This document shows, piece by piece, positions 1-64,000 of a stretch of DNA of 64,000 nucleotides. Below the pieces are notes generated by a model. The model was not told the origin of the DNA. It did no database searches and saw only the letters and a program-made list of their open reading frames with translations. Origin of the DNA: Streptomyces sclerotialus. GTDB taxonomy: Bacteria > Actinomycetota > Actinomycetes > Streptomycetales > Streptomycetaceae. A program made the translations under genes and the position numbers. The DNA is taken from the NCBI GenBank assembly GCA_000719105.1, contig JODX01000007.1:1-64000 (forward strand), given 5' to 3'. How positions within the stretch are numbered: position 1 is the first letter of the stretch; every line of letters begins with the position of its first letter.

Positions 1-49
1 CTGGACCCGCACCTGACAACCGGCCACGCACAGACGAAAGGGTGAAGCG

Positions 50-1420
50 ATGACGGCCCACGCCGGGGCTTCCCTCGCCCCTCCACGAAGACATCGCTGG
101 TGGTCCCGGGTCGCCGCCGTGGTGGCGGCGACCCTCGCGATCGGCATGCTCGCCGCGGTGAATCCAGCGCCCGCCGAGGCGGCGACGGTGGACACGAGTG
201 CCTGGTACGTCCTGGTCAATCGCAACAGCGGCAAGGCGCTGGACGTCTCCGGCGCGTCCACCGCCGACGGCGCGCGGGTCAGCCAGCGGACGCGCAACGA
301 CGGAGCCAGCCAGCAGTGGCGGTTCGTGGATTCCGGCGACGGCTTCTACCGCCTCAAGGCCCGGCATTCGGACAAGGTCCTCGACGTGGCCGGCGCCTCG
401 ACCGCGGACGGTGCCGCGATCCAGCAGTGGACCGACCACAACGGGGCCAACCAGCAGTTCCGCCTGGCCGACTCCGACGCGGGCCACGTCCGGCTGATCA
501 ACCGCACCAGCGGCAAGGCGGTGGAGGTGCAGGGCGCCTCCACCGCCGACGGCGGCAACGTGGTCCAGTACACCGACTGGGGCGGCGCCAATCAGCAATG
601 GCAAATGATCAAGCTGTCGTCCGGTGGCGGTGGTGGATGCGGCAGCACACCGACTCTGGCGAGCGGTACGCACACGATCCAGAGCGGCGGCAAGAACCGC
701 AGCTTCATCCTCAGGGTTCCCGCCAACTACGACAACAGCCGCCCCTACCGGTTGATCTTCGCGTTCCACTGGCGGGGCGGAACCGCCGGTGACGTCGCCT
801 CGGGCGGCACGAGCGGGAGCGCATGGTCCTACTACGGCCAACAAGAACAGTCAAACAACAGTGCGATCCTCGTCGCCCCCCAGGGCCTCGGCAACGGCTG
901 GGCCAACTCGGGCGGTGAGGACATCAGCTTCGTCGACGACATGATCCGGCACATCGAGGGCGGCCTCTGTGTCAACCCGGCACAGCGTTTCGCCACGGGA
1001 TTCAGCTGGGGCGGCGGTATGAGCTACGCACTCGCATGCAGCCGGGCGAACGTCTTCAGGGCCGTCGCGGTCATCTCCGGCGCTCAGATCAGCGGGTGCA
1101 GCGGCGGCACCCAGCCCATCGCCTACTTCGGAATCCACGGCATCAGCGACTCCGTCCTCAACATCGCGCAAGGACGGGCCCTGCGCGACAAATTCGTCAG
1201 CAACAACGGCTGCACCCCCCAGAGCCCGCGCGAGCCCGGGCCGGGCAGCCGAACACACATCACCACCACCTACTCGGGCTGCCGTGCCGGATACCCGGTC
1301 CAATGGGCCGCGTTCGACGGAGACCACATACCCGGTCCGGTCGACGGCTCCTCCGGCGAAAGCGGCGTCGCCACCTGGACCAAAGCAGAGATCTGGAGGT
1401 TCTTCGCACAGTTCCAGTGA
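50..1420 (+). CDS. Secreted ricin-B lectin / CE1-type esterase
   Basis: 456 aa. Residues 1-45 form a secretion signal: a basic start with RRHRWW, a hydrophobic stretch, then an AEA-A cleavage site. Residues about 46-190 are a ricin-type beta-trefoil (CBM13), with three repeats ending in QQW/QQF/QQW. A glycine-rich linker (about 191-197) leads to an alpha/beta-hydrolase domain like feruloyl esterases and PHB depolymerases. The nucleophile is Ser319 in GFSWGGG, and a likely catalytic His sits in GDHIPG near the C-terminus. I infer an exported enzyme that cleaves ester-linked plant polysaccharide side groups or polyesters, with the lectin domain binding sugar. The start at ATG 50 follows a weak AGGGTGAAG ribosome site. 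It is followed by a strong hairpin terminator, so it is probably a single-gene unit unrelated to the biosynthetic cluster. Confidence 0.88.
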   Translation: MTAHAGASLAPPRRHRWWSRVAAVVAATLAIGMLAAVNPAPAEAATVDTSAWYVLVNRNSGKALDVSGASTADGARVSQRTRNDGASQQWRFVDSGDGFYRLKARHSDKVLDVAGASTADGAAIQQWTDHNGANQQFRLADSDAGHVRLINRTSGKAVEVQGASTADGGNVVQYTDWGGANQQWQMIKLSSGGGGGCGSTPTLASGTHTIQSGGKNRSFILRVPANYDNSRPYRLIFAFHWRGGTAGDVASGGTSGSAWSYYGQQEQSNNSAILVAPQGLGNGWANSGGEDISFVDDMIRHIEGGLCVNPAQRFATGFSWGGGMSYALACSRANVFRAVAVISGAQISGCSGGTQPIAYFGIHGISDSVLNIAQGRALRDKFVSNNGCTPQSPREPGPGSRTHITTTYSGCRAGYPVQWAAFDGDHIPGPVDGSSGESGVATWTKAEIWRFFAQFQ

Positions 1421-1434
1421 CACGCCCGCACCAC

Positions 1435-1467
1435 GGAGTGGAGCCAGGACGATCCTGGCTCCACTCT
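1435..1467 (+). terminator. Rho-independent-like hairpin after esterase gene
   Basis: A 14-bp stem (13 bp perfect from AGTGGAGCCAGGA, loop CGA, then the complement) starts 15 bases after the esterase stop. It has no long T-run, which is normal for Streptomyces terminators. Confidence 0.8.
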
Positions 1468-2217
1468 GTTGACGTCCATCCCGGATCGAAGGACGGAGAG
1501 GCCTTCTCGGATGAGCTTCCACGCCTTCGGACTGGTCACGGCCGGTGAACAGACCGCGAGAGACGTGGCGTTCGAAGAACACCGGAAGATGGTCGGCGGG
1601 CCACGCCGGAGTCCGGGCCGGCCCGCTCGGCCTCGACGGCGCCGCGCGTGCGCCCGGTCAGAATGAGGCCCAGTGGCCTGCGAGCCGATGAGGCGCTTTG
1701 TTCCGCCGATCACCTGGGTCGGCCGGAGCGTCCTCGGAAGTCACCGATATGTGGGAACCGGTGGTGCGGGCGGGCCTCACCCACCCTGTCGCTGCGCGAC
1801 GCGGCGATGCCGTTCACGGCGCGCGCCGGACCGCTTGGTCCTCGACCTCTGGCCCTGAGCCCTGAGCCCTGAGCTCCGAGTCCTATGGGGGGCCGCCGAG
1901 CGTGCCTCTCCCCGGCCCCGTGCACGCCCGGACGGACCGGCATCGTCGGCAATCCGTACGACGCTCGTCCTGTGGGCGGTGTGCCGACGGGAGTACCGCT
2001 GTCCGGCCGTCGGCGGGAGTGAGGGGCGTGCCCAGTTCTCCCGGCGGCCGATTTCCGGGGATGGCGGCCAATACGGGGAAGTCGGCTCAAAATATGACCA
2101 ACTTCGTGAGGCGCCGCGGCCTAGCATGCGAGCAGTTCGACGGCTTGGTCCCGGCCGGGTGCTGTCGGCGTATCGGTGCGGAGAGGCCAGGAGCCTCGCG
2201 TCGATGGGAGAACACCG
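1468..2217. other. 750-bp gap without a convincing gene
   Basis: No open frame here has a ribosome site, recognisable domain or good third-position GC pattern. A short CCCTGAG triplication lies near 1853-1873. A possible -10 (TAGCAT, 2122-2127), about 90 bp before the reductase start, could belong to that gene's promoter, but I see no matching -35. Confidence 0.5.
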
Positions 2218-3324
2218 GTGGACTTCGCGGCGGCGGCAGCTCTCCGGGGCCTGCGCGGCCTGGTTCGCACCGTGGACTGGCTGACCTTCCCGCTCTACCT
2301 GGAGGACTGCCTCGCCCTGGCGAATCCCCTGTGGTCCGTCCGGGAACCGCGGGGACGGGTGGAGGCCGTACGGAGGGAGACACCGGACGCCACCACCCTG
2401 GTGGTCCGGCCCGGCTGGGGCTGGAGGGGCCACCTTCCGGGGCAGTACGTGCGGGTGGGTGTCGAGCTCGACGGGGTACTGCACTGGCGCCCGTACTCAC
2501 TGACCTCACCGCCCGGTGCCCACGGCGGCCGTGTCTCGATCACCGTCAAGGCCACTCCGGACGGGCGCGTCTCCCGGCACCTGGCACACCGGACGACCGT
2601 CGGTACGGTGCTGCGGCTCGGCCCGGCGCAGGGGCGGCTGGTCCTCGGGCGGCGGCCCCCTGGGCGCCTGCTGTTCCTCACCGCGGGCAGCGGCATCACA
2701 CCGGTGATGGGCGTGCTGCGCACCCTGGTCGCCCGTGGCGGGCCGGCCGATGTGGTCATGGTGCACTCCGCACCGACCCGGCAGGACGTGATTTTCGGTG
2801 CCGAGCTGAGGGAACTGGCCGCCCGGTGCCCCGGCTTCCGGCTGCACGAGCACTTCACGCGCGGCGGCGCCGGTACGCGACCCCGCCTGGCCATGGCGGA
2901 AGTGGCGGAGCTGTGTCCTGACTGGCGCGAGCGCGAGACATGGGCCTGCGGGCCGGCCGGGATGCTGGACGACGCGGAACGGCACTGGAACCGCCACGGG
3001 CGCGCGGACAGCCTGCGCATGGAACGTGTCCGGCCCGTGCTGCCGCCGCTCGCGGGCGGCACGGAGAAGGAGGGACGGGTCCGTTTCATCCGCTCCGGGG
3101 CCGAGGCCGAAGCCGACGCCGTGACCCCTCTGCTCGCCGTCGGCGAGAGCATCGGCCTGGTCATGCCGAGCGGTTGCCGCATGGGCATCTGCTTCGGCTG
3201 CGTCGTACCGCTCAGGTACGGCAAGGTGCGCGATCTGCGGACCGGGTGGCTGCACGGCGAGGAGGGGGACCTGATCCAGACATGTGTGTCGGCTGCGGCC
3301 GGCCCGGTGGCAATCGAGCTGTGA
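2218..3324 (+). CDS. FAD/NAD(P)H and 2Fe-2S oxidoreductase, desaturase electron donor
   Basis: 368 aa. I chose GTG 2218 because GGGAG lies 7 bases upstream; a longer in-frame ATG at 2176 has no good site. The N-terminus carries a ferredoxin-reductase FAD domain with the RPYSLT flavin motif. A nucleotide-binding domain follows (GSGITPVMG, and CGPAGM further on). The C-terminal plant-type 2Fe-2S domain has cysteines at 320, 325, 328 and 356. This is the same layout as the reductase partnered with membrane acyl-CoA desaturases in mycobacteria (Rv3230c/DesA3). The next gene, 11 bases downstream, is such a desaturase, so the pair probably passes electrons from NAD(P)H to the desaturase diiron centre. 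Confidence 0.88.
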   Translation: MDFAAAAALRGLRGLVRTVDWLTFPLYLEDCLALANPLWSVREPRGRVEAVRRETPDATTLVVRPGWGWRGHLPGQYVRVGVELDGVLHWRPYSLTSPPGAHGGRVSITVKATPDGRVSRHLAHRTTVGTVLRLGPAQGRLVLGRRPPGRLLFLTAGSGITPVMGVLRTLVARGGPADVVMVHSAPTRQDVIFGAELRELAARCPGFRLHEHFTRGGAGTRPRLAMAEVAELCPDWRERETWACGPAGMLDDAERHWNRHGRADSLRMERVRPVLPPLAGGTEKEGRVRFIRSGAEAEADAVTPLLAVGESIGLVMPSGCRMGICFGCVVPLRYGKVRDLRTGWLHGEEGDLIQTCVSAAAGPVAIEL

Positions 3325-3335
3325 GGAGCCCGTCC

Positions 3336-4445
3336 ATGAGCACCGCGATCGTGCAGCTGAGCGATTCCGACATCGAGGCGTTCGGGGCCGAACTCGACCG
3401 GATCCGCGAGGACTTCCTCGCCGAGCGCGGCGAGAGCGACGCGCGGTACATCCGGCGCCTGATCGCCGTCCGCCGCGGACTGGAGGCCGGGGGCCGCGCG
3501 GCCCTGGCCGTATCGCTCCTGCCGCCCGCCTGGGCCGCCGGCACCGCCATGCTGGCCGCCGCCAGGATCCTCGACAACGCGGAGATCGGGCACAGTGTGC
3601 TCCACGGCCAGTGGGACTGGATGCGCGACCCGCGGATCCACTCCACCACATGGAAGTGGGACCTGCTCGCCTCCGAGGCCGCCTGGCAGCGCGGCCACAA
3701 CGACAACCACCATGTGTGGACCAATGTCGTCGGCAAGGACCGCGACTTCGGGGTCATGATCCTGCGGCTGAGCCACGAGCAGGCATGGCGTCCGTACCAC
3801 CTCGCCCAGCCGCTGTACTTCGCCCTCCTCTCCCCCTTCTTCGACTGGGTCCTGGCCGTCTACGAGCTGGAGTTCGACGCTGTCCGCGAGGGCAGGAAGA
3901 GCGTCGGGACGTATCTCCAGGACACCGGCGCGCTGCTGGCCAGGGCGGCGCGCCGGGCGGCCAGGGAGTACGTGCTGTTCCCGCTGCTGTCCGGGCCGTC
4001 GGCGCTGCCGTGCCTGCTCGGCAACGTCAGTGCGGATGTCATCCGCAACGTGTGGATCCAGTCGGTCATCTTCGTGGGCCACTTCCACACGGACGTCGAG
4101 ACCTTCACCGAGGAGCAGGCCGCGGACGAGTCACGCGGAGACTGGTACGTGCGCCAGCTCCTCGGCACGGCCAACTTCGAAGGCCCCCCGTGGCTCCACA
4201 TCGCCAGCGGGACCCTCAGCCATCAGATCGAGCACCATCTCTTCCCCGACCTGCCCAACAACCGTCTGCCGCAGATCGCTTCCCGGGTGCGCGCCCTGTG
4301 CGAGAAGTACCGGCTGCCCTACACCACCGGTTCGCTCGCCGGCCAGTTGGTCTCCTCCTGGAAACGTATCTTCCGGTATGCGCTGCCCACCCGCCCTGTC
4401 CCACTGCCCGGACGCACCCGTGCTCCGGGCTCGACCGTGGAGTGA
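3336..4445 (+). CDS. Membrane fatty-acyl desaturase
   Basis: 369 aa. It has the three histidine boxes of membrane diiron desaturases: HSVLH (His86/90), HNDNHH (121-126) and HQIEHH (296-301), with hydrophobic stretches between. ATG 3336 follows GAGGAG. It lies immediately downstream of its likely reductase and upstream of a lipase, which suggests one transcript. Family members insert a cis double bond into acyl-CoA or membrane acyl chains. It may only tune membrane fluidity. It could also make the unsaturation in the alkyl chain of the neighbouring pathway's product, but nothing in the sequence decides this. Confidence 0.9.
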   Translation: MSTAIVQLSDSDIEAFGAELDRIREDFLAERGESDARYIRRLIAVRRGLEAGGRAALAVSLLPPAWAAGTAMLAAARILDNAEIGHSVLHGQWDWMRDPRIHSTTWKWDLLASEAAWQRGHNDNHHVWTNVVGKDRDFGVMILRLSHEQAWRPYHLAQPLYFALLSPFFDWVLAVYELEFDAVREGRKSVGTYLQDTGALLARAARRAAREYVLFPLLSGPSALPCLLGNVSADVIRNVWIQSVIFVGHFHTDVETFTEEQAADESRGDWYVRQLLGTANFEGPPWLHIASGTLSHQIEHHLFPDLPNNRLPQIASRVRALCEKYRLPYTTGSLAGQLVSSWKRIFRYALPTRPVPLPGRTRAPGSTVE

Positions 4446-4510
4446 ACCCGAGGCGGGCCGGCCGCCGCCGGGCCGCCCGACCGGCTCGCTCGACCTGTCA
4501 GGAGGACCGC

Positions 4511-5434
4511 ATGTTCCCCGCAGGAAAAATACCGAAACTCCCGCTCAACCCCCTTGAAGCCGCTACCGCGCTCACCGCCAGGGCGACCGAGGGGCTGTCC
4601 ATGGCGGCGACCGAGAGCCTGTCCATGGCCCAGGCCGCGGCCATCACCACTCAGGCCGCCGACACGCTGTCCCACTCGCCGGGCATCGACGACTGGTCCG
4701 CCCGCGTCGACGAGGAACACCCGCGCCCGGTCGTCCTCGTCCACGGGACGTTCGGCAACGCCGAGACCTACTGGATCATCACCGCCCCGATCCTCGCCGC
4801 AGCCGGGTACAACGTCTTCCGGCTCGACTACGGCGCCGACCCCCGCATCCCCCTCTTCCACGGCGTCACCTCCATGGAGGAGTCGGCCGAGGAGCTCGCC
4901 GCCTTCGTGGACCGGGTCCTGGCCGCCACCGGCGCCGAGAAGGTCGACATCGTCGGGCACTCACAGGGCGGGATGCTGCCGCGGTACTACCTGAAGTTCC
5001 TCGGCGGCGCCTCCAAGGTGCACCACCTCATCGGGCTCGCCCCGAACAACCACGGCACCACCGGCAACGGCATCGCCGCGCTCATGAAGCAGTACCCGAT
5101 CACCATCGAGCTGACCAACCTGGTGACACCCGCTCTCACCGAGCAGCACCAGGGCAGCGTGTTCATGGACAAGCTGAACGAGGGCGGCGACACCGTGGAG
5201 GGTGTGCGGTACACCGTCATCGCCACCAAGTACGACCAGGTGGTCACGCCCTACACCGGGTGCTTCCTCAAAGGCCCGAACGTACGGAACGCGCTCGTCC
5301 AGGACCTCTGCCCGGCCGACATCAGCATGCACAACACCCTGATCTACTCGCCGTACGCCATGCGCGAGGTGCTCAACGCCCTCGCGGGGCGCGCCCCCGA
5401 GGACACGAAGGAGACCTCCAAGGCGGCTCTGTAG
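4511..5434 (+). CDS. Alpha/beta-hydrolase, triacylglycerol lipase (LipA/EstA-like)
   Basis: 307 aa. ATG 4511 follows GGAGGA. The fold starts at VVLVHGTFGN (oxyanion HG, about 78-79), the nucleophile Ser151 lies in GHSQGG, and a catalytic His is likely near the C-terminus (SMHNTL). The residue-1-60 region is alanine-rich and helical, without a clear signal peptide. Streptomyces lipases of this family hydrolyse triglycerides or other lipid esters. It follows the reductase and desaturase on the same strand and converges on the luciferase-like gene, with only 20 bases between the stops. Confidence 0.85.
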   Translation: MFPAGKIPKLPLNPLEAATALTARATEGLSMAATESLSMAQAAAITTQAADTLSHSPGIDDWSARVDEEHPRPVVLVHGTFGNAETYWIITAPILAAAGYNVFRLDYGADPRIPLFHGVTSMEESAEELAAFVDRVLAATGAEKVDIVGHSQGGMLPRYYLKFLGGASKVHHLIGLAPNNHGTTGNGIAALMKQYPITIELTNLVTPALTEQHQGSVFMDKLNEGGDTVEGVRYTVIATKYDQVVTPYTGCFLKGPNVRNALVQDLCPADISMHNTLIYSPYAMREVLNALAGRAPEDTKETSKAAL

Positions 5435-5454
5435 GCGGACGTACCGGCCGTGCG

Positions 5455-6480
5455 TCAGGTGCCCGCGCGGAGCGCGGGCACCACGACGTCCGCGGCCTCG
5501 GCGAGCTGGGCCCGCTGCGCACCGGGGTCCAGCGAGCCGATCCGCAGCACGACATGCCGGGCCCCCGCCCGCACGTACGAGCCCAGCCACGCCGCGCACT
5601 CCCGCGCGCTGCCGTACCCGAAGGCCTGGAACTCCGCCATGCGTTCCAGCGGCCGGCCGTAGTACCCGCGCGTGTACGTGTCCAGCTGCTTGCGCGCCCG
5701 CTCCCGGTCGGGGCCGATCGCCACGGTCGCGTACAGGCCCGGAACAACCGCGTCCGCCGGCCTTCCGTGCTCCACGGCCAGCCGGCGGATCAGCCCCAGC
5801 GCCCGCGCGTACGCCGCCGGATCCGGCAGGAACGGCAGCCAGCCGTCGTACAGCCGCGCCACCCGCGCCACCACCCGCGGGGTGTCACTGCCGGCGAGCC
5901 ACAGCGGGGGCCCGCCGGCCGTCGCCGGGCGGGGCAGCCTGTCCAGGCCGCCGGCCCGGCAGTGGCGGCCCGTGAAGTCGTACGGCCCCGCTCCGGTGCC
6001 GTCGTCCGGTGCCGTGCCGGTGTCCCCGCCGCCGCGCCACGCGCGCCGCCACAGCAGCACCGTCTCGTCCAGCCGTCCGGCCCGGCCGGTGAACGGCACG
6101 CCCGCCGCCGCGAACTCCTCCTCGGTCTCCGGCACCGGGAAGCCCGCGCCGAGTCCGACCACCAGGCGCCCGGCGGCCGCCCGGTCCAGGCTCGCGATCT
6201 GGTGCGCGCCGGTCAGGGGGTGCCGCAGGGCCGCCGTGAGCGCCGCCGTGCCCAGCGTGATCCGGGTGGTCGCCGTCGCGACGGCGGCAAGCACGACCAC
6301 CGGGTCCAGCCGGGGGCGGGCGAGCAGGGAGTCGCCGGTCCACAGGGAGTCGAAGCCGAGCCGCTCCGCCTCCCGGGCGAAGTCCAGCGACGGCCCGATC
6401 GTCCAGTCCCCGCCCGCCGCCGCCTCCCGGGTCGGCAGCAGCACCCCGACCCGCAGGTCCGGCCCGTCACCGTGTCCCAT
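5455..6480 (-). CDS. LLM-class flavin-dependent oxidoreductase
   Basis: 341 aa. Start ATG 6480 is preceded by GGAGG. The sequence fits a luciferase-like (FMN or F420) TIM barrel: an N-terminal LRVGVLLPT strand, SLWTGDSLLARPRLDP, the TTRITLGT segment and GRLVVGLGAGFPVPE. It is the last gene of the minus-strand ACP-PKS-ligase operon, 41 bases after the ligase. Its role is unknown. It could oxidise nitrogen, introduce or remove a double bond, or hydroxylate the chain. It has no equivalent that I recall in the core valanimycin steps, so it may be a tailoring enzyme. Confidence 0.85.
   Translation of the reverse strand: MGHGDGPDLRVGVLLPTREAAAGGDWTIGPSLDFAREAERLGFDSLWTGDSLLARPRLDPVVVLAAVATATTRITLGTAALTAALRHPLTGAHQIASLDRAAAGRLVVGLGAGFPVPETEEEFAAAGVPFTGRAGRLDETVLLWRRAWRGGGDTGTAPDDGTGAGPYDFTGRHCRAGGLDRLPRPATAGGPPLWLAGSDTPRVVARVARLYDGWLPFLPDPAAYARALGLIRRLAVEHGRPADAVVPGLYATVAIGPDRERARKQLDTYTRGYYGRPLERMAEFQAFGYGSARECAAWLGSYVRAGARHVVLRIGSLDPGAQRAQLAEAADVVVPALRAGT
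5458..5482. terminator. Convergent bidirectional hairpin
   Basis: An 11-bp perfect stem (GGTGCCCGCGC, loop GGA, complement) overlaps the 3' end of the luciferase-like gene and lies 24 bases past the lipase stop. It is placed to stop transcription from both sides. Confidence 0.65.
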
Positions 6481-6521
6481 CCGCCCGCCTCCGTCCGCTG
6501 CCGTCCGCGTCCGCGGACCCT

Positions 6522-8204
6522 TCAGTTGACCTTGCGTTCGCGGCCCTGCCACAGCCGGTCGCGCAGGGTGCGGCGGAGCACCTTCCCGTTCGGGTTGCGC
6601 GGCAGCTCCGCCATGAACTCGTACGCCGTGGGGATCTTGAAGTCGGCGATCCTGCCCTTGAGGGAGAGCATCAGCTCACGGGGCGCCGCCCGCTGCCCCG
6701 TCCGCAGCACCACGTACGCGTGCACGGCCTCGCCCCAGCGTTCGTCCGGGGCGCCGACGACCGCCGCCTCGGCCACCGCCGGGTGCGCGGCGAGGGCGTT
6801 CTCGATCTCGACCGGGTAGACGTTCTCCCCGCCGACGATGATCGTGTCGTTGAGGCGGTCGCACAGGAACAGATATCCGTCCTCGTCGAGACGGCCCGCG
6901 TCGCCCATGTGCACCCAGCCGTCCCGGACGACCGTGCGGGTGGCCTCCGGCTGTCCGTGGTACCCGAGCATGCGGGCGGGGGTGCGCACCCGGACCTCGC
7001 CGACCTCCCCGGGCGGCAGGGGCGTGCCGTGCTCGTCGACGACGCTCAGCTCGACACCGGGGTACGCCCGCCCGGCGGACCGCAGTCGCGGGCTGTCGGG
7101 GACATGGTCCTCCGGAGGCAGACAGGTGGCGAAGTTCCCGGTCTCACTGCTGCCGTAGATCTGCGCGAACCGACATCCCATCGTCTCCAGGCACCGCCCC
7201 AGCAAGGCCGGCGAGATCGGCGCGCCGCCGTAAACGATCTTCCGTACGGTACGGAACGCGGCGGGTGTCGCCCGCGGCTCGGCGAGCAGCATCTGGAGCA
7301 TCGCGGGGGTGACCAGGCCGCAGGTGATGCCGAGGTCGCCGATCAGCCGCAGCACGTCCTGGGCCACGAACACCGGCGTGCTGACCATGGTCACTCCGGC
7401 GACGAAGCCCTGCATCGCGTACGACAGCCCGCCGGCGTGGAAGCCCGGCATGCCGATCAGGCACCGGTCGTCCGGCCGCCAGTCCACCCAGTCGCAGCCG
7501 TACCGCTCGATGCCCTCCGCGACGCCGAAGAAGCTGCGGTGGGCCAGGACCACGCCCTTGGACGGGCCGGTGGTGCCGCTGGTGTAGATCTGCGCGACGG
7601 GGTCGTCGGGGCCGCCGGCGGGCGGGAGGCCGCCGGCGGGGTGGCCGGCTTTCCACGCGGGGAATCCCGCGCCACCGTGGCCGTGACCTTCCGCGAGGTC
7701 CCCCGCGTCCCCCGAGTTCGCCGGGTTCCCCGGGTCCGCCGCGTCCCCCGAGTCCGCCGGGTTCCCCGGGTCCGCCGCGTCCAGCGGTACCACCCTCCGC
7801 AGCCGGGGCAGCACCTTCCCGAGCCGTCCGGCGACGGCCAGGCGCTCGCGCTCGGCGAAGAGGAGTTCCGCGTCCGAGTCGCGCAGGATGTGCGCGATCT
7901 CGTCGGGTGTCAGCCGCCAGTTGACGGGAACCAGGACGGCTCCGCTCTTGGCGCACGCCAGGGCGATCTCGTAGAAGTGCTCGGACTCCTTGCCCAGGTA
8001 GGCCACGCGGGCGCCCCGGCCGATGCCCGCGGCGCGCAGTGCGTGCGCGGTGCGGTTGCTCTCCCGGTGCAGCTCCCCGTACGTCGTCGTCCGGCCCTCG
8101 CACAGGACCGCCGGGTGGGCGGGGCGGTCCACCGCCTGCCGGGCGATGACCCCGGCAAGCGTCCGGGGCCGCGGGCGCGCTTCTGTGACCGTGCCGTCGT
8201 CCAT
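6522..8204 (-). CDS. Acyl-CoA/acyl-AMP ligase (AMP-binding family)
   Basis: 560 aa. It has the ATP loop YTSGTTGPSKG at about 207-217, YGSSETG, GWVHMGDAG, and the C-terminal lysine motif NPNGKVLRR that completes the thioester-forming half-reaction. Its ATG sits one base after the PKS stop (TGA-c-ATG), which indicates translational coupling. It probably activates a fatty acid as starter for the PKS or ACP, or re-activates a released chain. It is unusual in carrying a DPGNPADSGDAA-like insertion at residues 141-170, encoded by a 36-bp duplication. The insertion falls in a surface loop before the ATP loop. Confidence 0.88.
   Translation of the reverse strand: MDDGTVTEARPRPRTLAGVIARQAVDRPAHPAVLCEGRTTTYGELHRESNRTAHALRAAGIGRGARVAYLGKESEHFYEIALACAKSGAVLVPVNWRLTPDEIAHILRDSDAELLFAERERLAVAGRLGKVLPRLRRVVPLDAADPGNPADSGDAADPGNPANSGDAGDLAEGHGHGGAGFPAWKAGHPAGGLPPAGGPDDPVAQIYTSGTTGPSKGVVLAHRSFFGVAEGIERYGCDWVDWRPDDRCLIGMPGFHAGGLSYAMQGFVAGVTMVSTPVFVAQDVLRLIGDLGITCGLVTPAMLQMLLAEPRATPAAFRTVRKIVYGGAPISPALLGRCLETMGCRFAQIYGSSETGNFATCLPPEDHVPDSPRLRSAGRAYPGVELSVVDEHGTPLPPGEVGEVRVRTPARMLGYHGQPEATRTVVRDGWVHMGDAGRLDEDGYLFLCDRLNDTIIVGGENVYPVEIENALAAHPAVAEAAVVGAPDERWGEAVHAYVVLRTGQRAAPRELMLSLKGRIADFKIPTAYEFMAELPRNPNGKVLRRTLRDRLWQGRERKVN
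7709..7780. repeat. 36-bp tandem duplication inside ligase gene
   Basis: Two units of 36 bp (7709-7744 and 7745-7780) that differ at one position, plus a partial copy to the left. They keep the reading frame and encode the Asp/Pro/Gly-rich loop of the ligase. Confidence 0.85.
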
Positions 8205-8205
8205 G

Positions 8206-11200
8206 TCACACCTCTCCCGAGAGCAGCTGGTCGAGATAGCCGGTGAGCCGCCCGACGGACGGGTGGTCGAAGGCCGCCGAGGCGGGCAGCGGGACGCCCA
8301 GCGCGCTCTCCAGGGCGTTCTTCAGCTCCACCGCGGCCAGCGAGTCCAGGCCCAGGTCCAGGAAGACCGCGTCCGGCTCCACGTCGTCCGGGTCGTCGAA
8401 GCGCAGCACCTCGGCGGTCTTCGCGCGGAGGAACGTGTTGAGGGACGCCCTGCGTTCCTTCGGGGGCAGGGCGGCCAGGGCTCCGACGTCGAGGCGGGGA
8501 CGCCCGGCGCCGCCCCCGCCCCTGAGGAGGTGGCGGTAGAGGCTGTGGACGAGCGCCTTGCCGTTCGCGTACCGGTCCCAGTCGCACGCGGCGGCCACGA
8601 CCTGGGGCGCGGACTGCCCGAGCAGCGTCACCAGCGCGCGCATGCCCTCCTCCGGCCGCATGAAGGCGACGCCCTGCCGGCGGAGGTTCTCGGCGAGGGG
8701 GGCGCTCAGCCGGGCGGACATGCCGACCTCCGCCCACGGACCCCAGTTGACGGCCAGTGCGGGCAGGCCGCGTGCCGCCCGCCACAGCAGCGACGCGTCG
8801 AGATAGGCGTTGCCCGCGGCGTAGTTGGCCTGGGCCGGGCCGCCGAGGACCGAGGCGACGGAGGAGTAGCCCACGAAGAAGTCCAGCTCCGGGAAGGACG
8901 CGGCCGCCTCGTGCAGCAGCCGGGTGCCGTACACCTTGGGCCTGAGCACCGTGTCGACGCTCTCCCAGGTCAGCGCGGACACCGGCATGTCGGCCAGGAC
9001 GCCCGCCGCGTGGACGATGCCGCCCAACGGGTACGGGGACCGCTTCAGTTCGGCCGCGAGCCGGTCGACGTCGGCGGGCTCGGCGATGTCCGCCCGCACC
9101 ACGGTCACCTCGACGTCCTCGCCGAGGCGGGGCGGCGGGGCGTCCTCGGGCCGCCCGGTGCCGCGGCCGGTCAGCACCAGGTGCCGTGCGCCGAGTCCGG
9201 CGAGCTTGCGGGCGGTCACCAGGCCGAGGCCGCCGAGCCCGCCGGTGACGAGGTACGTGCGGTCGGGGCGGACGGTGAGCGGCCGGGCGGGCCGGGGGCT
9301 GTCGTCGGTCAGACGCAGGACCAGCTTGCCGACGTTCGCGCCCCGGCTGAGCACCGAGAACGCCTCCTCGGCCTCCTCCAGGGCGTAGGCGGTGGTCGTG
9401 ACCGGCCGCAGCCGCCCGTCGGCGATCTGCTGCAGGACGGGCTGCAGGATCTCCCGGGTGCGCCGCCGCGCCTCCCCCTCGGGGAGTTCGCTGAGGTCGA
9501 ACCGGTGGTACGTGACGTCGGGCCGCTCCCGGCGGGCCCGCTCCGGACTCCAGGTGCCGACCTTGCCCATCTCCACGAACCGCCCGCCCTCGGCCAGGCA
9601 GCGCATGCCCGCCGCGATGAAGTCCTTGTTGAGGCTGTTGAGGACGATGTCCACACCCCGGCCGCCGGTCGCGGCGAGCACCTCGTCGGCGAAGTCCAGG
9701 GTCCGGGAGTTCATGAGGTGCCGGATGCCCTGCGAGCGCAGCAGCGGCCACTTGCCCGGGCTCGCCGTGGCGAACACCTCGGCCCCGGCCTGCCGGGCGA
9801 GCTGGACCGCGGCCTGCCCGACACCGCCCGCGGCGGCGTGCACGAGCACGCGGTCACCCTTCTTGATCCGGGCGAGGTCGTGCAGGGCGTAGTACGCGGT
9901 CACGAAGACCGTCGGAATCCCGGCCGCCTCGGCCATGGTGGTCCCGGCGGGCTTGCGCACGGCCAGCCGGGAGGAGACCGTCAGCCGCCTGGTCATGCAG
10001 CCCATCGCGTTGACCACCACCTCGTCACCGGGGCGGAAGGCGGCGTCGGGGCCCGCCGCGAGGACGGTGCCCGCGCACTCCAGGCCGAGCGGCTGCGGCC
10101 GGTAGGTGAGGCCCGACGCCTCGGCGTGGCTCTTGAGCAGGCCCAGGGCGTTGAGGACGTCCTTGAAGTTCAGCCCGGCGGCGTGCACGGCGATCCGGAT
10201 CCGGTCGCCCACGGGCGGGACGTCCTCGGCCGGTTCGGGGCGTATCCCCGACAGGAGGCCGTACTCCTTGACGGCGAGCCGGACGTTCGCGTCCCGCGCG
10301 CCGGCCGGGGCGCTCGGGAACAGCCGCCGTACGTGGCGGTGCCCCGCCCGCCAGGCCACCTGGAACTCCCCGGAGTCGCCCGCGAGCCACTCCCGCAGCA
10401 GCGGTGGGGCCGGGTCACCGCCGGGGGCGCCGGAGCCCTCCGGAATGTTCGTGGCGTCCGTGGCGGGCAGATCGACCAGGGTGACCCGGTAGCCGGGGTA
10501 CTCGTGCCACAGGGCCTGGCCGAACCCCCACAGGGTGGCCGCCGGGGAGGGGCCGGTGCCGCTCGGCACGTCGTCCCCCAGCAGGTGGGCGCCCTCGGTG
10601 ACCAGCCACAGCCGCTGCCCACCGCCGTGCCCCCCGCCGAAGCCCGCCTTCTCCAGCGCGCCGAGGACGGCGAGCAGGTCGCGGTAGTTGTGCTCGCACT
10701 CGGCGCGCAGGCCGTGGTGGTCGCGCGCGCACTCACCCGCCCGCCAGAACCAGCACACGTCGGTGGGGCGCCAGGTGCGCAGCGCCTCGGTGACCGCGTC
10801 GGCACCGGCGGCGAACGTCAGTTCCACGCCCGCCTCCGGCGCGCGGGCGGTCAGGGCCCGCAGTTCCTGCTCCGTACGGCCCAGCACCAGGACCCGGCGC
10901 GGTTCCCGGGCCGCCTGGGCCGCCTGGACCGCGAGTGAGCGCTTCACCCAGCGGGGCTCGTGGAAGAGGTGCCGCGCGGGCGCGGGGGCGTGCGCGGCGA
11001 CCCGCTTCAGGCCGATGCCGGTGAGCTCGCAGACGGGACGGTCGCCCTCCAGCAGGACGAGGTCTGCCCGGACGTCCACCTCCGTGGACGCCTCCGTGGA
11101 CGTCTCCGTGGGGACGGGGACGATCCTCGCCACCGCCCGCAGCCGGGCGGACGTCGGCTTCTTGAACAGCCGCAGCCTTCCGAAGCGGACCGGCAGACAG

Positions 11201-14200
11201 GGCTCTCCGCCGTCGTCGAGGACCGCCAGGGCGTGCATGGCGCTGTCCGACAGCGCGGGCGGCAGATGCTCTCCGGCGCCCGTCCGTATGCCGCGCAGCT
11301 CACCCACCGCGACTTCGCCGCCGTGCCGCTGGGCCCGGCGCAGCCTGCGGAACTCGGGGCCGTAGTCCACGCCCACGGCGGACATCCGCGCGTACAGCTC
11401 GTCGCTCTCCACGACGGCACCGGGTTCCTCCGCCACGTCGGCCGGGGTGCGCGGCTCGCCGGGGGGTGGTTCCACGCCCAGCACGGCCGTGGCGTGGCGC
11501 CGTTCGAACGTTCCGTCCCGCCCCTCGACCCTGGTGACGATCTCGACCGAGGCCGTGCCGTCGTCCCCCGGCCGCAGCCGTGTGAGTACCTGGACGGGCC
11601 GGTCGCCGGCGGCGAGGAAGACGGGTTCGAGGATGCGTACGTCCTCCACGGGGCGGCGCGTGTGCCCGTACACCGCGTCCTGGAGTGCGAGCAGCATCTC
11701 CAGATAGGCCGTGCCGGGGAGGACCACCTGGCCCATGACGACGTGGTCGGCGAGGTAGCCCGGATGTGCGGCGTCGAGCAGCGTCGCGAACTCCCGCACG
11801 CCGTCCCGCGCTTGGCCCGAGAAGGTGACCTCCGTGTGGCCCGAGGGGGTGACCTCCTCGCCCAGCAGCGGATGGTGCCGCACTTCGGCGACGGCCACCG
11901 GGCCCCCGCCGGACGCCGTCCCCCGGTCGCGTCCCCGGGGCACCGGGAGCCAGTACGGCTTCCTGTCGAACGGATAGACCGGCAGGGTGACCGGCCGGGT
12001 GACCGCCCCCCGGTGGAACCCGCTCCAGGACACCGGGAGTCCCGCCGTGTACAGCCGCGCGAGCGCCTTGAGCACCGTGGTGCCGTCCGTGTCGGACGGG
12101 TGGGGTCCGCCCGGCCACAGATGGTCCCCGGGCGTCAGGCACCGCCGGGCGAGGGAGGAGAGCGTGCCGGTGGGCCCTATCTCGACGAAGGCGTGCCGGC
12201 CGCGGCCGCCGACCGTGCGGACCCCGCCCGCGAAGTCCACGGTTCCACGCAGCTGGCGGACCCAGTAGTCGGGCGTCGCCATCTCTCCCGGCCTGGCCAC
12301 CCGGCCGGTCAGGTTGGAGACGACCGTCACCCGCGGGTCACGGAAGCGGATGTCCTTCAGCGCGTCCCGGAAGGCGCCGGTCACCTCGTCCATGAGCGGC
12401 GAGTGGAACGCGTGCGAGACCGCCAGCTCCCGCACCTCGACCCCGCTCTCCCGCAAGGCGGTGCACACCGCGCCGAGCGCCCGCAGCCCGCCCGAGACCA
12501 CGCACTGCTCCGGCGCGTTGACGCAGGCGACGGTGAGATCGGGGTGGCCGGCCAGCAGCGGGGCGACCGTGTCCGCCGGGGCCGACACCTGGGCCATGCC
12601 CCCGGGCGCGGTGACCGACTGCATCAGCCGGGCCCGGGCCGCCACCAGCGTCACCGCGTCCTCCAGCGGGAACACGCCCGCCACGGCCGCCGCCGCGATC
12701 TCCCCGACGCTGTGGCCGAGCAGGACGTTCGGCCGCACCCCCCACGACAGCCACAGCCGCGCCAGGGCGTACTCCAGGGAGAACAGCGCGGGCTGGGTGT
12801 ACTGGGTCCGGTGGATCGCGTCGGGGTCCGCGGCACGGCCCAGCACCAGATCCCGGACCGACCGGCCCAGGTGCGGCGCGAACAGCCGGTCGCAGTCGTC
12901 CAGTTGCTCCCTGAAGGCCGGGTGTTGCTCGTACAGCGCCCGGCCCATGCCCGGGTACTGCGAGCCCTGCCCGGTGAACAGGAAGGCCACCTTGGGGATG
13001 CCGCCGCCCGCACCGGAGTCGCCCGCACCGGAATCGCCGGTGCCGCGCTCCAGTGCCCGGGACAGCAACCGCTCCAGTCCGTCCCGGTCGCGGACGACTC
13101 CGGCCAGGCGCAGCGGGAAGTGGGCGCGCCCCACGGCGGCCGTGCGGCACAGATCGGCGAGCCGGACCTCCGGATGCCCGGACAGGTACGCCCGGTAGCG
13201 GGCGACCTGGCGGCGCAGGGAGCCGGTGCTCTTCGCCGACAGGGTGAAGAGGTGGGCGTCCCCGCCGAGCCCGCCACCCCTGCCGTCCCCGCCGCCCTCG
13301 CCACTCCCGGCGGCTCCGTCGCCGGCGGCCGGAGCGGGCGCCCTCGCCGGGGCCGGTGCCTCCTCCACGACGACGCACCCGAGAGTGCCGGCGATTCCGA
13401 AGCTGTTGACCAGTGCGCGCCGGGGCCGCTCGCCGGTCCAGGGCGCGCACTTCGCCGGCACCGTCACCGGACAGCTGTCCCACGGGATGCGGGCCGACGG
13501 GGAGGTGAGGTTCAGATGCGGGTAGACGGTCTCCTCGCGCATCTGGAGCAGCACCTTGACGATCCCGCAGACGCCCGCCGCCGACTCCAGGTGCCCCACG
13601 TTGGTCTTCACGGAGCCGACCACCACGGGCCGGTCCCGGCTGTGCGAGCCGGCGAAGGTGTCGCTGATGGAACCCAGCTCGACGGGGTCGCCCAGAGGGG
13701 TGCCCGTGCCGTGCGCCTCGACGTACTGGATGTCGCCCGGCTCGAGGCCCGCGTCGGCGATCGCGGCACGCATGACGGCTTCCTGGGCGATGCCGTTGGG
13801 CGCGGTGAGGCCGGCGCTCTCGCCGTCCGCGCGCACGGCGGACCCGCGCAGCAGGCCGAGGACACGGTCGCCGTCGCGCTCCGCGTCGGACAGGCGTTTG
13901 AGGACGAGGACGCCGCAGCCCTCGCCGCGGCTGTAGCCGTCCGCGCTCTCGTCGAAGGTCTTGCACCGGCCGTCGGAGCCGAGCATCCGGGCTTTGGTGA
14001 GGATGGACTGGATGAGGGGGTGGTGCACGGCGTTCACCCCACCGCACAGGGCGATGTCGCACTCGCGGCGGCGCAGCCCCTGGGCGGCCAGGTGGGCGGC
14101 CGTGAGCGAGGACGAGCAGGCGGTGTCCACGCTGATGCACGGGCCGCGCAGCCCCAGGAAGTACGACAGCCGTCCGGCCACGGCACTGTGCGCGGAGCCC

Positions 14201-14784
14201 GGGACGAGGGAACCGTCGAGGTCCTCCTCCGCGAGGGCGACCGACTCGGCCACCCAGTCCATGGACATGACGCCCATGTACACGCCGCCGTTCCCGTGAC
14301 GCAGGCCGGTGGGGTCGATATTGGCGTCCTCCAGCGCCCGCCAGGAGGTCTCCAGGACCAGTCGCTGCTGCGGGTCGATGTACGGAGCCTCTTTGGGGGA
14401 TATCTTGAAGAACTTCGCGTCGAAGAGGTCGAGCCCGTCGAGGAAATTTCCGTCCGCCGCTGCCTGTCCGAGGCCGTTTCCGGCGCTTCCGCCGTTCCTG
14501 CTGTTCTCGCTGTTCCCGTCCTTCCCCTCGTTTCCGGGAACCCAGCGGTCGGTGGGTGCCGGCCCCTCGGCGGACCGTCCTTCGCGCAGGAACTCGGCGA
14601 ATTCCTCCGGGGTCTCACTGCCGCCGGGAAAACGCAGTCCCACACCGATGACGGCGATGGGCTCGTTCTTCTCCAGCAGCAGCCGGTCGATGGTCCGCCG
14701 CTGTTCGCGTACGGTGTCCAGCGCCGCCCGGAGCCGGCTGGCGACGTCCGTGGTGACGTCCATGGGGACGGACGGGTCCGACAT
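8206..14784 (-). CDS. Highly reducing single-module type I polyketide synthase
   Basis: 2192 aa. Domains in order: a short helical docking segment (12-38); KS (40-475) with Cys223, His358, His398; AT (598-880) with Ser692 in GHSVGE and the malonyl-type HAFH motif at 791-794; DH (968-1250) with His1014 and Asp1180; a structural KR half; ER (about 1510-1825) with the NADPH motif HAAAGGVG at 1649-1656; KR (1840-2070) with GGLGGLG and Tyr1988; ACP with Ser2148. There is no methyltransferase or thioesterase domain. One complete reductive loop and no further modules suggest iterative use, giving a saturated unbranched chain. The KS carries an extra Asn/Gly-rich loop at 84-112. Release probably depends on the separate reductase or thioesterases. 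AGGAG precedes ATG 14784. Confidence 0.93.
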   Translation of the reverse strand: MSDPSVPMDVTTDVASRLRAALDTVREQRRTIDRLLLEKNEPIAVIGVGLRFPGGSETPEEFAEFLREGRSAEGPAPTDRWVPGNEGKDGNSENSRNGGSAGNGLGQAAADGNFLDGLDLFDAKFFKISPKEAPYIDPQQRLVLETSWRALEDANIDPTGLRHGNGGVYMGVMSMDWVAESVALAEEDLDGSLVPGSAHSAVAGRLSYFLGLRGPCISVDTACSSSLTAAHLAAQGLRRRECDIALCGGVNAVHHPLIQSILTKARMLGSDGRCKTFDESADGYSRGEGCGVLVLKRLSDAERDGDRVLGLLRGSAVRADGESAGLTAPNGIAQEAVMRAAIADAGLEPGDIQYVEAHGTGTPLGDPVELGSISDTFAGSHSRDRPVVVGSVKTNVGHLESAAGVCGIVKVLLQMREETVYPHLNLTSPSARIPWDSCPVTVPAKCAPWTGERPRRALVNSFGIAGTLGCVVVEEAPAPARAPAPAAGDGAAGSGEGGGDGRGGGLGGDAHLFTLSAKSTGSLRRQVARYRAYLSGHPEVRLADLCRTAAVGRAHFPLRLAGVVRDRDGLERLLSRALERGTGDSGAGDSGAGGGIPKVAFLFTGQGSQYPGMGRALYEQHPAFREQLDDCDRLFAPHLGRSVRDLVLGRAADPDAIHRTQYTQPALFSLEYALARLWLSWGVRPNVLLGHSVGEIAAAAVAGVFPLEDAVTLVAARARLMQSVTAPGGMAQVSAPADTVAPLLAGHPDLTVACVNAPEQCVVSGGLRALGAVCTALRESGVEVRELAVSHAFHSPLMDEVTGAFRDALKDIRFRDPRVTVVSNLTGRVARPGEMATPDYWVRQLRGTVDFAGGVRTVGGRGRHAFVEIGPTGTLSSLARRCLTPGDHLWPGGPHPSDTDGTTVLKALARLYTAGLPVSWSGFHRGAVTRPVTLPVYPFDRKPYWLPVPRGRDRGTASGGGPVAVAEVRHHPLLGEEVTPSGHTEVTFSGQARDGVREFATLLDAAHPGYLADHVVMGQVVLPGTAYLEMLLALQDAVYGHTRRPVEDVRILEPVFLAAGDRPVQVLTRLRPGDDGTASVEIVTRVEGRDGTFERRHATAVLGVEPPPGEPRTPADVAEEPGAVVESDELYARMSAVGVDYGPEFRRLRRAQRHGGEVAVGELRGIRTGAGEHLPPALSDSAMHALAVLDDGGEPCLPVRFGRLRLFKKPTSARLRAVARIVPVPTETSTEASTEVDVRADLVLLEGDRPVCELTGIGLKRVAAHAPAPARHLFHEPRWVKRSLAVQAAQAAREPRRVLVLGRTEQELRALTARAPEAGVELTFAAGADAVTEALRTWRPTDVCWFWRAGECARDHHGLRAECEHNYRDLLAVLGALEKAGFGGGHGGGQRLWLVTEGAHLLGDDVPSGTGPSPAATLWGFGQALWHEYPGYRVTLVDLPATDATNIPEGSGAPGGDPAPPLLREWLAGDSGEFQVAWRAGHRHVRRLFPSAPAGARDANVRLAVKEYGLLSGIRPEPAEDVPPVGDRIRIAVHAAGLNFKDVLNALGLLKSHAEASGLTYRPQPLGLECAGTVLAAGPDAAFRPGDEVVVNAMGCMTRRLTVSSRLAVRKPAGTTMAEAAGIPTVFVTAYYALHDLARIKKGDRVLVHAAAGGVGQAAVQLARQAGAEVFATASPGKWPLLRSQGIRHLMNSRTLDFADEVLAATGGRGVDIVLNSLNKDFIAAGMRCLAEGGRFVEMGKVGTWSPERARRERPDVTYHRFDLSELPEGEARRRTREILQPVLQQIADGRLRPVTTTAYALEEAEEAFSVLSRGANVGKLVLRLTDDSPRPARPLTVRPDRTYLVTGGLGGLGLVTARKLAGLGARHLVLTGRGTGRPEDAPPPRLGEDVEVTVVRADIAEPADVDRLAAELKRSPYPLGGIVHAAGVLADMPVSALTWESVDTVLRPKVYGTRLLHEAAASFPELDFFVGYSSVASVLGGPAQANYAAGNAYLDASLLWRAARGLPALAVNWGPWAEVGMSARLSAPLAENLRRQGVAFMRPEEGMRALVTLLGQSAPQVVAAACDWDRYANGKALVHSLYRHLLRGGGGAGRPRLDVGALAALPPKERRASLNTFLRAKTAEVLRFDDPDDVEPDAVFLDLGLDSLAAVELKNALESALGVPLPASAAFDHPSVGRLTGYLDQLLSGEV

Positions 14785-14800
14785 GGCTGGCTCCTATTCC

Positions 14801-15124
14801 TCAGCGGGCCGGTTCGTCGAAGAGGTCGGACAGGACGTCGGTGACCATGTGCTCCAGGAGCCGGGCCAGATTGGGGGTGTTGAACAGGACGTTCGCGCTG
14901 ATCTCACTGCCGAGGAGAAACTCCAGGCGCTCCTTGAGCTCCGTGGCGCGCAGGGATGTCAGTCCCAGGTCGAAGAAGTTCCCGTCCAGGGGGAGGTCCT
15001 CGTTCTCGCCCATCAGGAGAGACGTCCTGAACTCCGCGGTGAGGATGTCCAGGAGAGCCTCGCGGCGCTCGGACAAGGGCAGTCGGCCGAGCGCACCGGT
15101 CGTTTCCGTGCGGTGTGTCATCAC
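14801..15124 (-). CDS. Stand-alone acyl carrier protein
   Basis: 107 aa. The phosphopantetheine site is Ser57 in DLGLTSLRATELKERLE. The start is GTG 15124 (or ATG 15121 just after it), with AGGGGG 5 bases upstream. It is the first gene of the minus-strand operon, 16 bases before the PKS. It may carry the starter unit loaded by the ligase or accept the finished chain for reduction. The Sfp-type enzyme at 38202 could activate it. Confidence 0.88.
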   Translation of the reverse strand: MMTHRTETTGALGRLPLSERREALLDILTAEFRTSLLMGENEDLPLDGNFFDLGLTSLRATELKERLEFLLGSEISANVLFNTPNLARLLEHMVTDVLSDLFDEPAR

Positions 15125-15296
15125 GTGCGCCCCCTAAATGTACGGCCGCCATGCGGCGAAGAATTGCACAGCGGTACGGAAAGCGCGGAAAGCGCGGAAA
15201 GCGCGCCAGGCGCGGCAGGCGCGAAAACGCGGTGAGGGAATCTGCACGCAATTCATGCAGGGTCACGGGCCCGCCGCGGTCAGTCAAGCAGAATCG

Positions 15297-15325
15297 ACTG
15301 ACAGGCCGCTGACATTCCGCTGACC
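15297..15325 (-). promoter_or_regulatory. Putative SARP operator: three heptamers, 11-bp period
   Basis: On the minus strand: GGTCAGC, TGTCAGC and TGTCAGT, each separated by 4 bases (heptamers at 15325-15319, 15314-15308 and 15303-15297). Direct heptamers with an 11-bp pitch are the known binding pattern of Streptomyces SARP activators. The same TGTCAGC core recurs at 23614 and 26491. I cannot assign a clean -10 on either side, so which direction is activated is uncertain. Confidence 0.65.
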
Positions 15326-15377
15326 GTCCATTTCGCGGCCGCTGTGGTGATGGCAGACTGAACCGCCGTCGACAGCC

Positions 15378-15431
15378 ATGAACGGGTCGAACGAGTTGAA
15401 CGAGTCGGACGGGGCGCACGGGTCGAACGGT
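15378..15431. repeat. Six 9-bp tandem units (TCGAACGAG-like)
   Basis: Units such as TCGAACGAG, TTGAACGAG and TCGGACGGG repeat six times at exactly 9 bp, just upstream of the CoA-transferase start. If translation began at ATG 15378 they would encode an Asn-Glu/Gly-Ser rich leader. I treat them as upstream of the gene. Confidence 0.7.
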
Positions 15432-15446
15432 GGAATGGGGAGGACA

Positions 15447-16895
15447 ATGGGAGACGGGTTCGATGTCGTCGGAGAACTGGACCGTACGCTGAAAACGATC
15501 GGCCTGAGCCGGGAGGACGCCGTCAGCGAACTGTCGGTGACCGGCCGGGACCCCCAGGTCAGGTCCCCGCTTCGCATGGGTGCCGCGATCGGGGTGCCCC
15601 TGCTCGCGGTGGCGGTCGGTGCCGCGCAGATCTGGCGGCAGCGCACCGGACGGCCCCAGGGCCTGACGCTCGACCTGGGCCAGGGACTGCACCGCATGTC
15701 CCCCTTCCTGGGCGGCGGCGCCACGCTCAACGGCTCCTTCTCCAGCATGGGATCACTGGCGGGCCTCGACGGGACGGCCCCCGTCATCTGGGACTTCTAC
15801 CGCACCGCCGACGACCGCTGGGTCATCCCGATCGCCTGCTACCCCAGGATCCGCGACGAGCTGCTCGTCCTCCTCCAGTGCCCGCACACCAGGAAGCACA
15901 TCGGGGAGGCCGTCGCGCGGTGGGACGCGTCCGCCCTGGAGGAGGCGGCCGCCGAGCGGGGGGTTCCGCTGGTGGTCGCGCGGACCAGGGAGGAGTTCCT
16001 CGCCCACCCCCAGGGCCGGGCCGTGCTGGCCGAGCCGGTAGTGGCGGTCGAGCGGATCGGCGACGCGCCGCCCACCGGGCTGCCGGCCGGGTCGCGGCCG
16101 CTGTCCTCGCTGCGCGTGCTGCAGTTCACCCACGTCCTGGCCGGGACGGCGACCGGCCGGACGCTGGCCGAGTACGGAGCGGACGTGCTGCACCTGTGCG
16201 AGCCGGACTCCTTCGAGCACGAGGTGGTCTGGAACGAATCGGCCGCCGGAATGCGGTCGGCCCGTCTCGACCTGAGTGAGCGGAGCGCCGGCCGGGAGGC
16301 CTTCGACGCACTGCTGCGCGACGCCGACGTCTTCGTGCACAACCACCGGCCGGCGAAGGCCGCACGGCTCGGCCTCACCGCCGAGGAGTGCGCGGCCGCG
16401 GCGCCCGGTATCATCCACTGCTCCCTCACCGCCTACGGCCACACCGGACCGTGGCGCGAGCGCGGTGGCTTCGACCAGCACGCGCAGGCTTTCACCGGCA
16501 TCAGCCTGCGCGAGGGCGGCGGTGACGGGCCGAAGCTGCCGCCCGGCCGGATGCTCACCGACTACCTCGCCGCCCACTTCGCCGCCGCCGGCATCCTGGC
16601 CGCCGTCGTCCGCCGTGCGCGCGAGGGCGGCAGCTACGCGGTCAGGGTCTCGCTGACCGGCGCGGCCAACTGGTGCTGGGACCTGGGCAGTCACGGCCCC
16701 GAGGACCTGGACGCGCTGTCCGGGGACGCCCTGCCGCCCGCGCCCCGGTGGCAGGTCCGCCAGACCCCGCTCGGGGAGCTGCGGTATCCCGGCCCGCCCG
16801 CCCGTCTGGCCGAGACCCCCTCGCACTGGGCGGACCCGGTGCTCGTCCCCCGCGGTTCCGCGCAGCCGAGGTGGCTCCCCCGGCCCGCGGGCTGA
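15447..16895 (+). CDS. CaiB/BaiF family (type III) CoA-transferase
   Basis: 482 aa from ATG 15447, which follows GGGGAGGA at short spacing. ATG 15435 and ATG 15378 are in-frame alternatives; the latter would add a repeat-encoded leader. The C-terminal two-thirds has the family pattern: LRVLQFTHVLAGTATGRTLAEYGADVLHL, then HNHRPAKAARLGL and MLTDYLAAHFAAAG, whose Asp is the expected acyl-enzyme residue. Members move CoA between carboxylic acids or racemise alpha-methyl-acyl-CoAs. Here it may generate an acyl-CoA for reduction to the aldehyde by the next gene. The assignment to a substrate is inference only. Confidence 0.82.
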   Translation: MGDGFDVVGELDRTLKTIGLSREDAVSELSVTGRDPQVRSPLRMGAAIGVPLLAVAVGAAQIWRQRTGRPQGLTLDLGQGLHRMSPFLGGGATLNGSFSSMGSLAGLDGTAPVIWDFYRTADDRWVIPIACYPRIRDELLVLLQCPHTRKHIGEAVARWDASALEEAAAERGVPLVVARTREEFLAHPQGRAVLAEPVVAVERIGDAPPTGLPAGSRPLSSLRVLQFTHVLAGTATGRTLAEYGADVLHLCEPDSFEHEVVWNESAAGMRSARLDLSERSAGREAFDALLRDADVFVHNHRPAKAARLGLTAEECAAAAPGIIHCSLTAYGHTGPWRERGGFDQHAQAFTGISLREGGGDGPKLPPGRMLTDYLAAHFAAAGILAAVVRRAREGGSYAVRVSLTGAANWCWDLGSHGPEDLDALSGDALPPAPRWQVRQTPLGELRYPGPPARLAETPSHWADPVLVPRGSAQPRWLPRPAG

Positions 16896-16971
16896 GCGGC
16901 CCCGGCGCGGTCGGGTACGGCACGACGGCGCCCCGAGCAGTGACCCGACCCGTACACCATGGGAGGAGACC

Positions 16972-18690
16972 GTGGGGATGTCCCGTGACCGGGCGATAAC
17001 CGCCGCCCCGGCGAGGAACGGCCGGACCGGGGACACAGGGACGGCGGAGAGGAGCGCCGTGGCCCTGACGGACGGGCCGCAGCCGCCCCCCGAACGGCCG
17101 CTGCGCAGTTACCACTCCTACATAGGAGGCCGGGACGTCGCGGGCGAGGGCTGGGTCTACACCGTCAGCGCCGGATCCCTGCTGGAGGACGTCTTCACCA
17201 GCGTCAGCCTGAAACGCGCCCTGGAACGCGACCCCGACCCAGGCTCGCCTGCCGCCCGGCACCCCTACGTCGTCGGCCGGGTCGCGGTCGCGGGCGACGA
17301 CGGCTGCGAGGCGGCCCTCGAGGCCGCGGCCGCCGCCGCCCCCGTATGGGCCGCGGTGCCGCTGGAACGGCGGATGTCCCTCGGCCCGCTCTTCCGGCGC
17401 CAACTCACCCGCCGTCGCGAGGAGTTCCTCGACCTGCTGGTGGCCGAGGGGCATCCGCTGCGGCTCGCCCGCTGGCAGCTGAGCGGCCTGATGGAGATGT
17501 ACGGCCCGGAGAGCTGCGCCTGGTACCGGCAGTGCATGCACACCGAGTTCCGGCACGCCGGCCGCCGCCTGATCGTGCATCGCCGGCCCGACGGGGTGGT
17601 GTGCCTGAACCCTCCGCAGAACGCCCCCGGCCCCAGCGCCGCCCTCGCGATGCTGATGCTCATGGCGGGCAACGCCGTCGTGGTGCGCGCCCCGCGCAGC
17701 ATCGCGCTGAGCACCATGTACGTGGTGCGCGAACTCATGGCCCCCGTCCTGCGGGAGGCCGGGGCCCCGCCGGGCGCCCTCGGTGCCGTGTGCGGCAACC
17801 CCGGCCGGATGATCGACCAGTGGCTCGACAGCCCCCTGGTCGACGACATCTTCTACATCGGCGGCACCGAGGAGGGACTGCGCCTGGAGCAGCGGTGCGT
17901 CGCCGCGGGCAAGAAGCCCGTCCTGGAACTGGCGGGCAACGACGGCCTCGTGGTCTGGAAGGACGCCGATCTGCCGCTCGCCGCCGAGGCGGTCGCCGAG
18001 GCCTTCTACGGCTCCGGCCAGATCTGCATGGTCCCCAACTACGTCCTCGCCCACCCCGGCATCGCCGACGCGCTGCTCACCGAGGTCGCCAGGGCGGCGC
18101 ACGAGGTCCGCCCCGGCCACCCGGGAGAGGAGGACGTCCTGCTCTCCCCGGTCCGGCGCAGCGAGCGGTTCTTCGCGCTGCTGCGCCAGGCCCTGGACGC
18201 CGGAGCGGAGCTGGTGTGCGGAGGGCACCGCATGGAAGCGGACGGGACTCGGTCGGACACCGGGGTGTTCCTGGAGCCCACCGTGGTGCGGGTGGACGGC
18301 CTGGCCAGGGCCCGGGCGCTGGACATGGTGCGGCGGGAGACGTTCTTCCCGCTGCTCCCCGTCGTCGTCGCCGAACCGGCCGAGGACGGCCCGCTGCTGG
18401 AGAGGTTCATCGACTTCCTGAACACCAACGAGTACGGCCTGCGCAACTCCCTGTGGGCGCGCGACGACCGGGTCGTGGAGGCCTTCGTCCGGCGGGTGGC
18501 CAACGGGGGCCTGCTGAAGGTCAACGACTCCCACATCGGCTTCCTGCCCTGTCTGCCCACCCACGGCGGCACCGGACTCACCGGCGGCGTCCACGGCGAG
18601 GGCAACTACCCCATCCTGAAGACCTCGCACATGCAGGGCGTCAGCATCAGCCCCGGCGCCGGCCCGCGCGCCACGGTCTTCGGCGACTGA
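16972..18690 (+). CDS. Aldehyde-dehydrogenase-fold acyl-thioester reductase candidate
   Basis: 572 aa. GTG 16972 follows GGGAGGAG (ATG 16978 is possible). The ALDH superfamily fold is clear: cofactor-binding region IVHRRPDGVVCLNPPQNAPGP-like, general base Glu319 in VLELAGND, and catalytic Cys352 in GSGQICMVPN. An N-terminal extension of about 100 residues is not typical of simple ALDHs. Within a pathway that needs a fatty amine, the likely role is to reduce an acyl-CoA or acyl-ACP to the aldehyde, which the aminotransferase at 26578 then aminates. It is also possible that it oxidises an aldehyde. Sequence alone does not fix the direction. Confidence 0.8.
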   Translation: MGMSRDRAITAAPARNGRTGDTGTAERSAVALTDGPQPPPERPLRSYHSYIGGRDVAGEGWVYTVSAGSLLEDVFTSVSLKRALERDPDPGSPAARHPYVVGRVAVAGDDGCEAALEAAAAAAPVWAAVPLERRMSLGPLFRRQLTRRREEFLDLLVAEGHPLRLARWQLSGLMEMYGPESCAWYRQCMHTEFRHAGRRLIVHRRPDGVVCLNPPQNAPGPSAALAMLMLMAGNAVVVRAPRSIALSTMYVVRELMAPVLREAGAPPGALGAVCGNPGRMIDQWLDSPLVDDIFYIGGTEEGLRLEQRCVAAGKKPVLELAGNDGLVVWKDADLPLAAEAVAEAFYGSGQICMVPNYVLAHPGIADALLTEVARAAHEVRPGHPGEEDVLLSPVRRSERFFALLRQALDAGAELVCGGHRMEADGTRSDTGVFLEPTVVRVDGLARARALDMVRRETFFPLLPVVVAEPAEDGPLLERFIDFLNTNEYGLRNSLWARDDRVVEAFVRRVANGGLLKVNDSHIGFLPCLPTHGGTGLTGGVHGEGNYPILKTSHMQGVSISPGAGPRATVFGD

Positions 18691-18718
18691 CGGCACTGGT
18701 ACGCACCGATACGAAGGG

Positions 18719-19870
18719 ATGCCCCGCGTGCGCTCACTGGACTCGGCCCGCGCGACGTGCGAGCACTACCATCCGGGCCTCGGCAAGGCCCTGGAGGAGA
18801 CCGACCTCGTGGAGCGGGAGGCTCCTGGCGGCCCGGTGATCGAGCTGTTCCGCGAGCACGGCGGCCCCGCGCTGCTGGTGCCCCCCGGCTTCGGCGGCCG
18901 GGGCGCCGGCCTCGTGGACGCCGTCCGCGTGCTGCGCGCCGTCGGCTCGTACTCCCCGTCCCTCGCCGCCGCCGCGACCATGCACCACTTCACGGCGGCG
19001 ATGCTCTTCTCGCTGGACGACCGCGACGGCGGGCTCACCGCCGCGCAGCGCGCCCTGCTGCGCGGCATCGTCCCCGGGCGGAAGCTGATGGCGTCGGGCT
19101 GGGCCGAGGGCCGCACCCGGCAGAACGTCCTCACCCCGGCGGTCTCCGCACGGCCGGTGGACGGCGGCTACCTCCTCAACGGCAGCAAGAAGCCGTGCAG
19201 CCTGTCCCGCTCGATGGACCTGCTCACCGCGAGCGTCGCCGTCCCGGACGCCGGGGGGCGGCCGGAGCTGGCGATCGCGCTGGTCCCCGCGGACACCCCC
19301 GGCATCACCGTGCACCCCTTCTGGAGCAACGGCGCGCTCGCCGCGGCGGAGAGCGACGAGGTCCGCCTCACGAACGTGTTCGTCCCCGGCGACCTGGTGA
19401 TACGCACCACCGCCGGGGACCCGGACCGGCTGTCGGAGCTGCAGAGCACCGGGTTCGTCTGGTTCGAGCTGCTGATCTCCGCCGGCTACGCGGGTGCGGC
19501 GGCCGCCCTGGTGCAGCGGGTGCTCGACGGCGGCCGGGGCGCCGTCACGGACCGGGCCGCACTCGCGGTGCGGGCCGAGTCGGCCCACCTCCTGCTGGAG
19601 GGGGTGGCCCGCGCGGTCGGCGACGGCGACCTGGCGGGCGAGGAGGCGGTGGCCGCCGCGCTCATGGCCCGGTACGCGGCCCAGGACGCCCTGTGCGGCG
19701 CCGCCGACCTCGCCTTGGAACTGCTCGGCGGGATGGACTTCATCCGTTCCCCGGAGGGCGCCCTGCTCGCGGCCTCCGTCCGGCCGCTGGCCTTCCACCC
19801 GCCCTCCCGCACCAGTACCGCCGAGCCGCTCGTGGACTATCTCGGAGGGAACCCTCTCGCCCTTGCCTGA
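18719..19870 (+). CDS. Acyl-CoA-dehydrogenase-fold flavoprotein, candidate amine N-hydroxylase (VlmH-like)
   Basis: 383 aa. ATG 18719 has a site that is too close; GTG 18728, with AAGGG 9 bases before it, is a good alternative start. The fold is that of acyl-CoA dehydrogenases and group D flavin monooxygenases: PPGFGGRGAGLVDAVRVLRAVG, YLLNGSKKPCSLSRSMD, and an all-helical C-terminus with LALELLGGMDFI. In valanimycin the isobutylamine N-hydroxylase VlmH is of this class and uses reduced flavin from a separate reductase. In this setting it is the best candidate for hydroxylating the fatty amine. No flavin reductase is visible nearby. The alternative is a true dehydrogenase that makes an alpha,beta-double bond. 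Confidence 0.7.
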   Translation: MPRVRSLDSARATCEHYHPGLGKALEETDLVEREAPGGPVIELFREHGGPALLVPPGFGGRGAGLVDAVRVLRAVGSYSPSLAAAATMHHFTAAMLFSLDDRDGGLTAAQRALLRGIVPGRKLMASGWAEGRTRQNVLTPAVSARPVDGGYLLNGSKKPCSLSRSMDLLTASVAVPDAGGRPELAIALVPADTPGITVHPFWSNGALAAAESDEVRLTNVFVPGDLVIRTTAGDPDRLSELQSTGFVWFELLISAGYAGAAAALVQRVLDGGRGAVTDRAALAVRAESAHLLLEGVARAVGDGDLAGEEAVAAALMARYAAQDALCGAADLALELLGGMDFIRSPEGALLAASVRPLAFHPPSRTSTAEPLVDYLGGNPLALA

Positions 19871-19986
19871 GCGGCCGTGAGGGCTGTTGCCCGGTGGTGG
19901 ACAAGGCGCCGTCGTCCGCCGACCGTGGTCGTGACCGACGGATGCGCGAGCACCGGACCCGAACACCGGGAGGGCGGCGGGGAACC

Positions 19987-20577
19987 ATGCCGGACAAGGA
20001 AACGCCGGAGACGCCGGAGACGCCGGAGACGCCGGAGACGATGGAGAGCGCGATGCTCGCGCTGTGGCACGACCTCACCGGGGCACAGATGCTCCAGGCC
20101 GTCGCCGACGGACGGGTGCCGCACGGCGCCCACCACGCCCTGCTGGGGCTGCGGGTGACCGGGGCCCGGCCGGGCCGGGTCGAGGAGACCTGGCGGCCAC
20201 CGGAGGCGCTGGCCAACTTCGCCGGCAGCGGTGTGCACGCCGGCTACATCGCCATGGTGCTGGACGACGCCTGCTGCGCCGCCGGCTCCAGCCACGGCGA
20301 GCGCGCGTACCCGATGATCACCCTCAATCTGGACCTCGACTTCCTCCGGGCGGTACGGCCCGGCCACGCGTACACCGTCAGCAGCGAGCTCGTCCATCCG
20401 GGGCGGCGCCGGATGGTCGCCAACGCCCGCGTCACGGACACCGACGGCGCGGTGGTCGCGCAGGCCCGCGCCAGTGTCGTCCCGGATCTCGACTTCGCCG
20501 TCCGCATGCGGGGAGCCGGAGCCGGGGAGCACGCCGCACCCCCGCATCAGCCGAGCGCCGCGGACACGCGGTCCTGA
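19987..20577 (+). CDS. PaaI-type hotdog thioesterase
   Basis: 196 aa. ATG 19987 is preceded by GGGAGGGCGGCGGGG. Residues 5-18 are a TPE tripeptide repeat; a shorter start at ATG 20041 would remove it. The rest is a single hotdog domain: ANFAGSGVHAGYIAMVLDDACC carries the active-site helix, followed by MITLNLDLDFLRAVRPG. Such enzymes hydrolyse acyl-CoA or acyl-ACP thioesters. It may release a chain from the ACP or PKS, or remove stalled products. The intergenic 19871-19986 shows no strong hairpin, so it likely belongs to the same transcript as the upstream genes. Confidence 0.82.
   Translation: MPDKETPETPETPETPETMESAMLALWHDLTGAQMLQAVADGRVPHGAHHALLGLRVTGARPGRVEETWRPPEALANFAGSGVHAGYIAMVLDDACCAAGSSHGERAYPMITLNLDLDFLRAVRPGHAYTVSSELVHPGRRRMVANARVTDTDGAVVAQARASVVPDLDFAVRMRGAGAGEHAAPPHQPSAADTRS
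20002..20037. repeat. Four 9-bp units (ACGCCGGAG) at gene start
   Basis: Four perfect tandem 9-bp copies encode Thr-Pro-Glu repeats at the thioesterase N-terminus. Confidence 0.9.
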
Positions 20578-20622
20578 CCCACCGTCCTGATCCATCGTCC
20601 TGATCCACCGTCCTGACCCACC
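20571..20622. repeat. Four 13-bp tandem units between thioesterase genes
   Basis: GTCCTGAYCCAYC repeated four times with one or two changes. It begins in the last codons of the hotdog thioesterase and fills the gap to the type II thioesterase. Confidence 0.88.
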
Positions 20623-20687
20623 GTCCCGACTCTCCTCCGTGTCCGACGGCTCCGGTGCCGTCCCTCCTCCCGTACAGGAGCCGCGAG

Positions 20688-21476
20688 TTGCTGTCCCCAC
20701 CGTCCCCGACGGGTCACTGGTTCCACACGACGGATCCCCGGCCCGATGCCGCACGGCGGCTGTTCCTCTTCCCGCACGCCGGGGGCAGCGCCGCCTCCTA
20801 CGGCCGGTGGCCCGCCCTCCTGCCCGGCACCGACGTGCACACCGTTCAGCTGCCCGGGCGGCTGGAAGGCCCGGGGGAGGAGCCGTACCGGCGGACCCGG
20901 CCCCTGGTCGAGGCGCTGCGCGAGGCGCTGGGCGACGAGCTGGACGGCCGCCCGTACGGGTTCTTCGGCCACAGCCTCGGTGCTCTGCTCGCCTACCGGC
21001 TGACCGTCGAGATCGAGCGGGACGGCGGCCCGGGCCCGGCTCTGCTCGGGGTCTCCGGCTGGGCGCCCACGCGGTCCCGGCCGGTCGACGCCCTGCTCAC
21101 GCTGGCCGACGCCGAGTTCACGGACGGCATACGGCGCTTCGGCGTGCTGCCCGCGGAGGCCGGGAGAGAGCGGGAGCTGCTCGCACCGATCCTCCCCGCG
21201 CTCCGTGCGGACCTCGCCGTCGTCGCCGACCATCGCGACGACGGCGCCCGTGTCGCCTGCCCGGTCGCCGCCTACGGAGGCCGGGCCGACCCGACGCTGG
21301 AGCCCGGGGGGCTGGCCGAGTGGGCCGGGCGCACCCCGGTCTTCCTGGGGTGCAGTCACTTTCCGGGCGGGCATTTCTATCTCGCCGACCCTGCCGTGGC
21401 CCTCGCCATCGCGGGCGATCTCACCCGTCACCTCCTGCGCCGCACGGACGATGCCGTACCGAAAGGGGAACGATAG
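20688..21476 (+). CDS. Type II thioesterase (alpha/beta hydrolase)
   Basis: 262 aa from TTG 20688, chosen because AGGAG lies 7 bases upstream. GTG 20655 would add 11 residues but has no ribosome site. RLFLFPHAGGSAASYGRW is the characteristic N-terminus. The nucleophile Ser lies in GHSLGALLAY, a late Asp in GGRADPTLEP, and the His in GGHFYL. Family members remove aberrant acyl groups from PKS and NRPS carrier domains. It is probably an editing enzyme for the PKS or the discrete ACPs. It is followed by the SARP gene 85 bases later. Confidence 0.88.
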   Translation: MLSPPSPTGHWFHTTDPRPDAARRLFLFPHAGGSAASYGRWPALLPGTDVHTVQLPGRLEGPGEEPYRRTRPLVEALREALGDELDGRPYGFFGHSLGALLAYRLTVEIERDGGPGPALLGVSGWAPTRSRPVDALLTLADAEFTDGIRRFGVLPAEAGRERELLAPILPALRADLAVVADHRDDGARVACPVAAYGGRADPTLEPGGLAEWAGRTPVFLGCSHFPGGHFYLADPAVALAIAGDLTRHLLRRTDDAVPKGER

Positions 21477-21561
21477 CGGGCCGCTGTACCGTGGGCGCCG
21501 ATTTCTGTTTCCGCGTTTCCGCACGAAATTCCGAACGGAGAGTGGTGATCGGTGGCGGTGC

Positions 21562-22410
21562 ATGGCAGAAGGCCGGACAGTCGAATTCCGTATTCTCGGT
21601 GGTCTGGAAATGGTCTCCCCGGTGGGCAGCGCCACGGTGTCCGGTGGCCTTCAGCGCGTCCTCCTCCAGACCCTGCTGGCGAGCGAGGGGAAGGCCGTCT
21701 CCGGTGAGACGCTGATGGCCGAACTGTGGGGGGAGGCGCCGCCGGAGGGGGCGGCCAACGCTCTCCAGGCCCACGCGAGCCGGATCCGCAAGAAGATCAG
21801 GCAGCTCGAGCCGCGCCGCGCACACTCCCGTGTCGTCTGTCTCCCGCACGGCTACCAGCTGCGCATGGACGGCGCCGAACTGGACGCCACGGTGTTCGTG
21901 GGGTACGCCGCCCGGGCCGAGCGGATGCGGGCGGAGGCCCCCGCGGAGGCGGTCGGCCTGTTGCGCCGCGCGCTCGGGCTGTGGCGCGGGGCCGTCTACG
22001 GCGGAAGCCCGGGCGGACCCCTCTGCAAGGCGGCCGCCACCCGGTACGAGGAGCACCGGCTGCAGGCCCTTGAGCTGCTGTTCGACAGCGAACTGCTGCT
22101 GGGCCGGCACACCGCGGTCCTCGCGGAACTGCGCGAGGCCCATATGAGCGACCCCCTGCGGGAGCGGTTCTGCGAACAGCTGATGATCGCGCTCTACCGC
22201 TCGGGCCGTCAGGCCGAGGCGCTGGGCGTCTACCGGCAGACGTGGCGCCGCCTCAACGAGCAGCTAGGGGTCGACCCCTCGCCCTTTCTGCGCCGTCTGG
22301 AGCACGGCATCCTGATCCAGGACGCGGCGCTGGACCGGGGACCGGTGCCGGCCGCGCACGTCGTCGCCGGTGGTGTCCCGGCGCTCCGGCCGCTGCCCAC
22401 GCGGAAGTGA
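21562..22410 (+). CDS. SARP-family transcriptional activator 1
   Basis: 282 aa. ATG 21562 lies after GGTGGCGG, a weak site. It has an OmpR-type winged helix at about 7-100 (VEFRILGGLEMVS, TLMAELWGEAPPEGAANALQAHASRIRKK-like region, VCLPHGYQL) and a bacterial transcriptional activation domain at about 107-255 ending in LNEQLGVDPSPFLRRLE. This is the small AfsR/DnrI-type form without an ATPase domain. Such proteins bind 11-bp-spaced heptamers and recruit RNA polymerase to pathway genes. Three matching sites occur in this cluster. Valanimycin's VlmI is also a SARP. Confidence 0.9.
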   Translation: MAEGRTVEFRILGGLEMVSPVGSATVSGGLQRVLLQTLLASEGKAVSGETLMAELWGEAPPEGAANALQAHASRIRKKIRQLEPRRAHSRVVCLPHGYQLRMDGAELDATVFVGYAARAERMRAEAPAEAVGLLRRALGLWRGAVYGGSPGGPLCKAAATRYEEHRLQALELLFDSELLLGRHTAVLAELREAHMSDPLRERFCEQLMIALYRSGRQAEALGVYRQTWRRLNEQLGVDPSPFLRRLEHGILIQDAALDRGPVPAAHVVAGGVPALRPLPTRK

Positions 22411-22433
22411 CCGGGCGCCGAAGCGCCACCGGA

Positions 22434-22476
22434 CGTACGGGCTTTCGGCGGGCCGGGTCCGCCGAGAGCCCGTACG
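22434..22476. terminator. 18-bp hairpin between convergent genes
   Basis: The stem starts CGTACGGGCT and closes after 18 pairs (one G-U), with a 7-base loop GCCGGGT. It lies 24 bases after the SARP stop and 32 bases past the 3' end of the minus-strand transferase, so it can serve both. Confidence 0.85.
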
Positions 22477-22507
22477 CCGCCGTCACAGCACGTCACGGCA
22501 CGGCGTG

Positions 22508-23506
22508 TCACAGCGCGTTGGAGACGCGGAGGACGTGCAGGAAGGACCGCAGGGAGGCGTGTCCGTGGAAGGCGATGTACTCCGGGGTCACCACGTCCGG
22601 CCCCCACTTCTCCTTGTAGGCGAGCTGGCTGCGCGCGGGGTAGACGGATCCGCCGTGCTCCCACAGCGCGTGCGTCAGCCACCGGAACACGGGGCTGTGT
22701 CCGGGAACCTCGTGCCGTGGGTCCAGGCCGGTGAAGGGCGTGAAGCCGAAGTGCAGCCAGCGGACGCCCTCCTCGCGGAAGACCTCGATCGCGTGGCTGT
22801 TGATCGCCTCCGCCACCCCCGGCGGCCCGTCCGGCCGGCGGCGGCTGAGGTCGTGCAGCCACCCGGCCCGTGCCCCGAACACCGGTGAGTACGAGATGTA
22901 ACCGGCCGGCCGGTCGCCGATCAGGCCGACGAACAGCCTGCGGTGCCGTTGTGCGGCACCACCGCGCTGCCCCACCAGGAACTCCAGGGGCTTGGCGTGT
23001 TTCCCCTTGGCCGCCAGCCAGACGGCGTCCAGCTCCCGCATCGCCCCGCTCCACTCCTCCGCACCGGCCTCCCGCACGGTGAGCCCGCTGCGCAGCGACC
23101 GGGAGATCTTGTTGCGCAGCCGCATGAAACGGGTGCCGCGCAACGAGAACCCGGCCAGATCCAGAGCGTAGGAGGCGCCGATCTGGTTGACGGTGAAGCC
23201 GTGCTCCGCGTACCGCTCGGCGTCGGCGCGCTGGAGCTGGACGGCGACCAGGCGCAGCCGCCGGGACCGCGCGTGGGCGACGAACTGCTCCAGCAGGCGC
23301 TCATAGTCCTCCTGGGGTGCGAAGGGGCCGCCGAACTGCACCAGGCGGCGCCCCGACCGCCGGTGGACGGCCAGCCCCTTCGCCGAAGGCGAGGTGAAAT
23401 AACTGTTCCCCTCGTTGAGCGCCAGAAAGGCGCTCGGATTGTCGGACAGCGTGTAGGTGCTGATGGCTTCGAAAGCGGATACCTCCGATATCGGACCGGC
23501 GGTCAT
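22508..23506 (-). CDS. MprF/DUF2156-like aminoacyl-tRNA transferase, VlmA-like
   Basis: 332 aa. ATG 23506 is preceded by GGAGGTGAGGAGAG. The sequence matches the twin-GNAT C-terminal domain of lysyl-phosphatidylglycerol synthases (MprF). It starts FEAISTYTLSDNPSAFLALNEGNSYFTS-like; further on it has GLAVHRRSGRRLVQFGGPFAP and GYISYSPVFGARAGWLHDLSRRR, and ends with the conserved FGFTPFTGLD and YPARSQLAYKEKWGP block. There are no transmembrane helices, so it is a soluble version. In valanimycin, VlmA moves serine from seryl-tRNA to the hydroxylamine oxygen. Together with VlmB, VlmJ, VlmK and VlmO relatives and the tRNA-like gene next door, serine transfer to a long-chain hydroxylamine is the likely job. 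No paired seryl-tRNA synthetase gene is present. Confidence 0.75.
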   Translation of the reverse strand: MTAGPISEVSAFEAISTYTLSDNPSAFLALNEGNSYFTSPSAKGLAVHRRSGRRLVQFGGPFAPQEDYERLLEQFVAHARSRRLRLVAVQLQRADAERYAEHGFTVNQIGASYALDLAGFSLRGTRFMRLRNKISRSLRSGLTVREAGAEEWSGAMRELDAVWLAAKGKHAKPLEFLVGQRGGAAQRHRRLFVGLIGDRPAGYISYSPVFGARAGWLHDLSRRRPDGPPGVAEAINSHAIEVFREEGVRWLHFGFTPFTGLDPRHEVPGHSPVFRWLTHALWEHGGSVYPARSQLAYKEKWGPDVVTPEYIAFHGHASLRSFLHVLRVSNAL

Positions 23507-23613
23507 CTCTCCTCACCTCCGGGCGGGCGGAGTGGACGGGCGGGCTGATGAGTAGAGCACCGGGGAGAGGGCCGGGCAAGAATTCCAGGAATGACGCGCA
23601 CGGAATGAGTCAC

Positions 23614-23657
23614 CGTCAGCGCACTGTCAGGGAATTGTCAGCGGGAGGGTGCATTCT
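23614..23657 (+). promoter_or_regulatory. SARP-type promoter driving the tRNA-like gene
   Basis: Three direct heptamers at an 11-bp pitch: CGTCAGC (23614-23620), TGTCAGG (23625-23631) and TGTCAGC (23636-23642). Nine bases after the last is CATTCT (23652-23657), a plausible -10. Known SARP promoters place the final repeat about 8 bases before the -10, replacing a normal -35. This gives a start site about 65 bases before the tRNA 5' end and would also transcribe the kinase gene. Confidence 0.7.
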
Positions 23658-23728
23658 CATCGGGGCATCCGTTCGCCGTTCCCGTCGGGGAAACGGTCCC
23701 GTGGGGGACGGACGGGAAAACGGCCCGA

Positions 23729-23820
23729 GGAGAGGTACCCGCAGCGGCCCAACGGGGTCCGGGCGCGTCCCGGACGGGTCTTCACGGCCCGCGCAGGTTC
23801 GAATCCTGCCCTCTCCGCCA
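23729..23820 (+). tRNA. Serine-type (class II) tRNA with a non-decoding anticodon arm
   Basis: A 92-nt complete cloverleaf. Acceptor GGAGAGG (23729-23735) pairs 7/7 with CCTCTCC (23810-23816). D stem CCCG/CGGG has the GG pair kept in its loop (23746-23747). The anticodon arm is TCCGG-GCGCGTC-CCGGA (23758-23774). The long variable arm at 23775-23791 has a 6-pair stem. T stem GCAGG/CCTGC encloses loop TTCGAAT. Discriminator G is at 23817 and CCA is encoded. The acceptor, G73 and long variable arm are typical of serine tRNA. The 7-base anticodon loop lacks the nearly universal T33 (C instead), has T at 37, and can close further by a G32-C38 pair. The formal anticodon would be GCG, not a serine one. 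I infer a serine-accepting tRNA unfit for translation. It lies between the VlmA-like and VlmJ-like genes, behind a SARP-type promoter. Confidence 0.82.
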
Positions 23821-23865
23821 CCCCGCCGCCATCGACGCGTGCGGCGGACGACGCCAGGAGTGACG

Positions 23866-24840
23866 ATGCCGTACCCGGCCGTACCGGCCTGTCCCGCGCC
23901 GACACGCGCCCTGATCGTGGTCAACCCCGCGGCCGGCGGCCACCGCGCCGATCTGGTCGAGCGCCTGGCCTCCCTGTGCCGCGAGCGTCTCGCGTCGGTG
24001 GCCGTGCTCCGTACGACCGGCCCCGGGGACGCCGTCGACGCGGTCCACCGCGCGGTGGCCAAGGGGCCCGTGGAGCACCGCCCCGACCTCGTCGTCGCGG
24101 CCGGCGGCGACGGCACCGTCCGTGAGGCCGCCGAGGGGCTGGTACGGCAGGGTGGCGAGGGCCGCGGGGATGCCGCCCTGCTCATCGTCCCCTGGGGCAG
24201 CGCCAACTCCGGCTACCGCATGTTCTGGGACGACCGGCCGTGGTACGACGCGGTGTCCATGGTGCTCGAACCCGGACGGGCCGAGGTCCGGCGCATGGAC
24301 CTCGCCCGGCTCGCGGAGACCGGTGACCACGTGCTGCTGGGCTCCTGCACCGGCCTGGGCGCGCAGATCCTCCCGGCCCTCGCGGCGGTGCCCGTCGGCC
24401 CCAGGGGGCGCGAACGCTATGCGCGGGCCCTGGCCGCCGCGGCGGCGGACTTCCGCCCCTACCCGGGCCGGGTGACCGTCGACGGCACCGTCCTGGCCGA
24501 GGGCCCCACCGTCCTGGCCAACGTCGGCGGCGGGCGCTACCGCGCCGGGCAGTATCTGCTGCTGCCCCACTCCCGGCCGGACGACGGGCTGCTGGACGTC
24601 TGCGTCATCGGCGGCCGGACCGACCCGGCACGGGTGCCGGAGCTGACCCGGCACGCCGGCCACCTCGGCGAGCCGGGAACGGCGTACGGCCGCGGACGCC
24701 GCGTCGTCGTCGAGCGGCTCGACGGCGAGGGGCTGGTCCTGGAACACGACGGCGAGCCGCGGGACGGCATCGGGAGCACGGCCACCTTCGACGTGGTGCC
24801 GGGCGCTCTGCCGGTCTGGACGGCCCCGGCGGGGCGCTGA
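23866..24840 (+). CDS. Diacylglycerol-kinase-fold kinase, VlmJ-like
   Basis: 324 aa. ATG 23866 with CCAGGAG 5 bases upstream, 45 bases after the tRNA 3' end. The DAGK/NAD-kinase fold is shown by ALIVVNPAAGGHRADLVERL, the nucleotide motif GGDGTVREAAEG (80-91) and WGSANSGYRMF. In valanimycin, VlmJ phosphorylates the hydroxyl of valanimycin hydrate, the serine-derived side chain, so that VlmK can eliminate phosphate. The next gene is a VlmK-like protein, which supports the same role here. A generic lipid kinase is the alternative. Confidence 0.8.
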   Translation: MPYPAVPACPAPTRALIVVNPAAGGHRADLVERLASLCRERLASVAVLRTTGPGDAVDAVHRAVAKGPVEHRPDLVVAAGGDGTVREAAEGLVRQGGEGRGDAALLIVPWGSANSGYRMFWDDRPWYDAVSMVLEPGRAEVRRMDLARLAETGDHVLLGSCTGLGAQILPALAAVPVGPRGRERYARALAAAAADFRPYPGRVTVDGTVLAEGPTVLANVGGGRYRAGQYLLLPHSRPDDGLLDVCVIGGRTDPARVPELTRHAGHLGEPGTAYGRGRRVVVERLDGEGLVLEHDGEPRDGIGSTATFDVVPGALPVWTAPAGR

Positions 24841-24967
24841 CGCCGGCCGGCGGTGCCCGCCGGCCGCCGCCGCGCTGCCGCACGGAGCCCGGTCGTCGCT
24901 GCGCGCCGCGCGCGGTGACCGGGACCCGACCCGGAAGGACCCGGCACGAGAAGAGGGAGGACCCGCC

Positions 24968-26581
24968 ATGGCCACCCTGCTCGGAGAGCTCGGCGCGTGG
25001 GCCGCGCGGCTCACACCCGAAGCGATCCCCGGACGGGTGCTCCGCCGGGCCGCCAGTCAGGTGCTGTCCCAGCTCGGGGCGATCCGCGCCGGGGCCGGAC
25101 ATCGCCTCGGCCGCCGGCTGACCGCCGCCTTCGGGCCGCCGCTGCAGCCCGATCCGCGCCGGTCGGCCTGCGTGCTGGCCGGGCTCGGCTCCTGGCTCAA
25201 CCTCGACGACACCGCGTACGCGGGCCACCTGTCCAACTCCACCGTCGCGGTGCCCCTCGCCTTCGCACACGCCCGGCGGCTGGACGGTCCGGCACTGCTC
25301 ACCGCGGTGGTGGCGGCCAACGAGTGCGCCGCCCGCGTCACCGCCGCGGCGACGCTGGGCCCGCTGCGCGGCCAGACCGCGCTGCACGCGCACCTCGCGG
25401 GCGCCGTCGCCGGGCGGCTCAGCTGCGAGGGAGTTCCGCCCGCCCGCTGGCCGGACGCGCTCGGTCTGGCGTACGCGCAGCCGCCGTGGCCGCTGATGCG
25501 GGCCTTCCTGGCCGGCGACGCCCGGCTGCTGAACACCCTCGGGCCGGTGCGTACGGCGATGGACGCGTGCGACGCGGCCGCCGCCGGACTCGCCGGCCCG
25601 CACGACCTGCTGGAGCACCCGGACGGCTTCCTGCGCCGCTTCGCGACCGTCCCGCTGCCCGAGGCGGTCACCGCGGGGCTGGGAACGCGCTGGCACACCG
25701 AGACCTTCTCGTACAAACTGCACCCGGGCGGGCCCGGGATCGACGCCGCCGTCGACTGCGCCATGGCCCTCCACGACGACCTGGGCGCCCCGGACGCGGC
25801 CGAGCTCGCCGACGACATCACCGAGGTGCTCGTGGAGGCGTCGCTGTACACCCTCCTCGCGGCCCGGCGCGCGCACCCCTATCTCGGCGGGACCGCACGG
25901 CCCCTGGGCGCACTGGTGCTGGACGTCGGCTATCCCGTGGCCACCGCGCTGCTGACCGGGCGGCTGACCGTGGCCGACCTGGACCCTCCGGCCTCGGACG
26001 ACCCGGTGCGCCGGGCCGTGGCCGCCCGGGTCCGGCTGGTGCACGACACCGGCATGACCCGCGCGCTCCTGGCCTCCTGCGCACCGTTCGGCGAGGCGCT
26101 GCGGCAGGCGGGCCCCGCCGGTGCCGCGTGGCTGCGGGAGTTCGGCGGTGACGCGCTCGCCGGGCTGGCGGGCGAACCGCTGCCTCCCGCCGCGGACTTC
26201 ACCGACGCCGTCAAGGCCACCGGCGCCCGGGTGTCGGTCCGTCTCACCGGCGGCCGCTGCGCGGTACGGGAGCTGATGGTCCCGCACGGCGCCGCGGGTC
26301 CGCACACCCGGGCCCGGCACGCCGCCCTCGTCGGGCAGAAGTTCCGTGCGCTCGGCGGCCCCGCCGACGTCGCCGACGCGCTGGTGCGGGTGCCCCGGAT
26401 GGACGGCGCCGAGCTCCGCGCGTGGATCGAGGCGGCGCTGCGGCCCGGCCCGCCGCGCACGGAACAGGCAGCTGTCACGGATCAGGCGGCCGTCAGCGAT
26501 CCGTCAGGGGCCTGTGACAGCGTGGGGGCGCCCGCCCCCTTCCCACCGCGCGCCGCCGACATCGAGGAGCAACGCCTGTGA
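24968..26581 (+). CDS. MmgE/PrpD-family protein, VlmK-like dehydratase
   Basis: 537 aa. ATG 24968 follows GAGGGAGGA. The helical MmgE/PrpD fold is recognisable from LGSWLNLDDTAYAGHLSNS (substrate-site region), AANECAARVTAAATLGPLRGQ and TRWHTETFSYKLHPGG. The 2-methylcitrate dehydratase family includes VlmK, which removes phosphate from phosphorylated valanimycin hydrate to create the acrylate double bond. It follows the VlmJ-like kinase. Its last codons overlap the aminotransferase start (GTGA), and its 3' end contains a SARP-like operator, so an internal promoter for the next operon is likely. Confidence 0.82.
   Translation: MATLLGELGAWAARLTPEAIPGRVLRRAASQVLSQLGAIRAGAGHRLGRRLTAAFGPPLQPDPRRSACVLAGLGSWLNLDDTAYAGHLSNSTVAVPLAFAHARRLDGPALLTAVVAANECAARVTAAATLGPLRGQTALHAHLAGAVAGRLSCEGVPPARWPDALGLAYAQPPWPLMRAFLAGDARLLNTLGPVRTAMDACDAAAAGLAGPHDLLEHPDGFLRRFATVPLPEAVTAGLGTRWHTETFSYKLHPGGPGIDAAVDCAMALHDDLGAPDAAELADDITEVLVEASLYTLLAARRAHPYLGGTARPLGALVLDVGYPVATALLTGRLTVADLDPPASDDPVRRAVAARVRLVHDTGMTRALLASCAPFGEALRQAGPAGAAWLREFGGDALAGLAGEPLPPAADFTDAVKATGARVSVRLTGGRCAVRELMVPHGAAGPHTRARHAALVGQKFRALGGPADVADALVRVPRMDGAELRAWIEAALRPGPPRTEQAAVTDQAAVSDPSGACDSVGAPAPFPPRAADIEEQRL
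26480..26519 (+). promoter_or_regulatory. Putative SARP operator inside 3' end of VlmK-like gene
   Basis: Heptamers at an 11-bp pitch: GATCAGG (26480), CGTCAGC (26491), CGTCAGG (26502) and TGTGACA (26513). The middle two match the consensus seen at 15297 and 23614. It lies about 60-100 bases before the aminotransferase start. No clear -10 is visible in this GC-rich stretch. Confidence 0.55.
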
Positions 26582-27918
26582 GCGCTCCGACGGACACCGG
26601 ACCGGACACGGAACAGGACACGGAACAGGAAACGGAACAGGAAACGGAACAGGAAACGGAACAGGAAACACTCCGGACTCTCCGCCTCTACCGGGCCCAC
26701 GTCAGCAAGGGCCGGGCGACCGTGGCCGAGCTGTTCGGCGGCCGCATGGAGGTCGCCTCCTCGGGCGCCTGGCTGACCACGAGCGACGGCGAGCGGTACC
26801 TCAACTGCGGCGGCTACGGCGTGTTCCTCATGGGCGCGCGGCACCCGCTCGTCATGGAGGAGGTCCGCCGCCAGCTCGGCACCCACCCCGTCGCCACCCG
26901 CCTCCTGCTCGAACCGGCCGTCGCCCGCGCCGCCGAGACACTGGTGTCGGTGACCCCGCCGGGGCTGGACCGCGTGCACTTCTCGCTCTCCGGCGCCGAG
27001 GCGGTCGAGACAGCGCTCAAGCTGGCCCGCGCCCAGGGCCGGCGGAAGGTGGTCGCCATGCACATGGGCTACCACGGCAAGACGCTGGGCGCCCTGTCGG
27101 CCACCGGCAAGGACGTGTTCCAGCGGCCGTTCCGTCCCCTGCTGCCCGATGTGACGCACCTGCCCTACGGGGACGCCGAGGCGCTGGAGAAGGAGCTCGC
27201 CGAACGGCCCGGCGAGGCCTGCGTGATCGTCGAACCGGTCCAGGGCGAGGGCGGCGTGGTCATCCCGCCGGACGGCTATCTGCGGCGGGTCGGCGAACTC
27301 TGCCGCGCCCACGGCGCGTTCTTCGTCCTGGACGAGGTGCAGACCGGCATGGGCCGCCTGGGCACCTGGTGGGGAGCCGACGCCGAAGGCGTGGTCCCGG
27401 ACGTGCTGCTCGCGGGCAAGGCGCTGGGCGGGGGAGTGGTCCCGGTCTCCGCCGCGATCGCCACGCGCGAGGCGTTCCGGCCGTTCGACAAGGACCCCTA
27501 CCTCCACACCGGGACGTTCTCCGGAGCCCCGCTCCTCATGGCCGCCGTCCAGGGCGCCGTCCGCGCGGTACGCGAGGAGGACCTCACCACCCGGGCGGCG
27601 GAGCTCGGCGCCACGCTGCTGCCGCGCATCGCGGAGATCGCCCGCGGCAACATCCCCGAGTTGCTCGCCGGGGTACGGGGCCGGGGCCTGCTCATCGGCG
27701 TGGAGCTGATCGAGGCCGGGCTCGCGGGGGAGCTGCTGATCGAACTGTTCAACCACCGCGTGGTGGCCAACCACTCGATGAACGGCAGCACCGTGGTGCG
27801 GTTCACCCCGCCCGCGGTCCTCACCGACGCGGACGTCGACTTCTTCCTGCACGCCTTCGACGGGGCCACCCGCGCCCTGGTCGAGAACGCCACACGCGCC
27901 CCGGAAGGCCGGAGGTGA
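26578..27918 (+). CDS. Class III PLP-dependent aminotransferase
   Basis: 446 aa. GTG 26578 overlaps the upstream stop as GTGA, with GAGGAGC 8 bases upstream. The fold-type I motifs are present: FSLSGAEAVETALKLAR, YHGKTLGALS, Asp252 in VLDEVQTG, and the PLP lysine Lys281 in LLAGKALGGG. Residues 11-31 are a TEQE repeat encoded by 12-bp units, which is unusual for the family. It should convert an aldehyde to an amine or the reverse. In context it probably aminates the fatty aldehyde from the reductase at 16972, replacing the valine decarboxylase (VlmD) that supplies isobutylamine in valanimycin. Confidence 0.88.
   Translation: MSAPTDTGPDTEQDTEQETEQETEQETEQETLRTLRLYRAHVSKGRATVAELFGGRMEVASSGAWLTTSDGERYLNCGGYGVFLMGARHPLVMEEVRRQLGTHPVATRLLLEPAVARAAETLVSVTPPGLDRVHFSLSGAEAVETALKLARAQGRRKVVAMHMGYHGKTLGALSATGKDVFQRPFRPLLPDVTHLPYGDAEALEKELAERPGEACVIVEPVQGEGGVVIPPDGYLRRVGELCRAHGAFFVLDEVQTGMGRLGTWWGADAEGVVPDVLLAGKALGGGVVPVSAAIATREAFRPFDKDPYLHTGTFSGAPLLMAAVQGAVRAVREEDLTTRAAELGATLLPRIAEIARGNIPELLAGVRGRGLLIGVELIEAGLAGELLIELFNHRVVANHSMNGSTVVRFTPPAVLTDADVDFFLHAFDGATRALVENATRAPEGRR
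26608..26670. repeat. 12-bp tandem array (GAAACGGAACAG) at aminotransferase N-terminus
   Basis: About five copies of a 12-bp unit (GACACGGAACAG or GAAACGGAACAG) in frame, encoding Thr-Glu-Gln-Glu repeats. Confidence 0.88.
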
Positions 27919-27920
27919 CC

Positions 27921-28400
27921 ATGCGGCACGTCGTCCTGGAAGCACTCGTCCCCGGCGAACGCGCCGAGACGGTCCTCGACGGGATCTCGCGCTTCGAGCG
28001 CTATCCCCGCCTCGCCCCGCACGTGCGCGCCGCCGTGGTGCACACCGGGCCGCCGGCGGCCCGGGGCAGCTCCAGCTGGGAGCTGTACTTCCGCAGCGGC
28101 CTGCTGCGCTGGACCGAGACCGAGGAGTTCGACCGCGAGCGCCTGCGCATCGTCTTCCGGCAGACCGACGGCGACTTCGACGCGTTCGCCGGCTGCTGGA
28201 CACTCCGCCAGAGCGGCGACGACTGCGCCTTGCGCTTCGACGCCGAGTTCGACTTCGGCATCCCCAGCATGGAGGGGATCCTCGATCCCATCGCCGAGCG
28301 CGTCATCAAGGAGACCGTCGCCTGGACGGTCACCGGCATGTTCGCCGGGACCACGCTCGGCGAGGAGATCGGTACGGCGGCTCCGCGCGCGCGGCCGTGA
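27921..28400 (+). CDS. SRPBCC/START-type protein (coenzyme Q10-binding / cyclase-like)
   Basis: 159 aa. ATG 27921, with GGAGG overlapping the aminotransferase stop, 2 bases after it. The helix-grip fold is suggested by FERYPRLAPHVRAAVV near the start, WELYFRSGLLRWTETEEF, and a long C-terminal helix (RVIKETVAWTVTGMF). Such proteins bind hydrophobic ligands and sometimes catalyse cyclisation or dehydration. It lies between the aminotransferase and the N-N-forming pair, so it may carry the long-chain hydroxylamine or seryl ester, or help the rearrangement. The function is not known. Confidence 0.75.
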   Translation: MRHVVLEALVPGERAETVLDGISRFERYPRLAPHVRAAVVHTGPPAARGSSSWELYFRSGLLRWTETEEFDRERLRIVFRQTDGDFDAFAGCWTLRQSGDDCALRFDAEFDFGIPSMEGILDPIAERVIKETVAWTVTGMFAGTTLGEEIGTAAPRARP

Positions 28401-28410
28401 CGTCCTGAGG

Positions 28411-28504
28411 CGTTCCCCGTTCCAGGTTCCGCTTTCCGAGTTCCGCGTTCCGCCGAGCCGTCCACGGGGCCGAGCCGTCCACGCGGCCGGACCGTCCACG
28501 AGGC
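28411..28504. repeat. Two adjacent tandem arrays (7 bp x6, 17 bp x3)
   Basis: TTCCNNN repeats six times at 28411-28452. It is followed at once by three 17-bp units, CGAGCCGTCCACGGGGC and variants, at 28454-28504. They fill almost the whole gap between the SRPBCC and membrane-protein genes. Confidence 0.85.
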
Positions 28505-28534
28505 CGGGCAGACCCTTGCCGGGAGGAGCGACCG

Positions 28535-29062
28535 ATGGACCAGGCCAACCCGTTCGAGACCCGTACCACCTTCCGCCTGCACCGGGCCGAGTACCTGGTC
28601 GGCCTCGCGGTCTGCGCCGGGCTCATGATCGCCCACGCCGGCGAGATCCGCTGGCCCGTGGCGCTCGCCCTGTTCGCGTACATCGACCTCATCGGCTACA
28701 TCCCCGGGGCCATCGCCTACCGGCGCAGCGGCGACGGCAGGATTCCCAAGGTCTACTACGTGCTCTACAACACGATGCACAGCCTGATCACACAGGGGGC
28801 CGTGGCCGCACTGTGGTGCTGGCTCGTGGGCCCCGAATGGGCCCTGCTGGCGCTGCCGCTCCATCTGTGCGCTGACCGGGGACTGTTCGGGAACTTCCTG
28901 AAGCCGTTCGCGCTGCGCTTCGAGCCCGAGGCCGAGCCGGGCTACCGGCGGCTGACCGACGGGCTGCGCGGCCGTGCGGCCGGACGCAGGGTCCCCGTAC
29001 CCGTCACCGCCCCCGCCCCCGTGCCCGCGGCCGGTCAGGCCGGCTCAGGGCCCAAGGGGTAG
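28535..29062 (+). CDS. Small integral membrane protein, VlmO-like (candidate N-N bond-forming enzyme)
   Basis: 175 aa. ATG 28535 follows GGGAGGAGCG. There are four likely membrane segments: about 20-36, 42-60, 84-100 and 103-118. Polar and charged residues sit between them, including HRAEY, HAGEIRW, YNTMHS and HLCADRG. The last 35 residues are Pro/Ala-rich. In valanimycin, the membrane protein VlmO converts the O-seryl hydroxylamine to the hydrazine. The size, membrane topology and position just before the VlmB-like gene support a VlmO counterpart. I could not compare sequences directly, so homology is inferred from context and hydropathy. Confidence 0.6.
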   Translation: MDQANPFETRTTFRLHRAEYLVGLAVCAGLMIAHAGEIRWPVALALFAYIDLIGYIPGAIAYRRSGDGRIPKVYYVLYNTMHSLITQGAVAALWCWLVGPEWALLALPLHLCADRGLFGNFLKPFALRFEPEAEPGYRRLTDGLRGRAAGRRVPVPVTAPAPVPAAGQAGSGPKG

Positions 29063-29114
29063 GCCGTCCGGCCGCCGAGGGAGTTCGCGACCACCACACA
29101 GGAGGAGTCCAGCG

Positions 29115-30176
29115 ATGACCGACACCGTAGAACCCGTGTCACCGGAGGCGGACTGGGAGACCGCTCCGGGGCTCCTCGACGGGGCGAAGACCCTCGACCT
29201 CACCGCCGAGCGGTGCGACCTGGCGTACTGGCTCCGCCATGTGGCGCAGGGGACCCTGCACGGCCGCGCCGTCACCGGGCACGCCGAGGAGGCCCGCACA
29301 CCGGAGTTCATGAAGCGGCCCGGCCCGCTGCGCGAGGCGCTCGTCCTCGAACTGGGCTTCCGGTCGCTGGCCGAGGAGACGGCCACCCGGGCCCTCGGCC
29401 ATTACGTGGCCCAGGCCCCGGGCGTGGCGGAGATGGAGTTCTACGCCACCCAGCTCCTGGACGAGGCACGCCACGCCCGGGTGTTCCGCGAGCACCTCGT
29501 GGAACTGGGCATGCCCGCGCGGACGCTGCTGAGCGACATCCGCGAGAGGGCCGCCGACTACCGGTCCCGGGTCCTTCGCCCGCTGGAGGAGTTCACGCTG
29601 GACATCGTGCGGGACCGGGCCGACTTCGCCGGCGGCGTGGCCATCCTCACCATCGTCATCGAGGGCGTCCTCGCGCCCGCCGCCGAGCTGAGCGAACGCA
29701 AGTGGACCCCGCTGGACCCGGCGGCCGGAGAGGTGTCCCGGGGCGCGGCGATCGACGAGATCCGCCACCTGGCCGTCGGCAGTTCGGTGCTGCGCGACCA
29801 CCTCGCCGCGCACCCGGAGTACCGGCCGCGGCTGCTGGAGATCCTGCGCGCCGGGCGGAAGCTGTGGGACGAACTGCCCGACCGGGAGTTCGTCATCGCC
29901 CGCGAGGAGCTCTTCCAGAAGGGCATGCTGCAACACGCCGACAAGGTCGGCGACTACGAGATCTGGCCGGGCCGGCGCCTGCTCGACACCACACCGGAAG
30001 AGCGCTACGACACGGCCGCGCGCTGGACGGACGAGATGGCCGGGGTGCGCCTGGCCCACATGGGCCTTGAGGAGGCCGTAGCCGTGCTCGGCGTACAGAC
30101 CGCCTCCGAGGAGCGGGCCGTGTCCGAGGGGCGGGCCGTGTCCGAGGGGCGGGCCGTCTCCCAGGGGCGGAAGTGA
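29115..30176 (+). CDS. Ferritin-like diiron oxygenase, VlmB-like (azoxy formation)
   Basis: 353 aa. ATG 29115 follows GGAGGAG. The iron ligands have the classic helical-bundle spacing: Glu87/88 (LAEET), Glu117-x2-His120 (DEARH), Glu183 (VIEG) and Glu215-x2-His218 (DEIRH). VlmB is a non-heme diiron enzyme that oxidises the seryl hydrazine by four electrons to the azoxy group. This is the obvious counterpart, just after the VlmO-like gene. The C-terminus ends in three near-identical SEGRAV units encoded by an 18-bp repeat. The following KS gene starts inside its stop (GTGA). Confidence 0.8.
   Translation: MTDTVEPVSPEADWETAPGLLDGAKTLDLTAERCDLAYWLRHVAQGTLHGRAVTGHAEEARTPEFMKRPGPLREALVLELGFRSLAEETATRALGHYVAQAPGVAEMEFYATQLLDEARHARVFREHLVELGMPARTLLSDIRERAADYRSRVLRPLEEFTLDIVRDRADFAGGVAILTIVIEGVLAPAAELSERKWTPLDPAAGEVSRGAAIDEIRHLAVGSSVLRDHLAAHPEYRPRLLEILRAGRKLWDELPDREFVIAREELFQKGMLQHADKVGDYEIWPGRRLLDTTPEERYDTAARWTDEMAGVRLAHMGLEEAVAVLGVQTASEERAVSEGRAVSEGRAVSQGRK
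30112..30172. repeat. 18-bp tandem array at diiron gene 3' end
   Basis: About three copies of GCCGTGTCCGAGGGGCGG, in frame, encode the C-terminal RAVSEG repeats of the diiron protein. Confidence 0.88.
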
Positions 30177-31228
30177 GGAGTCCGGCGACGGGCGGCGGCG
30201 CCCCGTCCCGTACCGGCCTGCCCGCAGTCCCCCGCAGCGCGGTCGTCATGGGGGTCGGCGGCTGGCTGCCGCCCGATGTGGTGACCAACGACGACCTGGC
30301 CGCCCGCCTGGACACCTCGGACGCGTGGATCCGTACCCGTACCGGCATCGCACGGCGTCATGTGGCCGGGCGAGGCACGGCCGTATCGGATCTCGCCGTG
30401 GAGGCGGGCCGCAGGGCGCTGGCCTCCGCGGGCGGTCCCGCGGTGGACGCGGTCGTCCTCGCCACCATGACGCCGGACCACCCGGTCCCGGCCACCGCGC
30501 CGGTCGTCGCCGCCCGTCTGGGACTGGACGGCGTTCCGGCGTTCGACCTCGCCGCGGCCTGCGCGGGGTTCGTCTACGGGCTCGCCACCGCCGCCGGGCT
30601 GATCGCCGCCTCGGTCGCCGAGCGGGTGCTGGTGATCGGTGCCGAGGTGCTCACCGGCATCGTCGATCCGCGGGACCGTTCCCTGGCGGTCCTGTTGGCC
30701 GACGGGGCCGGGGCGGTGGTGCTGCGGGCGGGGCACGACGAACCGGGCGCGCTCGGCCCCGTCGTCCTGGGCAGCGACGGTGCGCGCGACGACCTGCTGT
30801 ACATCCCCGGCGGTGGCTCCCGCGCGCGTGCGGGCGGCCTCCCGGCCGGGACGGGCGGGGAGTTCCTGCGGATGCGCGGCCGGGAGATCTTCCGCAACGC
30901 GGTGGAGCGGATGGCGGAGTCCTCGCACCGCGCCCTGGAAGCCGCGGGCTGGAAGACCGGCGACGTGGACCGTCTGGTGGCGCACCAGGCCAACGCCCGC
31001 ATCCTGGCCGCCCTCGGCGACGAGCTGGACATCCCCGCGGACCGGCGGCCCGCCACCATCGAGCACACGGGCAACACCGCCTCCGCCTCCATCCCCCTGC
31101 TGCTGGCCGAGACCGTCGCGGACGGACGGCTGAGGCCCGGCCACCGCGTCCTGATCACGGCTTTCGGCGGCGGGCTGGCGTGGGGCGCGACCACCTTGGT
31201 GTGGCCGGAACTGCCCGCCGGGCACTGA
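30173..31228 (+). CDS. Beta-ketoacyl-ACP synthase III (FabH-like)
   Basis: 351 aa from GTG 30173, which overlaps the diiron stop. The conserved part begins at AVVMGVGGWLPP (Met26), so a later start is possible. The thiolase fold triad is complete: Cys130 in LAAACAGFVYG, His in VAHQANARI and Asn in HTGNTASAS. KSIII enzymes condense an acyl-CoA starter with malonyl-ACP. With the ACP and FabF-like genes directly after it, it may make or extend a short acyl starter, separately from the type I PKS, or set chain length. Confidence 0.88.
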   Translation: MRSPATGGGAPSRTGLPAVPRSAVVMGVGGWLPPDVVTNDDLAARLDTSDAWIRTRTGIARRHVAGRGTAVSDLAVEAGRRALASAGGPAVDAVVLATMTPDHPVPATAPVVAARLGLDGVPAFDLAAACAGFVYGLATAAGLIAASVAERVLVIGAEVLTGIVDPRDRSLAVLLADGAGAVVLRAGHDEPGALGPVVLGSDGARDDLLYIPGGGSRARAGGLPAGTGGEFLRMRGREIFRNAVERMAESSHRALEAAGWKTGDVDRLVAHQANARILAALGDELDIPADRRPATIEHTGNTASASIPLLLAETVADGRLRPGHRVLITAFGGGLAWGATTLVWPELPAGH

Positions 31229-31290
31229 GGAGTTCCCTCTCCATCCCTCTTCGGTCCACCACTCACCGTCACTTCCCGTAAGGACGAGCC

Positions 31291-31521
31291 ATGTTCGAGC
31301 AGCTGAAAGACATCCTCGCGCGCAAGCTCCATGTGCCGGCCGACTCGATCACCATGGAGGCCACCCCCCAGGACATCGAGCTGGACTCCCTGGCCGTCGT
31401 CGAGCTCTCCCTCGTGCTCGACAAGGAGCTCGGCATCCGGATCAGCGACGACGAGATGGCCGGGGCCGGGACCGTCGGCGACATCGTCCGGCTCATGGAG
31501 GCGCGGGGGGCGGCGCTCTGA
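31291..31521 (+). CDS. Discrete acyl carrier protein 2
   Basis: 76 aa. ATG 31291 with AAGGA upstream. Ser33 in DIELDSLAVVELSLVLDKELG is the phosphopantetheine site. It is acidic and helical, with the usual ACP length. It sits between KSIII and KSII genes, and its TGA overlaps the next ATG (TGATG). Confidence 0.92.
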   Translation: MFEQLKDILARKLHVPADSITMEATPQDIELDSLAVVELSLVLDKELGIRISDDEMAGAGTVGDIVRLMEARGAAL

Positions 31522-32741
31522 TGCCCCGCTGCGACGCGGCCGTCACCGGTGTCGGGCTCGTCACCCCGGCGGGCATCGGTGTCGAGGAGAACTGGGAGAC
31601 CGTCTGCGCGCCCAAGCCCGCCGCCGCCCTGGACCCGGAGCTGGAGGGCGCTCCGGTACGGATGTCCTGCCGCGTGCCCGGCTTCGACCCGGCCCAGCGG
31701 CTGGGCGCCCGCCGGGCCCACCGCCTCGACCGCTTCGTCCAGCTGGCGCTGGTGGCCGCCCGCGAGGCGCTCGCCGACGCCGGCCTGGATCCGGCGTCCT
31801 GGGACGGCAGCAGGGTGGGCGTGGTGCTCGGCTGCGGTGACGGCGGCACCGCGACCCGGGAGCACGCGCACCGGGTGCTGCTGGAGGAGGGGGCGCGCTG
31901 GGTCTCGCCGCTGGTGCACCCCATGGCACTGTCCAACATGCTGGCGGGCCAGCTGTCGATCGAGTTCGGGGCGAGGGGCCCCAGCCTGGTGGTCACCACC
32001 GCCTGCGCCTCCGGGGCGACCGCCGTCGGCGTGGCCCGGGACCAGCTGTCCCTCGGCCGCTGCGACATCGTGCTGACGGGCGCGAGCGACGCCCTGGTGA
32101 CGCCCTTCCAGGTGGCCGGCTACGCCCGGACGGGAGCCCTCTCCCGGCGGCACGACGACCCGGCCGGCGCGTCCCGCCCGTTCGACGCCGACCGTGACGG
32201 CTTCGTCATCGGTGAAGGGGCGGGCCTGCTGGTGCTGGAGCGGCCGGAGCACGCACGGGCCCGCGGGGCGCGCGTACGGGCCCGCGTCGTCGGCCACGGT
32301 GCCACCGCGGACGCCCACCATGTGACGGCGCCGCACCCCGAGGGACGCGGGATCGAGGCCGCGCTGCGCGCCGCGCTCGCCGACGCCGGGGCGTCCCCGC
32401 GCGACGTGGCACACGTCAACGCCCACGGCACCGGGACGCCGCTGAACGACCTGGTCGAGGCGGCGGCGGTGCACCGGGTCCTGCCGCACGCCCCCCTGGT
32501 GACCTCGACCAAGGGAGTCACCGGGCATCTGCTCGGCGCGGCGGGAGCGGTCGAGGCCGTGTACACCGTGCTCGCGGTGGAGCGCGGACTGGTGCCCCCG
32601 ACCGCCAACCTCGACCGTCCGGACCCCCGGGTGGAACTCGACGTCGCCTCCGTCCCCACCCGCCGCCGGATCGGCCTGGCGCTCACGAACTCCCTCGGCT
32701 TCGGCGGCCAGAACGCCGTCCTGGCCGTGGCCGCCGCATGA
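31521..32741 (+). CDS. Beta-ketoacyl-ACP synthase II (FabF-like)
   Basis: 406 aa. ATG 31521 shares one base with the ACP stop. It has Cys162 in TTACASGA, His in NAHGTGTPLND, and the Lys/His segment KGVTGHLLGAAG. All catalytic residues are intact, so it should be an active elongating KS rather than a chain-length factor. No chain-length-factor partner is present. With KSIII and ACP it forms a minimal type II set, lacking its own ketoreductase, dehydratase or enoyl reductase. It may borrow primary-metabolism enzymes. It is the last gene of the operon starting at 26578. Confidence 0.9.
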   Translation: MPRCDAAVTGVGLVTPAGIGVEENWETVCAPKPAAALDPELEGAPVRMSCRVPGFDPAQRLGARRAHRLDRFVQLALVAAREALADAGLDPASWDGSRVGVVLGCGDGGTATREHAHRVLLEEGARWVSPLVHPMALSNMLAGQLSIEFGARGPSLVVTTACASGATAVGVARDQLSLGRCDIVLTGASDALVTPFQVAGYARTGALSRRHDDPAGASRPFDADRDGFVIGEGAGLLVLERPEHARARGARVRARVVGHGATADAHHVTAPHPEGRGIEAALRAALADAGASPRDVAHVNAHGTGTPLNDLVEAAAVHRVLPHAPLVTSTKGVTGHLLGAAGAVEAVYTVLAVERGLVPPTANLDRPDPRVELDVASVPTRRRIGLALTNSLGFGGQNAVLAVAAA

Positions 32742-32788
32742 GACGACGGCCTCTGCCGGGCCCGTGAGACGACGGCCTCTGCCGGGCC
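32739..32788. repeat. 24-bp perfect direct repeat (26-bp pitch)
   Basis: The TGAGACGACGGCCTCTGCCG block occurs at 32739-32762 and 32765-32788. The first copy contains the FabF stop codon. The second forms the left arm of the terminator, as if the stem arm were duplicated. Confidence 0.9.
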
Positions 32789-32816
32789 TCGCGCCTCACG
32801 CCCGGCGGGGGCCGTC
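32771..32816. terminator. 17-bp hairpin between FabF and SARP2 genes
   Basis: GACGGCCTCTGCCGGGC pairs with 32800-32816 (two G-U pairs) across a 12-base loop. It lies 30 bases after the FabF stop and overlaps the 3' end of the convergent SARP gene. Confidence 0.75.
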
Positions 32817-33638
32817 CCGACCTGGGGGAGGCCGTCGGCCGGGGTCGTCCGCCGGACCGCCGTCCGGGCACAGGATGGCCCGCTCCAGCGCCTGCAGCTC
32901 CCGCCCCGGCCGGAGGCCGAGTTCGTCCGCCAGCCGGTTCCGCGCCCTCCGGTAGGACACCAGCGCCTCCGCCCGCCGCCCCGACCGGTGGAGCGCCGTC
33001 ATCAGATAGCCGGTCAGCCGCTCGTTCAGCGGATACTCGCCGACCAGACCGGTCAGCTCGGGCACCAGAGCCCGGTGCCGGCCCAGGCGCAGCTCCAGCT
33101 CGATCCGCTGCTCGGCCACCGCCATGCGTTCCTCGTCCAGCTGCGCTGCCGCGCTGCGCGTCGCCTCGCCCTCGAGACCGGAGAGGGCGGGCCCGCGCCA
33201 GAGGGAGAGCGCGGTGCGGTACAGCTCGGCCGCCTCGGCCGGGTCCCCCCGCGCCTCGGCCCGCTCCGCGGCCGCCACCTCCCGCCGGAACACCTTCAGA
33301 TCCACGTCGCCGGGCCCGGTGTGCAGGACATAGCCGTGCGGCCGGGTCTCGATCCCGAGGTCGTCCTGCCCGGACTCGGCCAGCCTGTGCCGCAACCGTG
33401 AGATGCAGATGTGGACCTGGCCCCGGGCGGTGGAGGGCGGCTGCTCACCCCAGACCGCGTCGATCAGCCGCGCGATGGTCACCACGCAGTCGGCGTTGAG
33501 CAGCAGGGTGGCGAGCACCAGCTTCTGCCGCTCCGCCCGCAGCGGCAGCGCACCGGCTGCCGGTCCGATCTCCAGTGGCCCCAGAATACGGAAGAACGGC
33601 GGGTCGTCGCGGCCCGGACGGGGGGCGGGGATGCGCAT
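32796..33638 (-). CDS. SARP-family transcriptional activator 2
   Basis: 280 aa. ATG 33638 with GGGAGGAGG upstream. It has a winged-helix domain (FFRILGPLEIGP, LIDAVWGEQPPSTARGQVHICISRLR region, RPHGYVL) and an activation domain (FRREVAAAERA to LADELGLRPGRELQALERAIL). It has no ATPase domain. It faces the cluster from its right edge and converges with the FabF gene. Either SARP could bind the 11-bp heptamer sites. Two SARPs in one cluster suggest a cascade or control of separate promoter sets. Confidence 0.9.
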   Translation of the reverse strand: MRIPAPRPGRDDPPFFRILGPLEIGPAAGALPLRAERQKLVLATLLLNADCVVTIARLIDAVWGEQPPSTARGQVHICISRLRHRLAESGQDDLGIETRPHGYVLHTGPGDVDLKVFRREVAAAERAEARGDPAEAAELYRTALSLWRGPALSGLEGEATRSAAAQLDEERMAVAEQRIELELRLGRHRALVPELTGLVGEYPLNERLTGYLMTALHRSGRRAEALVSYRRARNRLADELGLRPGRELQALERAILCPDGGPADDPGRRPPPGRDGPRRA

Positions 33639-33691
33639 GGGCCTCCTCCCTGGCAGCAGAGCGCACGGGACCGTGATGCACGGACTGCCGC

Positions 33692-33721
33692 ACAGTAGAC
33701 CGTTCGCTCATTACCGCTCAA
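33692..33721 (-). promoter_or_regulatory. Candidate promoter of SARP2
   Basis: On the minus strand: TTGAGC (33721-33716), 18-base spacer, TACTGT (33697-33692), about 55 bases before the ATG. This fits the HrdB-type -35/-10 pattern. Confidence 0.5.
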
Positions 33722-34312
33722 GGCGGTCGTTTCGGCGCGGAAGGGGTTGCGCCGCACCTGCCGGCCGTGGTGTGGCGCCCTCCGCGCCCCTACCTCCGGT
33801 CTGTGCGGTCCAGGAGCCGGGCCGTGTCTGCCGGCGACGACGTTCGTGCAGGTCAGGCAGAGGGCCACCCGGGTGGATACGCCGTGCAGGTGGACCTCCA
33901 TGTGGACCTCCATCACCACGGCGAACAGTGCCTGGCCGCTGCGTCGGTGCCGTCCCGGCAGGGAGGGGAAGAGGAAAGGGAGGCACGCCCCGGCCCGCAG
34001 CTCGGAGTCCGCCGGTTCGATGTCGCCGGCCACGGCGGTCGACAGGTCGACAGCCGGTCGCGGTGCACGTTGCGCCAGGCGGTGCGCCGCTCGGTCCGCC
34101 GATGCGGCGCGGCCCCGACGACCGCGGTGGCCTCCGCATCGATCAACGCACACCGCCTGCAGAGCCCGGCGGACCGCCGCCGACGCCGGCGGTCCGTCGC
34201 CGGCCCGGCCGGGCCGGCGACGGACGGACGAACTCCCACGCGCTGGCGGTCAGTTCATGGCGACGAGCCATCCGGCCATGATGCAAGGGTCGGCTCCACT
34301 TGACGGCACCGC
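33722..34312. other. 590-bp region with no convincing gene
   Basis: Open frames occur on both strands but lack ribosome sites and recognisable domains. A short duplicated GTGGACCTCCAT (33890-33912) is the only local structure I see. Confidence 0.45.
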
Positions 34313-34375
34313 CTAGAAGAACCCGAGCTTCTTGGGGGAGTAGCTGCAAAGGAGGTTCTTCGTCTGCTGGTCGTA
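34313..34375 (-). pseudogene. Remnant of an aldehyde dehydrogenase 3' end
   Basis: On the minus strand the last 20 codons read YDQQTKNLLCSYSPKKLGFF-stop. This is almost the same as the C-terminus of the full ALDH at 39310 ([19 protein letters not shown]). Similarity ends abruptly upstream (SEAFPL...), so only a tail is left. At DNA level the two tails share roughly three-quarters of bases, too diverged for a fresh duplication. Confidence 0.8.
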
Positions 34376-35059
34376 CAGCGGGAATGCCTCGCTGACCTGG
34401 GTAAATAGCAGACATGTCCGGCTCGTTGGAGTCGTTCGCCCGGGAATGGTCCGGATCTTGTCTGCCCGGGGCAACCGTCCGGTGGCACCGGCGGGCCCTG
34501 GCCGTAGCCGCAGACCGTGGCCGGGCGCAGGCCTCGTGGCTCCGAGAGCCGGCGAACCGCGAAGCCCCACCGAGACCCGACCCGACGGGGTTTCCGGCCG
34601 GAGCCGTGAGATGACGGGGTGTGCCGGCTCTGCGATCGCACCCCTGCATGAGGGATCCCTGAGGCGAGGAGGCCACGACGGAGTGCAGTGGTCGGCAGGA
34701 GCGCGCGGTGACGACGTGCGCCGTTCGGTCGGCGCGTATGAGACGGCACGGGAATTGTCGCGGCGAACAAGGTCCGGCCTTCCGACCGCGAGGACCCGAG
34801 TGCTTCAGAGGCATCCTCCTCGCTTCCCCGTCTGCTGAGACACGAGCTCGGGCCTGTGCGTCGCTCCTCGACGACGGGGGTTGCAGTGCTTCCGGTGGAT
34901 CGCCAGGTGCACCGGTCCCATGTCGGCTTCGCGGATCTCACCGGGCAGCCGTGATCGCTGTTGACGCCACCGCTCACCGGTACCGCACCACCGCGCCCGA
35001 GGACGCCGAGGGCGTCGCCGTACGCTCCGCAGCGTGAGGTCCGTCGGCGCGTACCCGCG
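34376..35059. other. 680-bp region with no convincing gene
   Basis: Nothing beyond the ALDH remnant at its left edge is recognisable. Frames present have no start signals or domain content. Confidence 0.45.
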
Positions 35060-35785
35060 TCAGACGTCCGCGTCCCGGGCGAGCCGCTGTACCCGCTCGA
35101 CGTCGGGCAGGCCCGTGCCCCGGCCGGTCCGGGTCGGCGTCGGGTCCTCGGCGGCGTTCGCCGGGTCGACCAGCCTGCGCAGGCCGGTGCGGAGGAGCGC
35201 GCCGTCGACGGAGGCCACGCCGCTGAGCGCGAGCACCGACACGCCCTGGTCGAGTGCGGCCATGAGCTGCGCGACCTCGTCGACCGGGAGGTTCTCACCG
35301 GTCGGCCGGCTCTCGGCCGCGATCCGCCCGTAGGCGTCGATCATGATCTGCACACGGGCGCGCAGCTGTTCGCCGAGCACCGCGTCGCGGGCGGCGGTCG
35401 CGATGAACTCCAGCATCGCCAGGCCGAAGCCGCGCACCAGCATCGCGGCCTCCTCGGCGGGGGCGACACCGGAGTCCGCGCCGATGGCGCCACCCGCGTC
35501 CGGAACGGCGAACGGGTCCCAGTCCTCGCCCCGCAGCGTCTGCAGGTTGCGGTCCATCGCGGCCAGGAACAGCTCGGCCTTGCCCCCGAAGTTCGAGTAG
35601 ACCGCCCCCTTTGAGAACCCCGCCTCGCCGGCGATTCCCTCCAGGCTCGCCCCGTGGTAGCCGTCCCGGGCGAACGCCATCAGCGCCGCCACGGTCAAAG
35701 CGTCGCGCGTCTCGCGCTTCTGTTCCGCACGGCTGCGGCGTATCCGGGGCGCGGTCGGCGTGAGGCGTTGGTCCATGACCGGCAT
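35060..35785 (-). CDS. TetR-family repressor
   Basis: 241 aa (ATG 35785, or ATG 35776). The N-terminal helix-turn-helix is typical: ALTVAALMAFARDGYHGASLEGIAGEAGFSKGAVYSNFGGKAELF-like, with KGAVYSNFGGK as the recognition helix region. The C-terminal ligand domain is not specific. It is divergent from the ABC transporter genes with about 110 bp between. Two CCGACAG copies (35799-35805 and 35833-35839) in that gap, the second within ATACCGACAGTAT, may be its operator. It probably represses the transporter until a drug is present. Confidence 0.88.
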   Translation of the reverse strand: MPVMDQRLTPTAPRIRRSRAEQKRETRDALTVAALMAFARDGYHGASLEGIAGEAGFSKGAVYSNFGGKAELFLAAMDRNLQTLRGEDWDPFAVPDAGGAIGADSGVAPAEEAAMLVRGFGLAMLEFIATAARDAVLGEQLRARVQIMIDAYGRIAAESRPTGENLPVDEVAQLMAALDQGVSVLALSGVASVDGALLRTGLRRLVDPANAAEDPTPTRTGRGTGLPDVERVQRLARDADV

Positions 35786-35894
35786 CGTAGTTGACGTGCC
35801 GACAGAATCCCGATACCAATGGCATTCACATACCGACAGTATTTGAATTCCACGGGTACCTCAGTGATGAGCCGGGGTGGTGGGAGGAGCGCTG

Positions 35895-36926
35895 ATGAGC
35901 GACGTGGTGTTGGAGGTCGAGAACCTCACCAGGAGATTCGGACCGGTCATCGCCAACGACGGGGTCGATCTGCGGGTAAGGGCCGGTGAAGTGGTCGGCC
36001 TGCTCGGGCACAACGGCGCCGGCAAGACCACGCTGGTCTCGCAGATCGTGGGTCTGCTCAAGCCCGACGCGGGGGCGATCCGGGTGGCCGGGGTGGACGC
36101 TGTCGCGGATCCGGCGACGGCCCGCCGCTGTGTGGCGCTCCAGACCCAGTCGCAGGCGCCGATGGACGGCCTGACCCCCAGAACGGCGATCGAGGTCGCG
36201 GGCCGGCTGCGCGGCATGTCCAAGGCGGCCGTCGCGGCGGCGGCGCGCACGCTCGCCGAGGACCTGGACCTCCACGAGTGGCTCGACCGCCGAGCCCTGC
36301 CGGACGGACGTGGTCTGTCCGGCGGTGTGCGCAGGCTGACCGCGTTCGCCATGGCCGCGGTCGCGCCGGTGCCGCTGATCGTCCTCGACGAGCCCACCAA
36401 CGACGTCGACGCGGCCCGCCGACGGCGCTTGTGGGACATCGTGCGCCGCCTGGGCGACGAAGGCGCGGGCGTGCTGCTCGTGACCCACAACGTCGTCGAG
36501 GCCGAGCGTGTGGTGGACGAACTCGTGGTGCTCGACCACGGCAAGGTCGTCGCCGCAGGGTCACCGAGCCGGCTGCGCGGGACCGGTGACCACGCCCTGC
36601 GGCTCGAACTCTGGCTGCATCCCGACGGGGCCGACCCCTCGGATCCCTCGGGCGCGCTGCCGATTCCCGTCGCCCGCCGCGTCCGCGTCGGCAGGCGGGT
36701 GCTGCTCACCCTCGGCTCGGCCGATGCCGAGGCCGCCGTCGCCTGGGCCGCGACGCTCCGCGAGAGCCGCCGCATCGAGGAGTACACGCTGGGCCCCGCC
36801 ACCCTCGAGGACGTCTACCTCGCCGTGACCGCCGAAGCCGCCGCCGGAGCCACGACCGCCGGAGCCACGACCGCCGCAGCCGCCACGGACGCGGCCGACA
36901 TCCCGGAGAGGACCGCCCGTGTCTGA
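35895..36926 (+). CDS. ABC transporter ATP-binding protein (drug-export type)
   Basis: 343 aa. ATG 35895 follows GGGAGGAG. Walker A GHNGAGKTT, a Q-loop region LQTQSQAP, a degenerate signature LSGGVRR, Walker B LIVLDEP and the H-loop THN are all present. The C-terminal 90 residues resemble the DrrA-type extension and end in an alanine/threonine-rich tail. It overlaps the permease start by 8 bases. Its place between the cluster and the PPTase makes export of the azoxy product or self-resistance possible, but unproven. Confidence 0.88.
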   Translation: MSDVVLEVENLTRRFGPVIANDGVDLRVRAGEVVGLLGHNGAGKTTLVSQIVGLLKPDAGAIRVAGVDAVADPATARRCVALQTQSQAPMDGLTPRTAIEVAGRLRGMSKAAVAAAARTLAEDLDLHEWLDRRALPDGRGLSGGVRRLTAFAMAAVAPVPLIVLDEPTNDVDAARRRRLWDIVRRLGDEGAGVLLVTHNVVEAERVVDELVVLDHGKVVAAGSPSRLRGTGDHALRLELWLHPDGADPSDPSGALPIPVARRVRVGRRVLLTLGSADAEAAVAWAATLRESRRIEEYTLGPATLEDVYLAVTAEAAAGATTAGATTAAAATDAADIPERTARV

Positions 36927-37716
36927 GGCAACCGTCGTCGCGACGCCCACCCGTGTGCCCCGCGCGGTCCCGCCGCGCACCGGTCTGTGGACGACCTACG
37001 CGACCCTGCTGCGCTGGACCATGGCCCAGATCGGCGCGATCCTGCCGCTGATCATCCTGATCCAGGCGCTGCTCGCCGCCGGCATCATCGTGGGCTTCGG
37101 GTTCCTGATCGGGGACGTCAACAGCCCCGCCGCCCAGTTCCTGTCCACGGGCACCCCGACCGTGCTGCTGATGGTCATCGGCCTGGTCATGGTCCCCCAG
37201 GGGGTGGCGCAGGCCCGCACCAGCGGCACCTTCACCTACCAGCGCGCGCTGCCGGTGCCGCGCCCGCTGCTGCTGCTAGCCGATCTCACGGTGTGGCTGG
37301 TGGTCGCCCTCCCGGGCATCCCCGTGGCGGTGTTCGTGGCCTGGTTGCGCTACGACCTGAGCTACTCCTTCGACTGGCCGCTCCTGGTGGCCGCGTCCGT
37401 GCTGACCGCGGTGGTGGCGACGGCCGTCGGCTACGCGGTGGCCGTGCTCCTGCCGCCGCTGCTCGCCCAGCTCGCCAGCCAGGTCCTCGTGTTCTTCGTG
37501 ATGCTGTTCTCGCCGATCACGTTCCCGGAGAGCCAGTTGCCGGACTGGTTCAGGGCGGTCCACGACGTGCTGCCGTTCCGGCCGGCCGCAGACCTGCTGC
37601 GCGCCGGACTGGTCTCGGGTGGCCAGGGGGCGAACTGGCAGGACCTCGCCGTGCTGACGGTGTGGTGCCTGCTGGGCCTCACGATCAGCGTGCGGGCGCT
37701 GGTCCGCCGGTCCTGA
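36919..37716 (+). CDS. ABC-2 type permease
   Basis: 265 aa from GTG 36919, overlapping the ATPase gene. It has six hydrophobic segments: about 37-62, 74-92, 113-135, 145-168, 175-200 and 237-258. FSPITFPESQLPDWFRAVHDVLPFRPAADLLR is the classic ABC-2 loop before the last helix. It forms the membrane half of the exporter with the preceding ATPase. Confidence 0.88.
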   Translation: MSEATVVATPTRVPRAVPPRTGLWTTYATLLRWTMAQIGAILPLIILIQALLAAGIIVGFGFLIGDVNSPAAQFLSTGTPTVLLMVIGLVMVPQGVAQARTSGTFTYQRALPVPRPLLLLADLTVWLVVALPGIPVAVFVAWLRYDLSYSFDWPLLVAASVLTAVVATAVGYAVAVLLPPLLAQLASQVLVFFVMLFSPITFPESQLPDWFRAVHDVLPFRPAADLLRAGLVSGGQGANWQDLAVLTVWCLLGLTISVRALVRRS

Positions 37717-37849
37717 ACCGGCGGGGACGGACGGTGCGCGGCGGCCGGGGAAGGGGCGAAAGCATCCCTGGCCGCCGCGAGAGCTGCAGAACCCGATGTC
37801 ACAGCGGATGTTGCTTTGTCATCGCTATAACTCCCCTTTGGCTCCCCTT

Positions 37850-38197
37850 TACTTGGAGGTGCTGCGGGACGGCGGCTTCGTGAAGTACCTCGCGCCCGTC
37901 ATCGAGGCGGACCTGCGGCTGATGGGCGGGTACGAGGACACCGCCCGGGAGAAGCTGCGGTGCCCGATCGTGCTCATGCAGGGCCGTGAGGACACGGTCA
38001 CCTCCGGCCCATGGGCGGACTACACGGACGGTTCGTTCGAGGTGTTCGAGTACGACGGCGGGCACTTCTTCCACGACGAGCACCGGGCTTCGATGGCCGC
38101 GCTGATGGAGTCGAGGATCCAGCGGCGTTGGCAGCAGAGGCAGGCGTCGTCCGACGCGTCCGGTCGCCCCACGGAGCTGACACACGAGCGAGGGTGA
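37850..38197 (+). pseudogene. 5'-truncated type II thioesterase fragment
   Basis: Only the C-terminal 115 or so residues of a type II thioesterase are recognisable: FVKYLAPVIEADLRLMGGYED, CPIVLMQGREDTVTS and DGGHFFHDEHRASMAALME. These carry the late Asp and His but not the nucleophile Ser region. An open frame from ATG 37796 supplies about 18 unrelated residues. It is probably a deletion remnant. It is 4 bases upstream of the PPTase start, so it may still affect that gene's translation. Confidence 0.75.
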
Positions 38198-38201
38198 GGC
38201 G

Positions 38202-38876
38202 GTGTCCACGGTCCTGGTCTTCGACGTCGACCGGCTCTCGGAGGCTGACACGGACCGCTTGTACCGGGCCGTGCCGGCGGAGCGGCGGGCCCGCGCGGAC
38301 ATGATCGACTTCCCGGCGGAACGAAGACGGTGCCTGGCGGTGGGGGCGCTGCTGCGCTACGCGCTGCTCGCGCGTCACGGTCTGGCGCCGAGCGACCTGG
38401 ACACGGCGCGGGACGCGTTCGGCAAGCCGTATCTCGTGCGCGTCCCCGGGCTGCACTTCAGCCTCTCGCACGCGGGGAGGTGGGTGGCCTGCGCGACGAG
38501 CGACACGGAGATCGGCGTGGACATCGAGCACACCGCCGTCGGCGCCGTCGACATCTCCCACCGCTTCGCCCCGGACGAGCACGCCTACGTCGCCGCCGCG
38601 CCCGCCGACCGACGGGCCCGGCGGCTGGTGCGGATCTGGACCCTCAAGGAGAGCTATGTGAAGTACCTGGGACGGGGCCTGGACATCCCGATGGACTCCT
38701 TCAGCGTGTCGGCCCCGGACCGGCGTCCCCGGGTCCTGCGGGGCGCGCTCGACGCCAGGCCCCGACTGAAGCAGGTGGCGCACGGGGACGACTACTGGCT
38801 CGCCGAGTGCTGCCGGGACGACAGCGGTATCTCCGTCGTGGAGCCCACCCGGAAAGACCTCCTCGCCGTGTGCTGA
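38202..38876 (+). CDS. Sfp-type 4'-phosphopantetheinyl transferase
   Basis: 224 aa from GTG 38202. The three family motifs are present: FGKPYL with FSLSHAGRWVACA, GVDIEHT (metal-binding Asp/Glu), and WTLKESYVKYLGRGL. It converts apo carrier proteins to holo form using CoA. It is the only such gene in the window and could serve the PKS ACP and both discrete ACPs. It probably came with a now-truncated thioesterase neighbour. Confidence 0.92.
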   Translation: MSTVLVFDVDRLSEADTDRLYRAVPAERRARADMIDFPAERRRCLAVGALLRYALLARHGLAPSDLDTARDAFGKPYLVRVPGLHFSLSHAGRWVACATSDTEIGVDIEHTAVGAVDISHRFAPDEHAYVAAAPADRRARRLVRIWTLKESYVKYLGRGLDIPMDSFSVSAPDRRPRVLRGALDARPRLKQVAHGDDYWLAECCRDDSGISVVEPTRKDLLAVC

Positions 38877-39309
38877 CAGCCGGATCGAGGCCGGCCGGCA
38901 ACCGTCTCGAGCCGGGCACGTCTGTTCGGGAGAGGGAAGCTCGGCGCGCCCACGTGAGGGCGCGCGACAGGCCTCACGGCCGAGCGTCGCCGAGCAGGTG
39001 CGTGAACGGAGCGCCATGTCGCGAACGTCGTCGACGGGCGGTTCGATGCCCAAGACCTGCAGTGCTCACGAGAGGGGTGTGGTCCGCACGGTCGAAGAAC
39101 CCGATGCGGACCAGGCCGAGCCCGGGCGATTGCGGTCCGCGGCGACGCCTCCGCGCGCAGTCCGTCCCGATCGGGGCATCCGCACCCGCCGGACGCCCGC
39201 CCGGCGACGAACTGTCGCTGACCCGTGGTCGCCCGGGAGCGTCGTTCGGCCCGCGGTTGGCCCGGTTGCCCGGAACGCGACGATGCCTCCAGGCAACCGA
39301 CCTCAGGTT
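38877..39309. other. 430-bp gap without a convincing gene
   Basis: It lies between the PPTase stop and the convergent ALDH 3' end. I see no domain-bearing frame and no strong hairpin. Confidence 0.45.
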
Positions 39310-40833
39310 CTAGAAGAAGCCAAGTTTCCGTGGGCTGTAGGAACAAAGGATGTTCTTCGTCTGCTGGTAGTGCTCCAGCATCATCTTGTGGGTCTCGCGC
39401 CCGATGCCCGACCCCTTGTAGCCGCCGAACGCCGCGTGGGCCGGGTAGGCGTGGTAGCAGTTCGTCCAGACGCGGCCCGCCTGGATGGCGCGGCCCGCGC
39501 GGTAGGCGGTGTTGACGTCGCGGGTCCAGACACCTGCCCCGAGGCCGTACAGCGTGTCGTTGGCGATCTTGATGGCGTCGTCGAAGTCCTGGAACGACGT
39601 CACGGACACCACCGGCCCGAAGATCTCCTCCTGGAAGATCCGCATCCGGTTGTCGCCCTCGAAGATGGTGGGCTGGACGTAGTAGCCGCCCTTCAGCTCG
39701 CCCTCGTGCTCGATGCGTTCACCGCCGGTGAGGACCCTGGCGCCCTCCTGCCGGCCGATGTCGAGGTAGGAGAGAATCTTCTCCAGCTGGTCGTTGGAGG
39801 CCTGCGCGCCGATCATCGTGTCCGTGTCCAGCGGATGCCCGGTCTTGATCTGCTCGGTGCGGGCGACCGCGGCCGCCATGAAGTCGGCGTAGTTGCCGTG
39901 CTGGACGAGCGCCCGGGACGGGCAGGTGCACACCTCGCCCTGGTTGAGCGCGAACATCGTGAAGCCCTCGAGCGCCTTGTCGCGGAAGTCGTCGTCCGCC
40001 GACCAGACATCGTCGAAGAAGATGTTCGGTGACTTGCCGCCGAGTTCGAGCGTGACCGGGGTGATGTTCTCGGAGGCGTACTGCATGATCAGGCGCCCGG
40101 TCGTGGTCTCGCCCGTGAACGCCACCTTCGCCACGCGGGGCGAGGACGCGAGCGGCTTGCCCGCCTCCACGCCGAAGCCGTTGACGATGTTCAGCACGCC
40201 CGGCGGGAGCAGGTCGGCGACCAGGCTCAGCCAGTAGTGGATCGACGCCGGGGTCTGCTCGGCGGGCTTGAGGACGACGGTGTTGCCCGCCGCGAGGGCC
40301 GGTGCCAGCTTCCAGGTGGCCATAAGGATCGGGAAGTTCCACGGGATGATCTGCGCGACCACCCCGAGCGGCTCGTGGAAGTGGTACGCCACCGTGTCGT
40401 CGTCGAGCTCCGCGAGCGAACCCTCCTGGGCGCGGATCGCCCCCGCGAAGTAACGGAAGTGGTCGATGGCGAGGGGGATGTCGGCGGCGAGGGTCTCGCG
40501 GACCGGCTTGCCGTTCTCCCAGCTCTCGGCGACCGCCAGTGCCTCCAGGTTCGCCTCCATCCGGTCGGCGATCTTCCGCAGGATGTCGGAGCGTTCGGTG
40601 ACGGAGGTACGGCCCCAGCCCGGCGCCGCCGCGTGTGCCGCGTCCAGTGCGCGCTCCACGTCCTCGGCGGTGCCCCGCGCGATCTCCGTGAAGGGCTGCC
40701 CGTTGACCGGACTCGGGTTCTCGAAGTACTGCCCGCCGGCCGGCGGCACGTACGCACCGCCGATGAAGTGGTCGTAGCGCGCCTCGTACGAGACGATCGC
40801 GCCGTCGGTACCGGGCGCCGCGTAACGCGTCAT
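39310..40833 (-). CDS. NAD-dependent acetaldehyde-type aldehyde dehydrogenase (ExaC/AldA-like)
   Basis: 507 aa. It is a full-length [37 protein letters not shown], catalytic Glu in LELGGKSPN, catalytic Cys in [11 protein letters not shown], and the C-terminus [19 protein letters not shown]. This subfamily oxidises acetaldehyde or chloroacetaldehyde after alcohol dehydrogenase. The gene just upstream (40890) encodes a GAF-type activator like those that switch on such dehydrogenases. It is unrelated to the ALDH-fold protein at 16972. Confidence 0.92.
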
Positions 40834-40889
40834 GTGTGCCTGCCTCCCGAGAACACGCTGCCCGCCGTTGGACAGCTCTCGGCGTGAGG

Positions 40890-42257
40890 CTAGGAGGGGC
40901 GACGTTGCGAGGACGTTGCGCCTGCCGGGCAGGATGACGGTACCGGTCCGGGGCGCGGTGCCGGGCCTGCCGGGTGAGCCGGGCGTGCCGTACGCGTCGC
41001 CCAGCCCGCCGGAGCCGACAGTTCCGACTCCAGCTCCGCCAGGCGCGAACGCACCGCCGCCGTCGGCCGTACCGCCGCCAGGGCCCGCCAGATGTCGAGG
41101 TCGTCCTCACCCCAGGGCGCGTGGGCCCAGTCCGCCAGCAGATCCGGGTCGCGCCGGGAGATGAGCGCCGACCGCAGCGCGTCGGCGAGCCGGTGCCGCA
41201 GCCGGGCGACCGCCGGAGCCTGCGAACCGGGCAGCAGCGGACCGCCGTACGCCGTCACCGCCGCCGTGACCGCGCCCGTCCCCAGCCGCCGCTCCACCAC
41301 GGCGACGTCGGACTCCACCGGCACCGTGAGCCGGTACGGCCGCGACGCCAGCAGCCCGGGGCCGAGCAGCCGGCGCAGCCGGGCGAGTTCGGCCCGCAGT
41401 GTCACGGGCGTCACCGACTCGTCCTCGTACAGCGCGCACAACAGCTCGTCGCCGCTCAGCCCCTCCGGATGGCGGGCCAGCAGAACCAGGATCTCGCTGT
41501 GCCGGCGGCTGAGCCGGACCCGGCGGCCGTCCACCAGGAGCCCGGCCTCGTCGCGGCCCAGCGCGGTCAGCTGGAGCGCGTCCTCCGCGGTCGCGGGCGG
41601 TTCGAGCAGCGCGAGCTGCGACTCGGCGGCGCGTGCCACCGCCTGCACGAAGCCGAGGCTGTGCGGATGCGCCAGACCGTCCCCGCCGGTGATGTCGACC
41701 GCTCCCAGCACCAGTCCCGTGCGCGGATCGTGCACCGGTGCCGCCGCGCAGGTCCACGGCTGGACCCGCCGGACGAAGTGCTCGGCCGCGAACACCTGCA
41801 CCGGCCGGTCCACGGCGACCGCCGTACCCGGCGCGTTCGTACCCACCGCGCTCTCCGCCCAGCGGGCTCCCGGCACGAAGTTCATCCGGTCCGCCCGCCG
41901 CCGGGTCGTGGGGTGCCCCTCCACCCACAGCAGCCTGCCCTGGGCGTCGCACACCGCCAGCAGGTGCTCGCCGTCCGCCGCGAACGTGCCCATGAGCTCC
42001 CGTACCAAGGGCATCACCCGGGCCAGCGGATGCTCCGCGCGGTACGTGCCGAGGTCCCCGTCCGTGAGCTCCACCCGGGCGCTGCCGTCCGGACCGACCC
42101 CCGCCCGCGCCGAACGCCGCCACGAGTCGGCCACCACGGAGCGCACGGGCCGCTCCACCGTGCCCCGCTCGGTGAACCTCTCGTGGGCGCGGCGCAGGAC
42201 GCGTACGCGCTCGACGGGATCGGTCCCCGGCTCCAGGGCCACCCACGGATCGGTCAA
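40890..42257 (-). CDS. GAF-domain transcriptional regulator (AcoR-like, no AAA domain)
   Basis: 455 aa from TTG 42257, with GGGAGG 6 bases upstream. A central GAF region ([63 protein letters not shown]) is like that of AcoR. The following [32 protein letters not shown] is a winged-helix DNA-binding part. It lacks the sigma-54 AAA domain, as in actinobacterial relatives. It very likely regulates the adjacent ALDH gene. Confidence 0.85.
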
Positions 42258-42362
42258 CTCGGCCTCCCGGGAAGGTGATGCGGCTCACTCCCATCGTCAC
42301 GCCCCCCACGGGGGCGGACAAGGCGGGCGCGGCCACGCCGTTCCTTACGCGGCTGTCCGCCG

Positions 42363-42962
42363 TCAGGCGGAGTTGACCAGTGCCAGGTAGCGCGCCCAGT
42401 CCCAGTGCGGCCCCGGGTCCGTGTGGTCGGTGCCCGGTATCTCGTGGTGGGCGATGATGTGGGCGCGGTCCTTCGGTAGGCCGTGCCGGGCGCAGACCGC
42501 CGCGGTGAGCCGGGCGGACTGCTCGTACAGGGCGTCGGTGAACCAGTCGGGATCGTCCACCCAGCCCTCGTGCTCGATGCCGATGCTGCGCGTGTTGTGG
42601 TCCCAGTCGCCCGCGTGCCAGGCGATGTCGCGTTCGCGGACGCACTGTGCGACGAGCCCGTCGGCGGACCGCACGACATAGTGCGCGGACACCTTCTTCC
42701 CGGGGTCGCGGAAGACGGACAGGGTGTTCCGGTACGTCGTCTGGGTCACGTGGATCACCACGAGGTCGACGGAGCGGGGCGCCGGGCCCTCGGCCGCCGT
42801 GTAGTTGGACGGATCGGCAGGCTCCCAGACCCCGGGCGGATGGTCGGGGGCCCGGGGAGGTTCTCCCGCCCGGGGGCCGGGGAGCAGCGAGTAGGGGAGT
42901 ACGGCGAGGGCCGCACCCTGCAGCATCCGTCGCCTGCCGGGCGACGGAACGGGTCGCTTCAC
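42363..42962 (-). CDS. Secreted N-acetylmuramoyl-L-alanine amidase (Amidase_2)
   Basis: 199 aa from GTG 42962, chosen because GGGAGGG precedes it; an upstream GTG at 43007 would add 15 residues. RRRMLQGAALAVLPYSLL is a Tat-like signal. The zinc amidase fold is clear: VDLVVIHVTQTTY, DIAWHAGDWDHNTRSIGIEHEG and DPGPHWDWARYL. It should cleave the amide between MurNAc and the peptide stem in the cell wall. It stands alone. Confidence 0.9.
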   Translation of the reverse strand: MKRPVPSPGRRRMLQGAALAVLPYSLLPGPRAGEPPRAPDHPPGVWEPADPSNYTAAEGPAPRSVDLVVIHVTQTTYRNTLSVFRDPGKKVSAHYVVRSADGLVAQCVRERDIAWHAGDWDHNTRSIGIEHEGWVDDPDWFTDALYEQSARLTAAVCARHGLPKDRAHIIAHHEIPGTDHTDPGPHWDWARYLALVNSA

Positions 42963-43112
42963 GCGGGTCTGCCCTCCCTGGGCCGGGGTCGCGGCACATC
43001 GGCACATGCGTGCGTGGCACGTGTGTGCTGTGCCGTCACATGGGTCACGCCCAGGAGCGTCGCCGCGGTTTCACGAGGCCGGGGACGCGGCCGCCCGGCA
43101 CATGCCTGCCCC

Positions 43113-44372
43113 TCACGGCCGTCCGGCCACCGCCGCCGGGTCGTCGAGCACCCCCCGCACCACCGAGTGCGCCGCGCCGAGCAGCGGTCCCTCGGGTCCC
43201 AGCCGCGACACGGTCACCGCGCGCGCGGGGCCCGTGGTACGCCGTGCCAGCTCCCGTTCCAGCGAGGGCAGCAGCCAGGGCGCGAGGCCGGCCAGCGCGC
43301 CGCCCAGCACGACGGTCTCCGGGTCCAGCAGGTTCACCGCGCCGGTCAGCGCGATGCCGAGCGCGGTCCCGGCGCCGCGCAGGGCCCGCCGTACGTCCTT
43401 GTCGCCCCCGGCGGCGCGCTCGGCGAGCAGCCCGACGCGGTCCTCGCCCGGCTCTAGCCCGGCCGCCCGCAGCACGGCCTCCTTGCCGGCGTACTGCTCC
43501 AGGCAGCCGCGCCCGCCGCACGCGCACTGCGGCCCCTCCGGGCGCACCGGCATGTGCCCCAGCTCGCCCGCGAACCCGCGCGTTCCGCGCAGCAGCCGGC
43601 CGTCCACGACCACGGCCGCGCCGATACCGATCTCGGCCGAGACGTGCAGGAAGTCGCGCGGGGTGCCGTCACCGAGCCAGAGCTCGGCGAGCCCGCCGAA
43701 GTTGGCCTCGTTGTCCACCGTCAGCGGCAGGTCGTCCGTCAGCGGCGGAGCGCCCGCCGGCGTCGGTGTCCCCGTCAGCAGCGCACCGAGGTCCGTGCCG
43801 TGCCAGTCGAGGTTGGGCGCGCGGACCACCGTACGGGCGTCCCGCGCCACCAGACCGGGCACGGCCACCGCGAGCCCCGCGGGCCACAGTCCCTCCTGTC
43901 CCGCCTCGGCGGTCACCTGCCGCACCAGCCCGGCCAGTTCGGTGAGCACCGGCTCGGGCCGCCGGCCGCGGTTCGTGCCGTGCCGTACGGCACGCGCGCG
44001 TACCCGCCCGCGCAGATCGACCGCGCACACGGCGAGGTGGTCGACGCCGACCTCCGCGCCGATCCCGGCGGGGCCGCGCCCGCTGAGGGCGAGCGCCGAG
44101 CCCGGCCGCCCCACCCGCCCCGGCCGCTCGGGCCCCAGCTCCTCGAGCAGTCCCGTGCGGACCAGCTCGTCCACCAGGGTGGAGACCGCCGCCCGGGTCA
44201 GGCCGATGCGCGAGGCGACGGCGGCGCGGGACAGCGGGCCCTCGGCGTTGACGGTGTGCATGACCCGGGAGAGGTTGCGGCGACGCATGCCCGCCTGCGT
44301 GTCGGGCAGCCGGCGGCCGGGACTCGTGGGGTGGGCCTCGTGCAGCGGTGCGGTAAGCCTTCCGTCAGTCAC
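43113..44372 (-). CDS. xylR: ROK-family transcriptional regulator (XylR-like)
   Basis: 419 aa from GTG 44372. The N-terminal MarR-like winged helix (PLSRAAVASRIGLTRAAVSTLVDELVRTGLLEE region) is followed by a sugar-kinase-like ROK domain. That domain has EIGIGAAVVVDGRLLRG, the HxCxCGxxGC-type zinc site seen as CACGGRGCLEQY, and GAVNLLDPETVVLGG. It is downstream of xylB on the same strand, and the xylAB gap has an inverted repeat. It is therefore the probable xylose-responsive repressor of this operon. Confidence 0.88.
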   Translation of the reverse strand: MTDGRLTAPLHEAHPTSPGRRLPDTQAGMRRRNLSRVMHTVNAEGPLSRAAVASRIGLTRAAVSTLVDELVRTGLLEELGPERPGRVGRPGSALALSGRGPAGIGAEVGVDHLAVCAVDLRGRVRARAVRHGTNRGRRPEPVLTELAGLVRQVTAEAGQEGLWPAGLAVAVPGLVARDARTVVRAPNLDWHGTDLGALLTGTPTPAGAPPLTDDLPLTVDNEANFGGLAELWLGDGTPRDFLHVSAEIGIGAAVVVDGRLLRGTRGFAGELGHMPVRPEGPQCACGGRGCLEQYAGKEAVLRAAGLEPGEDRVGLLAERAAGGDKDVRRALRGAGTALGIALTGAVNLLDPETVVLGGALAGLAPWLLPSLERELARRTTGPARAVTVSRLGPEGPLLGAAHSVVRGVLDDPAAVAGRP

Positions 44373-44499
44373 TCCGTCAGTCCTCGTCCGGCCGGTCCCC
44401 GCGCGGGCGCCGGGGCACGGTGCACGTGCCCGGCGTCCGCGGGGCTGTTCTGGTCAGGGCGCGTCCGCGCCCGCGCGCCCGCCCGTCGGCTCCGGCCCG

Positions 44500-45945
44500 T
44501 CAGCTCCTGCCGGGCTCCCGCTCCAGCAGGGGCGCCGCGTCGGAGAGTACCCCGGAGATCCTTGTCAGCGCCGCCTCGTCCCGTTCCACGGCCTCCAGCA
44601 CGGGCCCGCGCGCGGTGTCCCAGCGCCGGGCGACCGCGGCCGGGTCCTCACCGGTCAGCAGGCCGGCGGCCTGGGCGGCGGCGCCGAGCGCCACCAGCTC
44701 CTTGGCCTCGGGCACCTGGACCGGACGCCCCGACAGCCGCCGTACCGTCTGCTGCCAGGCCGTGCCCCGGGCGCCCCCGCCGATCAGCAGCAGCGGCGCG
44801 GAGCGGTCCGCGTCCTCGTCGAGCACCAGGTCCAGGGCGCCGAGCAGCGAGTGGACCGCGCCGTCGTAGGCGGCCTGGAGGAGCTGCCCGGCCGTCGTGT
44901 CGTGCCGCAGGCCGTGCAGCAGGCCGGAGGCGTGAGGCAGGTTCGGGGTGCGCTCACCGTCCAGGAAGGGGAGCAGGGTGACGCCGGTGCCGGGCTCGAC
45001 GGCCTCGCGGTCCAGGCCCAGCAGGGCGGCCACGCGGTCCACGGCGAGGGTGCAGTTCAGGGTGCAGGCCAGCGGGAGCCAGTCCCCGCGCGCGTCCGCG
45101 AAGCCCGCCACCGTGCCGGTGGGGTCCGCGGGGCGGCGCGTCGAGACCGCGTACACCGTGCCGGAGGTGCCGAGGCTCAGCACCGGGGTGCCGGGGAGCA
45201 GCCCCAGCCCGAGCGCGGCCGCCGCGTTGTCGCCCGTCCCGGGCGCGACCAGCGTGCCCTTGGCGAACGGCAGGTCATGGGCGTCGCGCACGGTTCCGGC
45301 GACCTCGCCCGGCCGCACCACGCGCGGCAGCAGCGCCGGATCGAGCCCCACGTGCCCGAGGACCTCCGGGTCGTACGCCTCCGTCCCGGACGACCACCAG
45401 CCCGTCCCGGAGGCGTCCCCGCGGTCCGTCGTGCCCTGTCCGGTGAGGCGCTCGGTGAGGTAGTCGTGCGGGAGGCGTACGGCGGCGGTGGCGCGGACCG
45501 ACTCGGGCTCGTGCTCGGCCAGCCAGGCCCACTTGGTGACCGTGAAGGACGCGGCCGGCACACTTCCGGTGCGCTCGGCCCAGGCCTTCGCCCCGCCCAG
45601 GTCGTCCACCAGCCGGCGGGCCTGCGGCGCCGACCGCACGTCGTTCCACAGCAGCGCCGGGCGCACCGGCTCGCCCTGCGCGTCCAGCGTGACCAGCCCG
45701 TGCTGCTGGCCGCCGATCGACACGGCCGCCGCCTCGCGCGCGGGGGCACCGCACTGCTCGAGCGCCGCGCACAGCGCGTCCCACCACTGCCGCGGATCGC
45801 TCTCCCGTCCCTCGCCGGAGGAGACGGTGTGCGGCGCCTGCCCGCTCGCCACCACCCGTCCGGTCGACGCGTCGACGACCAGCGCCTTGGTGGACTGGGT
45901 GGATGTGTCCACACCGACGACGAGCGGACCTTCGGCTGCTGACAT
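44500..45945 (-). CDS. xylB: Xylulokinase
   Basis: 481 aa from ATG 45945, preceded by AGGGAG; the usual length for the family. FGGY kinase motifs: VVGVDTSTQSTKALVVD (phosphate 1), SIGGQQHGLV, WNDVRS, the central GTGDNAAAALGLG and LLLIGGGARGTAWQQTVRRLSG. It phosphorylates D-xylulose to xylulose 5-phosphate for the pentose phosphate pathway. It is divergent from xylose isomerase. Confidence 0.95.
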   Translation of the reverse strand: MSAAEGPLVVGVDTSTQSTKALVVDASTGRVVASGQAPHTVSSGEGRESDPRQWWDALCAALEQCGAPAREAAAVSIGGQQHGLVTLDAQGEPVRPALLWNDVRSAPQARRLVDDLGGAKAWAERTGSVPAASFTVTKWAWLAEHEPESVRATAAVRLPHDYLTERLTGQGTTDRGDASGTGWWSSGTEAYDPEVLGHVGLDPALLPRVVRPGEVAGTVRDAHDLPFAKGTLVAPGTGDNAAAALGLGLLPGTPVLSLGTSGTVYAVSTRRPADPTGTVAGFADARGDWLPLACTLNCTLAVDRVAALLGLDREAVEPGTGVTLLPFLDGERTPNLPHASGLLHGLRHDTTAGQLLQAAYDGAVHSLLGALDLVLDEDADRSAPLLLIGGGARGTAWQQTVRRLSGRPVQVPEAKELVALGAAAQAAGLLTGEDPAAVARRWDTARGPVLEAVERDEAALTRISGVLSDAAPLLEREPGRS

Positions 45946-46054
45946 CGGGCTCTCCCTCTTCCGCGGCTCGCGGGATCCGGTCTCTTCGTTCACGGTCTTC
46001 CACGGTCTTTACCGTCGAAGACACCCCCGTGTCTTCCCAGAGGTGCGTCCGCAT

Positions 46055-46085
46055 ACTAATTTGTTAAGCGCCATGACGAAATAGT
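46055..46085. promoter_or_regulatory. Putative ROK/XylR operator between xylA and xylB
   Basis: An imperfect inverted repeat, ACTAATTTG (46055-46063) and CGAAATAGT (46077-46085), 7 of 9 paired, lies in an AT-rich patch of an otherwise GC-rich gap. This position and AT-rich dyad are typical of ROK repressor sites controlling divergent sugar operons. Confidence 0.6.
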
Positions 46086-46089
46086 CTGA

Positions 46090-47274
<1,185 letters not shown>

Positions 47275-47289
47275 GGTCGCCGCGACGTT

Positions 47290-47326
47290 CCTCGCCGGCC
47301 CGGCCGATCAGGCCGGGCCGGCGAGG
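47290..47326. terminator. 16-bp perfect hairpin after xylA
   Basis: CCTCGCCGGCCCGGCC, loop GATCA, then the exact complement. It lies 15 bases after the xylA stop and 34 bases past the convergent SWIM gene end. Confidence 0.9.
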
Positions 47327-47359
47327 ACTTCCGGAGCCTGCCGACGTCGGGCCCGCGGC

Positions 47360-48706
47360 CTACTCGCCCGTCCGCCCGGGCCCGTCGTCCCCGTCCGCCG
47401 CCGCCAGTGCCGTCGCCGGGTCCTGGGCTGCGAGACCCACGGGCGCCCAGCGGCCTGCCTCCTCGCGATACGGCCACCAACGGCCGTCGCGACCCAGCCG
47501 CACCTGAACCGAACCGCCGCTCACCGTCCACCGGTTGCCCGACCCGTGAAGCAGCGGTCGCTCCCCCTCCTCCCAGGCCGCTTCCAGGGCGGCACGCGCG
47601 CGTGCGAGCGTGGCCCCCTCGGGGACCCACTCGTCCTCCAGCACCGAAACAGCGACCTGGCCCCCGTACCGCCATGCGCGAACGGCGAGCGCCAGTTCCT
47701 CCGGGGTCCGCCCGGACCCTTGCGCCAGGCGCGTCGGTATCGGCCCCTCCTGGAACTCCTCGAATCCCCCGGGCCCCTCGAAGGCGCCCGCGGCGAGCCG
47801 GACGGCGTCCTGGGCGACCGTCGGCTCCTCCGCCCGCTCTCCCGCCTGCCCGGCACCGAGCGCGTCGACGAGCAGCCGGTGTGCCTCCTCGGCGGCCCGG
47901 GCGGCCAGGAACTCCAGTGCGGCCGTGTCGACACCCGGGGCGGGCCGGGCGTCGGTGTCCAGGGAGGGAGGTGTGCCGGGCGTCCCGGGCACATCGGGTG
48001 GCGCGGGAAGCGGCGGCAGCACGGCCCCGGCCGCGTACGCCTCGGCGGCGTCCACACCCTCCTCCGGGCCGTCCGCGCCGCTGTCCGGGGCGACCGGTTC
48101 CACGTCCGCCGGAGCGGTGCCGCGCACCTGCAACCCGTCCAGCAGCGCCCGCTCCCCGCGCCCCCGCATCAGCAGCAGCACGAACGGATCCTGGTCCAGC
48201 AGTCGGGCCAGCTGGTAGCAGAGCGCCGCGGTGTGGGCGCAGTGGTCCCAGGCGTCGCAGTCGCACTCCGGCTCCAGATCACCGAGACCCGGCAGGAGCT
48301 CTACCCCGGCGGTCGCGGCGTCCTCCACCAGGTGCGGCGGCATCTCCCGGTCGAGCAGGGCCGCGATGTGCCCGGCCCGCTCGGCGGCCATGTCCAGGAA
48401 GCGGCCCCACTGGTCCCCGGACAGTTCCTGCAGCAGGACGTCGGCGCGGTGTGCGGTGCGGTCGCGGTCCTGTACGACGGCGGTGATGCGCCCGGGGCGC
48501 ACCGACACGGCGCCGACCGCTCCCGCGCGCGCGAGTCTGCGTCCCGCCTTCACCTGCTGCCCGTCCAGCGCCCCGTCCTCCAGCGCCTTCAGCCAGGCCC
48601 GGCCCCACCAGGTCTGTGCGAAGCCCCGGCCGTGCGCGGGCGGCAGCGCGGCGAACGTGCGCACGTCATCGTGGTCGTCGCGGTGACAACGGTCGCTCAT
48701 GCTCAT
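47360..48706 (-). CDS. SWIM zinc-finger protein
   Basis: 448 aa from ATG 48706, which overlaps the upstream helicase stop (ATGA). The N-terminal region GFAQTWWGRAWLKALEDGALD and GRRLARAGAV is conserved in actinobacterial partners of SNF2 helicases. The SWIM metal site CDCDAWDHCAHTAALCYQLA lies at about 148-167. The middle is a long acidic and proline-rich linker. The coupling to the helicase gene suggests the two act together in DNA or chromatin remodelling or repair. Confidence 0.85.
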   Translation of the reverse strand: MSMSDRCHRDDHDDVRTFAALPPAHGRGFAQTWWGRAWLKALEDGALDGQQVKAGRRLARAGAVGAVSVRPGRITAVVQDRDRTAHRADVLLQELSGDQWGRFLDMAAERAGHIAALLDREMPPHLVEDAATAGVELLPGLGDLEPECDCDAWDHCAHTAALCYQLARLLDQDPFVLLLMRGRGERALLDGLQVRGTAPADVEPVAPDSGADGPEEGVDAAEAYAAGAVLPPLPAPPDVPGTPGTPPSLDTDARPAPGVDTAALEFLAARAAEEAHRLLVDALGAGQAGERAEEPTVAQDAVRLAAGAFEGPGGFEEFQEGPIPTRLAQGSGRTPEELALAVRAWRYGGQVAVSVLEDEWVPEGATLARARAALEAAWEEGERPLLHGSGNRWTVSGGSVQVRLGRDGRWWPYREEAGRWAPVGLAAQDPATALAAADGDDGPGRTGE

Positions 48707-51591
48707 CGGCGATCCCCTCGGAGCTCCACCAGATCGGCCAGTTCGGCGTCGGACAGTTCGGTGAGGGCCGCCTCCCCGGAGCCGAGCACGGCGTCGGCCA
48801 GCTCCCGCTTGCGCAGCAGCATGCCGGCGATACGGTCCTCGATCGTCCCCTCCGCGATCAGCCGGTGCACCTGCACCGGCCGGGTCTGGCCGATGCGGTA
48901 CGCGCGGTCGGTCGCCTGGGCCTCGACGGCGGGGTTCCACCACCGGTCGTAGTGCACGACGTGCTCGGCCCGCGTCAGGTTCAGCCCCGTGCCCGCGGCC
49001 TTCAGCGACAGCAGGAACACGGGGACCTCGCCCTCCTGGAAGCGGCCGACCATCGCCTCGCGCTCGTGCACCGGGGTACCGCCGTGCAGGAACTGCGACG
49101 CCACGCCCCGCGCGGCCAGGTGCCGCTCGATGATCCGCGCCATGCCCACGTACTGGGTGAAGACCAGCACGCTCGCCCCCTCGGAGAGGATCGTGTCGAG
49201 GAGCTCGTCCAGCAGCTCGAGTTTCTCCGACCGGCCGGCGATCCTGGGTTGCTCCTCCTTGAGGAACTGCGCCGGATGGTTGCAGATCTGCTTCAGCCCG
49301 GTCAGCAGCTTCACGATCAGCCCGCGCCGCTCCATGCCGTCGGCACCGGAGATCTCCGCCAGCGTCTCGCGCACCAGGGCCTCGTACAGCCCCGCCTGTT
49401 CCCTGGTGAGCGACACCGCGCGGTCGGTCTCGGTCTTCGGCGGCAGCTCGGGAGCGATGCCCGGGTCCGACTTGCGGCGGCGCAGCAGGAAGGGCCGTAC
49501 GAGCCGGGCGAGCCGCTCCGCCGCGGCGGGGTCACGGCCGCCCTCGACGGCCTGCGCGTACTGGGCGCGGAACGTGCCGAGCGTGCCGAGCAGTCCCGGC
49601 GTCGTCCAGTCGAGGATCGCCCACAGCTCGGAGAGGTTGTTCTCCACGGGTGTGCCGGTGAGTGCCACGCGCGCGCGTGCGCCGATGGTGCGCAACTCCT
49701 TCGCGGTGGCCGAGTAGGGATTCTTCACGTGCTGCGCCTCGTCCGCGACGACCATGCCCCAGTCGACGCCCGCCAGCCGGCGCGCGTCGAGGCGCATCGT
49801 GCCGTACGTGGTGAGCACGAACTCCCCGTCCGACAGACCGTCCAGGGCGCGCCGGGACCCGTGGTGGCGGCGTACGGGGGTGCCGGGCGCGAACTTCTCG
49901 ATTTCGCGCTGCCAGTTGCCCATCAGCGAGGTCGGGCAGACCACGAGGGTGGGCCCGGCGGCCGACGGGTCGGTCTGCCGGTGCAGGTGCAGCGCGATGA
50001 GCGTGATCGTCTTGCCCAGGCCCATGTCGTCGGCCAGACAGCCGCCGAGTCCCAGGGAGGTCTGGCGCACCAGCCAGTCGAGCCCCCGCAGCTGGTAGTC
50101 GCGCAGGGTCGCGTCCAGTCCGGCGGGCTGCCCGACCGGCTCGTGGCCTTCCGGCCGCGACAGCCGTTCCCGCAGGGCCGCCAGCCACCCCGTGGGCCGT
50201 ACGTCGACACGACGGCCGTCGACCTCGGTGGAGCCCGTCAGAGCGGCACCGAGCGCGTCGATGGGCGTGACCTTGCGGTCCTGCCGGTCCCGGGCGCGGC
50301 GCACCTCCTCGGGGTCCATGAGGACCCACTGGCCGCGCAGCCGCACCACGGGGCGGCCGGCCTCGGCCAGCATGTCCAGTTCCTGCCGGGTGAGCTGCTG
50401 GTCGCCGAGCGCGAACGACCAGGTGCAGGAGAGCAGCGCGTCGGCCGACAGCAACGACGGTGTGTCCGGGGCACCGTGTGCCGTGTGCGGGGTGTCGTCC
50501 GGCGGTCCGATCACCGCGCGCGCGGTCAGCCTGCGCGTGAACTCCCTGGGCCAGTGCACGTCGACGCCCGCGGCCGCCAGCAGTCGGGCACCCTCACCGA
50601 GGAGTTCGGTGACCTCGTCGTCGGCGAGTTCGACGGAGCCGGGCACGGCGGCGGACAGCAACGGCGCGAGCGGTGGCCAGGCGTGGGCGGCGCGCCGCAG
50701 CGAGAGCAGGGCGTCCATCCGCGCGCGCGGGCCGAAGCCCTCGGCCCCGGCCCACACCGCCGGAGCGTCCGCGACGAGCGTGGGGTCGTCGACGCTGTGC
50801 ACCTGCAGCACGGCGCGGAAGGACAGTCGCGTTCCGTCCTCCGGCACGGCCGACGCGAGCCCGGGCGCCTCGATGCGCAGGGACAGGCGTACACCCGCGT
50901 CGTGTCCGGCGGCGACGTCGGCGGCCCAGGCGCGCTGCTCGGGCACGTGCTGCGCCTCCGGAGCCGCGAACACCGGGCCGCCCGCCGCGAGCGCCGCCGC
51001 GGGGGAGCGGGGGAGTGTGTCGGCCACCGCGTCGAGGAAGCCGCGCAGCAGCCGCTCGGGATCCGGCAGCCGGAGGGGGCGGGCACCGGTCAGGGGCACG
51101 GCGTGCGCCTCGGGCGGCATCGCCGCGGCCAGTTCACGGATCCGGTCCAGGTCCTCCGCGTGCAACGGCCCCGCACGCCATGCGTCGTGATCGGTCGCGG
51201 TCAGGCCGGGCAGCAGCAGCCCCCGCGCGGCGAACCGCAGCCCGAGCAGGGCCGCCGCCGCCCAGAACGCGGTCGCCCGGTGCGTGTGCGCGAGGGTACG
51301 CGCGCGGGTGAGCACGGGCAGCGCCGAGCGCACCGGCAGCAGCGCGGCGGTCACGGTCACCGGCTCGACGCCCGCGTCACCGGGCACGACGACGGTCAGT
51401 TCGCCGGCCGCCCCCGAGGCGGGGACCGGGGGCGGCGTGCCGTCGGGATGCCAGAAGGCCACGCGGCCCGTACGCGGTGGATCACCTGGTATGAAAACGG
51501 CGTGGCAGCGGGTCAGTCCGACGAGCTCGGTGAGTGGTGCCGTGGAGATCTTCTGCGCAGCGATGATGCATTCCTCAAGTTTGACTACCAC
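48703..51591 (-). CDS. SNF2/Rad54-family DNA helicase (ATPase)
   Basis: 962 aa from GTG 51591; no good ribosome site, so the true start may differ. Helicase motifs: I DDMGLGKTITLIALH, II VVADEAQHVKNP (DEAQH), III ALTGTPVENNLSELW, and the C-terminal motifs VLVFTQYVGM, FLLSLKAAGTGLNLT and DRAYRIGQTRPV. The N-terminal 450 residues are poorly conserved. It is an ATP-driven DNA translocase of the type paired with SWIM proteins. Confidence 0.92.
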   Translation of the reverse strand: MVVKLEECIIAAQKISTAPLTELVGLTRCHAVFIPGDPPRTGRVAFWHPDGTPPPVPASGAAGELTVVVPGDAGVEPVTVTAALLPVRSALPVLTRARTLAHTHRATAFWAAAALLGLRFAARGLLLPGLTATDHDAWRAGPLHAEDLDRIRELAAAMPPEAHAVPLTGARPLRLPDPERLLRGFLDAVADTLPRSPAAALAAGGPVFAAPEAQHVPEQRAWAADVAAGHDAGVRLSLRIEAPGLASAVPEDGTRLSFRAVLQVHSVDDPTLVADAPAVWAGAEGFGPRARMDALLSLRRAAHAWPPLAPLLSAAVPGSVELADDEVTELLGEGARLLAAAGVDVHWPREFTRRLTARAVIGPPDDTPHTAHGAPDTPSLLSADALLSCTWSFALGDQQLTRQELDMLAEAGRPVVRLRGQWVLMDPEEVRRARDRQDRKVTPIDALGAALTGSTEVDGRRVDVRPTGWLAALRERLSRPEGHEPVGQPAGLDATLRDYQLRGLDWLVRQTSLGLGGCLADDMGLGKTITLIALHLHRQTDPSAAGPTLVVCPTSLMGNWQREIEKFAPGTPVRRHHGSRRALDGLSDGEFVLTTYGTMRLDARRLAGVDWGMVVADEAQHVKNPYSATAKELRTIGARARVALTGTPVENNLSELWAILDWTTPGLLGTLGTFRAQYAQAVEGGRDPAAAERLARLVRPFLLRRRKSDPGIAPELPPKTETDRAVSLTREQAGLYEALVRETLAEISGADGMERRGLIVKLLTGLKQICNHPAQFLKEEQPRIAGRSEKLELLDELLDTILSEGASVLVFTQYVGMARIIERHLAARGVASQFLHGGTPVHEREAMVGRFQEGEVPVFLLSLKAAGTGLNLTRAEHVVHYDRWWNPAVEAQATDRAYRIGQTRPVQVHRLIAEGTIEDRIAGMLLRKRELADAVLGSGEAALTELSDAELADLVELRGDRR

Positions 51592-51833
51592 GGTCGGAGT
51601 CGTTGAGGGTACAGCACTTCACTCGACCGCGGATGCGATGTCATGGTGATGTAGGTCACTTCGCAGTGGCTGCGGAGAGCCTCTCCGGGAGTGTTCGGGG
51701 ACGACTCAGGGATGCCTCGGGGGTGCCTCAGGGGCATGTCAGGGTTGCGTCGGGGGCGCCGTCCGGAACCGCCCGCGGCACGGACCCGTTTCTCAGAACA
51801 GACAGCGGTAGTGGCCGCGAAGGAGGCGACGAG

Positions 51834-52016
51834 ATGTCGAAGAACGCGAAGATCGCCGCAGGGGGCGTGGCGGCCGGGCTGCTCCTGATGATCTGGCTGC
51901 CCTGGTGGGCCGCTCTGCTGATCGTCCTGGGAGTTCCGGCGGCGGCGTATCTCACGCTGGACCCGGCGCAGCGACGCAGGGTGCGCCGCGTCACACGCAA
52001 GGAACTGGGCCGCTGA
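51834..52016 (+). CDS. Small membrane protein
   Basis: 60 aa. ATG 51834 with a perfect AGGAGG upstream. A Lys-containing start is followed by hydrophobic residues at about 7-43, possibly two short helices around LPWW, and a strongly basic tail (RRRVRRVTRKELGR). The topology would place the tail in the cytoplasm. Function unknown. Confidence 0.75.
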   Translation: MSKNAKIAAGGVAAGLLLMIWLPWWAALLIVLGVPAAAYLTLDPAQRRRVRRVTRKELGR

Positions 52017-52042
52017 GCCGGTAGCCACCGGTCCGGCGCCGG

Positions 52043-52954
52043 TCAGCTCGGGCGTACCGCCATCCTGTCCAGGGCCGCCAGGAGGCCCGGCAGTTCCGGT
52101 CCCCGTCCCACCGGCAATACCTCGCCGGGCTCCTCGTCGAGGAGGACGAAGGCCATGTCGTCGGTCCTGGCCACCAGGGACCAGCCGGGACCGTCGGCGC
52201 GGAGGGTGCGGGCGTCGCCCGGGGCGAACGAGGAACGGACACGGCCCAGGGGCGGTGGCGTGTCCACGTACGCGCGTGCCTCCGTGAGAACACGACGGAT
52301 GCTGCTGCGGATGCCGGTGCCGCCGCCGTTCTCGCCGGCCGGTGGGGCGCCGACCGCTGTGTCGCCGGTCGACGAGTCGCCGACCGGCGATTCGTCGGCC
52401 GCTCCGTCGTCCCCGTCGTCCCCGTCGTCCCCGTCGTCCCCGTCGGCGGACTCTGCGTCGACGATCTGCTCCCGCCAGGTCGACCATTGCAGGGCGATCT
52501 CGTCGGCACCGAGGCGGCGCTGGGCGGGTCCCCAGGCGCCGGTGTCCGGCGGGGACAGCGGCGGACGCCCGGCGGTCTCCGGCGCGGGGTCGTGCGGAGC
52601 GGGCACTCCGGGGGCCGCGACGGCCACCGCCAGGGGCCAGCCGGGCAGCGCGGCCACGACCGAGCCCTCGTCCGGCGACAGGTCGTACTCCATCCCGCAG
52701 TCCCAGGACGCGATGGCGACGGCCACCAGGGACACGTCGTCGACGACGACCGTCCACCGCGCGCCGTCGCCGTCCTGGCCCAGCACGAGGCCGTACCCGT
52801 CGGCGAGCGGTGGCAGGCCGAGCGCCGCGCAGGCCTCCGGGTAGTCGTCGCCCAGCACGCTGGGGAACTGCGCCGGTGTCAGCAGTACCGCGGTGAGCAC
52901 GTACAGCGCGTCGTCGCCCCGGGCGGCCACGGCGTCCTCCCCCGTCACAGCCAT
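52043..52954 (-). CDS. Conserved actinobacterial hypothetical protein
   Basis: 303 aa. ATG 52954 with GGGAGGG upstream. It has an N-terminal part (YVLTAVLLTPAQFPSVLGDDYPEAC) and a C-terminal globular part (WSLVARTDDMAFVLLDEE), joined by an acidic Asp-Asp-Gly repeat at about 171-183 (9-bp units near 52410-52441). I do not recognise a known fold. Confidence 0.7.
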   Translation of the reverse strand: MAVTGEDAVAARGDDALYVLTAVLLTPAQFPSVLGDDYPEACAALGLPPLADGYGLVLGQDGDGARWTVVVDDVSLVAVAIASWDCGMEYDLSPDEGSVVAALPGWPLAVAVAAPGVPAPHDPAPETAGRPPLSPPDTGAWGPAQRRLGADEIALQWSTWREQIVDAESADGDDGDDGDDGDDGAADESPVGDSSTGDTAVGAPPAGENGGGTGIRSSIRRVLTEARAYVDTPPPLGRVRSSFAPGDARTLRADGPGWSLVARTDDMAFVLLDEEPGEVLPVGRGPELPGLLAALDRMAVRPS

Positions 52955-53087
52955 ACCGCCCTCCCCATCGCTCTCGTCCGTCGGCGCACCCTAGTGCGCG
53001 CGCGAGGCGCTTGTCACGGGTGGGAGGCCCGGGCGGAACTGCGACGTTCCGGCCGGGCGGGGACGAACCGGCCCGCCCCCGCTCCGC

Positions 53088-53384
53088 TCAGGCGGCGGGC
53101 AGTCCGAGGAGATCGCGTGCCACCGTCCCCGGTGACTCGTCCCGCTCCCGCGCGAGCGCGATGACCGCCCGGCACGCCAGTTCGCTCACCCCGAAGGAGA
53201 GCGCCTCGGGCGACACCCAGGTCGTGGCCTCGTCGATCCGGTCCTGATCGTCCTCGGCACACGCCGAGACGTACGCCGCGGCGGCTTCGAACAGGTTGTG
53301 GGGACGCTTCGGCCGGGCCGTGTCCCCGTCCGTGCGCAAGGAGCCGAGAAGTCTGCCGATGAACTTGCGGAGCCTGCCGAACAT
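53088..53384 (-). CDS. Small hypothetical protein
   Basis: 98 aa. ATG 53384 after GGGGGAGGG. A basic amphipathic N-terminus (FGRLRKFIGRLLGSLR) is followed by a helical acidic part (LFEAAAAYVSACAEDDQDRIDEATTWVSPEALSFG). No domain is recognised. Confidence 0.65.
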   Translation of the reverse strand: MFGRLRKFIGRLLGSLRTDGDTARPKRPHNLFEAAAAYVSACAEDDQDRIDEATTWVSPEALSFGVSELACRAVIALARERDESPGTVARDLLGLPAA

Positions 53385-53512
53385 ACGGTCCGCCCTCCCC
53401 CTGTGCCGACGTTCACTGGTCGCTCATGTCTCCCGTCTCCAACGTAGGGTCGGAGACCTCGCAACAGAAGAGGAACCGCGCGGTGAACGGGCGGCACAGC
53501 GGTCGTGTCCGC

Positions 53513-54121
53513 TCAGTCGCGGCGCGCGGCCAGCGCGAGGAACCGCTCGTCCTCGTCGACGTACGACGTCATGCGCCAGCCGGAACCTGCCAGCAGCGGA
53601 CCGAGGTTGGCCTCGGCGCGCAGGTCGTCCGGGGTGATCCGCCGCCCTCGGCGGGCCGCGAGCGCCGCCCTGCCGATGGGGTGGAAGAGCGCCAGCCGGC
53701 CGCCGGGACGGACCACCCGCGCCAGTTCCCGCAGGTTCTCGGCGGGCTCCGGCAGATGCGCGACGAGTCCCGCCGCGAACACCGCGTCGAGCGCCCCGTC
53801 GCGCAGCGGCAGGGCGGCCACGTCGGTGAGCAGCAGCCGCCCGTCGCGGTCCCGTCCCGCCCGTACGGCGGCCTCCAGCATGGCCGGGGTCAGGTCCGCG
53901 CCCAGCACCACCCCGGCGGGCCCCACGGCGGCACGCAGCGGTGGAAGGGCCCGTCCGGTGCCGCAGCCGGCGTCGAGCACCCGGTCGCCCGCGCGCAGCC
54001 CCAGCTCGGCGACCGCCGCCGCGTACGCGGGCCCGTCGTCGGGGAACCTCGTGTCCCAGCCGGCCGCGCGGGCCGCGAAGAACTCCTGGACGTGGGAGTG
54101 GTCGTAGTTCATGCCCCGCAT
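53513..54121 (-). CDS. SAM-dependent class I methyltransferase
   Basis: 202 aa (ATG 54121, or ATG 54112). Motif I VLDAGCGTGRALPPL, motif II GADLTPAMLEAA, and LRELARVVRPGGRLALFHPIG place it among UbiE/Methyltransf_11 proteins. The substrate is unknown. It lies far from the biosynthetic cluster, with no sign of a link. Confidence 0.85.
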   Translation of the reverse strand: MRGMNYDHSHVQEFFAARAAGWDTRFPDDGPAYAAAVAELGLRAGDRVLDAGCGTGRALPPLRAAVGPAGVVLGADLTPAMLEAAVRAGRDRDGRLLLTDVAALPLRDGALDAVFAAGLVAHLPEPAENLRELARVVRPGGRLALFHPIGRAALAARRGRRITPDDLRAEANLGPLLAGSGWRMTSYVDEDERFLALAARRD

Positions 54122-54282
54122 GATTCCTCGCTCATGCCCGCATGATTCCTCACCGCTACGGAGGACACGCTGCGCACACGTTCGAGCGTGGCGCGATCGT
54201 CCGGGTACAACGGCGCGTCACATTCCGCCAGCTTCGAAAGGCACGCCCGTCGTGCGCCCGCCCGGACTAGCGTCCCGGAGCC

Positions 54283-55053
54283 ATGGGACATCCGGACCAC
54301 GCCGCCTTCGGCTGGCTCACCCCCGTGCTGTCGTACGCGATGGTCTGCGCCGGCGTCGCGCTCGGGCTGCGCTGCACCGTCCGAGCGCTCCGGGCCACCG
54401 GCAGGTCACGCCGCAACTGGCTGGTCACCGCGGCCTCCGCGATCGGCAGCGGTATCTGGACCATGCACTTCGTGGCCATGCTGGGATTCGCCGTCGGCGG
54501 CAGCGAGATCCGCTACGACGTACCGCTGACGCTCCTCAGCCTCCTCGTCGCCGTCACCGCCGTCTGCGGGGGACTCTTCGCCGTCGGCCACGGCCACCAC
54601 CGCCTCCGCGCGCTCCTCCTCGGCGGACTCGGCATGGGGGCGGGCATCGCGAGCATGCACTACCTGGGCATGGCGGCGGTGCGGCTGCACGGCGCTCTGA
54701 GGTACGACCCCGTGTTCGTCGCGCTCTCCGCCGTGGTCGCGGTGACCGCGGCCACGGGGGCCCTGTGGGCGGTGCTCAACATCGGCTCACCGCTCGCGGT
54801 CACCGTCGCCTCGCTCGTCATCGGAGGCACGGTGGCCGGCATGCACATCACCGCCATGTCCGCGGTGAGCGTGCACGTCGTCCCCTCCGGCGAGGCCCTG
54901 CCCGGGGCCACGGCGATGCAGTTCGTCTTCCCCCTCGCCGTCGGCCTCGGGTCCCATCTCTTCCTCACCTCGGCGTACGTCGCCCTCTCCCCGATGGCCG
55001 AGGAGCCCCGGCCGTCCGCGCCGGACGCGCGGACGGCCGGGAACAGAGCCTGA
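54283..55053 (+). CDS. MHYT-domain integral membrane sensor protein
   Basis: 256 aa. Seven hydrophobic segments carry three MHYT-type motifs: MHFVAM, MHYLGM and MHITAM. The motif is proposed to bind a metal and sense oxygen, CO or NO. No output domain is attached. It is immediately upstream of the conservon kinase gene and on the same strand, so it may feed a signal into it. Confidence 0.9.
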   Translation: MGHPDHAAFGWLTPVLSYAMVCAGVALGLRCTVRALRATGRSRRNWLVTAASAIGSGIWTMHFVAMLGFAVGGSEIRYDVPLTLLSLLVAVTAVCGGLFAVGHGHHRLRALLLGGLGMGAGIASMHYLGMAAVRLHGALRYDPVFVALSAVVAVTAATGALWAVLNIGSPLAVTVASLVIGGTVAGMHITAMSAVSVHVVPSGEALPGATAMQFVFPLAVGLGSHLFLTSAYVALSPMAEEPRPSAPDARTAGNRA

Positions 55054-55134
55054 CGACGGACGGCCCGGCGATCGCCCGGCCCACCGGCCGCCCGGCAGAC
55101 ACCCCGACGCACTCCCGCATTCGAAGAGGAGGCC

Positions 55135-57684
55135 ATGCGCACACTCCGCAGGACCCCGACAGCAGGCGCCGAGCCGCCGTCCCGGCCCCCGCGGCGCGGT
55201 CGCCGTGCCCACGCGCGCCCGTCCGCCGACGAGCGGACCGGCCCCGACGCCGCCGTCACCGCGCCGGCGGCGACCTGCACGCGCGCGCGACGATGGCATG
55301 CACGCCCCCGCACCGTCCGCGCCAGGATCGTCTGCCTGCTGATGGTGCCCGTCGTCACCCTGCTCGTCCTGTGGGCGTACGCCACCGTCAGCACCACCCA
55401 GGACATCGCCGGACTCCGCCGGGCGCAGCGCGTCGACACCGTCGTGCGTGCTCCGCTCGCCGCCGCGGTCGCCGCGCTCCAGACCGAGCGCGCGGCCGCC
55501 GTACGCCAGGCCACCGCCCCGGAAGAGGGCCATGAACTGGAGAGGCTGGCGCAGCGCACCGACCGGGCCGTCGCCCGGCTGCGGCTCGGCGACCGCCACA
55601 CCGTCGCCGTCGGCATCGGCCTGCCCGCCGGGGCGGCCGAGCGCCTCGACGGCTTCGTCACCCGGGCCGAGCGGCTGCGGACGCTGCGCGCGGCCGTCCT
55701 CGACCGCAGCGCCGGGTGGCGCGAGACGTACGACGGGTACACCGGGACCATCTCCGCGGCCTTCGGTACGGTCGGCGCGCTCACCGGCGGCCAGGACGCA
55801 GCACTCGGCTCCGACGCGCGCGTACTCCTGGAGTTCTCCCGGGCGGCAGAGGCCCTGGCCCAGGAGGACGCCGTGCTCGCCGGCGCCCGGCTCGCCGGAG
55901 GCCTCGACGGGGAGCGGCTGCGCCTGTTCACCGGTGCGGTCGACATACGACGCGCCCTGACCGAGTCGGCCGCGGCCGACCTGCGCGGCCCCGAGCAGGC
56001 CGCCTGGGCGGACCTCGCACGCGGCACCGAGTACGCCACCGTCCGCTCCACCGAGGACCGGGTGCTCGCGTCCCCGCCCGGCGCCGCGGCGATCGGCGCC
56101 GCGCCCGAGGACGTCTGGAACCCGGCACACGCGCGTGTGCGGGACGGCATGCGCGCGATCGGGGCGGATGCCGGGCGTGCGGTGGCGGTCCGGGCCGACC
56201 CGCTCACCCGCGGCCTGCTCACCCCGGCCGGCGCCGCGGTCGTCCTGGGCCTGGCCGCCGTCGCGGCGGCGCTCGTCATCTCCGTACGGATCGGCCGCGG
56301 CCTCATCGTGGAACTGGTGGCCCTGCGGGACAGCGCCCTGGACATCGCCCGGCACCAACTGCCGCGGGCCATGCGGCGACTGCGCGCGGGCGAGGGGATC
56401 GACGTCGACGCGGAGGCCCCGGCCGGTCCGCCGGCCGAGGACGAGGCCGGGCAGGTCGCCGAGGCCCTCGGCACCGTGCACCGCGCGGCCCTGCACGCCG
56501 CGGTGGAGCGGGCCGAACTGGCCGACGGCATCTCGGGTGTCCTCGTCAACCTCGCCCGCCGCAGCCAGGTCCTCGTGCACCGCCAGCTGAGCCTGCTGAA
56601 CACCATGGAGCGCCGCTCCGAGGACGCGGACGAACGGGACGACCTCTTACGGCTCGGCCACCTCACCACACGCATGCGGCGCAACGCGGAGAGCCTGATC
56701 ATCCTCTCCGGAGCGGCGCCCGGCCGGGCCTGGCGCCTGCCGGTGCCGCTCACGGACGTGGTCCGCACGGCCGTCGCCGAGATCGAGGACCACACACGCG
56801 TGGAGGTACGGCGACTCCCCGAGACCCGGATCGCCGGCGCCGCGGCCACCGACCTCACCCACCTCATGGCCGAACTCGTGGAGAACGCCACCCAGTTCTC
56901 GCCACCCCACACGCGTGTCCGTGTCACCGGCGAACCGGTCGCCAACGGCTACGCCCTGGAGGTCGAGGACCGTGGACTCGGCATGGCCAAGGAGCGGCTC
57001 ACCGAGGCCAACCGCCGCATCGGACAGGCCGAGGGTCTCGACCTGTCGGACAGCGACCGGCTCGGGCTGTTCGTGGTGAGCAGGCTGGCGTCCCGCCGCG
57101 GCATCAAGGTCCACCTCCGGGGCTCGCCCTACGGCGGGACCACCGCGGTTGTTCTGCTGCCGACCGCTCTCCTGCACGACGGAGCGGCGGAAGCCTCGTC
57201 CCGTACGCCCGCCGCCACCCCAGGGTCCGCGGAGGACACACCCGCGCGCGTGCCCCTCGACGAACGGCCGGGACGCGGCCGGCGGCCCACCGAACGGATC
57301 GCGCTGCCGGCTCACGCGGCGTCCGCGGCGGAGGAGCGCCCCGCGGCGGACGCCACCCCCGCGGTCCTGCCCCGCGGCGTCACCACCCTGCGTCCGCGCC
57401 GCGCTCCGGACCAACCGGGCCGCCTCCCGCAGCGGGTACGGCAGGCGAGTCTCGCGCCTCGGCTGCGTGAACAGCGCACCGAGGAACCGCCCGGCCCCGC
57501 GGACACCGGGGCCGGGCGCGACGACGAGCGCACCCCCGAATCCGTACGGGAGCGCATGGCCGCCTACAGCGACGGCTGGGCGCGGGGCGGCGGCAGGCCT
57601 CCCGGCCGTGGAACCGGACCCGGCACCGCGGCGGGCGGCGACAGCGGCGCGACGGACGGCGGGAGCGAAGGGGACCGCACATGA
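55135..57684 (+). CDS. Conservon sensor histidine-kinase-like protein (CvnA type, NIT domain)
   Basis: 849 aa. Membrane segments at about 63-82 and 365-383 enclose a nitrate/nitrite-sensing-like helical extracytoplasmic region. A cytoplasmic HAMP-like stretch leads to an HATPase domain with N-box LVENATQFSPPHTRV and DRGLGM. A long Pro/Arg-rich tail follows. A rare TTA codon at 56647-56649 makes translation depend on the bldA tRNA. Its stop overlaps the next ATG (ATGA), as in cvnA-cvnB pairs, which control G-protein-like modules in Streptomyces. Confidence 0.9.
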   Translation: MRTLRRTPTAGAEPPSRPPRRGRRAHARPSADERTGPDAAVTAPAATCTRARRWHARPRTVRARIVCLLMVPVVTLLVLWAYATVSTTQDIAGLRRAQRVDTVVRAPLAAAVAALQTERAAAVRQATAPEEGHELERLAQRTDRAVARLRLGDRHTVAVGIGLPAGAAERLDGFVTRAERLRTLRAAVLDRSAGWRETYDGYTGTISAAFGTVGALTGGQDAALGSDARVLLEFSRAAEALAQEDAVLAGARLAGGLDGERLRLFTGAVDIRRALTESAAADLRGPEQAAWADLARGTEYATVRSTEDRVLASPPGAAAIGAAPEDVWNPAHARVRDGMRAIGADAGRAVAVRADPLTRGLLTPAGAAVVLGLAAVAAALVISVRIGRGLIVELVALRDSALDIARHQLPRAMRRLRAGEGIDVDAEAPAGPPAEDEAGQVAEALGTVHRAALHAAVERAELADGISGVLVNLARRSQVLVHRQLSLLNTMERRSEDADERDDLLRLGHLTTRMRRNAESLIILSGAAPGRAWRLPVPLTDVVRTAVAEIEDHTRVEVRRLPETRIAGAAATDLTHLMAELVENATQFSPPHTRVRVTGEPVANGYALEVEDRGLGMAKERLTEANRRIGQAEGLDLSDSDRLGLFVVSRLASRRGIKVHLRGSPYGGTTAVVLLPTALLHDGAAEASSRTPAATPGSAEDTPARVPLDERPGRGRRPTERIALPAHAASAAEERPAADATPAVLPRGVTTLRPRRAPDQPGRLPQRVRQASLAPRLREQRTEEPPGPADTGAGRDDERTPESVRERMAAYSDGWARGGGRPPGRGTGPGTAAGGDSGATDGGSEGDRT

Positions 57685-58118
57685 CCGAGGACCCGGGCGC
57701 CGGAACCGCCCGGCGGTCCGGTGCGCTCGACCGGCTGCTGGACGACCTGCTGCTCCGCGTGGGAGAGGGACGGCACGCCGTGGTGCTGTCGCACGACGGC
57801 CTCGCGCGGGGTGCCTCCACCGGCCTCGGGCAGGAGGGCGCGGAGCACCTCGCCGCGGTCGCCTCGGGCCTCCACGGCCTGGCCAGGGGCACGGGCCACC
57901 ACTTCGACGCCGGTGGAGTACGCCGGACCATGGTGGAGATGACGGACGGCTTCCTGTTCGTGGCGGCCGCGGGTGACGGATCCTGCCTCGCCGTCCTCAC
58001 CTCCGGCACGGCCGACATCGGTCTGGTGGCCTGCCAGATGGCGCGTCTGGTGAACCAAGCCGGCGAACACCTCGGCACGGCGACGCGCGCGACCGCCCGT
58101 CCGGCCGCCGCGGGATGA
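57681..58118 (+). CDS. Roadblock/LC7 protein (CvnB type)
   Basis: 145 aa, ATG 57681 overlapping the kinase stop. The roadblock fold is shown by LDRLLDDLLLRVGEGRHAVVLSHDGLARGAST and HHFDAGGVRRTMVEMTDGFLFVAAAGDGSCLAV. In conservons it bridges the kinase-like CvnA and the GTPase CvnD. Confidence 0.9.
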   Translation: MTEDPGAGTARRSGALDRLLDDLLLRVGEGRHAVVLSHDGLARGASTGLGQEGAEHLAAVASGLHGLARGTGHHFDAGGVRRTMVEMTDGFLFVAAAGDGSCLAVLTSGTADIGLVACQMARLVNQAGEHLGTATRATARPAAAG

Positions 58119-58547
58119 TCGCGCATGACCCGCGGGGATGACCGAGGGATATCACTCACTTCGCACCCGCAACAGCTTCTGCGCAGGTCGCCGACACGAC
58201 CACCCGGCCGGACGAGTCGTCCGCCCCACGCGGTGGCCACCGAATTCGCCGCGGGTGCCTCCCCGTTCGGCGGTCGGCCGGTTCCGTGCACACAGGGACC
58301 CGGAGATCACGTCCTGCCCGCGGGGATCGCCGGGCTGAACACGCTTCGGGCACGCCACCGATCGGTTCCCGGCCGGCTCCCGACACCGACCGTAAGCCGA
58401 ACGGAAGCGGTCGGTCACGCTGACCGAAATCCGATCGAACGCCACACGGACGCACGGATGTTGCCATGATGCTGTCTTCGCATCTGTGTATCGAAGCATG
58501 CGTGTATCGACATCGACATCTGCCGGCTTTCCCGAGAGAAGTGATCG
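58119..58547. other. 430-bp gap where a DUF742 (CvnC) gene would be expected
   Basis: No DUF742-like winged-helix gene is visible; frames here lack its sequence pattern. A direct repeat GTGTATCGA (58486-58494 and 58502-58510, 16-bp pitch) sits about 40 bases before the GTPase start and may be a regulator site. Confidence 0.55.
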
Positions 58548-59153
58548 ATGGTCTACGAGTACTCCGACGCCACCGGCGGGGACACGGTCCCCCTGGCGTT
58601 GAAGATTCTGGTCGCCGGTGGTTTCGGCGTGGGCAAGACGACCCTGGTGGGCGCACTCAGCGAGATACGGCCGCTGCGGACCGAGGAACTGCTGAGCGAG
58701 GCGGGCAGGTCCGTGGACGACACCGAAGGGGTGGACCGGAAGGCGACCACGACCGTCGCCATGGACTTCGGGCGCATCACCATCCGGTCCGATCTCTCGC
58801 TCTACCTGTTCGGCACCCCGGGCCAGGACCGGTACTGGTTCCTGTGGGACGATCTGGCACAGGGCGCGCTCGGCGCGGTCGTCCTCGCGGACACCCGGCG
58901 GCTGCAGGACTGCTTCCCCGCGGTGGACTACTTCGAGCACCGGAACATTCCGTTCGTGGTGGCCGTCAACTGCTTCGCCGGCGCCCGCACCTACGAGCCG
59001 GGCGACGTGTCGCGCGCCCTCGACCTCGATACGGGCACACCCGTGGTCCTCTGTGACGCCCGCGACCGCGACTCCGGCAAGGAAGTGCTCATACGGCTCG
59101 TCGAGTACGCCGGACGGATACACACCGCCCGGCTGCTCGACTCCGTGAGCTGA
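58548..59153 (+). CDS. Small GTPase-like protein (CvnD type)
   Basis: 201 aa. The P-loop GGFGVGKTTLVG, switch region DRKATTTVAMDFG, GTPGQDRYWFLWDDL (G3) and VVAVNCF (a degenerate NKxD) match the conservon Ras-like GTPase. It is separated from CvnB by a long gap and followed by a second roadblock gene, so it may pair with either. Confidence 0.92.
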   Translation: MVYEYSDATGGDTVPLALKILVAGGFGVGKTTLVGALSEIRPLRTEELLSEAGRSVDDTEGVDRKATTTVAMDFGRITIRSDLSLYLFGTPGQDRYWFLWDDLAQGALGAVVLADTRRLQDCFPAVDYFEHRNIPFVVAVNCFAGARTYEPGDVSRALDLDTGTPVVLCDARDRDSGKEVLIRLVEYAGRIHTARLLDSVS

Positions 59154-59298
59154 CGCCTCGCCGAGGCGAGCCGCCACTGCCGGTCGGTCGACTTCCGTAC
59201 CGTGGCTCCATCCCGCTTGCCCCGGCCGGGCAGGTGGGGAAGGCTGATGCGCTGGATCCTCCGGCAGGGGAGGAGCGACCACATGGGGGGAACCGGCG

Positions 59299-59712
59299 AT
59301 GGCGCGGACCACGGGACTCGGCTGGCTGCTGGACGATCTGATAGAGCGTGTCGCACATGTGCGGCACGCCCTGGTGCTGTCCGGTGACGGGCTGGTGACG
59401 GAGGCGAGCACCGGTCTGCGGCGCGAGGACGCCGAACACCTCGCCGCTGTCGCGGCCGGGCTGCACAGCCTCGCCAGGGGTTCCGGCCGCCACTTCGGCG
59501 CGGGAGACGTACGCCAGACCATGATCGAGTTCGATGACGCGATGCTCTTCGTCACCGAGGCCGGTGAGGGCAGCTGCTTATGCGTGCTCAGCGCCGCCCA
59601 GGCGGACGTGGGAGAGATCGGCTACCAGATGACCCGGCTGGTGAACCAGGTCGGCGAGCACCTCGGTCTGGACGCCCGCCCGGCCGAGCGCTCCTCGACA
59701 CCAGAGCTCTGA
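59299..59712 (+). CDS. Second Roadblock/LC7 protein
   Basis: 137 aa from ATG 59299. LGWLLDDLIERVAHVRHALVLSGDGLVTEAST and IGYQMTRLVNQVGEHLG are very similar to the CvnB at 57681, which suggests duplication. A TTA codon at 59578-59580 is in frame, so this gene also depends on bldA. Confidence 0.88.
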   Translation: MARTTGLGWLLDDLIERVAHVRHALVLSGDGLVTEASTGLRREDAEHLAAVAAGLHSLARGSGRHFGAGDVRQTMIEFDDAMLFVTEAGEGSCLCVLSAAQADVGEIGYQMTRLVNQVGEHLGLDARPAERSSTPEL

Positions 59713-59739
59713 CCTGGAACTACGCTGTCACTGCCCAAG

Positions 59740-59748
59740 TTATCCACA
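59740..59748 (+). promoter_or_regulatory. Single DnaA-box-like site TTATCCACA
   Basis: A perfect match to the E. coli DnaA box lies about 90 bases upstream of the next gene. It is isolated, with no cluster of boxes, so it is not an origin. It could be a regulatory DnaA site or chance. Confidence 0.3.
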
Positions 59749-59840
59749 GGCTCCCCCCGATGTCGGCCGACCTCGATACGGTTTTTCCCGAAGCGAGCGC
59801 GACCAGCGCCGGCACCGCAACTGCACGGGGGAGAACCGCC

Positions 59841-60854
59841 ATGTCCGGCAACAGTGCCACGAGTGTCATGCGACCGACCGCGGTCATCGGGGCCGCAGGC
59901 CCCACCGCCGCCATCGGCGCCCCGCTGTCACAGAGCCGCGCCGCGCGCGAACTGGGGCTCAAACGCAGGGAGTTCGACCTCGCGGTCCATCTCGGATACG
60001 TCCGGACGATCGCCGACGACGGAGGAGGGGGCCTTCGTGTCGCCCGGACGGAGATCGACCGGGTCCGCTCCGCGGACGGCTTCCCCGAAGCGCTGGAGAC
60101 ACGCATCAGGATCGTGGGCACCGCCGAGGGAGCCGCCCTGATGAAGGTGACCGGCGCCCGCTTCACCCGCCTGGCACGGCTGGGCCACCTGATCCCTGTG
60201 AGCCTCTACCTCAACCGCTACCGGGCGGTGATCTGGCTGTACCGGGCGGAGGAGCTGGCGAGGTTCGCCGCGGACGAGGAGAACGCGCCCCTGCTGAGCG
60301 GCCGTACACCGGTGGACCTGCGCGACCGGCTGGACGCGGGCCTGGACCTCCGCCCCCGCACCTGGCGCGAGCGCCACCTCGGATTCCTGCTGGACGGGGC
60401 GCACGACCCGTGGGCACGGGCCGCGGCCCTGGCGTCCCTCCTGGACCCCGTCCAGATCGCGGAGCTCGTACGGGACCCGTACGAGCGGGCCTACGTCAAC
60501 CGTCTGCGCCCCGCCCGGCCCGTCGGTGGCACCCCCGGATCACCGGCCGACCAGGTCGCCGCCCGCATCATGACGGCGGACGACCCGGACGAGACCGCCC
60601 GGCTGCGGAGCGATCTGCGGCAGACCCTCGCCGAGGCCCGTGAGCACCGGTCGGCCCCGCGCCCCGCGGCCGCGCCGGTGGCGGAGCCGCCGCCGGTACC
60701 GCGCCCGTCCGGCGGGCCGAAGCGCGCCGTCGCCTGCCGGCCGGGCCGGGCGGAGACCGTCGGGCCGCAGCCCTCGTCCGGCACGGCACGCCCCTGCGAG
60801 GCACCGCGGAAACCACGTGGCCTGCTCGGCCGGTGGCGCCGCAGAAACCACTGA
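59841..60854 (+). CDS. Streptomyces conserved protein with MerR/excisionase-like helix-turn-helix
   Basis: 337 aa from ATG 59841, preceded by GGGGGAG; an earlier ATG at 59760 is in frame. The region LSQSRAARELGLKRREFDLAVHLGYVRTI resembles a helix-turn-helix. WRERHLGFLLDGAHDPWARAAALASLLDP is conserved in a family of Streptomyces hypotheticals. The C-terminus is Pro/Arg-rich. The function is unknown. Confidence 0.7.
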   Translation: MSGNSATSVMRPTAVIGAAGPTAAIGAPLSQSRAARELGLKRREFDLAVHLGYVRTIADDGGGGLRVARTEIDRVRSADGFPEALETRIRIVGTAEGAALMKVTGARFTRLARLGHLIPVSLYLNRYRAVIWLYRAEELARFAADEENAPLLSGRTPVDLRDRLDAGLDLRPRTWRERHLGFLLDGAHDPWARAAALASLLDPVQIAELVRDPYERAYVNRLRPARPVGGTPGSPADQVAARIMTADDPDETARLRSDLRQTLAEAREHRSAPRPAAAPVAEPPPVPRPSGGPKRAVACRPGRAETVGPQPSSGTARPCEAPRKPRGLLGRWRRRNH

Positions 60855-60914
60855 CGGACGCGGAACCCGGCGGACGTGGGGCACTCCTCCGCCGCACGAG
60901 CTACGACGGCCACG

Positions 60915-61787
60915 TCAGCCCAGCTTGCGGAAGAGCCCTTCCTGCACCACGGAGACCAGCAGTCGCCCCTCGCGGTCGTAGATGCGCCCGCGGGCCAGTC
61001 CGCGACCGCCCACCGCGATCGGGGACTCCTGGTCGTACAGGAACCACTCGTCCGCGCGGAACGGCCGGTGGAACCACATCGCGTGGTCCAGGGACGCCAG
61101 GTCGAAAGAACGCGGGCCCCACAGCGGCTCAACTGGGATGCGGACCGCGTCCAGCAAGGTCATGTCGCTCGCGTACGTCAGCGCGCAGGTGTGCACGAGC
61201 GGGTCGTCGCCCAGCGGCCCGACCGCGCGCATCCACACCGCGCTGCGCGGCTCGGCGTCCTCGATCTCCTCGGGGGTCCAGCGCAGCCGGTCCACGTAGC
61301 GGATGTCGAACGGCTGGCGACGCGCCATGCGCTCCAGCTGTTCGGGGAGCGCACCCAGATGCTCCCGGATCTCCTGCGCGACCGTCGGCAGCGACTCGGG
61401 GTCCGGCACCTCGCGGGCCGGCGGCAGCTGGTGCTCGAAGCTCCCCTCTTCAGGCTTGTGGAAGGAGGCGGTCAGATTGAAGATCGTGCGGCCCTGCTGC
61501 ACGGCGGTGACGCGCCGGGTGGTGAACGACCGCCCGTCCCGCACCCGCTCGACCTGGTACACGATCGGCACGCCCGGGCGGCCCGGGCGCAGGAAGTACG
61601 CGTGCAGCGAGTGCACCGGCCGGTCGCCCTCCGTGGTGCGCCCGGCGGCCACCAGGGCCTGCCCCGCCACCTGGCCGCCGAAGACCCGTTGCAGGGACTC
61701 CTCGGGGCTGCGGCCGCGGAAGATGTTGACCTCGATCTGCTCCAGGTCGAGCAGGTCGACGAGTCTCTCGGCCGGATTGGTCGTCAT
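60915..61787 (-). CDS. tesB: Acyl-CoA thioesterase II (TesB)
   Basis: 290 aa from ATG 61787; the longer frame upstream lacks conservation. It has a double hotdog: FRGRSPEESLQRVFGGQVAGQALVAAGRT with HSLHAYFLRPG in the first half, and VHTCALTYASDMTLLDAVRIP and SLDHAMWFHRPFRADEWFLYDQESP in the second. The catalytic Asp, Ser/Thr and Gln triad regions are kept. It hydrolyses medium and long-chain acyl-CoAs. It is 19 bases downstream of the helicase gene, on the same strand. Confidence 0.94.
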   Translation of the reverse strand: MTTNPAERLVDLLDLEQIEVNIFRGRSPEESLQRVFGGQVAGQALVAAGRTTEGDRPVHSLHAYFLRPGRPGVPIVYQVERVRDGRSFTTRRVTAVQQGRTIFNLTASFHKPEEGSFEHQLPPAREVPDPESLPTVAQEIREHLGALPEQLERMARRQPFDIRYVDRLRWTPEEIEDAEPRSAVWMRAVGPLGDDPLVHTCALTYASDMTLLDAVRIPVEPLWGPRSFDLASLDHAMWFHRPFRADEWFLYDQESPIAVGGRGLARGRIYDREGRLLVSVVQEGLFRKLG

Positions 61788-61806
61788 GTGCGTGTCTCTC
61801 CCGTGC

Positions 61807-64000
61807 TCACAGCTGTCCGACGTCGGTGACCTTGACGACGGCGCGTCCCTCGGCGTCGGAGGCCGTGAGGTCGACCTCCGCGCTGATGCCCCAGTCATGA
61901 TCGCCGTTCGGGTCGGCGAAGGTCTGGCGGACGCGCCACAGCCCGTTCTGCGGCTCCTCCTCGATCATCAGCAGCCGCGGACCGCGGGCGTCCGGGCCGG
62001 TGCCCAGTTCCTCGTACTCGTCCCAGTACCGGTCCATCGCCTCGCCCCACCGCTCGGCGTCCCAGCCGGACTCGGCGTCCATCTCGCCGAGCTCGTCGAC
62101 CTGGTCCAGTGCCGCGAGCTCGACCCGGCGGAACATGGCGTTGCGGACGAGGACCCGGAAGGCGCGCGCGTTGGCGGTGACCGGCTTGACCTGGTCGGCC
62201 TTCTCCTGGGCCTCCTCGGCCGTCATCTCCTCCGGGTTGGCGAGCTGCTCCCACTCGTCCAGCAGGCTGGAGTCGACCTGGCGCACCATCTCGCCGAGCC
62301 AGGCGATCAGGTCCTCCAGGTCGTCCGACTTCAGGTCGTCGGGGACGGTGTGCTCCAGGGCCTTGTAGGCGCTCGCGAGGTAGCGCAGCACGATGCCCTC
62401 GGTGCGGGCGAGCTCGTAGAAGGAGACGAACTCGGTGAAGGACAGCGCCCGTTCGTACATGTCCCGGATGACGGACTTCGGCGACAGCGGGTGGTCGCCG
62501 ACCCAGGGGTGGCTCTTGCGGTACGTGTTGTACGCGTGGAAGAGCGGCTCCTCCAGCGGCTTGGGGTAGCCGATGTCCTGGAGCCGCTCCATCCGCTCCT
62601 CGTACTCGACGCCGTCCGCCTTCATCGCGGCCACGGCCTCGCCCCGCGCCTTGTTCTGCTGGGCGGCGAGGATCTGCCGCGGGTCGTCCAGCGTGGACTC
62701 GACGACGGACACCATGTCCAGGGCGTACGAGGGCGACTCCGGGTCCAGCAGCTCGAACGCGGCCAGGGCGAACGTCGACAGGGGCTGGTTCAACGCGAAG
62801 TCCTGCTGGAGGTCGACCGTGAGGCGCACGATGCGGCCCTCGGCGTCCGGCTCGTCGAGCTTCTCCACGATGCCGCCGTCCAGGAGCGAGCGGTAGATGG
62901 CGATCGCCCGGCGGATGTGCCGCAGCTGCTGCTTGCGCGGCTCGTGGTTGTCCTCCAGCAGCCGCCGCATGGCCTCGAAGGCGTTGCCGGGGCGGGCGAT
63001 CACCGACAGCAGCATCGTGTGCGTCACCCGGAACCGGGAGGTCAGCGGCTCGGGCTCGGAGGCGATCAGCTTCTCGAAGGTGTTCTCCGTCCACCCGACG
63101 AAGCCCTCCGGCGCCTTCTTGCGGACGACCTTGCGGCGCTTCTTCGGGTCGTCGCCGGCCTTCGCGAGGGCCTTCTCGTTCTCGACGACGTGTTCCGGCG
63201 CCTGTGCCACCACGAAGCCGGCCGTGTCGAAGCCGGCGCGTCCGGCGCGCCCGGCGATCTGGTGGAACTCACGGGCGCGGAGGGTGCGCACCCGGTTGCC
63301 GTCGTACTTCGTCAGCGCCGTGAACAGCACGGTGCGGATGGGCACGTTCACGCCGACGCCGAGGGTGTCCGTGCCGCAGATGACCTTCAGCAGGCCGGCC
63401 TGGGCCAGCTTCTCCACCAGCCGCCGGTACTTGGGCAGCATGCCGGCGTGGTGGACACCGATTCCGTGCCGTACGTAGCGCGACAGATTGCGGCCGAACT
63501 TGGTGGTGAAGCGGAAGTTGCCGATCAGCTCGGCGATCTTGTCCTTCTCCTCGCGCGTGCACATGTTGATGCTCATCAGCGCCTGTGCCCGCTCCACCGC
63601 CTGGGCCTGGGTGAAGTGCACGATGTAGACGGGAGCCTGCTTGGTCTCCAGCAGCTCGGTGAGCGTCTCCGTGAGCGGCGTGACCCGGTACTCGTAGGAG
63701 AGGGGGACGGGCCGGGTCGCCGAGCGGACGACGGCGGTGGGGCGGCCCGTGCGCCGGGTGAGGTCCTTCTCGAACATCGAGACGTCGCCGAGTGTCGCCG
63801 ACATCAGCACGAACTGCGCCTGCGGCAGCTCCAGGATCGGGATCTGCCACGCCCAGCCGCGGTCCGCCTCCGCGTAGAAGTGGAACTCGTCCATCACGAC
63901 CTGGCCGACGTCCGCGTCCTTGCCGTCCCGCAGCGCGATGGACGCCAGCACCTCGGCGGTGCAGCAGATGACGGGTGCGTCGGCGTTCACGGAGGCGTCG
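61807..64000 (-). CDS. DEAD/DEAH-box helicase (DUF3516 type), N-terminus beyond window
   Basis: About 731 codons are visible and the frame stays open to the window edge, so the gene is cut at its 5' end. Visible motifs: II VVMDEFHFY (DEFH), III LMSATLGD, VHFTQAQAVERAQ, GIGVHHAGMLPKYRRLVEKLAQ, CGTDTLGVGVNVPIRTV, and QIAGRAGRAGFD (VI). The long C-terminal half is typical of the DUF3516 helicase class in actinobacteria, RNA helicase-like proteins related to Ski2/Brr2. The Walker A region is outside the window. Confidence 0.9.
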   Translation of the reverse strand, partial: DASVNADAPVICCTAEVLASIALRDGKDADVGQVVMDEFHFYAEADRGWAWQIPILELPQAQFVLMSATLGDVSMFEKDLTRRTGRPTAVVRSATRPVPLSYEYRVTPLTETLTELLETKQAPVYIVHFTQAQAVERAQALMSINMCTREEKDKIAELIGNFRFTTKFGRNLSRYVRHGIGVHHAGMLPKYRRLVEKLAQAGLLKVICGTDTLGVGVNVPIRTVLFTALTKYDGNRVRTLRAREFHQIAGRAGRAGFDTAGFVVAQAPEHVVENEKALAKAGDDPKKRRKVVRKKAPEGFVGWTENTFEKLIASEPEPLTSRFRVTHTMLLSVIARPGNAFEAMRRLLEDNHEPRKQQLRHIRRAIAIYRSLLDGGIVEKLDEPDAEGRIVRLTVDLQQDFALNQPLSTFALAAFELLDPESPSYALDMVSVVESTLDDPRQILAAQQNKARGEAVAAMKADGVEYEERMERLQDIGYPKPLEEPLFHAYNTYRKSHPWVGDHPLSPKSVIRDMYERALSFTEFVSFYELARTEGIVLRYLASAYKALEHTVPDDLKSDDLEDLIAWLGEMVRQVDSSLLDEWEQLANPEEMTAEEAQEKADQVKPVTANARAFRVLVRNAMFRRVELAALDQVDELGEMDAESGWDAERWGEAMDRYWDEYEELGTGPDARGPRLLMIEEEPQNGLWRVRQTFADPNGDHDWGISAEVDLTASDAEGRAVVKVTDVGQL

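Follow-up and report, generated by a model that had tools for sequence, protein, structure and literature searches.

Gene content of the cluster

The window, which is the whole stretch of 64 kb from Streptomyces sclerotialus analyzed here, contains a biosynthetic gene cluster, predicted to make an azoxy compound, with a tRNA-like RNA gene at 23729–23820 (+). Divergently from this gene, on the minus strand at 22508–23506, lies a gene for a VlmA-like aminoacyl-tRNA-dependent transferase. Its product matches Pfam LPG_synthase_C with 209 bits, which places it in that fold family, and its relatives in the PDB are aminoacyl-phosphatidylglycerol synthases. A VlmJ-like kinase with the Pfam domains DAGK_cat and YegS_C is encoded at 23866–24840 (+), 45 nt 3' of the RNA gene, followed by a VlmK-like MmgE/PrpD protein (24968–26581 (+), Pfam) and a class III aminotransferase (26578–27918 (+), Pfam and NCBIfam).

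Three further products are named with less certainty. The protein encoded at 28535–29062 (+), in which neither a Pfam nor an NCBIfam family was found, is probably VlmO-like, a name taken from its place and size. The product of 29115–30176 (+), whose match to an R2-like NCBIfam model is far below the cut-off, is a probable VlmB-like diiron oxidase, and the acyl-CoA-dehydrogenase-like protein encoded at 18719–19870 (+), with a Pfam match just below the cut-off, is a probable VlmH-like N-hydroxylase. All three recur in VlmA clusters. A SARP-family regulator with BTAD and Trans_reg_C domains in Pfam, and an NCBIfam AfsR/SARP match below the cut-off, is encoded at 21562–22410 (+). The same cluster includes a large reducing-type PKS gene (8206–14784 (−)) and ketosynthase/ACP genes (30173–32741), which together suggest a polyketide-derived alkyl chain.

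A tRNA(Ser)-like RNA with a rewritten anticodon arm

The 92-nt RNA at 23729–23820 (+) is the single tRNA called by ARAGORN in the window, where it is labeled Arg(gcg). Read from the sequence, it is a class II tRNA with G73 and an encoded CCA. The acceptor stem (23729–23735/23810–23816) pairs at 7/7 positions and is followed by T8 and A9, the D stem (23738–23741/23753–23756) pairs at 4/4 with GG present in the D loop, and the T stem pairs at 5/5 around the loop TTCGAAT. The long variable arm (23775–23791 (+)) consists of a 6-bp stem (23775–23780/23786–23791, paired at 6/6 with one G–T included) and a 5-nt loop. The first-pass annotation had described every class II arm as intact, and both our reading and the ARAGORN call bear this out. 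At the anticodon position, a hairpin (23758–23774 (+)) with a 5-bp stem (23758–23762/23770–23774, paired at 5/5) carries the loop GCGCGTC (23763–23769), with G32, C33, T37, and C38. The missing T33, the T at 37, and a possible 32–38 pair had likewise been pointed out from the letters alone; in the minimum free energy (MFE) fold 32–38 and also 26–44 are paired, which extends the arm to a 7-bp hairpin with a 5-nt loop.

With elongator tRNA(Ser) the RNA shares the class II fold, its acceptor, D, variable, and T arms being intact, as well as G1–C72, G2–C71, G73, and the long variable arm. What the loop GCGCGTC lacks is the T33 of a decoding arm and a serine anticodon. The RNA stays below every Rfam gathering score, that of RF00005 (tRNA) included, and a genome-wide RF00005 search, with 69 matches, does not list it. 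At relaxed thresholds its sole tRNA-type match is tRNA-Sec (RF01852) at 31.2 bits, where the gathering score is 47, and on these scores tRNA-Sec was rejected.

In comparison with S. fumigatiscleroticus (L181), the tRNA is identical at 91/92 positions. The 45 nt downstream are conserved like the tRNA itself (44/46), and the upstream 222 nt align at 173/233 columns.

A gene family with conserved stems

A DNA search of 100 relatives revealed full-length copies in five further genomes, and in two of these the number of matches is eight or nine. For a wider search, of the kind proposed in the first-pass annotation, we used a covariance model, R1, built from 16 sequences picked by DNA similarity and not by their gene neighbors. 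R1 assigns 89.8 bits to the window RNA, which reaches no Rfam gathering score, and recovers 182 copies in the fetched loci (batches of 24, 83, 3, and 72). These represent 147 distinct sequences, since some genes were reached through two loci. In the last batch 72 of 74 rows were kept; an L216 row of 52 bits and the L197 copy, which is truncated by the contig, were dropped.

The acceptor stem is paired at 7/7 positions in 144 of the 147 distinct copies, the D stem at 4/4 in 143, and the T stem at 5/5 in 144. G2–C71 is present in all 147, A3–T70, G73, and C11–G24 in 146 each, and G1–C72 in 145. The recurrence of full-length relatives with the same intact arms in many genomes argues that the window RNA is more than a chance resemblance. 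The first-pass annotation would have given up its reading had the sequence been absent or degenerate in all related clusters; the stems are paired in nearly every copy.

Across the family, neither the length nor the sequence of the anticodon-position arm is constant, yet it folds as a hairpin. Only two of the 147 distinct copies have an in-register anticodon arm (at least 4/5 pairs) with T33. A liberal test with a sliding register finds T33 in 18/147 and T33 together with a purine at 37 in 6/147, whereas eight of eight class II control tRNAs pass; ten of 23 additional copies, parsed later, also pass the liberal test. MFE loops of 4 nt are the commonest (82 copies), followed by loops of 5 nt (33), 3 nt (26), and 6–8 nt (6); these sizes are only indicative, as two of the four own tRNA(Ser) controls came out misfolded with these settings. 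Annotation tools label the copies as Arg, Leu, Ala, Ser, Asp, or unknown tRNA, or miss them, which would account for the family having been overlooked.

Features linking the RNA to serine

Serine identity is described as independent of the anticodon and as resting on the long variable arm, the main identity element in other organisms, with contributions from G1–C72, G2–C71, and G73 (PMC9976931, available text). The earlier statement that seryl-tRNA synthetase (SerRS) reads the variable arm and acceptor, not the anticodon, agrees with this source, and the elements concerned are kept family-wide. SerRS genes occur in 28/81 VlmA loci and vlmJ in 18/81, and one SerRS was confirmed by Pfam. The 64-kb window itself contains no SerRS match, while a VlmL-type synthetase is present in other clusters of the family. 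In the genus sample described below, SerRS, vlmJ, or prpD is found near the cluster in 32/51 RNA-bearing compared with 2/31 RNA-less VlmA genomes, a count that leans on fetched loci and in which weak vlmJ matches may represent other lipid kinases.

Co-occurrence with VlmA

Among 392 Streptomyces genomes, the RNA (R1 score of at least 65 bits) is found in 51 and a VlmA homolog (profile search, E ≤ 1e-30) in 82. VlmA is present in 51/51 RNA-bearing genomes and in 31/341 others (Fisher 1e-42, uncorrected for phylogeny), so that every RNA-bearing genome shows the co-occurrence with a tRNA-dependent transferase that characterizes a non-translating donor tRNA. The genus scan scored ten candidates per genome, and full copy counts were taken from a search with 150 scored. 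In total, 147 of the 392 genomes match R1 at E ≤ 1e-4, and in 96 of these no match reaches 65 bits (best 55.0 among the matches listed). Matches below 65 bits were taken as ordinary tRNAs; the five checked are four tRNA-Tyr and one tRNA-Ser. In two RNA-bearing genomes, G207 (C51) and G339 (C1), the match to VlmA falls in two reading frames, and the gene is perhaps frameshifted or mis-assembled.

A class-wide sample of 394 genomes, which overlaps the genus sample in a few genomes, was also analyzed. Here, 50 of 55 matching genomes score 54–67 bits, and one that was checked is a tRNA-Ser(tga). As 65 bits fails to separate the family outside Streptomyces, a 70-bit cut-off was applied there. Nine genomes have VlmA at E ≤ 1e-50, and they include all five with the RNA at 70 bits or more.

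At the level of loci, 52 of the 80 named VlmA loci analyzed, which are the best of 115, have a copy within 10 kb, so the search of other vlm-like clusters suggested by the first-pass annotation does find the same gene there. The loci with a nearby copy include seven genera outside Streptomyces, namely Salinispora, Micromonospora, Actinomadura, Sphaerisporangium, Microbispora, Kitasatospora, and Actinacidiphila, and the RNA accompanies VlmA also in Actinokineospora and Parafrankia. Among 62 loci listed, 17 have a divergent vlmA no more than 500 nt away, and in 12 the RNA gene is followed by vlmJ at a distance of up to 200 nt. We searched ten genomes with a VlmA locus devoid of a copy within 10 kb (11 such loci), and eight of the ten have copies farther away: 15 in S. 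griseofuscus, nine in Streptomyces sp. BK340, four and seven in Actinokineospora, and, in four other such genomes, copies on the VlmA contig at a distance of 14–25 kb. The extra copies of these genomes are the same kind of sequence. In the other two, S. niger and Actinophytocola xanthii, the search yielded zero copies in the genome.

Tandem arrays and dispersed copies

Several loci contain tandem arrays of two to four copies, with four in S. fragilis, and arrays of three or four genes separated by short spacers are present in L187, L208, L211, L097, and L338. Other genomes contain 8–15 dispersed copies. In S. griseofuscus (G431, L343–L345), 14 of the 15 copies are chromosomal and none of these is more than 743 kb from a chromosome end; some are mirrored in the terminal repeats and are therefore not independent. 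The unit shared in G033 and G003 comprises about 190 nt, including the repeats described below and the tRNA, and stops at the tRNA 3' end. The dispersed set of S. griseofuscus is possibly an amplification of a 190-nt unit. One family copy in Streptomyces sp. BK340 (L347) is degenerate, with a broken 5' acceptor half.

No recurrent neighbor gene of the dispersed copies was found. A Pfam analysis of ten of their neighbors revealed no integrase, transposase, or tRNA-dependent enzyme, and two of the ten match no family. An empty-site test for mobility, with one query in 41 genomes, returned no syntenic empty site. An exclusively local supply of the RNA to the adjacent cluster was rejected as a full account, because the VlmA loci of G033, G185, G156, and G341 (fetched to 20 kb, in G185 to 11.8 kb) are devoid of a copy while others are found elsewhere. 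Local supply does not account for the many dispersed copies of some genomes.

VlmA clusters without the RNA

The genus sample includes 31 VlmA genomes without the RNA. Clusters of the window type, with vlmJ and prpD, were found in S. boncukensis, S. violens, and S. niger, with no copy in cluster or genome, and the RNA is therefore dispensable there. In the first two (L140, L141), the GTCAG repeats are kept in the gap between vlmA and vlmJ and the tRNA is cleanly absent, the intergenic space measuring about 240 nt or less, compared with 360 in the window.

On the VlmA tree, the presence of the RNA requires 11 changes, compared with 24 in shuffles. A branch holding S. rochei (12 tree rows) has no copy within its loci. 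This branch may be of the KA57-A type; the S. rochei strain on the tree is not the KA57-A producer 7434AN4. G342 has a second VlmA gene, of the S. rochei type, and close to it ARAGORN calls a tRNA-Pro(cgg) of 83 nt whose anticodon is oddly placed (L162:14083–14165).

Upstream repeats and putative SARP control

Upstream of the RNA gene, at 23615–23641 (+), are three GTCAG units with the 11-nt spacing of SARP/OmpR-type repeats, followed by a possible −10 element, TGCATTCT, at 23650–23657 (+). These repeats would serve the tRNA and probably vlmJ. The pattern NTCAG-N6-NTCAG occurs within 200 nt upstream of 124/131 independent copies, mostly starting 70–90 nt away, as opposed to 6/131 downstream and 8/2620 in shuffles. 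Over the whole window the repeat pattern, with one mismatch allowed, is mildly enriched (11 compared with 6.3 expected; 4 of 100 shuffles are as high). Further GTCAG repeats with 11-nt spacing are observed at 15298–15324 (−), close to where the minus-strand PKS operon starts, and at 26481–26507 (+), before the aminotransferase gene.

The type of repeat, along with the SARP genes in the clusters, suggests that the RNA gene is under SARP control and points to the repeats as predicted regulator-binding sites. In the valanimycin cluster, VlmI is named a SARP in the title of a reference cited by a 2014 review (PMC4052509, available text).

Discussion

The best explanation for these observations, which we consider quite likely, is that the RNA serves VlmA as a dedicated seryl donor that does not decode. 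The first-pass annotation had proposed such a donor from the single window copy, and the proposal gains from the co-occurrence in 51/51 genomes, the serine-identity features that are kept and the decoding features that are lost across the family, the SerRS genes in 28/81 loci, and the SARP-type repeats. In the mechanism we envisage, SerRS would charge the RNA with serine, which is to be expected since serine identity lies in the variable arm, the acceptor stem, and G73, all of which are kept, and not in the anticodon; given the conservation of these elements, serylation is likely. The RNA would then pass the seryl group to the adjoining VlmA-type transferase, a step suggested by the co-occurrence with VlmA and by the known role of this enzyme (PMC12945691, PMC11705231, PMC9379638, as far as their available text describes it). 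VlmA would move this group onto an alkyl hydroxylamine, from which the N–N bond of an azoxy product derives. An RNA that cannot read a codon would reserve its seryl group for the pathway, away from the ribosome, an exclusion for which the changes in the anticodon loop are suggestive. Finally, the GTCAG repeats would switch the RNA on together with the cluster via the SARP regulator.

The many dispersed copies of some genomes, the copies that pass the liberal T33 test, and the cellular pool supposed for azodyrecin count against the donor reading. Such a donor may raise flux or protect translation and need not be essential, since sister clusters and 31 VlmA genomes are without the RNA and VlmA has been reported to work with Ser-tRNA(Ser). 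The same absence from some Ser-type clusters, and the same published use of Ser-tRNA(Ser) in the parts of that literature available, could be read differently: VlmA would use the ordinary Ser-tRNA(Ser), and the RNA would be a regulator or decoy, a sensor or sponge for SerRS or the serine supply, with dispersed copies able to act in trans. We regard this as unlikely, because a decoy needs neither a fully kept acceptor end, G73, and D and T arms across actinobacterial families nor tandem arrays right beside vlmA.

Less probable still is a selfish or hitch-hiking repeat, whether a pseudo-tRNA or a tRNA-derived element of the SINE type, that was amplified in some genomes. Genomes with as many as 15 dispersed copies that have no recurrent neighbors, a common unit of about 190 nt that ends with the tRNA 3' end, and the degenerate copy L347 would suit such an element; it would not be expected to have VlmA in all 51 RNA-bearing genomes, to lie inside the azoxy cluster at most single-genome sites, to keep its stems paired in almost every copy, or to have ten neighbors of dispersed copies without an integrase or transposase. 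That the gene encodes an ordinary decoding tRNA-Arg(GCG), as the ARAGORN label and the 5-bp stem with a 7-nt loop in the window copy would have it, is hardly credible: this copy has no T33, its G32 and C38 can pair, the loops of its relatives range from 3 to 8 nt under unlike labels, and the acceptor end and variable arm are of the serine type.

A seryl donor of this kind would have a counterpart in the staphylococcal cell-wall tRNA(Gly), a non-translating tRNA that donates its amino acid to a tRNA-dependent transferase and thus acts outside the ribosome. The staphylococcal system differs in amino acid and pathway, and its tRNA keeps a glycine anticodon and escapes translation by other means, whereas the anticodon arm of the window RNA is rewritten. 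tRNA(Sec), the best Rfam resemblance of the window RNA, is also a class II tRNA that is charged with serine and has a use of its own; the window RNA, in contrast, has no TCA anticodon and combines a 7-bp acceptor stem with a 5-bp T stem. The tRNA(Other) of Bacillus cereus, a bacterial pseudo-tRNA, is likewise tRNA-shaped and not expected to decode, a likeness drawn by description. We know of no link between pseudo-tRNAs of this type and biosynthetic clusters.

The closest pathway is the VlmA/VlmL route of valanimycin, which has in common with the window a VlmA-type transferase, a VlmJ-like kinase, a VlmK-like PrpD protein, and a SARP regulator. Valanimycin has a SerRS, VlmL (PMC9379638, PMC4052509, available text), as do some clusters of the family, whereas the window has none. 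Descriptions of the valanimycin route, on which our comparison is based, speak of Ser-tRNA(Ser) or of the cellular pool and, in the text available, name no tRNA gene. VlmA has been characterized with Ser-tRNA(Ser) according to a 2026 review of aminoacyl-tRNA enzymes, which implies that ordinary tRNA(Ser) can serve; in the accessible portion of this review we found no mention of a tRNA gene, a dedicated tRNA, or a pseudo-tRNA. For azodyrecin, whose cluster has no synthetase gene, alanyl-tRNA was supposed in 2022 to come from the cellular pool (PMC9379638, available text). Like the first-pass annotation, which knew of no such tRNA in azoxy clusters, our literature search found no description of one in the sources within its reach, from which most subscription papers, the original valanimycin ones included, are excluded.

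On balance, we think it more likely than not that these RNAs constitute a new family of private seryl carriers for secondary metabolism, which would split serine between the ribosome and the azoxy pathway. Once released from decoding, their anticodon arms would have become plain hairpins, and in certain streptomycetes their genes would have multiplied into arrays under SARP control and into scattered regulons with as many as 15 members, largely in chromosome arms. The RNA would be a marker for azoxy clusters, as every RNA-bearing genome of the genus sample has VlmA, and if our reading is correct, it would be the first natural-product tRNA known to us. How Ser-tRNA(Ser) is diverted from translation was called unknown by the 2014 review (PMC4052509, available text). 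A non-decoding carrier belonging to the pathway would be a direct answer to how the seryl-tRNA is kept apart from translation, and would bring this question within reach of an experiment that needs one RNA and two enzymes.
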